Source: a virus
Strand: one strand, 5' to 3'
Length of the DNA: 40,209 bases
IMG/VR virus record: IMGVR_UViG_3300032050_000316
Coordinates: 1 to 40,209 of that record
Position numbers and translations under genes: made by a program. Shown here piece after piece: positions 1 to 40,209 of the stretch (positions are counted from its first letter, which is position 1; each line of letters opens with the position of its first letter). The notes under the pieces are model-generated. The model was not told the DNA's origin. It did no database searches and worked only from the letters and a program-made list of their open reading frames with translations.

Positions 1-38
1 CTTGCCACAATTGTATTTGCTTTTGGGAAAAATGCAAT

Positions 39-65
39 AAAAAAACCCCAGCGGTTAGGCTGGGG
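39..65 (-). terminator. Rho-independent terminator after the scaffold gene
   Basis: Read on the minus strand, a perfect 7-bp stem (CCCCAGC / GCTGGGG) with a 6-nt loop is followed directly by seven T. It lies about 20 nt past the scaffold stop codon and before the capsid gene on the circular map. It would end or attenuate transcription of the terminase-portal-scaffold operon and so set the scaffold-to-capsid ratio. It is repeated identically at 34519-34545. Confidence 0.93.
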
Positions 66-85
66 AAAAGTCGCGGCTGCGGGGA

Positions 86-865
86 TTAGTCTTTGACGTA
101 GGTTCTAAACATCCGTTCTACCTTCTGACGGTAGGCTGGATCGCTATTGTATTTGGGATCGGCCACCATCGCATACAGCTCATCCTTGCTGGGTGCGCCA
201 TCAAGCGGTGCAGACTCAATTGGGATGCGACCCTCGTAAGCCTCGCGGATCTTCATCAAAGCATTCAAGCCTCTGGCTGTACCACCCATGACCTTGAATT
301 CGTCGAAGTCATCCTTAGACCAGACACCCTTGGCAACTAGGCCACGCGCCCAATCGACCATGCCATTGACTACAGCTCCGGCATTTGGGCCAAGTTTCTT
401 CATTTCCTCGGCTGGGTCAACCATCTCACCGGCCATCATCTCCTGTGCCTGGCTGCGCAGGGATGTTGCCAGATCATCAAACTGTGCCTGGGATAAGCCA
501 TTCTCTTTTGCCCAGGTTGCCAGCGTGCCAGCAATTGGATTGTCAGCAGACTCTTCGCCGCCGAATGCAGTCAGGTCATACTTGCCATCAGCCGGAGCAT
601 TGTGCGCACCCTTGCTGATTTTGGCACGCAGATCGCGCCATGACTTGGCAATGCCTTCTAGGTCGGGCTCGTTGTTGTCTTTGTTCCAGAAGTTTTCTGG
701 CCAATAGTCTGGCCGTTCGAGCGGATCTTCTGCCGCCGCTTTGGTGGGATCAGGTGGCCGGTGGTCAATCTCGACTGCCTGCTTCTGTGCTGGGGTGTTT
801 GGGTCTTCGACGTTTACGCTGTCGAGTAGGCCGGTAGAACCGGGCTCGACTGTTTGGTCTGTCAT
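86..865 (-). CDS. Capsid assembly scaffolding protein (left copy)
   Basis: This is a 259-aa acidic, soluble, mainly helical protein with no cysteines or membrane segments. It is encoded between the portal and major capsid genes, the usual place for a podovirus scaffold. Residues 1-60 are Pro/Asp/Glu-rich and probably disordered. Residues 120-190 contain Gln/Met/Glu-rich helices, and the C-terminus is short and basic (around KVERMFRTYVKD), as expected of a scaffold helix that binds coat protein. The start ATG overlaps the stop of the upstream 87-aa gene (ATGA). A terminator follows the stop. The second copy differs at about ten residues, including a changed patch around residues 177-190. The assignment rests on position and composition, not on a conserved motif. 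Confidence 0.8.
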   Translation of the reverse strand: MTDQTVEPGSTGLLDSVNVEDPNTPAQKQAVEIDHRPPDPTKAAAEDPLERPDYWPENFWNKDNNEPDLEGIAKSWRDLRAKISKGAHNAPADGKYDLTAFGGEESADNPIAGTLATWAKENGLSQAQFDDLATSLRSQAQEMMAGEMVDPAEEMKKLGPNAGAVVNGMVDWARGLVAKGVWSKDDFDEFKVMGGTARGLNALMKIREAYEGRIPIESAPLDGAPSKDELYAMVADPKYNSDPAYRQKVERMFRTYVKD

Positions 866-1125
866 AAATTCCTCGCCTGATTGATCCGTGCAATTATTTC
901 CCGCACGACAGTTCTCTGCCCTTCAGCAAAGAATGCGTGTGAGGGGTCTGCACCAGGCACGGCAACTGGCACATCCACATACATCTGCCGCAGCCAATCC
1001 AGCAGCTTTTGGCCGTCCTCGTTGGCAAACACCCGCAAAGTCAACCGCGCTAGATCCTCGCGCTGCTGCTTTACTTCGCGGATGTCCTCGGCGTAATCAG
1101 CCTTCTCTAGGTCTTCCCAGCTCAT
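862..1125 (-). CDS. Small virion-operon protein, 87 aa, unknown function
   Basis: This 87-aa protein lies between the 108-aa protein and the scaffold, overlapping each by 4 nt (ATGA). It has a charged helical N-terminal half (roughly residues 1-45, rich in Glu, Lys and Arg) and a C-terminal helix around VVREIIARINQARNL. There is no membrane segment and no enzymatic motif. The right copy is identical except for one Glu-to-Asp change (AED to ADD near residue 13). Strong protein conservation alongside synonymous DNA change indicates a real, selected gene. I infer a head-assembly accessory role from its position only. Confidence 0.85.
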   Translation of the reverse strand: MSWEDLEKADYAEDIREVKQQREDLARLTLRVFANEDGQKLLDWLRQMYVDVPVAVPGADPSHAFFAEGQRTVVREIIARINQARNL

Positions 1126-1448
1126 TTAGCGGGCATCTTGGTAACTTCTTCTGGGCTGGCAAATGGCGACTTGTTTTCCTTCATGCGCATCACCGCATGG
1201 TCAACCGCCTTGTCCATGATTGACTTTGGCATCTTCTCCATAAACATCTCAGAGTCAGGATTGTTGCGCATTAGATAGTTCAGCTCACTTTTATTGAGTG
1301 TCGGAACAATCAGCGGAATCAGCGTTTCTTTGCCATTAAGACCGACACCAATGCTAATCTCGGTCATGACGTTGCCGTCTGGCCGCTTGATCTCGCCAAA
1401 GTAGCCGGAGCCCTTGGCAGTCTTATCTGGCCGCATTCCGTAATCCAT
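1122..1448 (-). CDS. Conserved phage protein, 108 aa, portal-adjacent
   Basis: This 108-aa protein is translated from an ATG that overlaps the portal stop codon (TAATG), so it is coupled to portal translation. Features visible are an N-terminal Gly/Lys-rich segment (MDYGMRPDKTAKGSGYFG), a central stretch predicted to be beta-rich (TEISIGVGLNGKETLIPLIV) and a helical, Lys/Met-rich C-terminus. The two copies in this window are identical at protein level although the DNA differs at many positions, which is evidence of strong purifying selection. Small proteins of this look are common beside podovirus portals, but I know of no assigned function. A virion or head-completion role is an inference from position. 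Confidence 0.85.
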   Translation of the reverse strand: MDYGMRPDKTAKGSGYFGEIKRPDGNVMTEISIGVGLNGKETLIPLIVPTLNKSELNYLMRNNPDSEMFMEKMPKSIMDKAVDHAVMRMKENKSPFASPEEVTKMPAK

Positions 1449-3040
1449 TACATACCCTCCGGTGCCATTGCGCCTTGCTGTGCTTGCATGGCCATTGCCT
1501 GCGCCATTGCAGCCTCTTGCTGCTGCTGTTGCATGGTTTCCATCAGTACCGCACGCTCGGCTGCCGTATTGCGAACCGCAGCAGGCACGCCCAGCTTGTC
1601 GCCAATGTAATCAACCACGGCATCCGTCTTGATGGCCATTGCGCCATCGGTGCCGAAGCCTTGCATGAGCTGAGTGTACTGGATGATCGCGTTGACCTCT
1701 TCCATGTTCTGCGCCATCGCCAGCGGAGCAACTGGCACCACCTTGGCCTCGAGTCCGTTGACCCGTAGCGGCATATCAATCAAGCCGCGCTCGTCCATCA
1801 CCTCGAGGATCTTGGCCACCAACGGAATCATGGTTTCGTTGATTAAGCGACCAAATGCCGAGCCCAGGTTCTGCGCCAGTTCCTTCATGCGCTCGACAAT
1901 CTCGGTGGCCGATCTAGCGCTCATGTTCTCAGGCGGCAGCGACTCATCCAGCAGAATGCGCTTGATGTTCTGCACCAGGTCGTTGATGACTAGCTGCGAC
2001 ACGTTGAAGTCACCCGAGCGTGGCAAAGCCAGCAGCGCTGGGCCTTGCGGGCCACCGTTGCGTGCCACAGGGATGATTGCACCAGGCACCAGCTTGACCG
2101 TGTTAGGGTTCAGCACGCCGTCATCTGCCGCAGTGTAGACACCAGCAACAGCCAGGCTGGCATTCTTTAGCAGCAGTTCCTTGGTCTTGTTCAGTGTCTT
2201 GATGTCGGGCAGCGCAGTCATCAGCGGGCCACGGCCATAGATCTCGCCTGCGACCTTCATGTACCGCGAGATCACCCAAGGTGACGTTTTACGGCGACGA
2301 TAGACCAGCTCCTCTTTGCCTTCCTTCCAGATAACGTGATAACAGTAGTCGCCACGTTTGGCATCAAATACGGTGGCTTCCAGCAGCTCAACATCGTCGG
2401 TTGGCTTCTGCTCAATCAAGCGCGTCAAGGTGTCGGGAATCTTGGCATCCGGCCATTGGCGCTGGATAGACTCAGCCTTCATGCGCATTCTGCGGTAGAC
2501 GTTGTCTACCTGACCGTTGGCACCCTCTTCGTAGCTGACCAAGAATAGTGGCACCGGCACGAAGTTGATCGGCGACACATCGTCGCCAGGCTGCACCATC
2601 ATGCAGGCAGTACCGACAGCTAGATCCAGCAGGAATTCACCAATCGCAATGTCAAAGTTGGATTGCTTCAATACGGAAAACATCTGTTCGCCGTAGACAT
2701 CCAGCACCGACTGCAGTTGCTGGCGACGATCCATCGGGATTGATGGGCCAGGTTCTAACCGAGCCCACTTGCGCTGCGGTGGAAACACGACCGACTGCAG
2801 ACGGTTAGCGAAACGCTGGGTCGAGTTGATCGCGGTTGAATCAAACACTCGCGCCATCTTTTTGCTGCCAGTTGCGCCACCTTCCCACAGGCCATAAAGC
2901 TGACGCTGTGGCAGGGCAAACTCGTAAGCATCCTGATAGAGCTGCTGGAATTCGTCCTTCTTGCGTTGGGCGAGTTCCTGCCGCTTCATGATTTCCTCGG
3001 GTTTTAGCCGCATCCCTCCGAGTGGTTCTTTATAGGCCAT
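1448..3040 (-). CDS. Portal / head-tail connector protein (left copy)
   Basis: This 530-aa protein has the length and composition of T7 gp8-type connectors. It would form the dodecameric ring at one capsid vertex through which DNA is packaged and ejected. The N-terminus has the helical Gln/Lys-rich segment typical of the family (around RKKDEFQQLYQDAYEFALP). A central region of beta strands is followed by helices, then a C-terminal tail of Gln/Ala/Met repeats (residues about 500-530, with five consecutive Gln) expected to be flexible. I chose ATG at 3040 over the in-frame TTG at 3046 because the right copy starts at the equivalent ATG and has no upstream extension. The copies differ by one residue (Ala/Ser near 57). 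It overlaps the next gene by TAATG. Confidence 0.93.
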   Translation of the reverse strand: MAYKEPLGGMRLKPEEIMKRQELAQRKKDEFQQLYQDAYEFALPQRQLYGLWEGGATGSKKMARVFDSTAINSTQRFANRLQSVVFPPQRKWARLEPGPSIPMDRRQQLQSVLDVYGEQMFSVLKQSNFDIAIGEFLLDLAVGTACMMVQPGDDVSPINFVPVPLFLVSYEEGANGQVDNVYRRMRMKAESIQRQWPDAKIPDTLTRLIEQKPTDDVELLEATVFDAKRGDYCYHVIWKEGKEELVYRRRKTSPWVISRYMKVAGEIYGRGPLMTALPDIKTLNKTKELLLKNASLAVAGVYTAADDGVLNPNTVKLVPGAIIPVARNGGPQGPALLALPRSGDFNVSQLVINDLVQNIKRILLDESLPPENMSARSATEIVERMKELAQNLGSAFGRLINETMIPLVAKILEVMDERGLIDMPLRVNGLEAKVVPVAPLAMAQNMEEVNAIIQYTQLMQGFGTDGAMAIKTDAVVDYIGDKLGVPAAVRNTAAERAVLMETMQQQQQEAAMAQAMAMQAQQGAMAPEGM

Positions 3041-3042
3041 GA

Positions 3043-3363
3043 TCAATCGTCCTTGTTTAACTTGTACTTTTCCAGCAGGTTGCGACCTTTGGCGGCCAAT
3101 CGAGCGGCAGCGCCTGCAGTGCGCGGCACCGGCTCACCCCATGCGTTGGCAGCCTTTGCCAACCTGGTTGGGTCGCCATCATCATCGATCAACGGCCCGC
3201 TCGGGTTGGTATAGAACCGAGTCAGGAAAGATCCTTTGCGACGCGCACGCTCACCAGATGGGGATGACTCTTTGACACCAGGCTGTAGGTTTTTGCTTTC
3301 ACCTGATCGCTCAAACTTGCGTCTGCCAGCCTCGGTCAGCCCACCCTCTGGATCACGCAACAT
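3043..3363 (-). CDS. DUF6321-like small phage protein, present only in the left copy
   Basis: This 106-aa basic protein contains a conserved-looking core: a Lys/Arg-rich lead (LTEAGRRKFERS), a segment RRKGSFLTRFYTNPSGPL, then Asp-rich DDDGDPTRLA, and a C-terminal AAARLAAKGRNLLEKYK helix. From memory this matches the phage family DUF6321, whose function is unknown; I could not verify this by search. The ATG overlaps the upstream stop (TGATG) and the stop is 2 nt before the portal ATG. The gene is cleanly absent from the right copy, where portal follows the 62-aa gene by a single base. It is therefore dispensable or strain-specific. Confidence 0.88.
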   Translation of the reverse strand: MLRDPEGGLTEAGRRKFERSGESKNLQPGVKESSPSGERARRKGSFLTRFYTNPSGPLIDDDGDPTRLAKAANAWGEPVPRTAGAAARLAAKGRNLLEKYKLNKDD

Positions 3364-3551
3364 CAGTCTTCTTCCTCTTCCTCTAGCTCGGCCTCATCCA
3401 TCATCTCTTTCAAGTTGCGCATAGGCTTGCCTGGCTTCTTGGCTGCCATGTATTTCTCGATCTTCTTGCGCAACGCAGGCGGCAGCTTCGACAGCTCGAC
3501 CATGCCCTCTTCTTCTTCGTATTCTTTCTCAATAGAGATTTCGATCTTCAT
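3363..3551 (-). CDS. Small acidic-tailed protein, 62 aa
   Basis: This 62-aa protein has a Glu-rich N-terminus (KEYEEEEGM), a central basic segment (LRKKIEKYMAAKKPGKP) and an acidic C-terminus of five Glu and Asp. The charge is thus segregated into acidic, basic and acidic blocks. It starts at an ATG overlapping the upstream 52-aa gene stop (ATGA). The right copy has one codon fewer in the terminal GAA/GAG run, as expected from slippage in a trinucleotide repeat. No function is recognisable. Its place just upstream of the portal suggests a head-assembly or packaging accessory role, by position only. Confidence 0.85.
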   Translation of the reverse strand: MKIEISIEKEYEEEEGMVELSKLPPALRKKIEKYMAAKKPGKPMRNLKEMMDEAELEEEEED

Positions 3552-3706
3552 TGCTTGCCTTTCGCTGCGGCCATGTTATCGATCAAGTTGGGATAGGGTC
3601 GGCCAGCCTTCTGCGCACGACGCATCGCGCTACGCTTTTGCATCTCAGATAGTTCCTTCGGCTTGCCCAAGTCTTTAGGCCTTGGCTTATCCCACACTTC
3701 TTTCAT
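3548..3706 (-). CDS. Small basic protein, 52 aa, unknown
   Basis: This short ORF encodes 52 residues rich in Lys, Arg and Pro. It starts MKEVWDKPRPKDLGKP and ends with NMAAAKGKQ. Its ATG overlaps the stop of the preceding 56-aa gene (TGATG) and its stop overlaps the next start (ATGA), so it is locked into the operon by coupling on both sides. The right copy (37704-37862) encodes the same protein with two or so conservative changes, which supports it being real despite its size. Net charge is strongly positive, so nucleic-acid or capsid-interior binding is possible, but nothing more specific can be said. Confidence 0.8.
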   Translation of the reverse strand: MKEVWDKPRPKDLGKPKELSEMQKRSAMRRAQKAGRPYPNLIDNMAAAKGKQ

Positions 3707-3876
3707 CACTTGCCCTTCTTGGCCATACCGGCCTCAGACAGCGCAATCGCAATTGCCTGGTCACGCGACTTGACCTTGTCACCGCTGGATGACTTCAGCT
3801 TGCCAGACTTGTACTCGCGCATGACTTTGGAAACCTTGTTTTTCATCTTGTCTTCTTTTTCGTAATTGCCTGGCAT
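3706..3876 (-). CDS. DUF6496-like small basic protein, 56 aa
   Basis: This 56-aa Lys-rich protein contains the pattern VMREYKSGKLKSSSGDKV followed by SRDQAIAIALSEAGMAKK. From memory this is characteristic of the phage and bacterial family DUF6496, a short basic protein of unknown role; the match was not checked by search. The ATG follows the 201-aa gene stop by 2 nt, and the stop overlaps the next ATG as TGATG. The right copy (37862-38032) is nearly identical. The family often occurs near phage structural genes. A DNA-binding or packaging accessory role is conceivable from its charge, but that is inference. Confidence 0.85.
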   Translation of the reverse strand: MPGNYEKEDKMKNKVSKVMREYKSGKLKSSSGDKVKSRDQAIAIALSEAGMAKKGK

Positions 3877-3878
3877 GA

Positions 3879-4484
3879 TCAGCTCTCCTGCAACATTGGT
3901 CTGGTGGCGCGTCTTCCGACTGCGCCCAATCGTGCGGCCTTACGTTCTGCAACCTCACGCTTGAAGGTGGTTTCAGCTTCGCCACGCTTTGCTTGGAATG
4001 TTGATACGTCAAACTCACCCAGCTCTGGCATGGTCGGCGCTGTTGGTGCCATTGGGGCTTTTTCAGCAAACTTTGGAATTGGACGGTCTTTGTAAAGATT
4101 CTGGTTTGCGTCAACTGAATACCCTTCTGGCAAGCCCGCTCTTTCCGAATATCTTTGTCCTTCTATTTCGTACATAAAGCCACGTTTGCCACCGCCAATG
4201 GTTCGGCCAACTAGCTGGCGCGGGTTAGCCTGCACATCCTCAATAGCTTTCTGATGCGCAGCTAATCTTTCTTTGTAACCTGCTGCTTGCTTCTCGTACT
4301 CACCCATCGCTGTCTTGTACTGCTCGGCAGCGACGTTATACGGTTCCATCTTTCTGGTTTGCTCTGTCTGAAACGCACCAAACGATTGCTGGTACTCGCC
4401 GGTGATTGCTTCGACATTCTTTTTGTACTGATCAGCCAGACGGTCGATGTCCGTCATTCTGCGCAGGCGTGGTTTCTTGGCCAT
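3879..4484 (-). CDS. Coiled-coil virion-operon protein with variable centre, 201 aa
   Basis: The N-terminal half (about residues 10-90) is a long charged helix rich in Gln, Tyr, Glu and Lys and likely to form a coiled coil. A Gly-rich central segment (about 90-130) is followed by a Pro/Ala hinge (APMAPTAPTMPELGEF). A basic C-terminal helix ends the protein (TTFKREVAERKAARLGAVGR, then RATRPMLQES). The last 30 residues are almost identical to those of the right copy, whereas the middle differs completely in places (a gap-rich, non-alignable stretch around residues 80-130). The gene overlaps the 149-aa gene by 1 nt (TAATG). It is possibly a virion component; no family is recognised. Confidence 0.82.
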   Translation of the reverse strand: MAKKPRLRRMTDIDRLADQYKKNVEAITGEYQQSFGAFQTEQTRKMEPYNVAAEQYKTAMGEYEKQAAGYKERLAAHQKAIEDVQANPRQLVGRTIGGGKRGFMYEIEGQRYSERAGLPEGYSVDANQNLYKDRPIPKFAEKAPMAPTAPTMPELGEFDVSTFQAKRGEAETTFKREVAERKAARLGAVGRRATRPMLQES

Positions 4485-4933
4485 TATTGCAGCCTCATTC
4501 CAGCGTTAAGCTCTGGTGATGTAACACCGAGTTCAGGCGTTAGACGCTCTTGCGACAGCAGCGCACGGCGACCGCCACGGGTACGCGCCTTCAATGCAGA
4601 AGCCTCAGACTGTGCTGCCTTGCGACGCTCTTCGTCAGCGGCGGCCTGCACTTCCTTGGCCTTCTTCTCCATCTCCAGTTTGTTCTCTTGGTACTGGAGC
4701 TGCTGTGCTTGGAATTGCTCACGCGCTTGCGCTGCTTGTTGCTCAAGTGACGCGCCTTGCTTGGCGTACTCAGCGGTTTGCCTGCCTAATTCCAAACGCA
4801 TTGCAGCGGCATCATCTGCCTGCTGCTTCAATGCTGCTGCCTGCTGACGTTCTGCAGCTCGGCGTGCCTTGCTGGCTTCGCTAGCTTGGTAAGCACTACC
4901 AGCAAAAATTGCTGCGGCAATCCAAAGTGGCAT
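4484..4933 (-). CDS. Long coiled-coil protein with hydrophobic N-terminus, 149 aa
   Basis: Residues 1-15 (MPLWIAAAIFAGSAYQ) are hydrophobic and could be a membrane-interacting helix or signal-like segment. Residues 18-120 are almost pure Ala/Gln/Glu/Lys/Arg helix with heptad character. The C-terminus is Arg/Gly-rich (ARTRGGRRALLSQERL). This composition is typical of podovirus internal or ejection-related proteins, but there is no specific motif. The stop overlaps the next ATG. The right copy is one residue shorter and differs mainly in the N-terminal 45 residues. The role is inferred from composition and from location in the head operon. Confidence 0.82.
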   Translation of the reverse strand: MPLWIAAAIFAGSAYQASEASKARRAAERQQAAALKQQADDAAAMRLELGRQTAEYAKQGASLEQQAAQAREQFQAQQLQYQENKLEMEKKAKEVQAAADEERRKAAQSEASALKARTRGGRRALLSQERLTPELGVTSPELNAGMRLQ

Positions 4934-4934
4934 A

Positions 4935-5249
4935 TCAATCTCCGATTAAAACTTCATCCAACCTATCTGGATCTGTTTCATCCGTTGCATGAACACAAAA
5001 CCAAACAGCATCCTCTAATGCGACAATTCGATGATGCTTTCCAGCAGATATATTGATACAGGCTGGCGCAGCAAACTCCTCAGAATTGCCATCAATCTCT
5101 ACCGTCACGCGACCGCTTGCCAAAATAGTGAAGTGGTCATATTCATGCGCGTGCGTTACCGCAAAATGATCTTTTGGCAGCGCTATCTGTCTGGCATATA
5201 AACCATCAGAGAAGTGATGCACGATGCCCAAATCAATCTCAATGCTCAT
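4935..5249 (-). CDS. Cupin-fold protein encoded in the head operon
   Basis: This 104-aa single-domain protein shows both cupin motifs. Motif 1 spans roughly residues 31-50 (HAHEYDHFTILASGRVTV, with candidate metal ligands His33, His35 and His39). Motif 2 spans about residues 66-78 (NISAGKHHRIVAL, with His72/His73). The spacing matches small conserved-barrel cupins, which bind a divalent metal and act as sugar-binding, isomerase or dioxygenase-like proteins. Substrate cannot be inferred. It lies between the large terminase and virion genes and is retained in the right copy with only a few substitutions, so it is a stable part of this phage. A structural role such as capsid decoration, rather than catalysis, is equally possible. 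Confidence 0.85.
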   Translation of the reverse strand: MSIEIDLGIVHHFSDGLYARQIALPKDHFAVTHAHEYDHFTILASGRVTVEIDGNSEEFAAPACINISAGKHHRIVALEDAVWFCVHATDETDPDRLDEVLIGD

Positions 5250-5309
5250 GCGCGGATTCTATTGGTTTTGCAGCAGGTTGCAATAGTAAAGCTATACGGC
5301 AGATATACC

Positions 5310-6863
5310 CTACGCAAAAATATCAAAGTCCATTGTGGCCACGGACATACCAGGCGCTCTGCCGCCCAGGCTATGCGCCCTTGTCATGCGGTTATATTCG
5401 CCGCCACCGAGCATCAGGTAGCCGAATGAGTCGCCAATGTGTGAGTGTTCGTTCTTGTTGGGCGCATCTCGGAACCGTTCCTGGCCTGCACCGACTGCAA
5501 CCCGCTTGAAGTGGTAGCCACCTGCCAGAGCCTTTCTCAGCAGCTTGCAGGAGCGGTTGACGATAAGACCTGGCTTGCCATCAATCAGACGCTGCATAGG
5601 CGCTGCAGAGGATTCTCGGCGTACCTTGAAGTCGTTGGAAGCAGTGGGCTGTGCCTTTAGCCCCAGGGTGCGCAGGAAATCGAAGGCAGTCACCTCGTAG
5701 ATGGCATCGCGTGCCATACCGGCGGGGTCGCCCCAGATCATTACCTGGTGCTGTGGGTAGCGGGTATTCAATTCAGCCAGCAACTGCATCCCAAAACGCT
5801 CTAGACCCATGTCGAAGGTGACGATTTCATGGTGTATTACCCAGCGACCGTTAGGCAGGCGCTGGCCAATGGTGGCCGCTGGTGTCAGACCGAAGTCGAG
5901 CCCGACCTGAATTGGCACCTCCATCGATAGCTCAGTCTCGCCAGACATGGTGGAGTCATCGTATTCAGGCCAGACGGGTCTGCCTTCTTGGACGTAGGTG
6001 TACAGACCACCTGCGTAGCACTTGATCCAATCCAAGTTCTTGCCGAGCAGCATCTGCTGGTAGTAGCCACCCGGCAGGTTGTTGACGTTCTCGGCTTCGG
6101 GGTTGATCTTCCACCACTTACCAGCAGCGAATACATGGTCGTTGGCCTCGGGATTGTCTGGCAGATCGGCAGGGTCAACCTCTTTCACGCCACCTGGCTG
6201 CTGCCAAAACTTCCAGGCATACGGGCCGGTCATCTTTTCCTTGACGGCCATACGGTGCCACCAGTGATCATCGTCCGTCGGGTTGGTATCCATCCAGATA
6301 CCGTGCCAGGTAGCGCCACCATCGCGCTTGGTTGGGTAGCGGCCAACACGGTGGGTCAGGCCATCGATCACAGCCTTGGGCAGTTCTCGCGCTTCGTTGA
6401 CCCAAGCACCGGTTAGTTCCAGGGAAAGCAGCTTTCTAACGTCCTTGGGCTGATCTAGCGCCAGAAAGATGACCTCCATGTCGATGCCTGCGGCATCACC
6501 GCGGGCAGGTAGCCGGATGTGGTGGGTGATTGGTGGAGTCCAGAGCATTGGCCCGAAGGTGGATTCTGGAAACAGGTCGAGCCAGGTCTTGATGGTGGTG
6601 GTTTTCAGCATTGGGTAGCTGTTTCGCACCACCGCCCAGCGGGTATAGCGGATGTTATCAACCGGGCTCGGCTTCTGTTGGATCGCTTTCTTGAAGATCT
6701 TGGCCGCGCAGGCGTAGCTCTTGCCGGAGCCCACCGGCCCCATCACGCCTTGTACGAAGTTGTTCGACTGAAAGAAGTCGTACACCACCGGGCTCAGACT
6801 GAAGTCGAACCGCAGACCGCCGGTTGCTACTGTCTTCTCTGACTGTTGTTTTGTCTTTGACAC
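5310..6863 (-). CDS. terL: Terminase large subunit (ATPase-nuclease)
   Basis: This 517-aa packaging motor docks on the portal, cuts concatemeric DNA and pumps it into the prohead. The N-terminal ATPase has a Walker A loop at residues 42-50 (GPVGSGKSY) and a probable Walker B/catalytic Glu in TGAWVNEARE (151-160). The C-terminal RNase-H-like nuclease shows three acidic residues at plausible positions: Asp323 (GLDFG), Asp379 (IWGDP) and Asp478 (HIGDS). Translation starts at GTG (6863), preceded by GGAG about 6 nt upstream. It is 15 nt downstream of the 68-aa gene. The second copy at the right edge of the window is truncated. The packaging strategy (pac or cos) cannot be read from this. Confidence 0.95.
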   Translation of the reverse strand: MSKTKQQSEKTVATGGLRFDFSLSPVVYDFFQSNNFVQGVMGPVGSGKSYACAAKIFKKAIQQKPSPVDNIRYTRWAVVRNSYPMLKTTTIKTWLDLFPESTFGPMLWTPPITHHIRLPARGDAAGIDMEVIFLALDQPKDVRKLLSLELTGAWVNEARELPKAVIDGLTHRVGRYPTKRDGGATWHGIWMDTNPTDDDHWWHRMAVKEKMTGPYAWKFWQQPGGVKEVDPADLPDNPEANDHVFAAGKWWKINPEAENVNNLPGGYYQQMLLGKNLDWIKCYAGGLYTYVQEGRPVWPEYDDSTMSGETELSMEVPIQVGLDFGLTPAATIGQRLPNGRWVIHHEIVTFDMGLERFGMQLLAELNTRYPQHQVMIWGDPAGMARDAIYEVTAFDFLRTLGLKAQPTASNDFKVRRESSAAPMQRLIDGKPGLIVNRSCKLLRKALAGGYHFKRVAVGAGQERFRDAPNKNEHSHIGDSFGYLMLGGGEYNRMTRAHSLGGRAPGMSVATMDFDIFA

Positions 6864-6878
6864 GTTTTCTCCAAAGGC

Positions 6879-7085
6879 TCATTTCGATCTTGCGCGGATA
6901 GCTGCGGCTGCTTCCAGATAAGTCTTTGCATTGAACGCAATGACAGCACACGCCTCGCGCTCCATCTCAATCTTTTCCTCAATCTGCCACGTTAACTCTG
7001 CCAGCAGATCATCCACCGATTCGCCGTGGCCTGTAGCGTAGCCGTGCTGCATCATCCATGAAGCTAGCTTTCCTATGCTGCTCAT
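6879..7085 (-). CDS. Small conserved phage protein, 68 aa
   Basis: This 68-aa helical protein lies between the two terminase genes and overlaps the small terminase stop (ATGA). The C-terminal half has the pattern EMEREACAVIAFNAK followed by an Ala-rich helix ending AIRARSK. This layout is familiar from many small phage proteins of unknown function that end in an Ala-Ile-Arg-Ala-Arg segment. The N-terminal half contains Gly/His-rich sequence. There is no membrane segment. A packaging accessory role is inferred only from its position between terS and terL. Confidence 0.75.
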   Translation of the reverse strand: MSSIGKLASWMMQHGYATGHGESVDDLLAELTWQIEEKIEMEREACAVIAFNAKTYLEAAAAIRARSK

Positions 7086-7510
7086 GTTTCCCCCGTTGCT
7101 GGCGCGACCACGTTCACATCAATCACGCTCGGCTTGTCGTTCTCGTCAGGGTTGTCCAACAGGCCAGAGGCCTTGGCCAGCAACCGCAAGACACCGACCT
7201 TATCGTACAGCTCGATGTCCAAGAAACTGTTGCCTTCCTTGTCAGTCCTGACGCTGACCTTCTTAATCGCCTGCAGCGCGTGATCAGGGATCTGGTGAGC
7301 GGCCTTGACCTTGACGTTACCCATCTCATCCCAGGTCATGATGTCCGTGATCTTCGTATTGGCCATGCACAGCAGGGCATAGCTCACCGCTTCACGGTTT
7401 GCAATCAGGGTATTGGATCGATCAAGCCTGCGCTGCACAGACCTGACCCCACCCCAGTTGGTCAGGGGCGGGATCACGGAGGATTGCTTCTTAGATGCCA
7501 TCAGTGTCAC
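7082..7510 (-). CDS. terS: Terminase small subunit (putative)
   Basis: This protein is 142 aa from a GTG at 7510 that overlaps the upstream stop (GTGA), or 139 aa from the ATG at 7501 (MASKKQ). It lies two genes upstream of the large terminase, the usual place for terS. The C-terminal region contains a pattern common in small terminases: a helix (ALQAIKKVSVRTD), a short beta turn around EGNSFLDIELYDK, and a helix LRLLAKASGLLDN. The N-terminal region would supply DNA recognition helices. The small subunit oligomerises into a ring and selects viral DNA for packaging. The family call rests on the C-terminal pattern and synteny. Confidence 0.75.
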   Translation of the reverse strand: MTLMASKKQSSVIPPLTNWGGVRSVQRRLDRSNTLIANREAVSYALLCMANTKITDIMTWDEMGNVKVKAAHQIPDHALQAIKKVSVRTDKEGNSFLDIELYDKVGVLRLLAKASGLLDNPDENDKPSVIDVNVVAPATGET

Positions 7511-7779
7511 CAGGGAATGTCATCAGCAGGCTGAGGCTGGTAGCCGTTGCCCTTGGCCTGGCCGTGACCAGACAGCGGTGGAGACACAATCGCCTTCTCC
7601 TTTCCAATCTTTACCTTGAAGTACTCATCACCCGATTGCGTCTTCGCACGGCTGACATCGAGAAAGTGTAGCTTGCCATCCGGCAACATAATGTCGCCAC
7701 GAAAGTCTGCGTGCCAGTCCTCTTTCTTGTCGCGGTTAGCAAACGCAGAGCCAAAGTTAGGCTTATGGTTATATTTCAT
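7507..7779 (-). CDS. Small SSB-like protein with an acidic DDIPW tail
   Basis: This 90-aa protein has a predicted beta-rich core at residues about 26-65 (GDIMLPDGKLHFLDVSRAK, then DEYFKVKIGKEK) that fits a small OB-fold. A flexible Gly/Gln/Pro linker follows, and the last five residues are DDIPW. This closely resembles the conserved tip of bacterial single-stranded-DNA-binding proteins (DDDIPF), which recruits partner replication and repair proteins. The start is an ATG with a strong AGGAG ribosome site about 8 nt upstream. I infer ssDNA binding in replication or recombination. It is shorter than bacterial SSB (about 170 aa), so it may instead be a mimic of the SSB tail. Confidence 0.65.
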   Translation of the reverse strand: MKYNHKPNFGSAFANRDKKEDWHADFRGDIMLPDGKLHFLDVSRAKTQSGDEYFKVKIGKEKAIVSPPLSGHGQAKGNGYQPQPADDIPW

Positions 7780-7930
7780 TGCGGTAACTCCTGTAAGGCG
7801 GGGTACTCATTGCACTGGCGCTCTCTCTGCTCCGGTGGTGCTGTCCGGAAACTCACCAGATTCACTTTCCCCCATGTCATTAAAACACCAAAAACCCCGC
7901 CAAAGGAAAAACGAGGGAAAAATTGTGGGG

Positions 7931-7979
7931 GGCACCCGCTAGCGCTACCGACGGGGGAGGGGGCAAAGGGTGCCTTTTT
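7931..7979 (+). terminator. Long-loop hairpin followed by T-run (plus-strand sense)
   Basis: A 7-bp stem GGCACCC (7931-7937) / GGGTGCC (7968-7974) encloses a 30-nt GC-rich loop and is followed by TTTTT on the plus strand. There is no plus-strand gene upstream, so if it works it would stop antisense or small-RNA transcription. The long loop makes its efficiency doubtful. Confidence 0.35.
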
Positions 7980-8110
7980 GACAACGTATGATGCCAGCAT
8001 GACAACGCTATCGATCCTGCAGCCAGCCTGTGCCAGCATCGCTTGAAACATGACACCCTTTCAACCCCCCCCTGTCAAAACACCATACGTTCGTTTGGTA
8101 ATTTGACACA
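7979..8110. repeat. TGACA half-site cluster (operator-like)
   Basis: TGACAACG occurs at 7979-7986 and 8000-8007, exactly 21 bp (two helical turns) apart. Related TGACA elements are at 8051 (TGACACCC), 8073-8077 (inverted, TGTCA) and 8104 (TGACACA). The octamer TGCCAGCA also repeats at 7992 and 8031. Spacing by helical turns next to a candidate promoter suggests binding of a dimeric regulator. The Cro-like 70-aa protein at 10052-10264 is a candidate binder, by inference only. Confidence 0.4.
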
Positions 8111-8205
8111 TTGGATTACAGCCCCGTAGAGCTGTTTGCCTGTGCCACCCATGTCTGCCTATTACCTGACCCCCGATCGCGCCTTGTAGGTACCTTAGAA
8201 CGCGT

Positions 8206-9135
8206 TTAAACGCCATGTGTGCGCAGCAGGTTCTCTGCGCTGAGGTTGATCAGGTCATCTGCCAGCATCATCTCGCTTGTCGGAATGGCAATACCTTCAG
8301 CCTGGTAGCGTTCTGCTAGCTGTTTGGCAACTATTTCCAATTCGTTAACCTGCATTGTTCCTACTAACATCTTCAGTACTTCAACATTCATTAGGTTAAC
8401 CTTTAATACTTTACTTAAAACCTCTTTATACATATGTTCTTCTGTGTTCTTTACAACCGCTAGGTTGTGATCAGGTTGTGAATGTAGACCCTCTTCTTCC
8501 ACAACCTGAGGGTTGTGATTGGTAGGCTCTTTCTTTGTCTTTTTGGCAGCGATTTGCTGTTTCATCTTGGCAACAGTTACGGTGTCTTTACCCTTCGGCA
8601 TGGTGTACTCCTTCGCTGGTTCATTGATTGTTTTGACAACACCTCGGATCATGTCTTGGATGCGTTTGAGTCCTTCTGGATCGATGGTGTTGTCCTGCTC
8701 CTGCTGTTGCTTCTCTTTCATGTAATGTGGCCTTGTGTCTTCAATTGAACTGGTCACAGCAATCGCTGTCTCGGTGTCTATCGTTGGGTCAAATATCACC
8801 CTGATGGTGTCCGATCTCTCGCCCTTGAAGCCCTTCTTGACGGTCTGCAGATAGCCCAGCTCTCGCAACTGAATCACCTGCTTGCTGACTGCCTGCTGGC
8901 TTATCCCCAAGTCTTTCGCTAGCCTGGTTTGACTCACCCAGGTGATGCCAGCCCTGTTGGCAAACGAACAGATGGCTGCTAAGACCTGCAAGCCACCGTG
9001 GGTGAGCTTCTGGTCGAACACAGCCTTAATCGGCAGCACAGCCACCTTACGCCGGTCTGGCTCTGGCTCACGCTCCTTGACCCTCGGCTTCTTTGGGATC
9101 TTGAACTCCACAATGTTTGTAGGCAGTGGTGTCAT
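8206..9135 (-). CDS. Replication initiator, lambda O-like organisation
   Basis: This 309-aa protein has an N-terminal winged helix-turn-helix at residues about 44-100 (helices around QTRLAKDLGISQQAVSKQVI, wing after RELGYLQTVKKG). A hydrophilic, low-complexity linker rich in Lys, Gln and Glu follows (about 130-230), and the C-terminal helical domain is at about 235-309. This is the plan of phage O-type initiators: origin binding, linker, then helicase or loader recruitment. Strikingly, the linker-coding DNA contains iteron-like repeats (8453-8517). No phage helicase or polymerase is seen, so the protein would recruit host machinery. The stop codon lies inside a perfect 12-bp palindrome (8202-8213). 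The start overlaps the preceding gene stop by 1 nt. Confidence 0.75.
   Translation of the reverse strand: MTPLPTNIVEFKIPKKPRVKEREPEPDRRKVAVLPIKAVFDQKLTHGGLQVLAAICSFANRAGITWVSQTRLAKDLGISQQAVSKQVIQLRELGYLQTVKKGFKGERSDTIRVIFDPTIDTETAIAVTSSIEDTRPHYMKEKQQQEQDNTIDPEGLKRIQDMIRGVVKTINEPAKEYTMPKGKDTVTVAKMKQQIAAKKTKKEPTNHNPQVVEEEGLHSQPDHNLAVVKNTEEHMYKEVLSKVLKVNLMNVEVLKMLVGTMQVNELEIVAKQLAERYQAEGIAIPTSEMMLADDLINLSAENLLRTHGV
8341..8518. other. Putative replication origin (iterons plus AT-rich tract) inside the initiator gene
   Basis: Five copies of the GGTTGT core (four of them GGTTGTG) occur within 65 bp. They are at 8453-8458 (inverted), 8463-8469, 8474-8480, 8500-8506 (inverted) and 8511-8517. They form two perfect inverted repeats with 4-nt loops: ACAACC/GGTTGT (8453-8468) and CACAACC/GGTTGTG (8500-8517). 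An AT-rich stretch (about 8341-8452) with palindrome AGGTTAACCT (8393-8402) lies beside them and could be the unwinding element. Iterons inside the initiator gene next to an AT-rich tract are the lambda-type origin layout. The function is inferred. Confidence 0.6.
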
Positions 9136-9317
9136 CAGTCCTTCCCAAACCCACTGACATACGGAATGCCAAGCGCCTGGTCGCGCTCGTACAGTGCCTG
9201 GCGGTACTCATCGAGCAGGGCGTGCGCTTCATCCCATGTCTTCTCTGGGCTCAGGAGCGAGCACTCGAGCATGATGGCCAGCCGGTGCGCGAAGCGGTCG
9301 CCAATGTCGTCAGTCAT
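9135..9317 (-). CDS. Small phage protein, 60 aa, unknown
   Basis: This is a helical protein with the segments DRFAHRLAIMLECSLLS and TWDEAHALLDEYRQALYERD, ending YVSGFGKD. I place the start at ATG 9317 because a GAGG ribosome site lies 6 nt upstream; an in-frame GTG at 9329 that overlaps the previous stop (GTGA) is the alternative. The stop shares one base with the initiator start. It has no membrane segment and no recognised family. It belongs to the early minus-strand operon of short replication and regulation genes. Confidence 0.7.
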   Translation of the reverse strand: MTDDIGDRFAHRLAIMLECSLLSPEKTWDEAHALLDEYRQALYERDQALGIPYVSGFGKD

Positions 9318-9325
9318 GGCGCACC

Positions 9326-9526
9326 TCACAGATCTGGATCAATCCAGAACCCAGCGCCAAAGATTAGCGGGATTGGGTCATAGTCCTCGCCTTCGGCCTC
9401 TTGGATCTGCTTCTGCAGCGTAAGGCACTGCGAGTGCAGGAACATAACCTTGGCATACAAGTCTTGACCATCTTCCATCAAGCGGTTGTGCTCTTTCTTC
9501 AAATCGTTGATCTCTTTCGGTGTCAT
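9326..9526 (-). CDS. Small coiled-coil protein, 66 aa
   Basis: The protein begins MTPKEINDLKKEHNRLMEDG and has a helical N-terminal 45 residues with heptad-like Leu/Met spacing (KVMFLHSQCLTLQKQIQEAE). The C-terminus is hydrophobic and Pro/Gly-containing (DPIPLIFGAGFWIDPDL). I chose the ATG at 9526, which overlaps the stop of the upstream gene (ATGA). A longer open frame to 9670 exists, but its extra 48 residues overlap the 143-aa gene and have poor composition. No function is recognised. Confidence 0.7.
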   Translation of the reverse strand: MTPKEINDLKKEHNRLMEDGQDLYAKVMFLHSQCLTLQKQIQEAEGEDYDPIPLIFGAGFWIDPDL

Positions 9527-9954
9527 GTGTTCTTTTCCTTTAGCTTGGCTTCGATGGTGCGGGCAGTATCCGCCCATCCCGGCGGCAGCCTGACTGCACC
9601 GGGCAGCAGCGACATAATCTCCCCATCCGTCAGCCCCTGCCATTCGCGCTGTGGTGGGGTGTGCAACCATCTTTCAGGTGGTTCACGAAACACCGGCTCA
9701 CGTCCTTCAGCAAGTGCCACCATGAATTCCATACCGTTGTACATTCCCTGCGAATAAGTGTCATAGTTCCATGTGCCATCGCGTCCTTGAACTTCCAGCA
9801 TTTCTCTCATCTGTGCCACCGGCTCTAGTTCAGGCTGCGCTAGTCGGGCGCGGATGGCTTCGATTGCAGCCACGGTCTTGTGTGACTCCTCTGCATCATC
9901 TGCAACATCTTCCAGCGCATCCAACGCCTGCTGCATCAGTTCTCTGTCAGTCAT
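9523..9954 (-). CDS. Conserved phage hypothetical protein, 143 aa
   Basis: The N-terminus (MTDRELMQQALDALEDVADD, then a helix ending AIEAIRARLAQP) is a layout seen in many small phage early proteins. A middle segment around YSQGMYNGMEFMVALAEGRE is followed by a Pro/Trp-rich C-terminus (PPERWLHTPPQREWQGLTDG). There are no catalytic motifs or membrane helices. It is coupled to both neighbours by ATGA overlaps. The function is unknown; its position suggests an accessory protein of early infection. Confidence 0.75.
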   Translation of the reverse strand: MTDRELMQQALDALEDVADDAEESHKTVAAIEAIRARLAQPELEPVAQMREMLEVQGRDGTWNYDTYSQGMYNGMEFMVALAEGREPVFREPPERWLHTPPQREWQGLTDGEIMSLLPGAVRLPPGWADTARTIEAKLKEKNT

Positions 9955-10055
9955 GGCTCATCCCCCGTCATCAGCGCCACCCACAGCACAATCAGCATAG
10001 CCAGCACCGCAACGCCAGCCCCAAATAGAAACATCGCGGCAAACATCCAGATCAC
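9951..10055 (-). CDS. Tiny single-span membrane peptide, 31-34 aa
   Basis: This ORF, too short for routine gene calling, encodes one hydrophobic helix (FLFGAGVAVLAMLIVLWVAL) followed by a short acidic tail MTGDEP. A GTG start at 10055 overlaps the upstream stop (GTGA) and gives 34 aa; an ATG at 10046 gives 31 aa. Its stop overlaps the next ATG (ATGA). Perfect coupling on both sides plus a clean transmembrane segment supports a real gene. It may modulate a host membrane protein, but nothing specifies the target. Confidence 0.55.
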   Translation of the reverse strand: MIWMFAAMFLFGAGVAVLAMLIVLWVALMTGDEP

Positions 10056-10264
10056 AGCAGCGCCTTGATCCGGCTGATCTCCCAACCTGTGGCATCGTGC
10101 AGCTCAAGGATGCGGTTTGATGTGAAGCTGACATGGCCGTGCCGGTACTTGCTCACAAAACCCTGCGGCCACTTCATCTTGACCGCAATGTGCGCATCGT
10201 TCCTCGCTGGTAGCTCCGCAATCAGTGTGTCCAGCAACTTATTGGGTGTCCGTGGTTTTTCCAC
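10052..10264 (-). CDS. Cro-like helix-turn-helix regulator, 70 aa
   Basis: This small protein resembles single-domain phage DNA-binding proteins. It has an N-terminal LLDTLIAELPARNDAHIAVK helix pair, a turn with GFVSKYRHG that would be the recognition helix, and a C-terminal segment (RILELHDATGWEISRIKALL) typical of the last two helices of this group. The start is GTG with GGAG about 8 nt upstream; the first 26 nt overlap the previous gene. It probably regulates phage transcription. Candidate targets are the TGACA cluster (7979-8110) or the 11325-11506 region, but neither link is shown by the sequence. Confidence 0.65.
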   Translation of the reverse strand: MEKPRTPNKLLDTLIAELPARNDAHIAVKMKWPQGFVSKYRHGHVSFTSNRILELHDATGWEISRIKALL

Positions 10265-10583
10265 TTTTATGTCTCCTTAACATTTCAGTACGCAGCTTTG
10301 TTCGCTCCTCGTAGCCTCGCTGCTGCTCGACAAGGCCCAGGTACTCCAGCTTCGTTATCTTCGGTTTGCGTGCCTTGTCCGGCAGCCTTAGCGCCCACCT
10401 GGCCTCGCAATCGTGCCTGTACGCCTCGCTGTGGGTACAAACCTGGTTGCCATCCACCAGCACCGTGCGTGGCTTCCAGTGAGCCCTGTCGCAGTGCTGG
10501 CAGTACTCATAGCCTGCGGCCACCATGTCTGCGTGCGTACCGCTTGGTCTGCCTAACAGCCGCAATGATGCCCAGGCCTGCAT
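10239..10583 (-). CDS. Cys/His-containing small protein, up to 114 aa
   Basis: The protein has a Cys/His cluster (EYCQHCDRAHWKPRT, then VCTHSEAYRHDCEARW) that could bind zinc as a ribbon or knuckle. A basic helical C-terminus follows (around EERTKLRTEMLRRHKSGK). The start is uncertain: ATG at 10583 gives 114 aa but overlaps the 37-aa gene by 77 nt, and ATG at 10526 gives 95 aa and begins MVAAGYEYCQHC. Neither has a strong ribosome site. It may be a nucleic-acid-binding accessory protein. No family is recognised. Confidence 0.6.
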   Translation of the reverse strand: MQAWASLRLLGRPSGTHADMVAAGYEYCQHCDRAHWKPRTVLVDGNQVCTHSEAYRHDCEARWALRLPDKARKPKITKLEYLGLVEQQRGYEERTKLRTEMLRRHKSGKTTDTQ

Positions 10584-10620
10584 AGCGCCACATCCTGAAT
10601 GCCCGCCACAGTCTGATCAT
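10507..10620 (-). CDS. Tiny basic amphipathic peptide, 37 aa
   Basis: This ORF encodes a 37-residue peptide, rich in Arg and Trp at the start (MIRLWRAFRMWRYAG). It has a short hydrophobic core (LGIIAAV) and an Arg-rich C-terminus. Its ATG overlaps the stop of the 54-aa gene as ATGA, the coupling used throughout this operon. Short Trp/Arg peptides of this type recur in phage early operons in my experience, without known function. The 77-nt overlap with the next gene in another frame lowers confidence. Confidence 0.45.
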   Translation of the reverse strand: MIRLWRAFRMWRYAGLGIIAAVRQTKRYARRHGGRRL

Positions 10621-10784
10621 TTGACCCGCCTCACCTTGGCTGTTTTGGCAGCCTTGGCCTGCTCACGCTGGATGCGCTTGAACTTGGCAGCTAGATCCAT
10701 CGCCGTGCCAGCAGGCTGATACTTAAAGTTTGGGTTCCAGACACTTGGCGTGGTGTCCTGCTTCTTTTCTTTCTTTGGCGGCAT
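10617..10784 (-). CDS. Small basic protein, 54 aa
   Basis: This is a Lys/Arg-rich protein beginning MPPKKEKKQDTTPSVWNPNF and ending in a basic Ala/Lys helix (REQAKAAKTAKVRRVK). I place the start at the ATG at 10784, just after the nuclease gene stop. A longer frame to 10820 would overlap that gene by 35 nt. The net positive charge suggests nucleic-acid association. Its location between a PDDEXK nuclease and small regulators points to DNA metabolism, but no family is recognised. Confidence 0.65.
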   Translation of the reverse strand: MPPKKEKKQDTTPSVWNPNFKYQPAGTAMDLAAKFKRIQREQAKAAKTAKVRRVK

Positions 10785-10785
10785 C

Positions 10786-11145
10786 TCATCGGTCGCCAGT
10801 TTCAGTCGGTTCTGCATCATTCCCTCCAGTTAATTGATCCCTCATCATCGGTATGAAATCCTCCAGTAAAAGACAGACCCGCCAGGGCTGGCCGTTGCGC
10901 CTATACACTACCACCGGCACCTCGCTGGGATTGGCGCAGGCCTCCACCTGTTGCGACCACGCATCAATCTGCAGCCGCTCCTGGCGCTTAACCTCGAGCC
11001 GGAAATGCTCAATGGTGATGTCATCAGCGCCGTCCCTAGCCTGGCCCAGGTTGCGCTTGACCACGCGCCCGAGCTGGTCTGCCAGGATGCCTGCCAGCTC
11101 ACGCTCACCGGCAGCGCCCTTGTTCCTCTTGCCGCGACCGTTCAC
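10786..11145 (-). CDS. PDDEXK-type nuclease, Holliday-junction-resolvase-like
   Basis: This 119-aa protein has the signature of a small PDDEXK nuclease. There is an N-terminal helix with GAAGERELAGILAD (Glu14), then GADDITIEHFRLEVKRQERL supplying Asp42 and the Glu51-x-Lys53 pair, and a following helix (DAWSQQVEACA) and strand (VPVVVYRRNG). This matches archaeal Hjc-like and phage resolvase folds that cut branched DNA. A role in resolving replication or recombination intermediates before packaging is inferred. The start is GTG overlapping the upstream regulator stop (GTGA). Confidence 0.7.
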   Translation of the reverse strand: MNGRGKRNKGAAGERELAGILADQLGRVVKRNLGQARDGADDITIEHFRLEVKRQERLQIDAWSQQVEACANPSEVPVVVYRRNGQPWRVCLLLEDFIPMMRDQLTGGNDAEPTETGDR

Positions 11146-11324
11146 CGATCCCCCAGCAGTTTGTTTAAACGCTCCTGGGTAGTCTCATAACGCTTACCGT
11201 AGGCCTCCAGAATCAGCTCCTCCAGGATCGACACCCGCGTGCGACGCTGCTCGGCTGCAGCCTGGTCAAGCAACTGCCTGACCTCTGGCCGCATCCGCAT
11301 TAGAAACATCTTGCCCTCTTTCAT
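11142..11324 (-). CDS. Ribbon-helix-helix (Arc/CopG-type) transcriptional regulator
   Basis: This 60-aa protein has an N-terminal beta ribbon (KMFLMRMRPEV), helix 1 (RQLLDQAAAEQRRT) and helix 2 (RVSILEELILEAYGKR), the plan of an Arc or CopG dimer. These proteins bind palindromic operators through the ribbon. It is the first gene of the leftward operon and faces the rightward recombination operon across a 182-bp gap. That gap contains two operator-like palindromes sharing GCGATAT or close to it. I infer that it represses its own promoter and the divergent one. The ATG at 11324 lies about 7 nt downstream of a weak G-rich ribosome site. Confidence 0.8.
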   Translation of the reverse strand: MKEGKMFLMRMRPEVRQLLDQAAAEQRRTRVSILEELILEAYGKRYETTQERLNKLLGDR

Positions 11325-11338
11325 GCTGCCCCCTTGTG

Positions 11339-11355
11339 TATATCGCCCGAATATA
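11339..11355. promoter_or_regulatory. Operator-like imperfect palindrome 1
   Basis: TATATCGCCCGAATATA is a near-palindrome (TATATCG against CGAATATA, one base inserted). It overlaps the -10 box and predicted start of the leftward promoter. It shares the ATATCGC half-site with the second palindrome at 11430-11444. Confidence 0.5.
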
Positions 11356-11379
11356 AAGCCAGCACCGGAACATCGTCAA
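11351..11379 (-). promoter_or_regulatory. Minus-strand sigma70-type promoter of the regulator operon
   Basis: Read on the minus strand, -35 TTGACG (11374-11379) is followed by a 17-bp spacer and -10 TTATAT (11351-11356). The transcription start would fall about 7 nt further, inside the palindrome at 11339-11355, so a bound regulator would block initiation. It drives the ribbon-helix-helix gene and the operon behind it. Confidence 0.65.
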
Positions 11380-11424
11380 CGGTTGCCACTTTGACAGCAC
11401 TGCAAATTATTTTGCTTTGGGGTG

Positions 11425-11444
11425 TTGACATATCGCTGCGATAT
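11425..11444 (+). promoter_or_regulatory. Plus-strand -35 box overlapping operator palindrome 2
   Basis: A perfect -35 hexamer TTGACA (11425-11430) abuts the perfect 7-bp inverted repeat ATATCGC-T-GCGATAT (11430-11444). The -10 is not clear: TGAGAT at 11446 has a 15-bp spacer, and AGATCT at 11448 a 17-bp spacer. The palindrome fills the promoter spacer, a classic repressor site. It would drive the serine recombinase to RecT operon. Confidence 0.55.
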
Positions 11445-11506
11445 ATGAGATCTTCTGTCTACGGTCACTCAAGACCGCAACCTCACCGAGATACAGGGAG
11501 ATTGAG

Positions 11507-11701
11507 ATGTCACCACTAGCAAAGCAAATTCTTGATGTTGAGCGCCAAATTGCACTCATCGAACACAACGCCAGCAACTACATTGGCGGCGACAAGGCAT
11601 ACCATTCTGGCTACCAAGTTTTTCTAAAGCCAGCAGCGCAGCGCAAAATTGACTCGCTGAACGCAAAACTGGATGCTTTACTTGACAGCGTGGAGGCTTA
11701 A
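11507..11701 (+). CDS. First gene of the rightward operon, 64 aa, unknown
   Basis: This is a helical 64-aa protein with an amphipathic N-terminus (AKQILDVERQIALIEHNASN), a Tyr/Gly-containing middle (YIGGDKAYHSGYQVFLKP) and a C-terminal helix (QRKIDSLNAKLDALLDSVEA). It has a good AGGGAG ribosome site 6 nt upstream of the ATG and is followed after 2 nt by the recombinase gene. No family is recognised. As the first gene after the divergent promoter it may be regulatory or an early host-takeover protein, by position only. Confidence 0.75.
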   Translation: MSPLAKQILDVERQIALIEHNASNYIGGDKAYHSGYQVFLKPAAQRKIDSLNAKLDALLDSVEA

Positions 11702-11703
11702 TC

Positions 11704-12351
11704 ATGACCTCCTACGTCGCATACTTCCGCGTTTCCACCGAGCGCCAGGGCCAGTCAGGCTTGGGCCTCGAAGCCCAGCAGGCGCAAGTCAAGGCCTACG
11801 CTGACAGCATCATCCACAGCTTCACCGAGATCGAATCAGGCAAGCACGATGACCGGCCACAGTTAGCCGCCGCCATCGCTATGTGCAAAGCCACCGGCAG
11901 CGCACTGCTGATCGCCAAGATCGACCGACTCAGCCGCCAGGCAGCCTTCCTGCTGACCCTGCGTGACAGTGGTGTGCAGATCGTTGCAGCCGATATGCCA
12001 CACGCTGGCACCCTCGAATTTGGTATCCGCGCTGTGGTCGCACAGCATGAGCGCGAAGAGATTAGCCGCCGCACCAAGGCAGCACTGCAGGCCGCCAAGG
12101 CCCGTGGCGTGCGCCTGGGTAACCCAAACCCGCAAGCAGCAGCAGTTGCCGGTGCAGCCGCTGGCCGTGCCAACGCTGACGCATTCGCAGCCAAGGTGAT
12201 GCCCATCATCGCCGACATCCAGCGCTCTGGTGCCACCAGCCTGCGTGCAATCGCCACCGCTCTGCAGGCCCGTGGCGTGCAGACAGCCCGTGGCAATACC
12301 AAGTGGCTGCCAGCCCAAGTGTCCAACCTGATCCAGCGAGGTGCAGTATGA
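11704..12351 (+). CDS. Small serine recombinase (resolvase/invertase family)
   Basis: This 215-aa site-specific recombinase has an N-terminal catalytic domain of about 130 residues. It shows the nucleophile Ser11 in YFRVSTERQ, the conserved IAKIDRLSRQ motif (Arg75, Arg79) and the helix with HEREEISRRTKAALQAAKARG. A C-terminal region (about 160-210) resembles a DNA-binding helix-turn-helix (SLRAIATALQARGVQ, then WLPAQVSNLIQRG). Such enzymes cut both strands and exchange them at short dimer sites. It is too short to be a large serine integrase. No inverted-repeat invertible segment is visible here. Genome dimer resolution or a small-integrase role are both possible. Confidence 0.88.
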   Translation: MTSYVAYFRVSTERQGQSGLGLEAQQAQVKAYADSIIHSFTEIESGKHDDRPQLAAAIAMCKATGSALLIAKIDRLSRQAAFLLTLRDSGVQIVAADMPHAGTLEFGIRAVVAQHEREEISRRTKAALQAAKARGVRLGNPNPQAAAVAGAAAGRANADAFAAKVMPIIADIQRSGATSLRAIATALQARGVQTARGNTKWLPAQVSNLIQRGAV

Positions 12352-12428
12352 GCGACGATTTCTTTAATGGTTTCCTGCTTGGCATGGCCGTCATCTTTGC
12401 CCTGTTCTTTGTGGCAGGTGTCATATGA
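12348..12428 (+). CDS. Tiny membrane peptide, 26 aa
   Basis: A 26-codon ORF encodes MSDDFFNGF followed by a single hydrophobic segment (LLGMAVIFALFFVAGVI). Its ATG overlaps the recombinase stop and its stop overlaps the next start, both as ATGA. This double coupling and a clean transmembrane helix argue for a real gene. It may bind and modulate a host membrane protein; there is no further evidence of function. Confidence 0.55.
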   Translation: MSDDFFNGFLLGMAVIFALFFVAGVI

Positions 12429-12715
12429 TCACCGGCCAGATCCTGCGTGACGCGCAGCTAGCCCTCTTCGAGCAGCGTGATGCGGACTTCCTGGCCCACT
12501 GTCGGCGTATCGCCACCGACATCGCCAAGAGCCAGGGCAGCGTGTCTATCAACGATGTCCGAGCTGCCATCAGCCTACCTGCAGAGCTGCACCCATCAGT
12601 GCTTGGCGCTGTTTTCAGAGGTAAAAAATTCACAGCAATTGGCTTTACCGAAGCCACACACAAGGCCGCCCACGCTCGCGTGGTGCGTGTTTATAAACTT
12701 AGCGAGGAGAAATAA
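12425..12715 (+). CDS. Phage early protein, 96 aa, winged-helix-like composition
   Basis: This 96-aa protein begins with a helix (ITGQILRDAQLALFEQRDAD). It then has a segment SQGSVSINDVRAAISLP and a motif around LGAVFRGKKFTAIGFTEAT, ending in a basic strand-like tail (HARVVRVYKLSEEK). The helix, helix and beta-hairpin order resembles a small winged-helix domain. Proteins with this layout occur in phage early operons without a defined role. It overlaps its upstream neighbour by 4 nt and is followed after 2 nt by the next gene. Confidence 0.75.
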   Translation: MITGQILRDAQLALFEQRDADFLAHCRRIATDIAKSQGSVSINDVRAAISLPAELHPSVLGAVFRGKKFTAIGFTEATHKAAHARVVRVYKLSEEK

Positions 12716-12717
12716 CT

Positions 12718-13197
12718 ATGCCATCAAAAACATTTGAAATAGATGGGCGAGTACACACTTGGTTTGAAGATGGCAAATTAAAAATGTTTGGATACATCAA
12801 CAACGAAGACTTTGACATTCCTCTTGATTGGCACACTACTGAGGATTGGTATGAGTTGCATCTTAATTTTTCCATCATGGAACTGGTCAATTGGATGTAC
12901 GAAAACAATCGGATTTGGGTTTATGAAGAAAACAACCCAGTTCACATTGACGACAAACCTCAGTTCATGGCGTTGCGTGAGCAACTGTTGGCCGCGTTGG
13001 CAGCAATTGATGCCGTGAAGTTTATTACTGAGGATGAATATGTTGAGCTTAAGCAAGATTGGAAATCGCCTTCTGATGAGCAACTGTCAGAGCTGATTGC
13101 TGAGGCTGGCATTTGCTTGCAGAACTATTGCAGCGAAGAAAAGCAAAAAGAGTTTGCGCGTGCTGTTGAAAAAACCCTTAAGGAGATGAACAAATGA
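12718..13197 (+). CDS. Acidic hypothetical protein, 159 aa, AT-richer than its neighbours
   Basis: The N-terminal half is predicted to be beta-rich, with many aromatic residues (FEIDGRVHTWFEDGKLKMFG, then DWHTTEDWYELHL). The C-terminal half is helical and acidic (MALREQLLAALAAIDAV, EKQKEFARAVEKTLKEMNK). Base composition is visibly AT-richer and codon use differs from the GC-rich genes either side, suggesting a later acquisition. It overlaps the exonuclease start (ATGA). No family is recognised. Its place beside recombination genes is compatible with an anti-host (for example anti-RecBCD) function, but nothing in the sequence proves this. Confidence 0.75.
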   Translation: MPSKTFEIDGRVHTWFEDGKLKMFGYINNEDFDIPLDWHTTEDWYELHLNFSIMELVNWMYENNRIWVYEENNPVHIDDKPQFMALREQLLAALAAIDAVKFITEDEYVELKQDWKSPSDEQLSELIAEAGICLQNYCSEEKQKEFARAVEKTLKEMNK

Positions 13198-14150
13198 GCG
13201 GAAAGAAAACACCTGACTACATGATGAGCGCTAGCCGCCTGCCAGCGCTGCTGGGCCTGTCCAAGTATCAGACACCCAATGATGAGCTGCAGTTCTCAAT
13301 CAACGCAGCCAAGGGTGTGCCACGCGAAGACAAACAGAACGAAGCAATGGCCTGGGGTGATCGGCTAGAATCCATGATCCTGCGGGAAACTGCCAAGCGG
13401 CTGGAGCTGTTCGAGCTGTCCACCGAGTTTGATTCGGCATTCTTCCACGACACACTGCCGCTAGCCTGCAGCCTGGATGGCTACGCGCATGGCCGTGGCC
13501 AGAAGATCCGCACCGACACTGACGCAGGCATCATCGTGGTTGGCCAAGATGAGATCATGCTCGACGGGTTTGGCGCACTCGAGGCCAAGCTGACAGCCGT
13601 GGCACCCGAGGAGATCCCAGCGCTGTACCGTGGGCCAGTGCAGTTGCAGGCACAGATGGACATCATGCAGGCGAAGTGGGGTGCGCTGGCCGTGCTGTAC
13701 CAAGGCACCACCTTGCGCATCTTCCTCTTTGAGCCACACCAGCAGACCCTCTACACCATCAAGACAGCGGTGCTGGAGTTCCAGAACAAGCTCGAGAAGT
13801 ACAAAGCTACAGGCGAGATCGACTTCTACCCGCCAGCTAATCCAAAGGATGCCGACCGTATGTACCCGGCAGCCGACGAAAACCTAGTGGTCAACCTGCC
13901 TGGTCGAGCCGAGCAGTTAGTCGATCAGATCGTGACTGCTAACGCTGACATCAAGGCAGCCGAGGGCCGCCGCAGCGAAGCCGAGACTGAGCTGAAGGCA
14001 ATGATGGGCCAAGCTGCCAAGGCCAGCATCGGACGCTTCGAGATCCGCTGGCCAATGCGCAGCTACAAAGCCACGCCAGAGAAGGTGGTGCCTGCGAAGG
14101 ATGCGTACAGCATTCGGCAGTCAACGCTGTCGATCAAGGAGGTCGCATGA
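13194..14150 (+). CDS. YqaJ-type viral exonuclease (alkaline exonuclease family)
   Basis: This 318-aa PD-(D/E)XK nuclease of the YqaJ/lambda-exonuclease type degrades one DNA strand to give 3' overhangs for annealing. It shows the family order: an N-terminal SASRLPALLGLSKYQTP segment, Glu59 in WGDRLES, Asp95 in ACSLDGYAHG, and Glu130/Lys132 in GALEAKLTA. A helix follows with VQLQAQMDIMQAKWG, and strands resume at VLYQGTTLRIFLFE. The last 80 residues form an extra helical tail. It is paired with the RecT-like gene downstream, as in Red-like systems. The ATGA overlap with the next gene indicates coupling. Confidence 0.88.
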   Translation: MSGKKTPDYMMSASRLPALLGLSKYQTPNDELQFSINAAKGVPREDKQNEAMAWGDRLESMILRETAKRLELFELSTEFDSAFFHDTLPLACSLDGYAHGRGQKIRTDTDAGIIVVGQDEIMLDGFGALEAKLTAVAPEEIPALYRGPVQLQAQMDIMQAKWGALAVLYQGTTLRIFLFEPHQQTLYTIKTAVLEFQNKLEKYKATGEIDFYPPANPKDADRMYPAADENLVVNLPGRAEQLVDQIVTANADIKAAEGRRSEAETELKAMMGQAAKASIGRFEIRWPMRSYKATPEKVVPAKDAYSIRQSTLSIKEVA

Positions 14151-14335
14151 TCTGGCGCGACCCGACCAAACTTGAAGAAGCACACGCACGCGCTGTCGTT
14201 TCGCTGCTAAACACCATACCCAAGTGCAGCGAAGAAGAAGCCGAGGAAATTGTCGAGGCTTTTACCGCGCTGATTCTGTACACACTGCAAGCCTTTTTAC
14301 CGACACCAGGAGATGACGATGCAACTAACCACTAG
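14147..14335 (+). CDS. Small acidic protein between exonuclease and annealase, 62 aa
   Basis: This is a helical acidic protein with two predicted helices (KLEEAHARAVVSLLNTI and EEAEEIVEAFTALILYTLQAFL) and a short Asp-rich tail. It overlaps the exonuclease stop by 4 nt, and its 3' end overlaps the RecT gene start in another frame by 17 nt. No family is recognised. The position between exo and annealing genes suggests a recombination accessory, by context only. Confidence 0.7.
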   Translation: MIWRDPTKLEEAHARAVVSLLNTIPKCSEEEAEEIVEAFTALILYTLQAFLPTPGDDDATNH

Positions 14336-15329
14336 ACAAGGATTCGCACCCACTACCTTTACCGAAGCCAGGCAGTTTGCCGAGGAGCTGGCATCGTCCA
14401 GCCTGGTGCCAAAGGCCTACACCGGCAAGCCACTAGATGTGCTGGTGGCCATGCAGTGGGGCGCTGAGATTGGCCTAGCACCCATGCAGGCATTGCAGAA
14501 TATCGCCGTAATCAATGGCAAGCCCAGCGTATATGGTGACGCAGCAATGGCCTTGGTGCAGGCTTCGCCACACTGCGAGGACATCGAAGAATACTTCGAG
14601 AATGAGAACACGCCAAACCCGACAGCAGTCTGCGTGGCCAAGCGCCGTGGCCGCAAGCCGGTGGTCGCTAAGTTCAGCGTCGAGGATGCCAAGCGTGCTG
14701 GCTTATGGGGCAAGCAAGGCCCGTGGCAGGCGTACCCAAAGCGCATGATGCAGATGCGGGCTCGAGGCTTCGCGCTGCGTGATGCCTTCCCTGATGCGTT
14801 GAAAGGCCTGATCACCGTCGAAGAAGCGCAGGACTTTCCAGATGAGGCAAAGCCACGGCCACCGAAGGATGTCACGCCACTGCCTGCCAATCCGCTGGAC
14901 ATGATCCCGCCACCAGCAGAGATCCCAACGCAGGATGAGTATGTGCCAGACCTGGATGAGATCAATGCTGAGTTGCAGAATGCGGCTGCCGAATCTGCAG
15001 AACCTGCTGCAGAACCTGCTGTGCCTGAAGGCCTGCTTTTGCTGGTGCCAGGCAAAGGTGAAGACAGTGAGCCGCGCATTCTGTCAGGCCACAACAGCCA
15101 GCAAGAATGGTCGGATGCCTATGAAGCAATCGCTGAGAAGACGCTGACCGCAGGCAAGGCACCGGAGCGCCAGCGTATGACAGCGCTGCGGCAGCTCAAG
15201 GAGGTCAACAAAGATGTGATCGACAGGCTAGACCTGGTGGCCAAGACCAAGCACACCGAACACTACCAGCGCAGGCTTAAGATCTTGGGTGCCACCATGA
15301 ATGACAAGGAAAAAAATCCCGGCGAGTAA
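14319..15329 (+). CDS. RecT-like single-strand annealing protein
   Basis: This protein of about 336 aa carries the RecT-family core at residues about 45-165: QWGAEIGLAPMQALQNIAVI, then NGKPSVYGDAAMALV, later AKRAGLWGKQGPWQAYPKRM and MRARGFALRDAFPDALKG. These proteins anneal complementary ssDNA produced by the partner exonuclease. A Pro/Glu-rich linker (about 185-245) leads to a C-terminal helical domain. I chose ATG 14319, which has AGGAG six nt upstream, over ATG 14313, which abuts that site. The stop codon lies in the loop of a terminator hairpin that serves the opposing operon. Confidence 0.87.
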   Translation: MQLTTRQGFAPTTFTEARQFAEELASSSLVPKAYTGKPLDVLVAMQWGAEIGLAPMQALQNIAVINGKPSVYGDAAMALVQASPHCEDIEEYFENENTPNPTAVCVAKRRGRKPVVAKFSVEDAKRAGLWGKQGPWQAYPKRMMQMRARGFALRDAFPDALKGLITVEEAQDFPDEAKPRPPKDVTPLPANPLDMIPPPAEIPTQDEYVPDLDEINAELQNAAAESAEPAAEPAVPEGLLLLVPGKGEDSEPRILSGHNSQQEWSDAYEAIAEKTLTAGKAPERQRMTALRQLKEVNKDVIDRLDLVAKTKHTEHYQRRLKILGATMNDKEKNPGE

Positions 15330-15334
15330 CCGGG
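15310..15334 (-). terminator. Terminator of the lysis operon, formed over the recT stop codon
   Basis: On the minus strand, the 5-bp stem CCCGG (complement of 15330-15334) / CCGGG (complement of 15318-15322) with a 7-nt loop is followed by A and then seven T (15310-15316). The recT stop codon TAA (15327-15329) is in the loop. On the plus strand the hairpin is followed only by AAAA, so it favours minus-strand termination. Confidence 0.7.
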
Positions 15335-15338
15335 AAAA

Positions 15339-15385
15339 CCCGCTGATCCACCTTGGTCGCGCAGGAGTGGCGCAGGGTCAGCGGG
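15339..15385 (+). terminator. Candidate rightward terminator stem-loop after recT
   Basis: A perfect 8-bp inverted repeat, CCCGCTGA (15339-15346) / TCAGCGGG (15378-15385), encloses a 31-nt loop that contains a further CCAC/GTGG pairing. There is no T-run after it, so it may be a Rho-linked or RNA-stability element rather than an intrinsic terminator. It overlaps the Rz stop codon. Confidence 0.35.
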
Positions 15386-15848
15386 AGGTGTTCCTTACTG
15401 CTTCGTACTGCTTGAGACAGGTGTCGAGGGCGCTGGCAAGCCTTGCTGCGTCGGCGGCGTACCACGCAAGAAACTCTCCATTTCTCCGATCCAGTTCCGC
15501 TCCACTCGCTCCACTGCAAGATTGGGTGGCACCGGACACGGCACCTGCCTTGGTGGCGGGGCGCTCGGCGCGGTTGCGCAAGCTGTCAACCAGCTTGTTA
15601 GCACGACTATCAATATCTTTGATCCTCGCATTGGCATCCTCTCGTAGTTGATCAGCCTGGGCCTGCAGTGCCTGTTCCTTCTCACGCGCAGCAGCCTGGG
15701 CAGCAGCATACTCAAGCGCGAGTTTAGCCTTTTCCTGATCCCATTGGGCCTGCACTTCAGCCTTGCCATGAGCTGTGCCTTTGGCATAGCCGCCAGCACC
15801 AGCCACGGCCACCGCAATCACAGCCCCAGCAATGAACCAGGGATTCAT
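15378..15848 (-). CDS. Rz: Inner-membrane spanin (Rz-like)
   Basis: This 156-aa protein has an N-terminal transmembrane signal-anchor (residues about 4-24, AGAVIAVAVAGAGGYAKG) and a long periplasmic coiled coil rich in Ala, Gln and Glu (about 30-95). A C-terminal region contains two Cys. This is the i-spanin architecture: it joins the outer-membrane spanin lipoprotein and fuses the membranes at lysis. The outer spanin is encoded inside it in another frame (15395-15631). It overlaps the upstream 61-aa gene by ATGA and ends next to the convergent recT. Confidence 0.85.
   Translation of the reverse strand: MNPWFIAGAVIAVAVAGAGGYAKGTAHGKAEVQAQWDQEKAKLALEYAAAQAAAREKEQALQAQADQLREDANARIKDIDSRANKLVDSLRNRAERPATKAGAVSGATQSCSGASGAELDRRNGEFLAWYAADAARLASALDTCLKQYEAVRNTSR
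15395..15631 (-). CDS. Rz1: Outer-membrane spanin lipoprotein (Rz1-like), nested in Rz
   Basis: In a different frame inside Rz, an ORF starts at ATG 15631 with GAGAGG six nt upstream; ATG 15637 is an alternative but abuts that site. The 78-aa product has a lipoprotein signal peptide (KILIVVLTSWLTAC) with a lipobox LTAC, then a Pro-rich mature region (APSAPPPRQVPCPVPP), as in lambda Rz1. Both genes end close together, so Rz1 is fully embedded. The outer-membrane lipoprotein partners the Rz coiled coil across the periplasm. Its presence implies a Gram-negative host. Confidence 0.87.
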   Translation of the reverse strand: MRGSKILIVVLTSWLTACATAPSAPPPRQVPCPVPPNLAVERVERNWIGEMESFLRGTPPTQQGLPAPSTPVSSSTKQ

Positions 15849-16030
15849 TTTGGCGGCACCTTGGTGCCTTCGAGTTTCTTATGTACCTTCACATCGCGGC
15901 AGACTTCTTTCTTGGTCTTGGGATCTTCCCGGCAAACCTTCTTCATCTCGCCGCCAGCGTGTACATTGAATGCCAGCAACATACTAGCGGCCACGGTTGC
16001 AGCCATGCGGATCAGTAGCAGTGTGTTCAT
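15845..16030 (-). CDS. Small secreted protein, 61 aa
   Basis: There is a clear signal peptide (MNTLLLIRMAATVAASMLLA, predicted cleavage after the NVHA segment). A short, very basic mature part follows with two Cys (KKVCREDPKTKKEVCRDVK) that could form a disulfide. The gene has a strong GGGGGA ribosome site and is coupled to Rz. It would act in the periplasm. A lysis accessory role is inferred from its place in the cassette; no family is recognised. Confidence 0.72.
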   Translation of the reverse strand: MNTLLLIRMAATVAASMLLAFNVHAGGEMKKVCREDPKTKKEVCRDVKVHKKLEGTKVPPK

Positions 16031-16039
16031 GGTTCCCCC

Positions 16040-16471
16040 TTACAGTTCAGGTTGTGGTGCTGCTGGTGGTGCTGCCTTGCCATTGAAGCCGGTAACCACG
16101 GGCGCTGCAGGCTCGAGCTGCGGCTCCATGCGCACAGGTGCGTGGGTCGGTGCCGGTGCCTTCGGAGCTGGTGGTTGTGGGTCAGTCCAATCGCTGGCCT
16201 TTGATACGCCAGGTGGTGGGTCGATCAGCTTGGCCACGCCGTCCTTGCCCTTGATGGCCAGCAGGGTAGCCAACGCACCCAGGATGTACTTGGACATATC
16301 CGACAGCAGCATAAAGAATTGCTTGTCCGCTGGGGCAATGCCGGTCATTGGCTGGGTCACAAAAACCACCGAGTACATGGCCAAGCTCGACATCATCAGC
16401 AGCACCATGCAGAAGGTTGCGCCAATGATCAGCTTGATGACTGAGTCAATCAGATCTGGTGTCCACTTCAC
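16040..16471 (-). CDS. Two-span membrane protein, holin candidate
   Basis: This 143-aa protein starts at GTG 16471, overlapping the previous stop (GTGA). It has two hydrophobic segments, about residues 13-40 (LIIGATFCMVLLMMSSLAMYSVVF) and 58-72 (YILGALATLLAI), and a long Pro/Ala-rich C-terminal tail (about 85-143). Two-span topology with a location next to endolysin and spanins fits a class II holin or an accessory lysis protein. The long Pro-rich tail is unusual for a holin. It could instead be an antiholin or a structural membrane protein. Confidence 0.6.
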   Translation of the reverse strand: MKWTPDLIDSVIKLIIGATFCMVLLMMSSLAMYSVVFVTQPMTGIAPADKQFFMLLSDMSKYILGALATLLAIKGKDGVAKLIDPPPGVSKASDWTDPQPPAPKAPAPTHAPVRMEPQLEPAAPVVTGFNGKAAPPAAPQPEL

Positions 16472-16647
16472 TTTTGTTCCTCCTGTTTGAAGTCAGCCGC
16501 AGGTACGAGTTGGTCGGGGCAGGTACCAGTGACAGCACAAGTAGGCCTTTGGCATTCAGGCTTTGCCCAGTTCTTATTGTCTTGACAGACATAACGGAAC
16601 CGATCCTCACAGCCAGAAAGCAGCAGAAAAATTAGCAGGTATCTCAT
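16468..16647 (-). CDS. Small lipoprotein, 59 aa
   Basis: The N-terminus MRYLLIFLLLSGC is a lipoprotein signal with a lipobox ending in LSGC at Cys13. The mature part is Cys-rich (several Cys in RYVCQDNKNWAKPECQRPTC, then CPDQL) and could be disulfide-bonded. The ATG at 16647 overlaps the endolysin stop (TGATG). Similar short Cys-rich lipoproteins sit next to endolysin genes in other phages. The role may be superinfection exclusion or lysis timing, which is inference. Confidence 0.72.
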   Translation of the reverse strand: MRYLLIFLLLSGCEDRFRYVCQDNKNWAKPECQRPTCAVTGTCPDQLVPAADFKQEEQK

Positions 16648-17282
16648 CACACCCCCAAGACATGAAGCGCGTGCTTGTAATGCTTGATCCTGTCATTCAG
16701 CCCTATGGTGCCGCCATTGATCCGCTTGGTCAGCGTCAGAATGTCGCCAGCGTCGGCCCACTGATTGAGTTTGTTGGTTTCCCAAAACCAGCAGGCAGAC
16801 TGTGCCGCACCCTCAAAGGTAGCCAGGTACTCCGGCACCTCGGTGATCTCTAGCGGTCTGCCATCGACCTCAATGCTGTCGGCAAAGTTTTGATAATTCT
16901 GGCGGCCAGTGAGCTGGATCAGACCTCGGCCAATCCATTTGGCAGGATCGCCAGACTCCTCGCTGCCGTTGCCCATGCGGTTGGCATAGATCCGATTGGC
17001 AATTGCTTCCTGCTTGTTTGGCTTGCGGCAGTATTCTTCTGCCAGCTCATCTGTTGGGAAATACTTGGGGAATAGCCTGCGCAGCGTGGCTGGCTTGTAG
17101 TTGAGATTCTCTTTGAGCGTGGTGAAGTTGCCAGACTCATGCGCACACTGCGCGATGAAGGCAGCAATCCGCTGCGGGGTGTTGATGTCGTAGTCAGGCA
17201 GCAGTTGCTCGAGCGCGTTGTGCCAGTAGCCAACGTGCTTGTTGCCAGGAATCATCTGCTTCAGTTGGCTTTCAGTCAGCAT
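16647..17282 (-). CDS. Endolysin, glycoside hydrolase family 19 (chitinase-like)
   Basis: This 211-aa peptidoglycan hydrolase has the GH19 catalytic pair: Glu49 in AQCAHESGNF and Glu58 in LKENLNY. Further family features are KWIGRGLIQLTGRQNYQNFA and the C-terminal LTKRINGGTIGLNDRIKHY. GH19 phage enzymes cleave the glycan backbone of peptidoglycan. There is no signal peptide, so release through a holin is expected. I chose ATG 17282, which has AGGGG six nt upstream; the ORF extends to a TTG at 17285. It overlaps the upstream membrane protein stop (TGATG). Confidence 0.93.
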   Translation of the reverse strand: MLTESQLKQMIPGNKHVGYWHNALEQLLPDYDINTPQRIAAFIAQCAHESGNFTTLKENLNYKPATLRRLFPKYFPTDELAEEYCRKPNKQEAIANRIYANRMGNGSEESGDPAKWIGRGLIQLTGRQNYQNFADSIEVDGRPLEITEVPEYLATFEGAAQSACWFWETNKLNQWADAGDILTLTKRINGGTIGLNDRIKHYKHALHVLGV

Positions 17283-17593
17283 CAATTACCCCTGTATAGA
17301 TTTCGTTCCTCTAGTATTTCACGCCTCAATTGTTTCATCTTCTTTACTTCATGCACCGCAGCTTGGTGGACTATGAACATATCGTAGTACATCACCCCAA
17401 GGATAGGCATGACAATGAAGAAGGTTAGCAGCAATGCCATGACCGTCACAATCAAAGACCAAGGTACATCCTCTGAATCGCGCTTCTCGTTATTAGCCAC
17501 ATTAGACCCACCGCCCACGCTATTACGAACACGACTGCCCCAATCCATACCAGACGCGCCTTGAGCCGATTTATTGCTGCCCTTCGTTGCCAT
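17282..17593 (-). CDS. Membrane protein upstream of the endolysin, up to 103 aa
   Basis: The central transmembrane segment (SLIVTVMALLLTFFIVMPILG) is followed by a basic helical C-terminus (HEVKKMKQLRREILEERN). It starts inside the preceding 232-aa gene: ATG 17593 or 17548, or GTG 17497 with GGTGGG upstream, so 71-103 aa. Overlap with the other gene is 46-142 nt. With one membrane helix and a charged C-terminal helix it could be a pinholin/holin or a small anchor. It sits directly upstream of the endolysin. Confidence 0.65.
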   Translation of the reverse strand: MATKGSNKSAQGASGMDWGSRVRNSVGGGSNVANNEKRDSEDVPWSLIVTVMALLLTFFIVMPILGVMYYDMFIVHQAAVHEVKKMKQLRREILEERNLYRGN

Positions 17594-18150
17594 CTAGCCG
17601 CCTGTAACTTTCTCGTTTCGATTGCTAGTGCATCAGCCTGCTCGTTCTGTATGTCGTGCCATGCCTTCTCAAACCTTGACCACACAGACCCCAGCTCTGG
17701 TGGCGTGTTGTAGACCATCTGCTCTCGCACCTGCGCCAGCATCTCGTCCAGTTTAGACTCCAGCCTGATGCGCTCCAGAGCCCTGCGACCTAGCGATAAA
17801 TCACCCTTATAAACTTCTTTCGCTGCTGCCTCGCTCTGCACATATATCTTTGCAAGCGCCTCGTACTGGTCAATGAAGTTGCCAAGGTTTGACCAAATGT
17901 CATTCAGCACATCATCCGGCGTGGCCTTCGCCACCTCCTGCACTCGCTTAACCTCTTCGTTGTACTGCTTCGTCTGCTCCTTACTCGGGCTGGCTATTCT
18001 GTTGTACTGCTCTCGCAGGTCTTTCAGTACGTCGCTGACATCCCCGCTGGTATTCTTGATCTGCTTGTAAAGGTCTACACCCTTCTTGGCAAGATCGATT
18101 GCTGTGGTACAGGCCTTGTATGCCGCAGCAATTGTGATCGGGTCAAGCAC
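17452..18150 (-). CDS. Coiled-coil protein with a C-terminal membrane anchor, 232 aa
   Basis: The N-terminal 190 residues are mostly charged helices (for instance LYKQIKNTSGDVSDVLKDL, RRALERIRLESKLDEMLAQV), suggesting a coiled coil. One transmembrane helix follows near the C-terminus (LVWIGAVVFVIAWAVGLMWL). The start is a GTG at 18150, just downstream of the 92-aa gene stop. Tail-anchored proteins of this size are found in phage lysis regions, but the family is unknown to me. Its 3' end overlaps the start of the next membrane protein. A lysis-regulating role is inferred from context. Confidence 0.7.
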   Translation of the reverse strand: MLDPITIAAAYKACTTAIDLAKKGVDLYKQIKNTSGDVSDVLKDLREQYNRIASPSKEQTKQYNEEVKRVQEVAKATPDDVLNDIWSNLGNFIDQYEALAKIYVQSEAAAKEVYKGDLSLGRRALERIRLESKLDEMLAQVREQMVYNTPPELGSVWSRFEKAWHDIQNEQADALAIETRKLQAARWQRRAAINRLKARLVWIGAVVFVIAWAVGLMWLITRSAIQRMYLGL

Positions 18151-18154
18151 AACA

Positions 18155-18433
18155 TCAGAACAGGTGGAGCTGCTTTTTCATTGCAATGATCTCTTCGCGC
18201 AAGGCATCGTTAGCTTCTTCGCACTTGCGGTTCTGCTCTTCGACTGTAGCAAGCCGATCAGACAGGCGTGACACTTCCTCGCGCAGGGTAGCGATCACCT
18301 GCTGCCAAGCAGCGTCGGTAACATCAGCAGCTTTGTTGCTGCGACTGTCGGCCATGATCTTCTGGTACATACCGTATGCACCAGCACCGGCAGCAGCAAT
18401 GCCCACGCCGACGTTGGTCAACCAGTCGGGCAT
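18155..18433 (-). CDS. Membrane-anchored coiled-coil protein, 92 aa
   Basis: There is an N-terminal hydrophobic segment (LTNVGVGIAAAGAGAYGMY). A coiled-coil region follows at about residues 45-88, with heptad Leu/Val and Glu/Arg (QQVIATLREEVSRLSDRLAT, EEQNRKCEEANDALREEIIA). The plan resembles small i-spanin-like or holin-associated proteins. Rz and Rz1 are encoded elsewhere in the cassette, so a different role is likely. The ATG overlaps the upstream 55-aa gene stop (TAATG). Confidence 0.72.
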   Translation of the reverse strand: MPDWLTNVGVGIAAAGAGAYGMYQKIMADSRSNKAADVTDAAWQQVIATLREEVSRLSDRLATVEEQNRKCEEANDALREEIIAMKKQLHLF

Positions 18434-18600
18434 TATGCTTCTCCTTCATCTGCTGGCAATGGTTGACCGCCTTCTTCCAAGAACTTTAGATAGGCTTGAT
18501 AGTCGGTGTTGGCTTCGTCCATTGGGATGAATGCGTTGTCAGTTAAGCGTTTGATTCCAGCCTCACTTTTTTTCGTAGGGTCTTTATAAATTTGATACAT
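18433..18600 (-). CDS. Small tail-associated protein, 55 aa
   Basis: This short ORF begins MYQIYKDPTKKSEAGIKRL and continues NAFIPMDEANTDYQAYLKFL before an acidic tail. The pattern Asn-Ala/Ser-x-Ile-Pro followed by Asn-Thr-Asp-Tyr-Gln-x-Tyr-Leu is common in short proteins and domains encoded next to phage tail fibres (XkdW-like, from memory), often adaptors or chaperones. It starts 2 nt after the 354-aa gene and overlaps the next gene by 1 nt (TAATG). It was too short for routine calling. Confidence 0.72.
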   Translation of the reverse strand: MYQIYKDPTKKSEAGIKRLTDNAFIPMDEANTDYQAYLKFLEEGGQPLPADEGEA

Positions 18601-18602
18601 GA

Positions 18603-19667
18603 TTAAAGCTCCGCTGAAGCTGTAAAGTAATCGCCAGTGTCGTTTGCTTCTGACTGTGTTACCGCGTTTGCGGAAGCAGTCTGATACCTGCGAAAACCAG
18701 AAACAGTCGCTGCATCAAGAACAGGTTGTCCACAACTAGTGGCTAAAAAAGTTCCAACAACTGTTAAAGTTGGTGCAGCACGTTTTGTGACTGCAAACGG
18801 ATACCAAGTTGCAACAGTCTGTCCGTTTAATCCATATGCGTGCATTGCTAACGAACTAACTGCTCCGCGCCCGATTTCTTCATAATACCGCTGGCACATA
18901 ATCAACTCACGCCCATAATCTCTGCGCTCAAATGGTGTTGCTACTGAGCCAGCTTCTAGTTGTACGCCGGTGATGTAGAAGGTTGCGCCGTTGGTTCCGA
19001 CTACAGATACTGCGCCTGTGGCTGATCGAAGGTCGGCAGCAGCCCAAGCACCCGCAGTTCCTGAGTATGTGCTGCCAGCCCCCAACCCAAACCAGACTCG
19101 AATTCCGCAAGTGTTATCAGTAGCCCATGTCCCGCTTGTGTCTCCTGCCACTGTGACAGATTTCAACTCCCAAGTATTTGCAGAACTAATTGTGTAGCTA
19201 AATGGGTATGACCGAGTCACACCTGCATTTGAAAAAGCACCGCCAAATGTTCCTGTCAGACTTGAACGAACCAAAAAAGAAAGAGTGACTGTTTGTGCAT
19301 TTGCAGTTCCCCACCCTAAGTCAGCAACATTAAACCCTTCAATTTGTTGCAAGACAGAAAAATTATCGCTAGATGTGATTGAGTATGCGGATTGCGATGT
19401 GATTCCAAGATAATTTGTAAACCCCGCCGGTCTATTAGCTGCGCTTAAGCTTCCAGCATTTTGTTGAGCAATAATTTTTCCGTTTGTGGCAGTTTGCAGA
19501 ACCATCCAACGATCAATAAAATAACCATTGATAGTGTTTGCGGAAGCCGCCCCAGCATTACGCTGATCGATCCTACAGTCTCCATTTATTATTCTATTGC
19601 GAAACCCGAACGGACTTCCACTATCGTAAGCCGTTGCAAGCTCAGACAATTCTCGCGATCTACTCAT
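18603..19667 (-). CDS. Tail/receptor-binding protein of the NRIINGD type, 354 aa
   Basis: The N-terminus (ATAYDSGSPFGFRNRIINGD, then DQRNAG, and later YFIDRWMVL) is the motif order seen in many phage tail and fibre proteins with C-terminal beta-rich receptor-binding parts. The rest is Ser/Thr/Gly/Ala-rich and predicted to be all beta. A segment FYITGVQLEAGSVATPFERR near residues 230-250 is typical of this class. DNA is AT-richer and codon use differs from the head genes, suggesting recent module acquisition. The first 27 residues match the 27-codon remnant at 20184-20267 at 21 positions. The ATG overlaps the endonuclease stop (ATGA) and has AAGGAG upstream. Confidence 0.82.
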   Translation of the reverse strand: MSRSRELSELATAYDSGSPFGFRNRIINGDCRIDQRNAGAASANTINGYFIDRWMVLQTATNGKIIAQQNAGSLSAANRPAGFTNYLGITSQSAYSITSSDNFSVLQQIEGFNVADLGWGTANAQTVTLSFLVRSSLTGTFGGAFSNAGVTRSYPFSYTISSANTWELKSVTVAGDTSGTWATDNTCGIRVWFGLGAGSTYSGTAGAWAAADLRSATGAVSVVGTNGATFYITGVQLEAGSVATPFERRDYGRELIMCQRYYEEIGRGAVSSLAMHAYGLNGQTVATWYPFAVTKRAAPTLTVVGTFLATSCGQPVLDAATVSGFRRYQTASANAVTQSEANDTGDYFTASAEL

Positions 19668-20182
19668 GCTTCACTCCTTCGCTTAGCGTGCCAAGCACGT
19701 ATTGAATTACTTCTCTTTAGCCGCTCTTGTTCGCTTTGAACTCGGCCCATGCGAGACTTACTCATTTTCTCTCTTGTTTCTTTAGATGCTTTTTTGTTTA
19801 AGTTTGGATGAACAGCCAATGAAGACCAATATTTTCTTTGAGACTCACTCATCTTTTGACGAGTTTCCTGAGAGGCTTTGAGTCCTTTATTTGGCGCATG
19901 GTAAACATATTTTCCCCACCTACCTCCACTTTCAAGGTTGTAGCCATTCGGTGCCAAACAATCAAACACATCAATCCAAAACTTCTCAAAGAAGTCAAGC
20001 TGGGTCTGTGACAAATCACCTTCAGTTAAATATGTGTATTCAAAGAGAGAATGACCATACTTTTTATAAGCGTCTTTTATGGCATGACCATGACCGTGGC
20101 GAGAATGTTTCGTCACAGTCTGACCAACGTACTGCTTGCCGTTGATCTTATTGGTCACCAAGTAAATACGCCCGTAGCCCAT
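19664..20182 (-). CDS. GIY-YIG homing endonuclease with NUMOD3-like repeats
   Basis: This 172-aa protein has an N-terminal GIY-YIG nuclease domain (about 1-90). The GIY motif is RIYLVT (Tyr7) and the YIG motif is QYVG (Tyr18). A catalytic Arg is likely in HSRHGHG; Glu66 is in DFFEKFW and Asn82 in GYNLESGG. The C-terminus has two DNA-binding NUMOD3-like repeats (around NKGLKASQETRQKMSESQ and KKASKETREKMSKSRMG). I chose ATG 20182 rather than the longer frame, because the 19 upstream codons overlap the tail remnant in another frame. It starts 1 nt after the remnant stop and is coupled to the next tail gene. It is a selfish element that would spread into lineages lacking it. Confidence 0.9.
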   Translation of the reverse strand: MGYGRIYLVTNKINGKQYVGQTVTKHSRHGHGHAIKDAYKKYGHSLFEYTYLTEGDLSQTQLDFFEKFWIDVFDCLAPNGYNLESGGRWGKYVYHAPNKGLKASQETRQKMSESQRKYWSSLAVHPNLNKKASKETREKMSKSRMGRVQSEQERLKRSNSIRAWHAKRRSEA

Positions 20183-20183
20183 G

Positions 20184-20267
20184 TCAGATGATGCGGTTAC
20201 GGAAACCAAGTGAGCCACCGCTGTCATAGCTAGTGGCAAGTTCTGCTAGTTCTCTGGATCGTGGCAT
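20184..20267 (-). pseudogene. 27-codon 5' remnant of a tail gene, truncated at the endonuclease
   Basis: From an ATG overlapping the 84-aa gene stop (TAATG), the frame encodes 27 residues ending SLGFRNRII and then TGA. The product matches residues 1-27 of the 354-aa tail protein at 21 of 27 positions, stopping exactly at the conserved FRNRII motif. Codon choice is GC-rich, unlike the AT-rich full gene, so it is not a recent direct copy of it. The endonuclease ATG follows after one base. I read it as the head of an older tail gene cut off by insertion or replacement. Confidence 0.8.
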
Positions 20268-20521
20268 TATGCACCCCCTAATGCGGCTGCTTGCTGTGCT
20301 TGATACGCCGCGATTACTTCAGGAGTCCATGCTACTTGTGCGATGGCGGCCACGTTAGCAGGCTGACCCTCAAGGTCTTGCCCCGGTGTCAGAGAAGTCC
20401 TGTGATACGTCTGTGTCAGTACCTTGCCATCTTCAATGATGCGTGTAGCTTCGCGGTACAGCACAATGCCGTTCTCACAAACTGTAATTTGATCCACAAC
20501 GGTTTCTTTAGTAATAGCCAT
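20267..20521 (-). CDS. Small tail-fibre-associated protein, 84 aa
   Basis: This 84-aa protein is predicted to be beta-rich at the N-terminus (VDQITVCENGIVLYREATRI, then DGKVLTQTYHRTSLTPG) and ends in a helical Ala/Gln-rich tail. A start of Lys-Glu followed by Val-x-Gln-Ile-Thr-Val and a short EDGK turn recurs in small proteins encoded beside tail fibres of many phages, of unknown function. It has a good GAAAGGAAA ribosome site. Its stop overlaps the remnant start (TAATG). Confidence 0.78.
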   Translation of the reverse strand: MAITKETVVDQITVCENGIVLYREATRIIEDGKVLTQTYHRTSLTPGQDLEGQPANVAAIAQVAWTPEVIAAYQAQQAAALGGA

Positions 20522-20545
20522 GTTTGTTTCCTTTCAAAAGTCCGA

Positions 20546-20564
20546 CTAGACTAATCTGGTCTAG
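20546..20564 (-). terminator. Weak hairpin between tail fibre and the 84-aa gene
   Basis: A 6-bp inverted repeat CTAGAC / GTCTAG with a 7-nt loop immediately follows the tail fibre stop codon. On the minus strand it is followed by TCGGACTTTTG, not a clean T-run. It could attenuate or merely protect transcripts. Confidence 0.3.
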
Positions 20565-22565
20565 TTAAGCTGCTTCATAAGTTACCGTTAAATAAATATC
20601 TTGGTCATTATCTGTGTAAGTTGCCGTTAATACTGTGGCAGCGTTATCATTTAAACAAAGTAAAATTGTTGTAGCATTGCTATTAACAAAGCCTGTTACA
20701 GATATATTAGTTGGTAATCCAGTCAATCCAAAAGACAAAATTGATGGGACAGCCCTAGCGTTTGAAGTTACCGAGGTAAAAGGAAGTGCGCCCACAGTTA
20801 CATTTCCTGTTGAACCGTTTTCGTTCCAACTTAAATATATTTGTATTTCGACAATTCTGCCTATTTTTGTGTATCTTCCTAATTGACCGCCACCACTGTA
20901 TGTTGGGGTATTTGTACCTGAATAAACAATAGTTGGCGTAAACGTACCTTCCTCATAGTCATCCAGCGTATTCGCATTAGACGATGCTGATTGCGTAGCA
21001 GGGAAAGTGATGCCTGTGCCGTTAGCCGATGTATCTCCACCCGATAAAACGACTGTGCCTGAAGAATTAATCCGTAAGGCTTCTGCTCCACCCTCTGCAA
21101 ACGCAATCGTATCCGCAGCAGGGTAGAAGATGCCCGTGTTGGTATCGCCACTCACCGAGATCGACGGCACCGAGGCCGAGCCAGCAGCAAAGCGAACAGC
21201 ACCAGCGTAGGTGCCACCGGTTGATGCAGGCACCATGTCAGCAGTCACAAACGACTTGAAGGCGACAATCACCAGCTCATCATTCAACGCAGCGCCAGCA
21301 CCCAGCACAACGCTGGTGCCGCTGGTTGCTGTGTACTCGGTCTGATCCAGCGAAACACCGTTCAAGAACACCACGATGTTGTTGACCGTGTAGGTCAGTG
21401 TCGCGCTGTTGGAGTCGCTACCCGAGAAGGTGGTCTGACCGGAGGTGGCGACGTACCTGAAGCGCAAGAAGCTGACATTACCTGCTGACGTTGCAGCAAT
21501 CCAGCTCGCACCGTCGTACACCTTCATGATGTTTTCAGATGTGCTGAAGTACAGCGCACCAGCTAACAGCGCATTGCCGTCGTTGTCGAGTGTTGGGTTG
21601 CTTGCCTTGGTGCCGAGGTATCGGTCATCGAAGCTGTCGAAGGTATTGGCCGCTGAAGCCGCAGAGGCAGCCGCAGCAGAAGCAGAGTTCGCTGCATTTG
21701 TTTCACTTGTCGCCGCATTGGATGCGCTGGTTGCAGCAGCAGATGCGCTGTTAGACGCATTGGTCGCGCTGGTCGCAGCATTCGATGCTGACGTACTGGC
21801 GGCAGATGCGGAGCTTGCAGCGTTAGTCGCTGATGTGCTGGCATTGCTGGCCTGCGTTGCCGCCGTGCTGACAGAACTGGCTGCATTAGTAGCTGACGTA
21901 GATGCTGCGCTTGCGCTGTTAGCGGCATTGGTAGCCGAGGTGCTAGCGTTGGATGCCTGGGTCGTTGCTGTGCTGGCCGAGCTGCTGGCGCTTGAGGCCG
22001 AGCTGGATGCAGCCGAGGCAGACGAAGCTGCGGCTGTCGCGCTGTTGGCAGCGTTGGTGGCATAGGTCACCGCATTGGCTACATCGGCAGCGCTAATGCC
22101 TAGCGTTGGGTCACCGTTGGCATCGAATGCCAGCGTTTTGTTGGCACGATCTACCGCCCTCGGTAGCGTCATGTCAATTGTGGTCGGGTCTGTCTGCGGT
22201 GCAATCAACGCACGCTGCAGGCCTTCAGCATTCTGCTGGTTGAAGATAGTCTGCTGATCCAGCTCGTCGTTCAGCGTGTTCGCAAAAAAGTCACCGCCTG
22301 TCACAAAGTCAGTCGTGCGCGAGATGGTACGGTTGCCGACGATAGCAATCTGTGTAGCACCTGTCGGCGTAGCAGTCAGCGTCACAAAGCCTGTGCCGTT
22401 GCTGTTAATGGTGACTGTGTAATTGGTGGTCAGCGTCAGCAGCGTGTCATCGCGGTACACCGCAATGTCACCCGCAGCTAAGATCTCAAACGTGAAGTTA
22501 TACGGGCCGGTGCCGCTTGCGGCATAGACCACCCGCCTTGTCACATTACTAATTGGCACGCCCAT
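20565..22565 (-). CDS. Tail fibre protein with heptad Ser/Ala shaft
   Basis: This 666-aa protein begins with a T7 gp17-like N-terminal head (about 1-155) of the kind that attaches fibres to the tail (VTRRVVYAASGTGPYNFTFE, later NTLNDELDQQTIFNQQNAEG). Residues 163-307 are about 20 heptads of Ala/Ser/Thr/Asn that form a trimeric coiled shaft. Next come beta modules (FDDRYLGTKASNPTLDNDG, DGASWIAAT, then NTGIFYPAADTIAF) and a C-terminal receptor-binding module starting at NTLDDYEEGTFTPTI (about 533). The DNA encoding the last 130 residues is much AT-richer, suggesting a swapped tip. The likely function is host recognition. It follows the internal virion proteins. Confidence 0.9.
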   Translation of the reverse strand: MGVPISNVTRRVVYAASGTGPYNFTFEILAAGDIAVYRDDTLLTLTTNYTVTINSNGTGFVTLTATPTGATQIAIVGNRTISRTTDFVTGGDFFANTLNDELDQQTIFNQQNAEGLQRALIAPQTDPTTIDMTLPRAVDRANKTLAFDANGDPTLGISAADVANAVTYATNAANSATAAASSASAASSSASSASSSASTATTQASNASTSATNAANSASAASTSATNAASSVSTAATQASNASTSATNAASSASAASTSASNAATSATNASNSASAAATSASNAATSETNAANSASAAAASAASAANTFDSFDDRYLGTKASNPTLDNDGNALLAGALYFSTSENIMKVYDGASWIAATSAGNVSFLRFRYVATSGQTTFSGSDSNSATLTYTVNNIVVFLNGVSLDQTEYTATSGTSVVLGAGAALNDELVIVAFKSFVTADMVPASTGGTYAGAVRFAAGSASVPSISVSGDTNTGIFYPAADTIAFAEGGAEALRINSSGTVVLSGGDTSANGTGITFPATQSASSNANTLDDYEEGTFTPTIVYSGTNTPTYSGGGQLGRYTKIGRIVEIQIYLSWNENGSTGNVTVGALPFTSVTSNARAVPSILSFGLTGLPTNISVTGFVNSNATTILLCLNDNAATVLTATYTDNDQDIYLTVTYEAA
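21645..22079 (-). repeat. Heptad-coding degenerate repeat in the tail fibre gene
   Basis: A 21-nt period encodes about 20 heptads of the form Ala-x-x-Ala-x-x-Ser. Codons for Ala and Ser vary between units, so DNA identity is moderate while the protein pattern is strict. Such tracts change length by recombination and can alter fibre length. Confidence 0.7.
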
Positions 22566-22594
22566 GGTTTAACCCTTCCTTGTCAAAATTATAC

Positions 22595-25564
22595 TTACTG
22601 TTTATACGACCCACGCAACAATTTTTTCTCTTGCTCAACCTGCAAACGCTCCTGAAGTACATCAGCGTATTGGCTTTCTTGCAACAGTTTGGCGCGGGCA
22701 ATTTCCATAAATTGGTCATCCAGCATCTTGATCAAATTCTGCTGGTAAAACTTGTCTAGGCTTTCAAAGTCTTTTGATTTAGCCTGGTCAACTAAAGCCT
22801 GCTGCACATTCTTGCCACCGATCTGCACATCCTGGGCATAGATCCGTAGCAGCTCGTTGTATTCCTCGGTGTTAAGTTTTACAGATGCGCCCACGCCGCC
22901 TGCGCCTGTTTGGGTTATGGAGCGTGGCGGCCAGGCCAAAGGGATGCCCAGGGAAATCAGCATTCTGTCCACTTCCTGCATCTTGGATTCAGAGGTGCGA
23001 ATGCCGGTAAAGCCAAGCCAAGGCCGAGCTGGGTCAACCTCATAGTCAGGCTCTGCCCAGCGGTTTAGCCTTGTTGGAACTTTGCTAGATAGCCCAGGTG
23101 TCCGAGCAATCTTGCGCAGAAAACCCTCGTAGAATCCTTTGACACCGGTTGGCAAATCAGGTGGTGCTGTAATGTCGCTTCTGGTGCCATCAATGTAGCG
23201 CTCGATACCAGCCTGGAACGAACTCCATGCGCCGACAGGCGAGCCGCCAATTACATAGTCGCTGATGTTAGCCGTCATTATGTTGATGACATCTTTCATT
23301 GCCTGCTTGGGGTTGCCCATCTGATTACCCAAAGCGCCAACCATGCCGCCCAGGGTTTGCATAAATGGCGACTGCCCAATGTATTCATACAGACCAAACA
23401 ACGCACCCAGCCCAACTTGCGCAGTCAGGTCTTGGTCATCTTCATATCTGGCATATTCGACATAAGATGCGGCCATCGCAAATGGCGCAGCAATCGGATC
23501 AAATCCGCGCAGACTAACGTATAGTTTTCCGTTCTTGCCGACAGAAGGATCCATGCGCGGGAAGCCTTCAAGGTATGTCTTGAATTCATCATCCCATTCG
23601 CCAGCATTAAACACAAAAGAATTTCCACGCCATCCATCGCGCATATAGACCTTGCGCAGATCTGCATTGCCTGGGCCGCCGCCAGTAATCCTGCCGTCCA
23701 CAGCAAGTGAGGTAAGCGCACTCATTGCAATAGAGCCGAGCCCAAACTTAGCCAGCGCCAAATCACGTTTAGCGCCACCGGCTGCCATGTCTTTACGCCA
23801 CTGCGCAGACAGCGGTGCAAACCAGCTATGCTGCAGCCCCTCAGAAATCAACCATGTCGGCGTGCGCACAAATGGCATCTGAGTTTTTGCCAGCAAATTG
23901 GAATTAGAAACATCCTGCACTCGAGCTGCAAACCCTTCCAAGTCTCTGGTATAGGTCAGCATCCTGGCAAAGTCTTGCGCTTCTAATTCAATGTATTCAA
24001 ATGGCTCATTGATGTTGTCAATAACGCGCTGCATCGCTGCTTTGCTAGCTGTTTCCTCATCAACTCCATCAACCAGCAATTGATTCTCATAGCGCACACC
24101 ATCTCGGTAAGCCTGGGCATTCAGCTCAAACCGATAAGCCAGCGCCTTGAATCCTTCATCCTGCGCTTGAATTACTCGACCAGGTACAGCAACAAACTTA
24201 GACCATAGTGTCAGCGCCGCTGCGGTCTTGCCTTCAAATCCATATTCGCCAGCATCCAATCCAGCAGCACTGCCACGGGTTTCTAGTTTTGTACCGCCAG
24301 CAATACCAATACGCTCATCAAGACTCTTGCCAGTTTTAAGAGCCTCCCAGCCCAAGCGCATAGCATCTTTACTGGACTGCACATAACCAGCCACACCCGC
24401 CAATGACTCACCCATATATACCCGGTCGGGGTTTGCTCCTGGCAGCATTTGTCGTGCGCCACCAATAGCGCCTGCGGTTGCTCGAGTAAATGGCTGCAGC
24501 AAAGCAAACGATGTATTGCTGACCATGTTGATGGCCGGTGTCGCAGTCCACGACAGTAGGCCATTGACCCAGGTTGATAGCCAAAGGTCTTTTACAAATC
24601 CAACCCTCGACAGCTTTTCAATCAGCTTTGCCTTGGCCGAGTTATCGACCAGCGTTGCCAATCCTTCTGCTGCCTGCTTGATGTTTTCGTCAATATTGGG
24701 GTCATCCAACAATGACCGAATTGAACCGACATCAGCCTCAGACAATGTAGTTCTGCTTTGGTTTAACACCGCCAAAGCCTGCGCTGGTGCAACCTGAATA
24801 TCTTTAGCAGCTTGGCCGACATGAACGGTCACAGCCCATTGCTCAAGAAACCTACGTTTCAAATCTTTATTGGTAGGCTCTTTGAGTAACGATTCTGTGA
24901 TTGTGTTTAGTTCTTTAACGTGCAGCGGGAAAGCCACAGAAGCGCGACGCACCTCAAATGGCAAGTCTTGGTAGCGGTCAGCAATTGCACGGATCTGCGC
25001 TGTGTACTCCGGCCCCATGCCTTCGCGCACAACGCGCTCCTCAATCTCTGCTAGGGTAATTCTTTGGTAATCAATCCCAGCGTTTTTCAGCACAGCCTCA
25101 GTGTACTGAGCCACGCTGTTGTCATCGTACAGATCAAGGTTAAACGGCTGCTCTGGTGGCTTGCCAACACCCTTGGCGGCAGCGGCCTCGGCCTGCAGCG
25201 TCTGTGCTTCCGGTGGCTTTGTCGCAGCTTTTGGCGTTTGTAATGTTGCTGCTTTTGGTTTTGCCGGTGGCTTTGCCGGTGGCTTGACTGCAGGCGCAGC
25301 AGCTTCAGTAACTGGCGGCGCAACCTTTACCGCCTCGCCAACCATGTCGGCAGCCGTTCCTGCTTTCTTTACTTTGCTAACATTGCTTGTTTGAAAAACA
25401 CCCTTAAGCGCAGATGGAATAGATCCAAGCCCAGCCACCTGCACCGACTCGTATTCTTCAACAGGCAAAATATCTGGCGGCAGCGCCTCTGTCTCAGGCA
25501 GTTCCTGCCTGGTAGGCGTGTCAATGATCTGGCTTAGACGCTGCTCAAGAGGTGGGATAGCCAT
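22595..25564 (-). CDS. Large internal virion / DNA-ejection protein, 989 aa
   Basis: The last and largest of the internal proteins, in the position of T7 gp16. It has a Pro/Lys/Ala-rich disordered N-terminal segment (about 85-140), then a long helical body. A Gly/Ala/Ser-rich hydrophobic helical middle (ALLQPFTRATAGAIGGARQM; FGLGSIAMSALTSLAV) and aromatic stretches are plausible membrane-channel segments. A Lys/Gln coiled-coil C-terminus ends the protein. In podoviruses such proteins are ejected and form a trans-envelope conduit for DNA. No transglycosylase motif is obvious. It ends 29 nt before the tail fibre start. Confidence 0.78.
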   Translation of the reverse strand: MAIPPLEQRLSQIIDTPTRQELPETEALPPDILPVEEYESVQVAGLGSIPSALKGVFQTSNVSKVKKAGTAADMVGEAVKVAPPVTEAAAPAVKPPAKPPAKPKAATLQTPKAATKPPEAQTLQAEAAAAKGVGKPPEQPFNLDLYDDNSVAQYTEAVLKNAGIDYQRITLAEIEERVVREGMGPEYTAQIRAIADRYQDLPFEVRRASVAFPLHVKELNTITESLLKEPTNKDLKRRFLEQWAVTVHVGQAAKDIQVAPAQALAVLNQSRTTLSEADVGSIRSLLDDPNIDENIKQAAEGLATLVDNSAKAKLIEKLSRVGFVKDLWLSTWVNGLLSWTATPAINMVSNTSFALLQPFTRATAGAIGGARQMLPGANPDRVYMGESLAGVAGYVQSSKDAMRLGWEALKTGKSLDERIGIAGGTKLETRGSAAGLDAGEYGFEGKTAAALTLWSKFVAVPGRVIQAQDEGFKALAYRFELNAQAYRDGVRYENQLLVDGVDEETASKAAMQRVIDNINEPFEYIELEAQDFARMLTYTRDLEGFAARVQDVSNSNLLAKTQMPFVRTPTWLISEGLQHSWFAPLSAQWRKDMAAGGAKRDLALAKFGLGSIAMSALTSLAVDGRITGGGPGNADLRKVYMRDGWRGNSFVFNAGEWDDEFKTYLEGFPRMDPSVGKNGKLYVSLRGFDPIAAPFAMAASYVEYARYEDDQDLTAQVGLGALFGLYEYIGQSPFMQTLGGMVGALGNQMGNPKQAMKDVINIMTANISDYVIGGSPVGAWSSFQAGIERYIDGTRSDITAPPDLPTGVKGFYEGFLRKIARTPGLSSKVPTRLNRWAEPDYEVDPARPWLGFTGIRTSESKMQEVDRMLISLGIPLAWPPRSITQTGAGGVGASVKLNTEEYNELLRIYAQDVQIGGKNVQQALVDQAKSKDFESLDKFYQQNLIKMLDDQFMEIARAKLLQESQYADVLQERLQVEQEKKLLRGSYKQ

Positions 25565-27880
25565 TTATTCAGCTCCTGTCTTTGGAGCTGTGCGGCCCCG
25601 AGTTACGCCTGGTTTGTTTCTTTCGTTTGCTGCGGTTCGCTTGGATCCATCGGGAGCGTTACCCTTGACAGCTCTGCCCATATCTCCGCTTCCTCCTTTG
25701 GCATTGATAGGGGTGCCATAAGTTTTTGCTGCTTGGTCGATTCGTTCACGGTCTACTCCAGGCCAGGTGTACCAAGGCTTACCAAAGTACGGGTTAGGAC
25801 TGCCGTCCGGCAATGTGTCTTTACTAAAATATTTTACTCCCGGAAAGTCTTTGGGAACAGCCTTATTTTTACCTTCCATTACCTCATTAAACATAGCGTC
25901 TAATTCGTTTTTGTTAAATTGATATTTGTCGCCTTTGGACGTTGCAAAAACAAAACGATTGCCGCCACCAGGAGTGCGCTCGTAAGTCACGCCATATACG
26001 GTTTGATGAGTTCTTCCTTCCATAACCGGCACGCCGACAAAAGCATCAGCTTCGCCTTTAGCCGATTTGACAATCGTTTCCAAAGTTGGGTGCGCGACCT
26101 CTTGGCCAGATGATAAAACCCAGCTTTCCCAATGGTAACGACCAACACTGGCTTTATCTTCTCGGCCAACACGGCGGTAAAGTTCTTGAATCTTTTTAGC
26201 CAAAGACCGCTCAAGACCTTCGTAAATAGCAAGACCAGGCCCACCATCAAAAATGCCAGCGACATCATCATAAATTTTGTCGCCACCAGCAAATAGTCGA
26301 TTGATTTGGATTCGATCCAAAACCATAACATCTTCTCGTCCAGATACCAGCAGGGCAAAAGACAATACCTTGTTTTTAATGCCAACGCCTTCTGCCAATC
26401 CGTAAAACGCTCTGCGGATCTGCGGCCCCGTCATGTTTGGATCAATGATCATGTCATGCAAAGCCTGCAATTTTGTTCTGCCATCCGGTATTTTTTCAGA
26501 CATCCTTACCAAGAATGTATCTACAAAAGCGTTTGCATTAGATATGACTTGTCTGCCTGGGCTGCCCTTTGGAATTGATTGCTGCACAATCCGCAATCCT
26601 TCTGCAACGTCTGCCTCTGTATATTCACCACGCACAGCTTTATTGATAATTGGCCCCATTGCTTCAGCCAAATCCAAAAAGCCTGATTCATGCGGATACG
26701 CAGAAGCCATACGCGACATCATTGACCACATCATTAAGCGGCCAGTAGTGTCTGCTTTTGCTATGTTGCCACGGTAAATGTCGCGGAATTTTTCAACCAC
26801 AGCAAATCCACGATCAGCCTCATCAATTTGATTTTTGCTCATGGTCGAGAACCACTTAGACCATTTGTCCATGTCGTTGACATTCTGAATAAGCCAACGC
26901 GGCGGCATCGGCACTTCAGTTGAGTTGTATACCGTGGCCAACATGGATGAGAATTTTTCAGGCGACTCAAGCGGATCAGGAAATGTTTCCGCTAAGTTGT
27001 CCAAGCGGAACGAAATGTCCTGAATGTTTCCTGGGTTAACATCATTGATGATGTTTTGCCCGCCGCCCTGCGGTTCGTATGCGCCCTCTACAGATACTCT
27101 GTACTTAGGATCTAACTGCAGCTTTTTGCCTTCACTGACTTTGTTCGATAGTTTTACTGCACCGCCATCAACTCTAGCCGCAGTATCAGCGGCAACGAAA
27201 ATGTAATCTTCTACTGGCACGGCATTAACCAAGCCACCGGTCTTGCGCAGGTATTCTTCTGCCATCTTTCCGGCTGCTGGTGCTAGAGCTTCACCAACGG
27301 CCTTGGCACCCTTAACGCCAATCTTTACTGCTTCTGGCGCACCAACAATCGGGTTGAACTCACCGAGCTTGCCTGCAACATCTGCTGTCTTTCGACGCTC
27401 TGCCGCACTATAGCCAATTATGTCTGGCGCATTAGGCGGCACCACAGGTGGCAGCGTTACTTTGGTATCAGTAAATGGAATGCGAACCCCTTTTTCACTA
27501 ATATCCTCAGTAGTCGGCAGCACTTGTTCGCCGCCTGTTAGCAGGCGCACTAGGCTTTCAAGATCACCAGGCAGGCCAAGCGATTGAGCAACTGTACCGC
27601 GCAACGCACCGGCCAACATATCGGCCAATCCCATCGCTGGCACCTCTAACCCACCAGCAGCCTCAGATCGCGCCTTGGTTACACCACCTCGGCCAAAGCG
27701 CGGCTGCGGCTCACCAGCAGGGCCGCCAGGGCCATCAGGCTCCGCTTCGCCAGTAACCACCACCTCTGGCAATCGAGTTGTATCTGCGGCAGCCAATTGC
27801 ATACCGTCGATGCTTGGCTCTGCCGGATATTTGGCAGCCAGCAAATTATCAAGATATTCCTGCTCTATCTGTGAGTACAT
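25565..27880 (-). CDS. Internal virion protein with a helix-hairpin-helix-like motif, 771 aa
   Basis: This protein sits among the internal virion genes, 1 nt from both neighbours. The first 150 residues are Pro/Gly-rich. A helical middle (about 300-470) leads to a segment with the signature GLAEGVGIKNKVLSFALLVS followed by MVLDR (residues 494-523). This resembles the HhH-GPD DNA glycosylase motif, with Lys502 or Lys504 and Asp522 at fitting places. The C-terminus is a basic, Gly/Lys-rich tail. No homologue is recognised as a whole. Ejected virion protein is the contextual call; DNA glycosylase-like activity is only a possibility. Confidence 0.72.
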   Translation of the reverse strand: MYSQIEQEYLDNLLAAKYPAEPSIDGMQLAAADTTRLPEVVVTGEAEPDGPGGPAGEPQPRFGRGGVTKARSEAAGGLEVPAMGLADMLAGALRGTVAQSLGLPGDLESLVRLLTGGEQVLPTTEDISEKGVRIPFTDTKVTLPPVVPPNAPDIIGYSAAERRKTADVAGKLGEFNPIVGAPEAVKIGVKGAKAVGEALAPAAGKMAEEYLRKTGGLVNAVPVEDYIFVAADTAARVDGGAVKLSNKVSEGKKLQLDPKYRVSVEGAYEPQGGGQNIINDVNPGNIQDISFRLDNLAETFPDPLESPEKFSSMLATVYNSTEVPMPPRWLIQNVNDMDKWSKWFSTMSKNQIDEADRGFAVVEKFRDIYRGNIAKADTTGRLMMWSMMSRMASAYPHESGFLDLAEAMGPIINKAVRGEYTEADVAEGLRIVQQSIPKGSPGRQVISNANAFVDTFLVRMSEKIPDGRTKLQALHDMIIDPNMTGPQIRRAFYGLAEGVGIKNKVLSFALLVSGREDVMVLDRIQINRLFAGGDKIYDDVAGIFDGGPGLAIYEGLERSLAKKIQELYRRVGREDKASVGRYHWESWVLSSGQEVAHPTLETIVKSAKGEADAFVGVPVMEGRTHQTVYGVTYERTPGGGNRFVFATSKGDKYQFNKNELDAMFNEVMEGKNKAVPKDFPGVKYFSKDTLPDGSPNPYFGKPWYTWPGVDRERIDQAAKTYGTPINAKGGSGDMGRAVKGNAPDGSKRTAANERNKPGVTRGRTAPKTGAE

Positions 27881-27881
27881 A

Positions 27882-29690
27882 TCATTCTTTCAGAATCTTG
27901 AGCTGTTTCTCGATAACCGAGAGTTCATCTTCAGTAAACATTTTTGAGCTAAAGAAATCGCCAGGCTTTGTTCCTTTAAGCGCTTTCAGATCTTCAATGC
28001 TTGTGCTTGCCTTAATCTCAACATTGATCTTAAAGTCTTTCTTAATGCGTGCGGCAATCTTATCCAGCCTTTGTTGCGCGGTAGTCTTTCTGTCTGTAGC
28101 GACATCGTTTTTACGATAATCTTCAATTACCTTCTGCGCAATGCCTTCATAATTAATGCCAACCCTTTTGTCCGGTGGCAGCAATGCAATTCGTTCGCGC
28201 TCTGCTGCCAAAGCCTTTTCATACCGATCCTCTAGTTTTTCCAGCTTTATGAATTCCATTTTGTCTTTTTCAAAGGTGCCGACAATCTGGTCGCCAACAC
28301 CGGCAAAAGATCTCAATGTTCGTGATGCATCGGTACGACTCTTTGCGTCACCACTATAAATAGAAGTTTGCAGTGATGACAATTGTTCTGCGTTAATTGA
28401 GCCACGCGAAAAGTATGGATGCAATTGATATGGAGAGGTTATTCGATTGTTAGCAATCTCATCACGCAAAGCAGATACCAAAAGCGGGTTGCCTTTGTTT
28501 TCACCGCCCTGCGGTTTTGTAATTTTGTCTATGTCTGCAGTGCTTCTGGCAAGCGGCACCATATCTCTTTCAAGTTCACGCTTTCTTACTGGTGATGCCT
28601 TTACCCACTCAGCATACTTGTTAACAAATAACTGATCCCTAGCTTTTGCTTCTTGTTCTTTTTTGTAATCATTTGCATTGCGAAGATCAACAGCCTGCTG
28701 CTGGAAAGTATTAACCAAATTTGTCACTACGTCAGGATGATAAAAATTAAGGTTTTGCATTACTAGACTTAGTTTTCCAAGATCGCCTTTGTATATCTTT
28801 TCTCTTGTGCCAACAAAGTCAGCCATTAAATCTTTGTCTGTAACAATGCTTTTAAGCACAGCATTTACCTGGGCCTCTATAACAGCCTTTTCAACTTTTT
28901 TTCTTGTTTCGGCGATAACTGTTCTATCGCCAGTTGCAACCGCAGCATTCATTATTGTTTCTGTTGTCTTGGTAATCTTAAACACGGCGGCCTGTGGAGC
29001 CGTACTAAAACTTTCCTGAAGCTCTAATAGTTCGTCTGCAACTAATTGATCAAGTTTAATTAGGCGCTTTTCTATTGTTGACTTAAGTTCTAGCTGCCTA
29101 GCTTTTTCAATCGCGGTATGTCCAGACGCAGCAAGTGACGCTTCAACCTCAATCGCAGCCTCTGGGCTTTCTCTTCTTGCTGCCGCAGAATAACCAGCAA
29201 TCATATTTGCTAGCTTTGTGGAAATTTGGGCAGAAGAAAGATTCTGCGTCCCTTCTTCGTCAAGACGCGTAAGCAGCTTTGCTATTTCATTTGCACCTTC
29301 TGTTTTTAAAAGAATTGCAATTTGTTTACCCCTAGCTTTTTGATACTCTTTATCAAAAGCCGTTATTGGTATTGGCGCATTTCTTTTGCCATCTTTTGCT
29401 GCTCCACTAAATTCACCAGTTGCCGGATCAAAACCAGCAGCACGCAAAAGCTGATCTCGATCTGGTGGATTGTCTGCCACATATTGCACCGCTTCTTGAG
29501 CAGCCAATTCTTTGGCACTGCCAAAAAGAAATTGCGACATACGATCAATAATGTCCGCCCGCACCCCAAGACCACGCGCTTCTTCTTTAGCTGCAGCCAT
29601 AAAATCCACCTGCTGCGGCACCACGCGCTCCATCGGCGCACCACTAGGTGCGTTTAGTTGGATTCGGCCAGATTCAAGTCTCGTTACCAT
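27882..29690 (-). CDS. Internal virion protein (gp15-like position), 602 aa
   Basis: A very helical protein rich in Ala, Lys and Glu throughout. It has long coiled-coil segments (AIEKARQLELKSTIEKRLIK; LEKLEDRYEKALAAERERIA) and no transmembrane helices or catalytic motifs. It lies directly after the 201-aa small internal protein and before the 771-aa one, matching T7 gp15 in order and approximate size (747 aa in T7). It would be part of the internal core ejected with the DNA. The assignment is by synteny and composition. Confidence 0.75.
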   Translation of the reverse strand: MVTRLESGRIQLNAPSGAPMERVVPQQVDFMAAAKEEARGLGVRADIIDRMSQFLFGSAKELAAQEAVQYVADNPPDRDQLLRAAGFDPATGEFSGAAKDGKRNAPIPITAFDKEYQKARGKQIAILLKTEGANEIAKLLTRLDEEGTQNLSSAQISTKLANMIAGYSAAARRESPEAAIEVEASLAASGHTAIEKARQLELKSTIEKRLIKLDQLVADELLELQESFSTAPQAAVFKITKTTETIMNAAVATGDRTVIAETRKKVEKAVIEAQVNAVLKSIVTDKDLMADFVGTREKIYKGDLGKLSLVMQNLNFYHPDVVTNLVNTFQQQAVDLRNANDYKKEQEAKARDQLFVNKYAEWVKASPVRKRELERDMVPLARSTADIDKITKPQGGENKGNPLLVSALRDEIANNRITSPYQLHPYFSRGSINAEQLSSLQTSIYSGDAKSRTDASRTLRSFAGVGDQIVGTFEKDKMEFIKLEKLEDRYEKALAAERERIALLPPDKRVGINYEGIAQKVIEDYRKNDVATDRKTTAQQRLDKIAARIKKDFKINVEIKASTSIEDLKALKGTKPGDFFSSKMFTEDELSVIEKQLKILKE

Positions 29691-29699
29691 AGCGCCGCC

Positions 29700-30305
29700 T
29701 TAAGGTTTTGTTCTGAAGTAGGTCTGGCCAAACTCAACCGCACCACGGGTCAACGTAGCACCAGCCAGCAGGCTACCAGCCTGACGCGCCGCTCTGCCTG
29801 CTTGCTCGTATTGGCCAGCCTGGCGCTGCGCCGCAAACACATTCAAAAAGTTTTGGTAGTCGGTTGACTGAATCATTGCAGCTGCATCTTCATAGCCAAG
29901 CGCTTGAGCTGTCAAAGCATTAAGTTCTGCAATATTGACATCAAACAAAACGCTGCGAGTATTCTCAAGCTGAACCGCTGCAGTACTGCCCTCACCAAAC
30001 GCTACACCGCTGGCAGCAGCTCTAGCCCTTAATGCAGCATTGGTGACACGCGCATTTCGCAACAAGGTATTGCCAGCAATCTGATAATTACGAGCTTCAA
30101 TCTCAGCCTTCTTCAGCATCCGGCCAGCTTGGATCTGAGCATACTGATCCGACATATCGGCACGCACTTCAGCAACCGTCAGGTTGTCGCGTGCCTGCAG
30201 TAGGTAGCCGGTTTGCTGCTGGATGCCTGCAGCTTCTTGCGCTTGTGCCGCACCATACGATGCGATTAAACCTGCACCGGCGACTATTTGTGATGGGTCA
30301 GCCAT
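29700..30305 (-). CDS. Small internal virion protein (gp14-like), 201 aa
   Basis: This is an Ala/Gln-rich helical protein immediately downstream of the tail tubular protein B gene, the position of T7 gp14 (196 aa). The N-terminus (VAGAGLIASYGAAQAQEAAG) is hydrophobic and may contact membrane. The rest is helical (MLKKAEIEARNYQIAGNTLL). T7 gp14 inserts into the host outer membrane during ejection. Size, composition and place agree; there is no sequence motif to prove it. Confidence 0.78.
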   Translation of the reverse strand: MADPSQIVAGAGLIASYGAAQAQEAAGIQQQTGYLLQARDNLTVAEVRADMSDQYAQIQAGRMLKKAEIEARNYQIAGNTLLRNARVTNAALRARAAASGVAFGEGSTAAVQLENTRSVLFDVNIAELNALTAQALGYEDAAAMIQSTDYQNFLNVFAAQRQAGQYEQAGRAARQAGSLLAGATLTRGAVEFGQTYFRTKP

Positions 30306-30307
30306 GT

Positions 30308-32521
30308 CTATGTTCCCGAGTAAACGGCCACGCGGTAGTCAAGGCCTAGTAAGTTCATTTTCAATGGCAAGTTCTGCGACACCTCAATCGACTGCTCTCG
30401 GCTATAACCCAGCACGCCATTGACCCGCTTGATGCCGGTAAAGGTTGGCTCTGGATCATCCAGTAGCGGATTGTCCAACAGCCTAAACGCCACCGGCTGA
30501 TTGTTGATCACAATGTTTTGTGTCTCCTCCAGTACCGCAGCAATCTCAACAATGCGCTTCTTGAACGATACCCGGCTGCCGGTCTGCAGCTTAATCTCGA
30601 CAGGCATAGTCTTGACGTAGACCGTGATCGGCAGACCAACCTCGTAGCTGACGGTCGATGCCCGGTCAAATGTCACCGAGCCGCCACCGCTGACAGTCTC
30701 ATCCGACTGCGGAACCCCGTCCGTGATTACATCCAACGCCTTGCCAATGTGCGGCAGGCCAGATGCGCTGGCAGCAGCACCGCCCACAAATGCGCAATCT
30801 GTATACAGATCATCCTGGAAGCGCTCAACAAAGTACCTTGTTGTGCCATTAAATACCCGCTTGGCCACGCAGTAGATCTGCGTCACATCCACGCCCACAT
30901 CAATGAATTCACCATCGGTGGTGTACTCAGATGGCGAGGTGATCTGCTGGCTACGCATAATCGAAAAGACTGCCATGCTGCCATCATTGCTGTTGGTCAT
31001 CAGCAACAGATCGGCCTCTTCTGTACTAGATGCGCGACGCAAAGCAATCCGCTGTGGCCCCTTCAGCAGGTGGCCAGACAGCAGCGAGATCCGTTGCGTG
31101 ATGTAGGTGAGCTGTGTGTCGCTAAACAGAAACTCGTTCAACGACTTGCCCTGGCGCTGGATGTAGACCGATCCAGACTCAACAGACTGTACCCTAGTGC
31201 CAGGCTTAATGCCATTTCGGCTGACGTTCTTGAAGGTGAAGGTCAGCGGTGTGATTGGCTCAGTACCCTGCTGCGGCACAAAGAATTCGCCACCGGTAGT
31301 AAATACCTGAAAGTCTCTCGAGCTGATAATGTCGGTGATGACGTTCAGCTCGTTGGTGTCTAGCGTCGCCTCAACCGCGTCATCATCCAGCGATTCAAAT
31401 GGCACAAAGTCAAAGAATAGCCCGATCTTGCTGCCCCACACTGTGGATGGCCGCGACTTACTCCCACCGAAATACAACCGACCTTCGTGGAAAGTCACCG
31501 ACCGTGGCCAGCCTCGAGTGCTTGACCACACATCCTCATAGTTATGCTCAAGCTCCCAGCGCCCAGCATCAATGACCGTGGTGTTAAAGAATGGATATTC
31601 AGTAACCGCTTCGACCACAGTAGACGATACATACCGAGTAATCCGAGCGCGACCCTGTGGGCTGGCATTGATGTACTGGTTGACAGATTCGGTTGTCCAA
31701 GTGGTTATTTGATAGTTGCTGGCACTGGTTGGTACTGTGGTGAATGGATCATCAACGGTCGCCACCTTGGTGCTGCCGACATAGTCTTGAATGATGCGCA
31801 CTTGCCCAGCTCCGGTGCCGCCGGTAATGGTGACATACATACCGTTGTAGATGTCATCGGTGGCACTGGCTGTTGATTTCAGCGTGATGGTGGTGCTGGT
31901 GCCAGCCTGGGCTGCGCCGGTGTCATGGTTTGTCGCTGATGCTGTTAGCGTGATGTTGCCAGACACCGCAGACGGGGTTAGCGTCGAACCAATGTTCGTA
32001 TCGAATTGGATGTTGAATGCGTATTTCGGAATGCTGTCAAACGTGACCGTGGTGGCCGTCCAGGCTGTGTCGCTAGTACGCTGGATCTGTACCGGCTGCA
32101 GGTCTGGATGCACGACGATCAGCGTGTCAGCCGACTGCGTCCAGCACATATCGTCAACAATGCTCGAGCCAATGGTGGTGGTCAGGTAACTGTTGCCACT
32201 TCCATTGATGTTGGCCTGCACGACACCATTCTTGATGACGTACATACGATTGTGGGTGAAGCACAGCATATAGCTGTCATCCACCGAAAACTGAAACGGA
32301 ACCAAGCGCACACCGTTGCCTGCTGATGGGGTGCTGCTATTGGGCAGCTCAAGGATGTGCTTTGTGCCAGGGCGGCGACGCAGGCCACCTTGTGGCTGGA
32401 TCAGGACGTTGGTCGCCTTGGCCAGCGCGTTGCCGTACTGCTGCAGATCAACACGCGCACGCAGCAGCGGGTCGAGTTCACCCGTGCTGAAGTTTGTCGT
32501 GAAGTCAACGAAGCGGGGCAT
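30308..32521 (-). CDS. Tail tubular protein B (gp12-like nozzle)
   Basis: This 737-aa protein starts MPRFVDFTTNFSTGELDPLL and continues with TNVLIQPQGGLRRRPGTKH, the N-terminal motif of podovirus tail tubular protein B / tail nozzle proteins. It then has a beta-propeller-like body rich in Thr, Val, Asp and Ser (about 60-700). Length fits the family (T7 gp12 is 794 aa). It forms the tip of the short tail together with the tubular A ring. It overlaps the tubular A gene by 1 nt. The C-terminus is beta-rich (VLGYSREQSIEVSQ, LLGLDYRVAVYS). Confidence 0.9.
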   Translation of the reverse strand: MPRFVDFTTNFSTGELDPLLRARVDLQQYGNALAKATNVLIQPQGGLRRRPGTKHILELPNSSTPSAGNGVRLVPFQFSVDDSYMLCFTHNRMYVIKNGVVQANINGSGNSYLTTTIGSSIVDDMCWTQSADTLIVVHPDLQPVQIQRTSDTAWTATTVTFDSIPKYAFNIQFDTNIGSTLTPSAVSGNITLTASATNHDTGAAQAGTSTTITLKSTASATDDIYNGMYVTITGGTGAGQVRIIQDYVGSTKVATVDDPFTTVPTSASNYQITTWTTESVNQYINASPQGRARITRYVSSTVVEAVTEYPFFNTTVIDAGRWELEHNYEDVWSSTRGWPRSVTFHEGRLYFGGSKSRPSTVWGSKIGLFFDFVPFESLDDDAVEATLDTNELNVITDIISSRDFQVFTTGGEFFVPQQGTEPITPLTFTFKNVSRNGIKPGTRVQSVESGSVYIQRQGKSLNEFLFSDTQLTYITQRISLLSGHLLKGPQRIALRRASSTEEADLLLMTNSNDGSMAVFSIMRSQQITSPSEYTTDGEFIDVGVDVTQIYCVAKRVFNGTTRYFVERFQDDLYTDCAFVGGAAASASGLPHIGKALDVITDGVPQSDETVSGGGSVTFDRASTVSYEVGLPITVYVKTMPVEIKLQTGSRVSFKKRIVEIAAVLEETQNIVINNQPVAFRLLDNPLLDDPEPTFTGIKRVNGVLGYSREQSIEVSQNLPLKMNLLGLDYRVAVYSGT

Positions 32522-33135
32522 TAGTTCCTCACCGCAACAAGTGTGTAATCCTCAATCACACGCACTGGCTGGTTCTTGCCATCAATAACCATCGCCTGCC
32601 GGGCATAGCCACCGCGACCATTCTCTGCCGGATCACCCACAGCAATCTGCCGCCAGCGCAATGCCTTGTCGCCTTGCTCGGTAATTGGCTCCGCAATGTG
32701 CCAGGCCACCATGTATTTCAGCAATTGCACGAAATACTGTGGCATCGCAAATTCAGGGGTTTGGAATTGGTAGTCGATATAGACTGCTTCCAGATTGGTC
32801 AGCAGTTTGTCGCCCTGGATTTCCCAATCGACGCTGAGAAAGTTACCAATTGCAGCAGAATCACGCACAGCGTGCGGATTGCCTAACCGGTCGCCTGGTA
32901 ACAGATACTCGTATTTCCAGAAACTTGTCGGCGTAGTGATCAGCCGAGACAGCGCAATCTTCTTCATTGAGAACGACCACGGATACATCATTAGGGTCGA
33001 ATCACGAATGTCTGGATACAGACGATCACAGACAGAGCTTTCGTCGGTGCCATCGTTAAAAGATGAGATCGCCTTCGCGCCCAGCAGAATCAGCGCGTCA
33101 GAACAAATTGAAACACCTGTGTCGCCTGCTGCCAT
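32521..33135 (-). CDS. Tail tubular protein A (gp11-like adaptor)
   Basis: This 204-aa protein has the family signature order: SICSDALILLGAKAISSFND near the N-terminus, LYPDIRDSTLMMYPWSFSMK, SFWKYEYLLPGDRL and AVYIDYQFQTPEFAMPQYF. Tail tubular A (gatekeeper/adaptor) rings attach under the portal and connect it to the nozzle. Length matches T7 gp11 (196 aa). It is adjacent to tubular B, with which it overlaps by 1 nt. The upstream hairpin at 33156-33186 separates it from the capsid genes. Confidence 0.9.
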   Translation of the reverse strand: MAAGDTGVSICSDALILLGAKAISSFNDGTDESSVCDRLYPDIRDSTLMMYPWSFSMKKIALSRLITTPTSFWKYEYLLPGDRLGNPHAVRDSAAIGNFLSVDWEIQGDKLLTNLEAVYIDYQFQTPEFAMPQYFVQLLKYMVAWHIAEPITEQGDKALRWRQIAVGDPAENGRGGYARQAMVIDGKNQPVRVIEDYTLVAVRN

Positions 33136-33155
33136 CGCAACCTCTTAATGTAAGA

Positions 33156-33186
33156 AAGGGCTGGCCTCTCGCAGAAACCAGCCCTT
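33156..33186 (-). terminator. Hairpin between capsid and tail genes
   Basis: On the minus strand a perfect 9-bp stem AAGGGCTGG / CCAGCCCTT with a 13-nt loop is followed by TCTTAC, a short T-poor tail. It is likely a leaky terminator or an RNA stabiliser that lets capsid mRNA exceed tail mRNA. Confidence 0.55.
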
Positions 33187-33205
33187 GATGCTACATAACG
33201 ACTGC

Positions 33206-33484
33206 TTAGTCGCCGTCAGTAGCCGACAGCGTGGTGCCGTCAGTTACGTCCACAACGCCAGAAGCATTCGAGACAACGTACACCAAGGTAACGACGGCGG
33301 TCGAGCCGGTCGAAGTTACGCAGTGGATAACGTCGCCCACTTCCAACAAGCCGGATAGCGAGTTGAAGTAGCCGCTGGTATTAACATCCGCGATTGCGTC
33401 GGCTGTTTTGTAGCCGTACATCGACGGTGCATTGCCTCGCTTGGAGGCACTGTAGGCAGTAAAGCCTGCTGCATCATAAGCCAT
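33206..33484 (-). CDS. Putative capsid decoration / head protein, 92 aa
   Basis: This is an all-beta small protein right after the major capsid gene. It has a Tyr/Ala-rich N-terminus (DAAGFTAYSASKRGNAPSMY), then DVNTSGYFNSLSGLLEVGDV and repeated Val/Thr/Ser strands (TAVVTLVYVVSNASGVVDVT). The location and beta-rich composition fit capsid cement or decoration proteins. A GGAGG-type ribosome site precedes it, so high expression is expected. The function is inferred from place and fold-like composition. Confidence 0.72.
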   Translation of the reverse strand: MAYDAAGFTAYSASKRGNAPSMYGYKTADAIADVNTSGYFNSLSGLLEVGDVIHCVTSTGSTAVVTLVYVVSNASGVVDVTDGTTLSATDGD

Positions 33485-33498
33485 GATTCAGCCTCCTA

Positions 33499-34353
33499 TT
33501 AAGCTGCAGCCGCAGTGTCGCGGGCAGTGATTTTGACGATACCCTCGGAATCGATAGCAATTGCACCAGCCGAGAACAGAGCGTTAACCAGCCAGCTCGT
33601 TTTCTCAGGGATGTAATTGATCTCGGTGCGAGGAGCGATACCTTCTGCGTAGCCGATAGCGTCTTTGTGGAATGCGTACAGGGTACGATCCGACGAACCA
33701 TCGATTGGCAAACCACCTTCAGTGCGGTCACCCAGAACATGGAATGTAAAGCCCATGAACTGGTTGATCTCGCCTTGTACCAACGCCTTGACGGTGTTGA
33801 AGTCCGAGCTGGTGACCGAAGTCTGCTCGAGCATCGAAGCCAGCGAGTTGGCGTGGATGATGATGTTACGACCATCAGCAGGCACGTTCTTGGTGTTCAA
33901 GATCTTTGCAGCTTCGCGCAGCTTGGCAATGTTCATGTTGGTGTTTGTGCCACCAATTGAGTTTGCCACGGTGCCAGTGCTGGTTGCAGCATTCAGCGCG
34001 TCGAGGATCATCTGATCCTGGCGGCGACCGATTGCAGCGCCAACGACTTGCGCCAGTTCTGCACGCTCGTCAAAGTTAACTTTCTGTTGCGAAAAGATGT
34101 CCGAGTATTCGGCAGCGTTCCAATCACCCAGTGTGCAGGTAACGGTCGAAAAGCCGACATTCATCGGGGTTACATCAGTCTGTGTTACACGGGCAGTTGC
34201 CACGCCACGACCGACTTTAGGGAATCTTACGGTAGAGCCTTCGACACCACGACGCTGACGCACAGCGCCCACCAGCATTGCTTTGCCCTGGTAGGCTTGT
34301 TTCACCTCAGCATCAAATAGTGTCACAAAGGCATTGCTCAAAGAGATAGCCAT
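33499..34353 (-). CDS. Major capsid protein
   Basis: This 284-aa protein lies between scaffold and tail genes on the circular map. It begins MAISLSNAFVTLFDAEVKQA and has a Gln/Arg helix (RRQDQMILDALNAATS), a long central helix pair (AKLREAAKILNTKNV) and beta segments near the C-terminus. It ends in Asp-Thr-Ala-Ala-Ala-Ala. The HK97-like fold is assumed from phage logic, not from a motif. The ribosome site GAGG is 6 nt before the ATG. The gene occurs only once in the window, since the repeat starts just past it. Confidence 0.88.
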   Translation of the reverse strand: MAISLSNAFVTLFDAEVKQAYQGKAMLVGAVRQRRGVEGSTVRFPKVGRGVATARVTQTDVTPMNVGFSTVTCTLGDWNAAEYSDIFSQQKVNFDERAELAQVVGAAIGRRQDQMILDALNAATSTGTVANSIGGTNTNMNIAKLREAAKILNTKNVPADGRNIIIHANSLASMLEQTSVTSSDFNTVKALVQGEINQFMGFTFHVLGDRTEGGLPIDGSSDRTLYAFHKDAIGYAEGIAPRTEINYIPEKTSWLVNALFSAGAIAIDSEGIVKITARDTAAAA

Positions 34354-34480
34354 GTTGACCTCATTTAATTAAGTAAAGGGTTTTGCGCGTCGGTGAGCCG
34401 CAGATGCGGGCCTTGCTTGCTGATTACGTCAGCCGGTCGATGGCATCTCGCCATGAGTCAGGGTCGGTAAACCGGTGGGC
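34354..34480. other. Unique spacer between the capsid gene and the right repeat copy
   Basis: This 127-bp stretch includes the capsid ribosome site (GAGG) and an AT-rich leader (TACTTAATTAAAT on the minus strand). I see no convincing promoter. The minus strand also holds the end of an open frame (34424-34534) that encodes a Cys-containing segment ending DSWRDAIDRLT but has no start codon. It may be the remains of a small zinc-binding gene, or chance. Confidence 0.45.
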
Positions 34481-34518
34481 CTTGCCACAATTGTATTTGC
34501 TTTTGGGAAAAATGCAAT

Positions 34519-34545
34519 AAAAAAACCCCAGCGGTTAGGCTGGGG
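34519..34545 (-). terminator. Terminator after the scaffold gene (right copy)
   Basis: This is identical to the 39-65 terminator: a 7-bp GC-rich stem, 6-nt loop and seven T on the minus strand. It separates the scaffold gene from the capsid gene at 34353. Confidence 0.93.
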
Positions 34546-34565
34546 AAAAGTCGCGGCTGCGGGGA

Positions 34566-35345
34566 TTAGTCTTTGACGTAGGTTCTAAACATCCGTTCTA
34601 CCTTCTGTCGGTAGGCTGGATCGCTATTGTATTTGGGATCGGCAACCATTGCATACAGCTCATCTTTGCTAGGTGCGCCATCAAGCGGTGCAGACTCAAT
34701 GGGGATGCGACCCTCGTAAGCCTCGCGGATCTTCATCAGGGCATTCAAGCCTCGGGCTGTGCCGCCCATAATCTTGAATTCGGCGAAATCCTCGGCTGAC
34801 CAGACACCCTTGTTGACTAGACCTCTAGCCCAATCGACCATGCCATTGACCACAGCTCCGGCATTGGGGCCGAGTTTCTTCATTTCCTCGGCTGGGTCAA
34901 CCATCTCACCGGCCATCATCTCCTGTGCCTGGCTGCGCAGGGATGTTGCTAGATCGTCAAACTGTGCCTGGGATAAGCCATTCTCTTTTGCCCAAGTTGC
35001 CAGCGTGCCAGCGATTGGGTTGTCTGCAGACTCTTCGCCACCGAATGCAGCCAGGTCATACTTGCCATCAGCCGGAGCATTGTGCGCACCCTTGCTGATC
35101 TTGGCACGCAGATCGCGCCATGACTTGGCAATGCCTTCTAGGTCGGGCTCGTTGTTGTCTTTGTTCCAGAAGTTTTCTGGCCAATAGTCTGGCCGCTCGA
35201 GCGGATCTTCTGCCGCTGCCTTGGTGGGATCAGGTGGCCGGTGGTCAATCTCGACTGCCTGCTTTTGTGCTGGGGTGTTTGGGTCTTCGACGCTCACGCT
35301 GTCGAGTAGGCCGGAAGATCCGGGCTCGACTGTCTGGTCTGTCAT
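34566..35345 (-). CDS. Scaffolding protein (right copy)
   Basis: This is a 259-aa counterpart of 86-865 with the same layout. About ten residues differ, several grouped in GLVNKGVWSAEDFAEFKIMG (versus VAKGVWSKDDFDEFKVMG). Because the capsid gene at 34353 lies directly downstream, this is the allele physically linked to the capsid gene in the contig. ATGA overlaps the upstream gene. Confidence 0.8.
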   Translation of the reverse strand: MTDQTVEPGSSGLLDSVSVEDPNTPAQKQAVEIDHRPPDPTKAAAEDPLERPDYWPENFWNKDNNEPDLEGIAKSWRDLRAKISKGAHNAPADGKYDLAAFGGEESADNPIAGTLATWAKENGLSQAQFDDLATSLRSQAQEMMAGEMVDPAEEMKKLGPNAGAVVNGMVDWARGLVNKGVWSAEDFAEFKIMGGTARGLNALMKIREAYEGRIPIESAPLDGAPSKDELYAMVADPKYNSDPAYRQKVERMFRTYVKD

Positions 35346-35605
35346 AAATTCCTCGCTTGATTGATCCGTGCAATTATTTCCCGCACGACAGTTCTCTGCC
35401 CTTCAGCAAAGAATGCGTGCGAGGGGTCTGCACCAGGCACGGCAACTGGCACATCCACATACATCTGCCGCAGCCAATCCAGCAGCTTCTGGCCGTCCTC
35501 GTTGGCAAACACCCGCAAGGTTAGCCGCGCTAGATCCTCGCGCTGCTGCTTTACTTCACGGATGTCATCGGCGTAATCAGCCTTTTCTAGGTCTTCCCAG
35601 CTCAT
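35342..35605 (-). CDS. Small virion-operon protein, 87 aa (right copy)
   Basis: Counterpart of 862-1125, with one Glu-to-Asp difference near residue 13. It is coupled to both neighbours by ATGA overlaps. Function is unknown; conservation in both copies shows selection on the protein. Confidence 0.85.
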   Translation of the reverse strand: MSWEDLEKADYADDIREVKQQREDLARLTLRVFANEDGQKLLDWLRQMYVDVPVAVPGADPSHAFFAEGQRTVVREIIARINQARNL

Positions 35606-35928
35606 TTAGCGGGCATCTTGGTAACTTCTTCTGGGCTGGCAAATGGCGATTTGTTTTCCTTCATGCGCATTACCGCATGGTCAACAGCCTTGTCCATGAT
35701 TGACTTTGGCATCTTCTCCATAAACATCTCGGAGTCAGGATTGTTGCGCATTAGATAGTTCAGCTCACTTTTATTGAGTGTCGGAACAATCAGCGGAATC
35801 AGCGTTTCTTTGCCATTAAGACCGACACCAATGCTGATCTCGGTCATGACGTTGCCGTCTGGCCGCTTGATCTCGCCAAAGTAGCCGGAGCCTTTGGCGG
35901 TCTTGTCTGGCCGCATTCCGTAATCCAT
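35602..35928 (-). CDS. Portal-adjacent conserved protein, 108 aa (right copy)
   Basis: The protein is identical to that of 1122-1448 although the DNA differs at many third positions. It starts at TAATG over the portal stop. Function is unknown. Confidence 0.85.
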   Translation of the reverse strand: MDYGMRPDKTAKGSGYFGEIKRPDGNVMTEISIGVGLNGKETLIPLIVPTLNKSELNYLMRNNPDSEMFMEKMPKSIMDKAVDHAVMRMKENKSPFASPEEVTKMPAK

Positions 35929-37520
35929 TACATACCCTCCGGTGCCATTGCGCCTTGCTGTGCCTGCATGGCCATTGCCTGCGCCATTGCAGCCTCTTGC
36001 TGCTGCTGTTGCATGGTTTCCATCAGTACCGCACGCTCGGCTGCCGTATTGCGAACCGCAGCAGGCACGCCCAGCTTGTCGCCAATGTAGTCAACCACGG
36101 CATCCGTCTTGATGGCCATCGCGCCATCGGTGCCGAAGCCTTGCATGAGCTGAGTGTACTGGATGATCGCGTTGACCTCTTCCATGTTCTGCGCCATCGC
36201 CAGCGGAGCCACCGGCACTACCTTGGCTTCGAGCCCGTTGACCCGCAGTGGCATATCGATCAGACCGCGCTCGTCCATTACCTCAAGGATCTTGGCCACC
36301 AACGGAATCATGGTTTCGTTGATCAGGCGACCGAATGCCGAGCCCAGGTTCTGCGCCAGTTCCTTCATGCGCTCGACAATCTCGGTGGCCGATCTGGCGC
36401 TCATGTTCTCAGGCGGCAGCGACTCATCCAGCAGAATGCGCTTGATGTTCTGCACCAGGTCATTGATGACTAGCTGCGACACGTTGAAGTCACCCGAGCG
36501 TGGCAAAGCCAGTAGAGCTGGGCCTTGCGGGCCGCCGTTGCGTGCCACAGGGATAATCGCACCAGGCACCAGCTTTACGGTATTCGGGTTCAGCACGCCG
36601 TCATCAGCCGCAGTGTAGACACCGGCAACAGCCAGAGAAGCATTCTTGAGCAACAGTTCTTTGGTCTTGTTCAGCGTTTTGATGTCGGGCAGCGCAGTCA
36701 TCAGCGGGCCACGGCCATAGATCTCGCCGGCGACCTTCATGTACCGCGAGATCACCCAAGGTGACGTTTTACGGCGACGATAGACTAGCTCCTCTTTGCC
36801 TTCTTTCCAGATAACGTGATAGCAGTAGTCGCCACGCTTGGCATCAAAGACAGTAGCCTCCAACAGTTCAACATCGTCGGTTGGCTTTTGCTCAATCAAG
36901 CGCGTCAGAGTGTCGGGTATCTTGGCATCCGGCCATTGGCGCTGAATCGACTCAGCCTTCATGCGCATTCTGCGGTAGACATTATCGACCTGGCCGTTGG
37001 CACCCTCTTCGTAGCTGACCAGGAACAATGGCACCGGCACGAAGTTGATCGGCGACACATCATCGCCTGGCTGCACCATCATGCAGGCAGTGCCAACAGC
37101 TAGATCCAGCAGGAATTCACCAATCGCAATGTCAAAGTTGGATTGTTTCAACACGGAAAACATCTGTTCGCCGTAGACATCCAGCACCGACTGTAGTTGC
37201 TGGCGACGATCCATCGGGATTGATGGGCCAGGTTCCAGCCGAGCCCACTTGCGCTGCGGTGGAAACACGACAGACTGCAGACGGTTGGCAAAGCGCTGGG
37301 TCGAGTTGATCGCGGTCGAATCAAACACTCGCGCCATCTTCTTGCTGCCAGTGCTGCCACCTTCCCACAGGCCATAGAGCTGACGCTGTGGCAGGGCAAA
37401 CTCGTAGGCATCCTGATAGAGCTGCTGGAATTCGTCCTTCTTACGCTGGGCGAGTTCCTGCCGCTTCATGATTTCTTCGGGTTTTAGCCGCATCCCTCCA
37501 AGCGGTTCTTTGTAGGCCAT
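35928..37520 (-). CDS. Portal / head-tail connector protein (right copy)
   Basis: This 530-aa connector differs from the left copy by one residue (Ser for Ala near 57, GGSTGSKK). The many silent differences show two lineages under strong purifying selection. Here the ATG follows the 62-aa gene equivalent by one base, because the 106-aa gene is missing. That supports ATG, not the upstream TTG, as the start in the left copy. Confidence 0.93.
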   Translation of the reverse strand: MAYKEPLGGMRLKPEEIMKRQELAQRKKDEFQQLYQDAYEFALPQRQLYGLWEGGSTGSKKMARVFDSTAINSTQRFANRLQSVVFPPQRKWARLEPGPSIPMDRRQQLQSVLDVYGEQMFSVLKQSNFDIAIGEFLLDLAVGTACMMVQPGDDVSPINFVPVPLFLVSYEEGANGQVDNVYRRMRMKAESIQRQWPDAKIPDTLTRLIEQKPTDDVELLEATVFDAKRGDYCYHVIWKEGKEELVYRRRKTSPWVISRYMKVAGEIYGRGPLMTALPDIKTLNKTKELLLKNASLAVAGVYTAADDGVLNPNTVKLVPGAIIPVARNGGPQGPALLALPRSGDFNVSQLVINDLVQNIKRILLDESLPPENMSARSATEIVERMKELAQNLGSAFGRLINETMIPLVAKILEVMDERGLIDMPLRVNGLEAKVVPVAPLAMAQNMEEVNAIIQYTQLMQGFGTDGAMAIKTDAVVDYIGDKLGVPAAVRNTAAERAVLMETMQQQQQEAAMAQAMAMQAQQGAMAPEGM

Positions 37521-37521
37521 G

Positions 37522-37707
37522 TCAGTCTTCCTCTTCCTCTAGCTCGGCCTCATCCATCATCTCTTTCAAGTTGCGCGTTGGCTTGCCTGGCTTCTTGGCT
37601 GCCATGTATTTCTCAATCTTCTTGCGCAACGCAGGCGGCAGCTTCGACAGCTCGACCATGCCCTCTTCTTCTTCGTATTCTTTCTCAATAGAGATTTCGA
37701 TCTTCAT
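37522..37707 (-). CDS. Small acidic-tailed protein, 61 aa (right copy)
   Basis: Counterpart of 3363-3551, with one Glu codon fewer in the C-terminal acidic run and Thr for Met in the KPTRNL segment. The stop is followed by one base and then the portal ATG, so portal may be translated by re-initiation. Confidence 0.83.
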   Translation of the reverse strand: MKIEISIEKEYEEEEGMVELSKLPPALRKKIEKYMAAKKPGKPTRNLKEMMDEAELEEEED

Positions 37708-37862
37708 TGCTTGCCTTTCGCTGCGGCCATGTTATCGATCAAATTGGGATAGGGTCTGCCAGCCTTCTGCGCACGACGCATTGCATTGCGCTTTTGCATA
37801 TCAGATAGTTCCTTCGGCTTGCCCAAGTCTTTAGGCCTTGGCTTATCCCACACTTCTTTCAT
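37704..37862 (-). CDS. Small basic protein, 52 aa (right copy)
   Basis: Counterpart of 3548-3706, with changes of Glu to Asp and Ser to Asn around residues 21-26. The same ATGA and TGATG overlaps are kept. Conservation of frame in both copies supports a real gene. Confidence 0.78.
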   Translation of the reverse strand: MKEVWDKPRPKDLGKPKELSDMQKRNAMRRAQKAGRPYPNLIDNMAAAKGKQ

Positions 37863-38032
37863 CACTTGCCCTTCTTGGCCATACCGGCCTCAGACAGCGC
37901 AATCGCAATCGCTTGGTCACGCGACTTGACCTTGTCACCGCTGGATGACTTCAGCTTTCCAGACTTGTACTCGCGCATGACTTTAGAAACTTTGCTTTTC
38001 ATCTTGTCTTCTTTTTCGTAATTGCCTGGCAT
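37862..38032 (-). CDS. DUF6496-like small basic protein, 56 aa (right copy)
   Basis: Counterpart of 3706-3876 with one Asn-to-Ser change (MKSKVSKV); the QAIAIALSEAGMAKK signature is retained. It is coupled to the next gene as TGATG. Confidence 0.83.
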   Translation of the reverse strand: MPGNYEKEDKMKSKVSKVMREYKSGKLKSSSGDKVKSRDQAIAIALSEAGMAKKGK

Positions 38033-38034
38033 GA

Positions 38035-38634
38035 TCAGCTCTCCTGCAACATTGGTCTGGTGGCGCGTCTACCAACTGCGCCAAGGCGTGCGGCTTTACG
38101 TTCACCAACTTCGCGCTTAAACGTACTTTCTGCTTCTGTTTTAGCTGCAGCAAATTTTGATGTATCAAACTCTTGCACCGTTGGTCTTACTGGAGCTGTT
38201 GGCGCTGATGGCGCTGCTTCAGTAAATTTTGGGATTGGTTTCTTTTCGTAAGTTTTGTAGGTTTGTTGAACCGGCATATAGCCACCAAAAAAAGGTGACA
38301 TTGGATCGGAAACAAAAACATATGAAGTTTTTGTACCAGTTTTTTCAATGACAGGATCTTTTGCAATCGCTTCAAGCGTAGCGTTGTATTGGTCTAGCTT
38401 GCTTTGATAAGCAGCCTTTTGCGACTCAAACGCTGGCATCAGCTCAGACTGATAGCGCTTAACCTCGGCCTCATACGGTGCCATCTTTTCCGCTACCTGT
38501 TTCTGATAGTCGGCATAGCTTTGCTCATACTGGCCAGTCATTGCCTGCACATTCTTGGAATACTCGCGTGCCAGACGTTCAATGTCTGACATCCTGCGCA
38601 CTTTCGTGCGCTTTTGGTAGAGTGTCTCTGCCAT
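38035..38634 (-). CDS. Coiled-coil protein with variable centre, 199 aa (right copy)
   Basis: Counterpart of 3879-4484. The C-terminal 30 residues (FKREVGERKAARLGAVGRRA and the rest) are nearly the same. The N-terminus is recognisable (RRMSDIERLAREYSKNVQAM), but residues about 55-135 share little identity with the other allele and contain a different Tyr/Pro/Gly-rich segment (SDPMSPFFGGYMPVQQTY). The same coiled-coil and Pro-hinge plan is kept. A surface-exposed or host-interacting role would fit such variability. Confidence 0.8.
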   Translation of the reverse strand: MAETLYQKRTKVRRMSDIERLAREYSKNVQAMTGQYEQSYADYQKQVAEKMAPYEAEVKRYQSELMPAFESQKAAYQSKLDQYNATLEAIAKDPVIEKTGTKTSYVFVSDPMSPFFGGYMPVQQTYKTYEKKPIPKFTEAAPSAPTAPVRPTVQEFDTSKFAAAKTEAESTFKREVGERKAARLGAVGRRATRPMLQES

Positions 38635-39080
38635 TATTGCAGCCTCATTCCAGATGAGAGTTCAGCGCTGGTGACACCCAGCTCAGGCGTTAGACGCTCC
38701 TGCGACAGCAGCGCACGGCGACCACCACGGGTGCGTGCCTTCAATGCAGAAGCCTCGGATGCGGCAGCCTTGCGGCGCTCTTCGTCAGCAGCGGCCTGCA
38801 CTTCCTTGGATTTCTTTTCCATCTCCAGCTTGTTCTCTTGGTACTGGAGCTGCTGCGCTTGAAATTGCTCACGCGCCATTTGCGCTTGCTGCTCGAGTGA
38901 CGCGCCTTGCTTGGCGTACTCAGCAGTTTGCCTGCCTAATTCCAAACGCATTGCAGCGGCATCTTTAGCTTGTTGCTGTAACGCTGCGGCTTGCTGACGT
39001 TCCGCATCTTTACGCGCCTGACGCGCTTCATTAGCTTGGTAAACAGATCCCGCAAAAACTGCTGCTGCAATCCACGGCAT
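38634..39080 (-). CDS. Long coiled-coil protein, 148 aa (right copy)
   Basis: Counterpart of 4484-4933, one residue shorter. Most changes are in the first 45 residues (MPWIAAAVFAGSVYQANEA and the following Arg/Ala-rich helix), and the C-terminal Arg/Gly motif is the same. The hydrophobic N-terminus is retained. Confidence 0.8.
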   Translation of the reverse strand: MPWIAAAVFAGSVYQANEARQARKDAERQQAAALQQQAKDAAAMRLELGRQTAEYAKQGASLEQQAQMAREQFQAQQLQYQENKLEMEKKSKEVQAAADEERRKAAASEASALKARTRGGRRALLSQERLTPELGVTSAELSSGMRLQ

Positions 39081-39081
39081 A

Positions 39082-39396
39082 TCAACCTCCGATTAAAACC
39101 TTGTCTAGCCCATCTGGATCTGTTTCATCAGTTGCATGAACACAAAACCAAACAGAATCCTCTAATGCGACAATTCGATGATGCTTGCCAGCAGATATAT
39201 TGATGCAAGCTGGCGCAGCAAACTCCTCAGAATTGCCGTCAATCTCTACCGTCACGCGACCGCTAGCCAAAATACTAAGATGGTCATACTCATGCGCGTG
39301 CGTCACAGCAAAGTGATCTTTGGGTAGCGCCATCTGTCTGGCATATAAGCCGTCAGAAAAGTGATGCACGATGCCCAAATCAATCTCAATGCTCAT
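39082..39396 (-). CDS. Cupin-fold protein (right copy)
   Basis: Counterpart of 4935-5249, with all candidate metal-binding His retained and about eight conservative changes (for example YDHLSILASG for YDHFTILASG). This retention argues that the metal site matters. Confidence 0.84.
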   Translation of the reverse strand: MSIEIDLGIVHHFSDGLYARQMALPKDHFAVTHAHEYDHLSILASGRVTVEIDGNSEEFAAPACINISAGKHHRIVALEDSVWFCVHATDETDPDGLDKVLIGG

Positions 39397-39456
39397 GCGC
39401 GGATTCTATTGGTTTTGCAGCAGGTTGCAATAGTAAAGCTATACGGCAGATATACC

Positions 39457-40209
39457 TTACGCAAAAATATCAAAGTCCATCTTGGCTACCGTCATGCCTG
39501 GTGCTTTGCCGCCCAGGTTATGCGTCCTTGTCATGCGGTTATATTCGCCGCCACCCAGCATCAGGTAGCCGAATGAGTCGCCGATGTGTGAGTGTTCGTT
39601 CTTGTTGGGTGCATCTCTGAACCGTTCCTGGCCTGCACCGACTGCCACGCGCTTGAAGTGGTAGCCACCTGCCAGAGCCTTTCTCAGCAGTTTGCAGGAG
39701 CGGTTGACGATAAGACCTGGTTTGCCATCAATCAGACGCTGCATAGGCGCTGCAGAGGATTCTCGGCGTACCTTGAAGTCGTTGCTAGCAGTGGGCTGCG
39801 CCTTTAGCCCCAGGGTGCGCAGGAAATCAAAGGCAGTCACCTCATAGATGGCATCGCGTGCCATACCGGCTGGGTCGCCCCAGATCATTACCTGGTGCTG
39901 TGGGTAGCGGGTATTTAACTCAGCCAGCAACTGCATCCCAAAACGCTCCAGACCCATGTCGAAGGTGACGATTTCATGGTGTATCACCCAGCGACCGTTA
40001 GGCAAGCGCTGGCCAATGGTAGCCGCTGGTGTCAGACCGAAGTCAAGCCCGACCTGAATTGGCACCTCCATCGATAGCTCAGTCTCGCCAGACATGGTGG
40101 AGTCATCGTATTCAGGCCAGACGGGTCTGCCTTCTTGGACGTAGGTGTACAAGCCACCGGCGTAGCACTTGATCCAGTCTAGGTTCTTGCCAAGTAGCAT
40201 CTGCTGGTA
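39457..40209 (-). CDS. terL: Terminase large subunit, C-terminal part (right copy, cut by window end)
   Basis: This covers roughly the last 250 residues of the terminase, including the nuclease Asp residues equivalent to Asp323, Asp379 and Asp478. The ATPase domain lies beyond the window edge. Differences from the full copy are few and mostly near the C-terminus (THNLGGKAPGMTVAKMDF). The frame is open to the edge, so there is no sign of a pseudogene. Confidence 0.9.
   Translation of the reverse strand, partial: YQQMLLGKNLDWIKCYAGGLYTYVQEGRPVWPEYDDSTMSGETELSMEVPIQVGLDFGLTPAATIGQRLPNGRWVIHHEIVTFDMGLERFGMQLLAELNTRYPQHQVMIWGDPAGMARDAIYEVTAFDFLRTLGLKAQPTASNDFKVRRESSAAPMQRLIDGKPGLIVNRSCKLLRKALAGGYHFKRVAVGAGQERFRDAPNKNEHSHIGDSFGYLMLGGGEYNRMTRTHNLGGKAPGMTVAKMDFDIFA

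Follow-up and report, generated by a model that had tools for sequence, protein, structure and literature searches.

The window analysed here, i.e. the whole stretch of 40,209 nucleotides of IMG/VR virus record IMGVR_UViG_3300032050_000316, carries on its minus strand a tail locus in which a homing endonuclease gene (HEG) lies between two versions of the same gene start. The locus opens with a gene encoding 84 aa (20267-20521), which belongs to phrog_6228, a family of unknown function, and whose stop codon overlaps the start of a 27-codon open reading frame via TAATG. This short frame (MPRSRELAELATSYDSGGSLGFRNRII*; 20184-20267), hereafter named head1 or the stub, ends at the motif FRNRII. One base past its stop (TGA-C-ATG) starts a HEG of the GIY-YIG/NUMOD3 type, encoding 172 aa (ATG at 20182, stop at 19664), which in turn overlaps (ATGA) a full-length tail-fibre gene encoding 354 aa (18603-19667). 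A Shine-Dalgarno (SD) sequence, AAGGAG, is found within the last HEG codons (19674-19679), 6 nt ahead of the ATG of this tail gene. The 27 codons opening the tail gene (head2; 19587-19667) specify 21/27 of the residues of the stub and share 58% of its bases. When the 20 identical residues having synonymous codons are compared, 18 differ in codon. The protein motif is thus kept in head2, whereas the corresponding DNA (19582-19598) reads AATAGAATAATAAATGG instead of AACCGCATCATCAATGG, the consensus of tail genes without a HEG. An earlier note on this DNA had recognised the broken head stopping at FRNRII, the endonuclease one base behind it, and the complete paralogue opening with nearly the same residues in other codons, all of which our analysis bears out. 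It had also described all the genes as joined by start-stop overlaps, which is correct for the 84-aa gene and the stub and for the HEG and the tail gene, but not for the stub and the HEG.

Bioinformatic analysis of the HEG product reveals a NUMOD3 motif in two stretches (Pfam, E=5e-8, 33.1 bits), a GIY-YIG domain scoring below threshold (20.1 bits for a cut-off of 22.6), and a match to the homing endonuclease family phrog_314 (E=1e-31). In addition, a HEG profile (A1) weakly matches the catalytic domain of I-TevI (1ln0 and 1mk0, E=0.007 and 0.045, respectively). Several features of a GIY-YIG homing endonuclease are thus present, i.e. a catalytic domain, a NUMOD-type DNA-binding region, and matching alleles with an empty site (see below). 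The tail protein matches phrog_4492 (tail fiber, E=4.5e-57) and corresponds to the last third of this 1096-position family. An AlphaFold model of this protein has a mean pLDDT of 66.5, with a well predicted core spanning approximately residues 90-240, and Foldseek assigns the body to CBM4-2 (E=1.9e-6). Such a predicted CBM4-like β-sandwich is compatible with binding to the host surface.

The same arrangement exists in other contigs. In another IMG/VR contig (L001), HEG and tail proteins identical to those of the window are encoded in the same order, and in L081 (the same as L160) the cassette of the window is present between different flanks, with a HEG protein 97% identical and a head2 matching at 97%. 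Because of these two contigs, and since contigs without a HEG hold an intact gene, it is unlikely that the structure originates from an assembly accident. The block common to the window and L081 (19557-20270; 96% over 714 bp, both flanks being unlike) delimits the putative mobile unit. Searches with the exact DNA patterns of head1 and head2 found further copies only in L001 and L081 (= L160). Past their divergent bodies, the tail genes of the window and L081 are again 98% identical over 127 bp (18878-19004 in the window, 3584-3710 in L001), and this stretch (GTNGATFYITGVQLEAGS...CQRYY) is possibly a second module boundary. Both ends of the window (1-6062 and 34481-40209) carry the same stretch, read in the same direction and ~91-95% identical across most of 5.7 kb. 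It is as if the contig had passed once round a genome of ~34.5 kb, either circular or permuted, and continued into a second variant of the strain, which would make it a possible assembly chimera.

The 27 residues of the stub open an intact tail gene in five contigs without a HEG (L002, L003, L005, L006, and L010), all of which have a homologue of the 84-aa gene just before it. Uninterrupted alleles at this position, which the earlier note had proposed to search for, are thus found. Because 79 of the first 80 bases of the intact gene in L002, L003, and L010 are those of the stub, the stub is, by comparison of the alleles, a decapitated tail gene, as first supposed. In the HEG-less contigs that were fetched, the 27-codon frame was never seen as a separate small gene and was always the start of a full gene; an independent small gene was therefore rejected. 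The match between the stub and the empty-site allele stops after ...CGCATCAT, which places the putative insertion point between 20187 and 20188. Moreover, to the right of its recoded motif L081 is the same as L002 for ~45 bp, so that it has the appearance of an empty site that received a HEG and a second head. Empty-site alleles also exist for other types of head, with intact HEG-less counterparts in L059/L065 for MPITLNG (79%) and in L045 for both MSYGTVQ (83%) and MTYGTVQ (96%).

Our searches found 45 HEG-adjacent tail genes, all of them in uncultured viral contigs. The phage records in the collection contained no HEG with >60% identity, and a scan of prokaryote genomes returned only three weak HEG matches, none of which was taken into the analysis. 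In both family I (HEG of ~172 aa) and family II (~215 aa), the HEG directly precedes a tail gene displaying the motif KNRIING or a variant, in most cases overlapping it. At least eight types of head are cut off ahead of a HEG (MPRSREL.., MSNAREL.., MGKAASL.., MPITLNG.., MSYGTVQ.., MSQLQV.., MGIAREL.., and MTYGTVQ..; loci L001/L081, L082/L162, L084, L168/L169, L170-172, L175/L200/L206, L179, and L207), and all stop within the motif or right before it. One of them, MSQLQV, is broken in both families, at slightly different bases. Stubs measure 24-35 codons where present and are missing in many relatives, in which the HEG starts at the stop of the upstream gene. In the HEG tree, the stub-bearing members are scattered, with at least five changes of label forced by well-supported branches. 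The proposal that a conserved tail-gene motif is where the endonuclease inserts thus extends well beyond the window, and the comparative evidence would place the cleavage site at the insertion point as well.

If the enzyme recognises this motif, the copy adjacent to the HEG is expected to be recoded, and this is the pattern found. In tail genes without a HEG, the motif is conserved in its DNA, with ATC used for the first Ile in 79% of cases vs. 16% for Ile codons elsewhere in these genes. The canonical spelling, Asn followed by ATC-ATY, occurs in 1/44 genes with a HEG vs. 55/70 genes without (P=2e-17), or 0/17 vs. 41/55 when counted by head cluster (P=2e-8), and in 2/45 genes (P=3e-16) and 1/18 clusters (P=2e-7) when L090, a more diverged HEG outside the distance filter of the 44-gene set, is added; these P values are descriptive because the two sets were gathered by different queries and their rows are related. 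The five central codons are spelled in 28 different ways among the HEG-linked genes. The changes affect mostly Ile codons and include some Ile to Leu replacements, as well as Asn to Ser in nine genes (seven KSRIING and two RSRIING), a replacement found in 0/70 genes without a HEG. At the first Ile, ATA is used in 8/13 clusters vs. 17.5% in the same genes overall (P=5e-4), and the departure from the HEG-less consensus peaks in and beside the motif. The consensus ATCATCAAYGG contains an I-TevI-like CNNNG motif (C-AAY-G); as ATCATTAACGG alleles do not have it, this is no more than a lead. The closest empty-site alleles (L002 type) spell ATCATT rather than ATCATC and are for this reason only candidate targets.

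There are exceptions to this pattern on both sides. Two loci keep ATCATC beside a HEG (L088, 3335-3360; L090, 4682-4705). The clade of L088 (L087, L088, and L173) has a Lys where many family I members have an Arg after YVGQT..., but the idea that its enzyme is inactive is only a guess because the same Lys is present in L170, L174, L177, and L179. Conversely, 15/70 HEG-less genes have no canonical motif. Some of these spellings resemble those next to a HEG, i.e. KNKIING (ATAATA) in L042 and KNKLING (CTGATA) in L033/L035, the latter two with heads resembling those of HEG-linked genes; these may be resistant alleles left after loss of a HEG. A third HEG family (~195 aa; L218, L219, L222, L226-L228, and L089), associated with tail genes displaying the motif AKAWVNFNG, often lies between two tandem genes of this type. 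We looked for recoding of AKAWVNFNG beside these HEG and found none, which indicates that proximity to a HEG is not in itself enough to yield recoding. The HEG-less genes from these contigs, 2/5 of which are canonical, form a small and diverse sample that was not used.

These observations bear directly on an alternative in which the HEG is an ordinary free-standing one, like the Seg genes of T4, located next to its target. The codon differences would then have arisen passively as donor and recipient diverged, and the stub would be an incidental scar. Intronless homing by free-standing GIY-YIG enzymes is established in T4 (PMC2988022), and HEG-linked genes are slightly richer in AT (GC 0.405 vs. 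0.435), as passive divergence would allow. However, general drift towards AT fails as an explanation because outside the motif the two sets have similar Ile codon usage, and because ATA is more frequent at the motif than expected from how these genes use it. Nor does such drift account for a Ser restricted to HEG-linked genes, for a deviation strongest in and beside the motif, or for stubs of at least eight head types ending at one motif. We therefore consider this alternative unlikely.

Next to the question of what is recoded stands the question of what moves. Where HEG are near-identical (up to 100%), the HEG and the head that follows it are shared, whereas the tail bodies are only about 0.62-0.77, and mostly 0.64-0.77, identical (e.g. 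L180/L181/L182, L214/L215, L203/L211, L087/L173, and L001/L081), i.e. they differ as much as distant homologues. In 11/13 compared pairs, the shared block ends on the right 44-65 bp beyond the base at which the motif starts. On the left its limit is variable, mostly 0-90 bp ahead of the HEG and farther away in L082/L162 and L170/L171, which have related upstream flanks. Since near-identical HEG front different bodies and the shared block ends so close to the motif, the mobile unit is, as delimited by these comparisons, the HEG plus its replacement head, and the recipient keeps its own tail body. Over all pairs, HEG identity and head2 identity are weakly correlated (rank correlation 0.12), the linkage being visible only among close HEG pairs. 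Phages without a HEG that have near-identical heads also have different bodies (15/18 pairs at 0.60-0.69), which means that bodies can be exchanged without a HEG and that part of the pattern seen in HEG pairs could come from ordinary recombination. By this evidence, the motif serves generally as a site where tail bodies are exchanged. Among the HEG-less tail genes (L002-L080), the synonymous positions of AACCGCATCATCAATGG are conserved while the rest of the genes has diverged, so that this conserved DNA looks like an exchange point acting at the DNA level.

These findings do not support the interpretation originally given to the locus, that of a tail-swapping device in which the HEG travels with a new receptor-binding gene that replaces the one of the recipient. 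This interpretation would fit the window taken on its own, where a full-length gene follows the HEG and begins with a head that is recoded when compared with the stub; in addition, the exchange of bodies could be stimulated by a break at the motif. However, a travelling receptor-binding gene is hard to reconcile with near-identical HEG followed by bodies as unlike as distant homologues, with blocks that usually end shortly after the motif, and with the exchange of bodies at the same motif in phages without a HEG. We regard it as quite improbable. It is very unlikely that tandem tail-gene paralogues existed first and that a HEG then entered one of them and deleted its body. Six loci do combine a stub and a head2 of recognisably related types, but head2 follows the HEG across phages whereas the stub matches HEG-less alleles, L207 combines a stub of one type with a head2 of another, and inspection of intact alleles revealed no tandem pair.

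How the two genes are expressed can be surmised from the architecture of the junctions. An AAGGA or AGGAG sequence is found in the HEG coding sequence or at its end, a few bases ahead of the tail-gene start, in 44/44 HEG-linked genes. Tail genes without a HEG also have SD sites, located within the preceding gene, so that what matters is that here the site comes from the HEG itself. In contrast to the tail gene behind it, the HEG of the window has no obvious SD sequence at its start, one base past the stop of the stub, and at other loci the HEG start overlaps or nearly touches the preceding stop. This suggests that translation of the HEG is coupled to the old start of the tail gene, and that the HEG provides the tail gene with a new one. 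A further possibility is that the HEG, together with head2, is part of an intron or intein, the removal of which rejoins head1 to the tail body. This would agree with head1 ending exactly where the body would continue, but we rejected it as extremely unlikely since the HEG is out of frame with head1, head2 is conserved as protein with its own ATG and SD, and Rfam detected no intron either in the window region at E up to 1 or in nine loci at gathering thresholds.

Taken together, these findings make it quite likely, in our judgement, that the locus is a homing element consisting of a GIY-YIG HEG and a recoded rescue head of its target gene, overlapping the 3' end of the HEG. In this homing element, the enzyme would recognise the DNA encoding K/R-N-R-I-I-N-G near the start of the tail-fibre gene and, in a co-infected cell, cut HEG-less alleles, the candidate target being tail-gene DNA containing AACCGCATCATCAAYGG. 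Repair would then copy the HEG-bearing locus into the break. On the right, the exchange would end within ~60 bp of the motif, in the conserved DNA encoding ..IDQRNAGASVT, consistent with the block edges. On the left, the head of the recipient would remain as a stub ending at the motif, as in the stub-bearing loci, or be lost if the exchange took place upstream. In T4, heterologous sequences can join during break repair (PMC2988022), which could explain why stubs are retained where the left side has no homology. The imported head, which has its own start codon and an SD site in the last HEG codons, would restart the tail body of the recipient, while the HEG would take over the old translation start, its ATG being at most loci a few bases from the stop of the stub or upstream gene. 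Because the imported head does not have the usual motif DNA, the finished locus should escape recutting, and the element is probably self-immune. The net effect would be to cut, insert, re-head, and become immune, with no intron or intein. We also lean, with more reserve, towards the broader view that such natural home-and-rescue is widespread in phages. Two HEG families would have repeatedly invaded one tail-fibre motif, each with a recoded, start-codon-bearing rescue head restoring the cut gene and conferring immunity. As the changes are family-specific (mostly Ile-Ile recoding in family I, Asn to Ser or recoding in family II), they would record the target of each enzyme.

If this is correct, a homing endonuclease can reside without splicing within the coding region of a gene that is probably essential, by means of a recoded rescue piece. 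The rescue in engineered home-and-rescue (HomeR) gene drives is reportedly recoded as well, and phages would thus have arrived at what human designers did. The stubs, empty sites, and recoded alleles would then constitute a natural data set on how a drive lands, how recoding of its target comes about, and when it fails. A stub and a paralogue beside a HEG need not mean that a receptor-binding gene has been swapped.

In the passages of PMC10448857 available to us, HEG are described in the vicinity of essential genes of phages and at the boundaries of exchange, without mention of a HEG combined with a recoded head. Such an arrangement was likewise not found in the open literature on phage HEG with tail fibre, recoding or rescue, a scope that covers few subscription papers. 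Like the Seg-type enzymes of T4, the enzyme here is a free-standing GIY-YIG endonuclease encoded by a cassette in an operon, with no intron (PMC2988022). It differs from the enzymes described there, whose cleavage sites lie hundreds or thousands of bases away from the gene for the enzyme, in that its putative site is the insertion point itself, within a coding motif, and in having a linked rescue head. In mobE in nrdA of Aeh1 and mobA in gene 60 of T4, both halves of the interrupted gene are kept as separate polypeptides (PMC2988022), whereas here the first piece would be a discarded stub and the imported head would restart the body. With HomeR drives, the likeness lies in a nuclease directed at an essential gene and linked to a rescue (PMC7968924). 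The difference is that HomeR relies on CRISPR/Cas9 in Drosophila (PMC7968924), whereas the phage element would rely on a homing endonuclease of natural origin and carry no more than an N-terminal segment, in a tail gene that we assume to be essential. The closest precedent, by analogy, appears to be the mobile ORFs of fungal mitochondria that carry C-terminal rescue segments, found as C-terminal duplications in atp6 of Allomyces macrogynus and in atp6, atp9, cox2, and nad3 of Glomus sp. (PMC3630166). The inserted ends in Glomus sp. keep 94-100% of the protein with a nucleotide identity of 64-81%, i.e. 19-36% differing (PMC3630166). In both kinds of element, a HEG is accompanied by a copy of a gene end, of foreign origin, that takes the place of the displaced native end. 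In the fungal elements this is the C terminus, with the HEG located after the native start, whereas in phages it is the N-terminal head, downstream of a GIY-YIG HEG, in tail genes, and equipped with a start codon and a ribosome site of its own.
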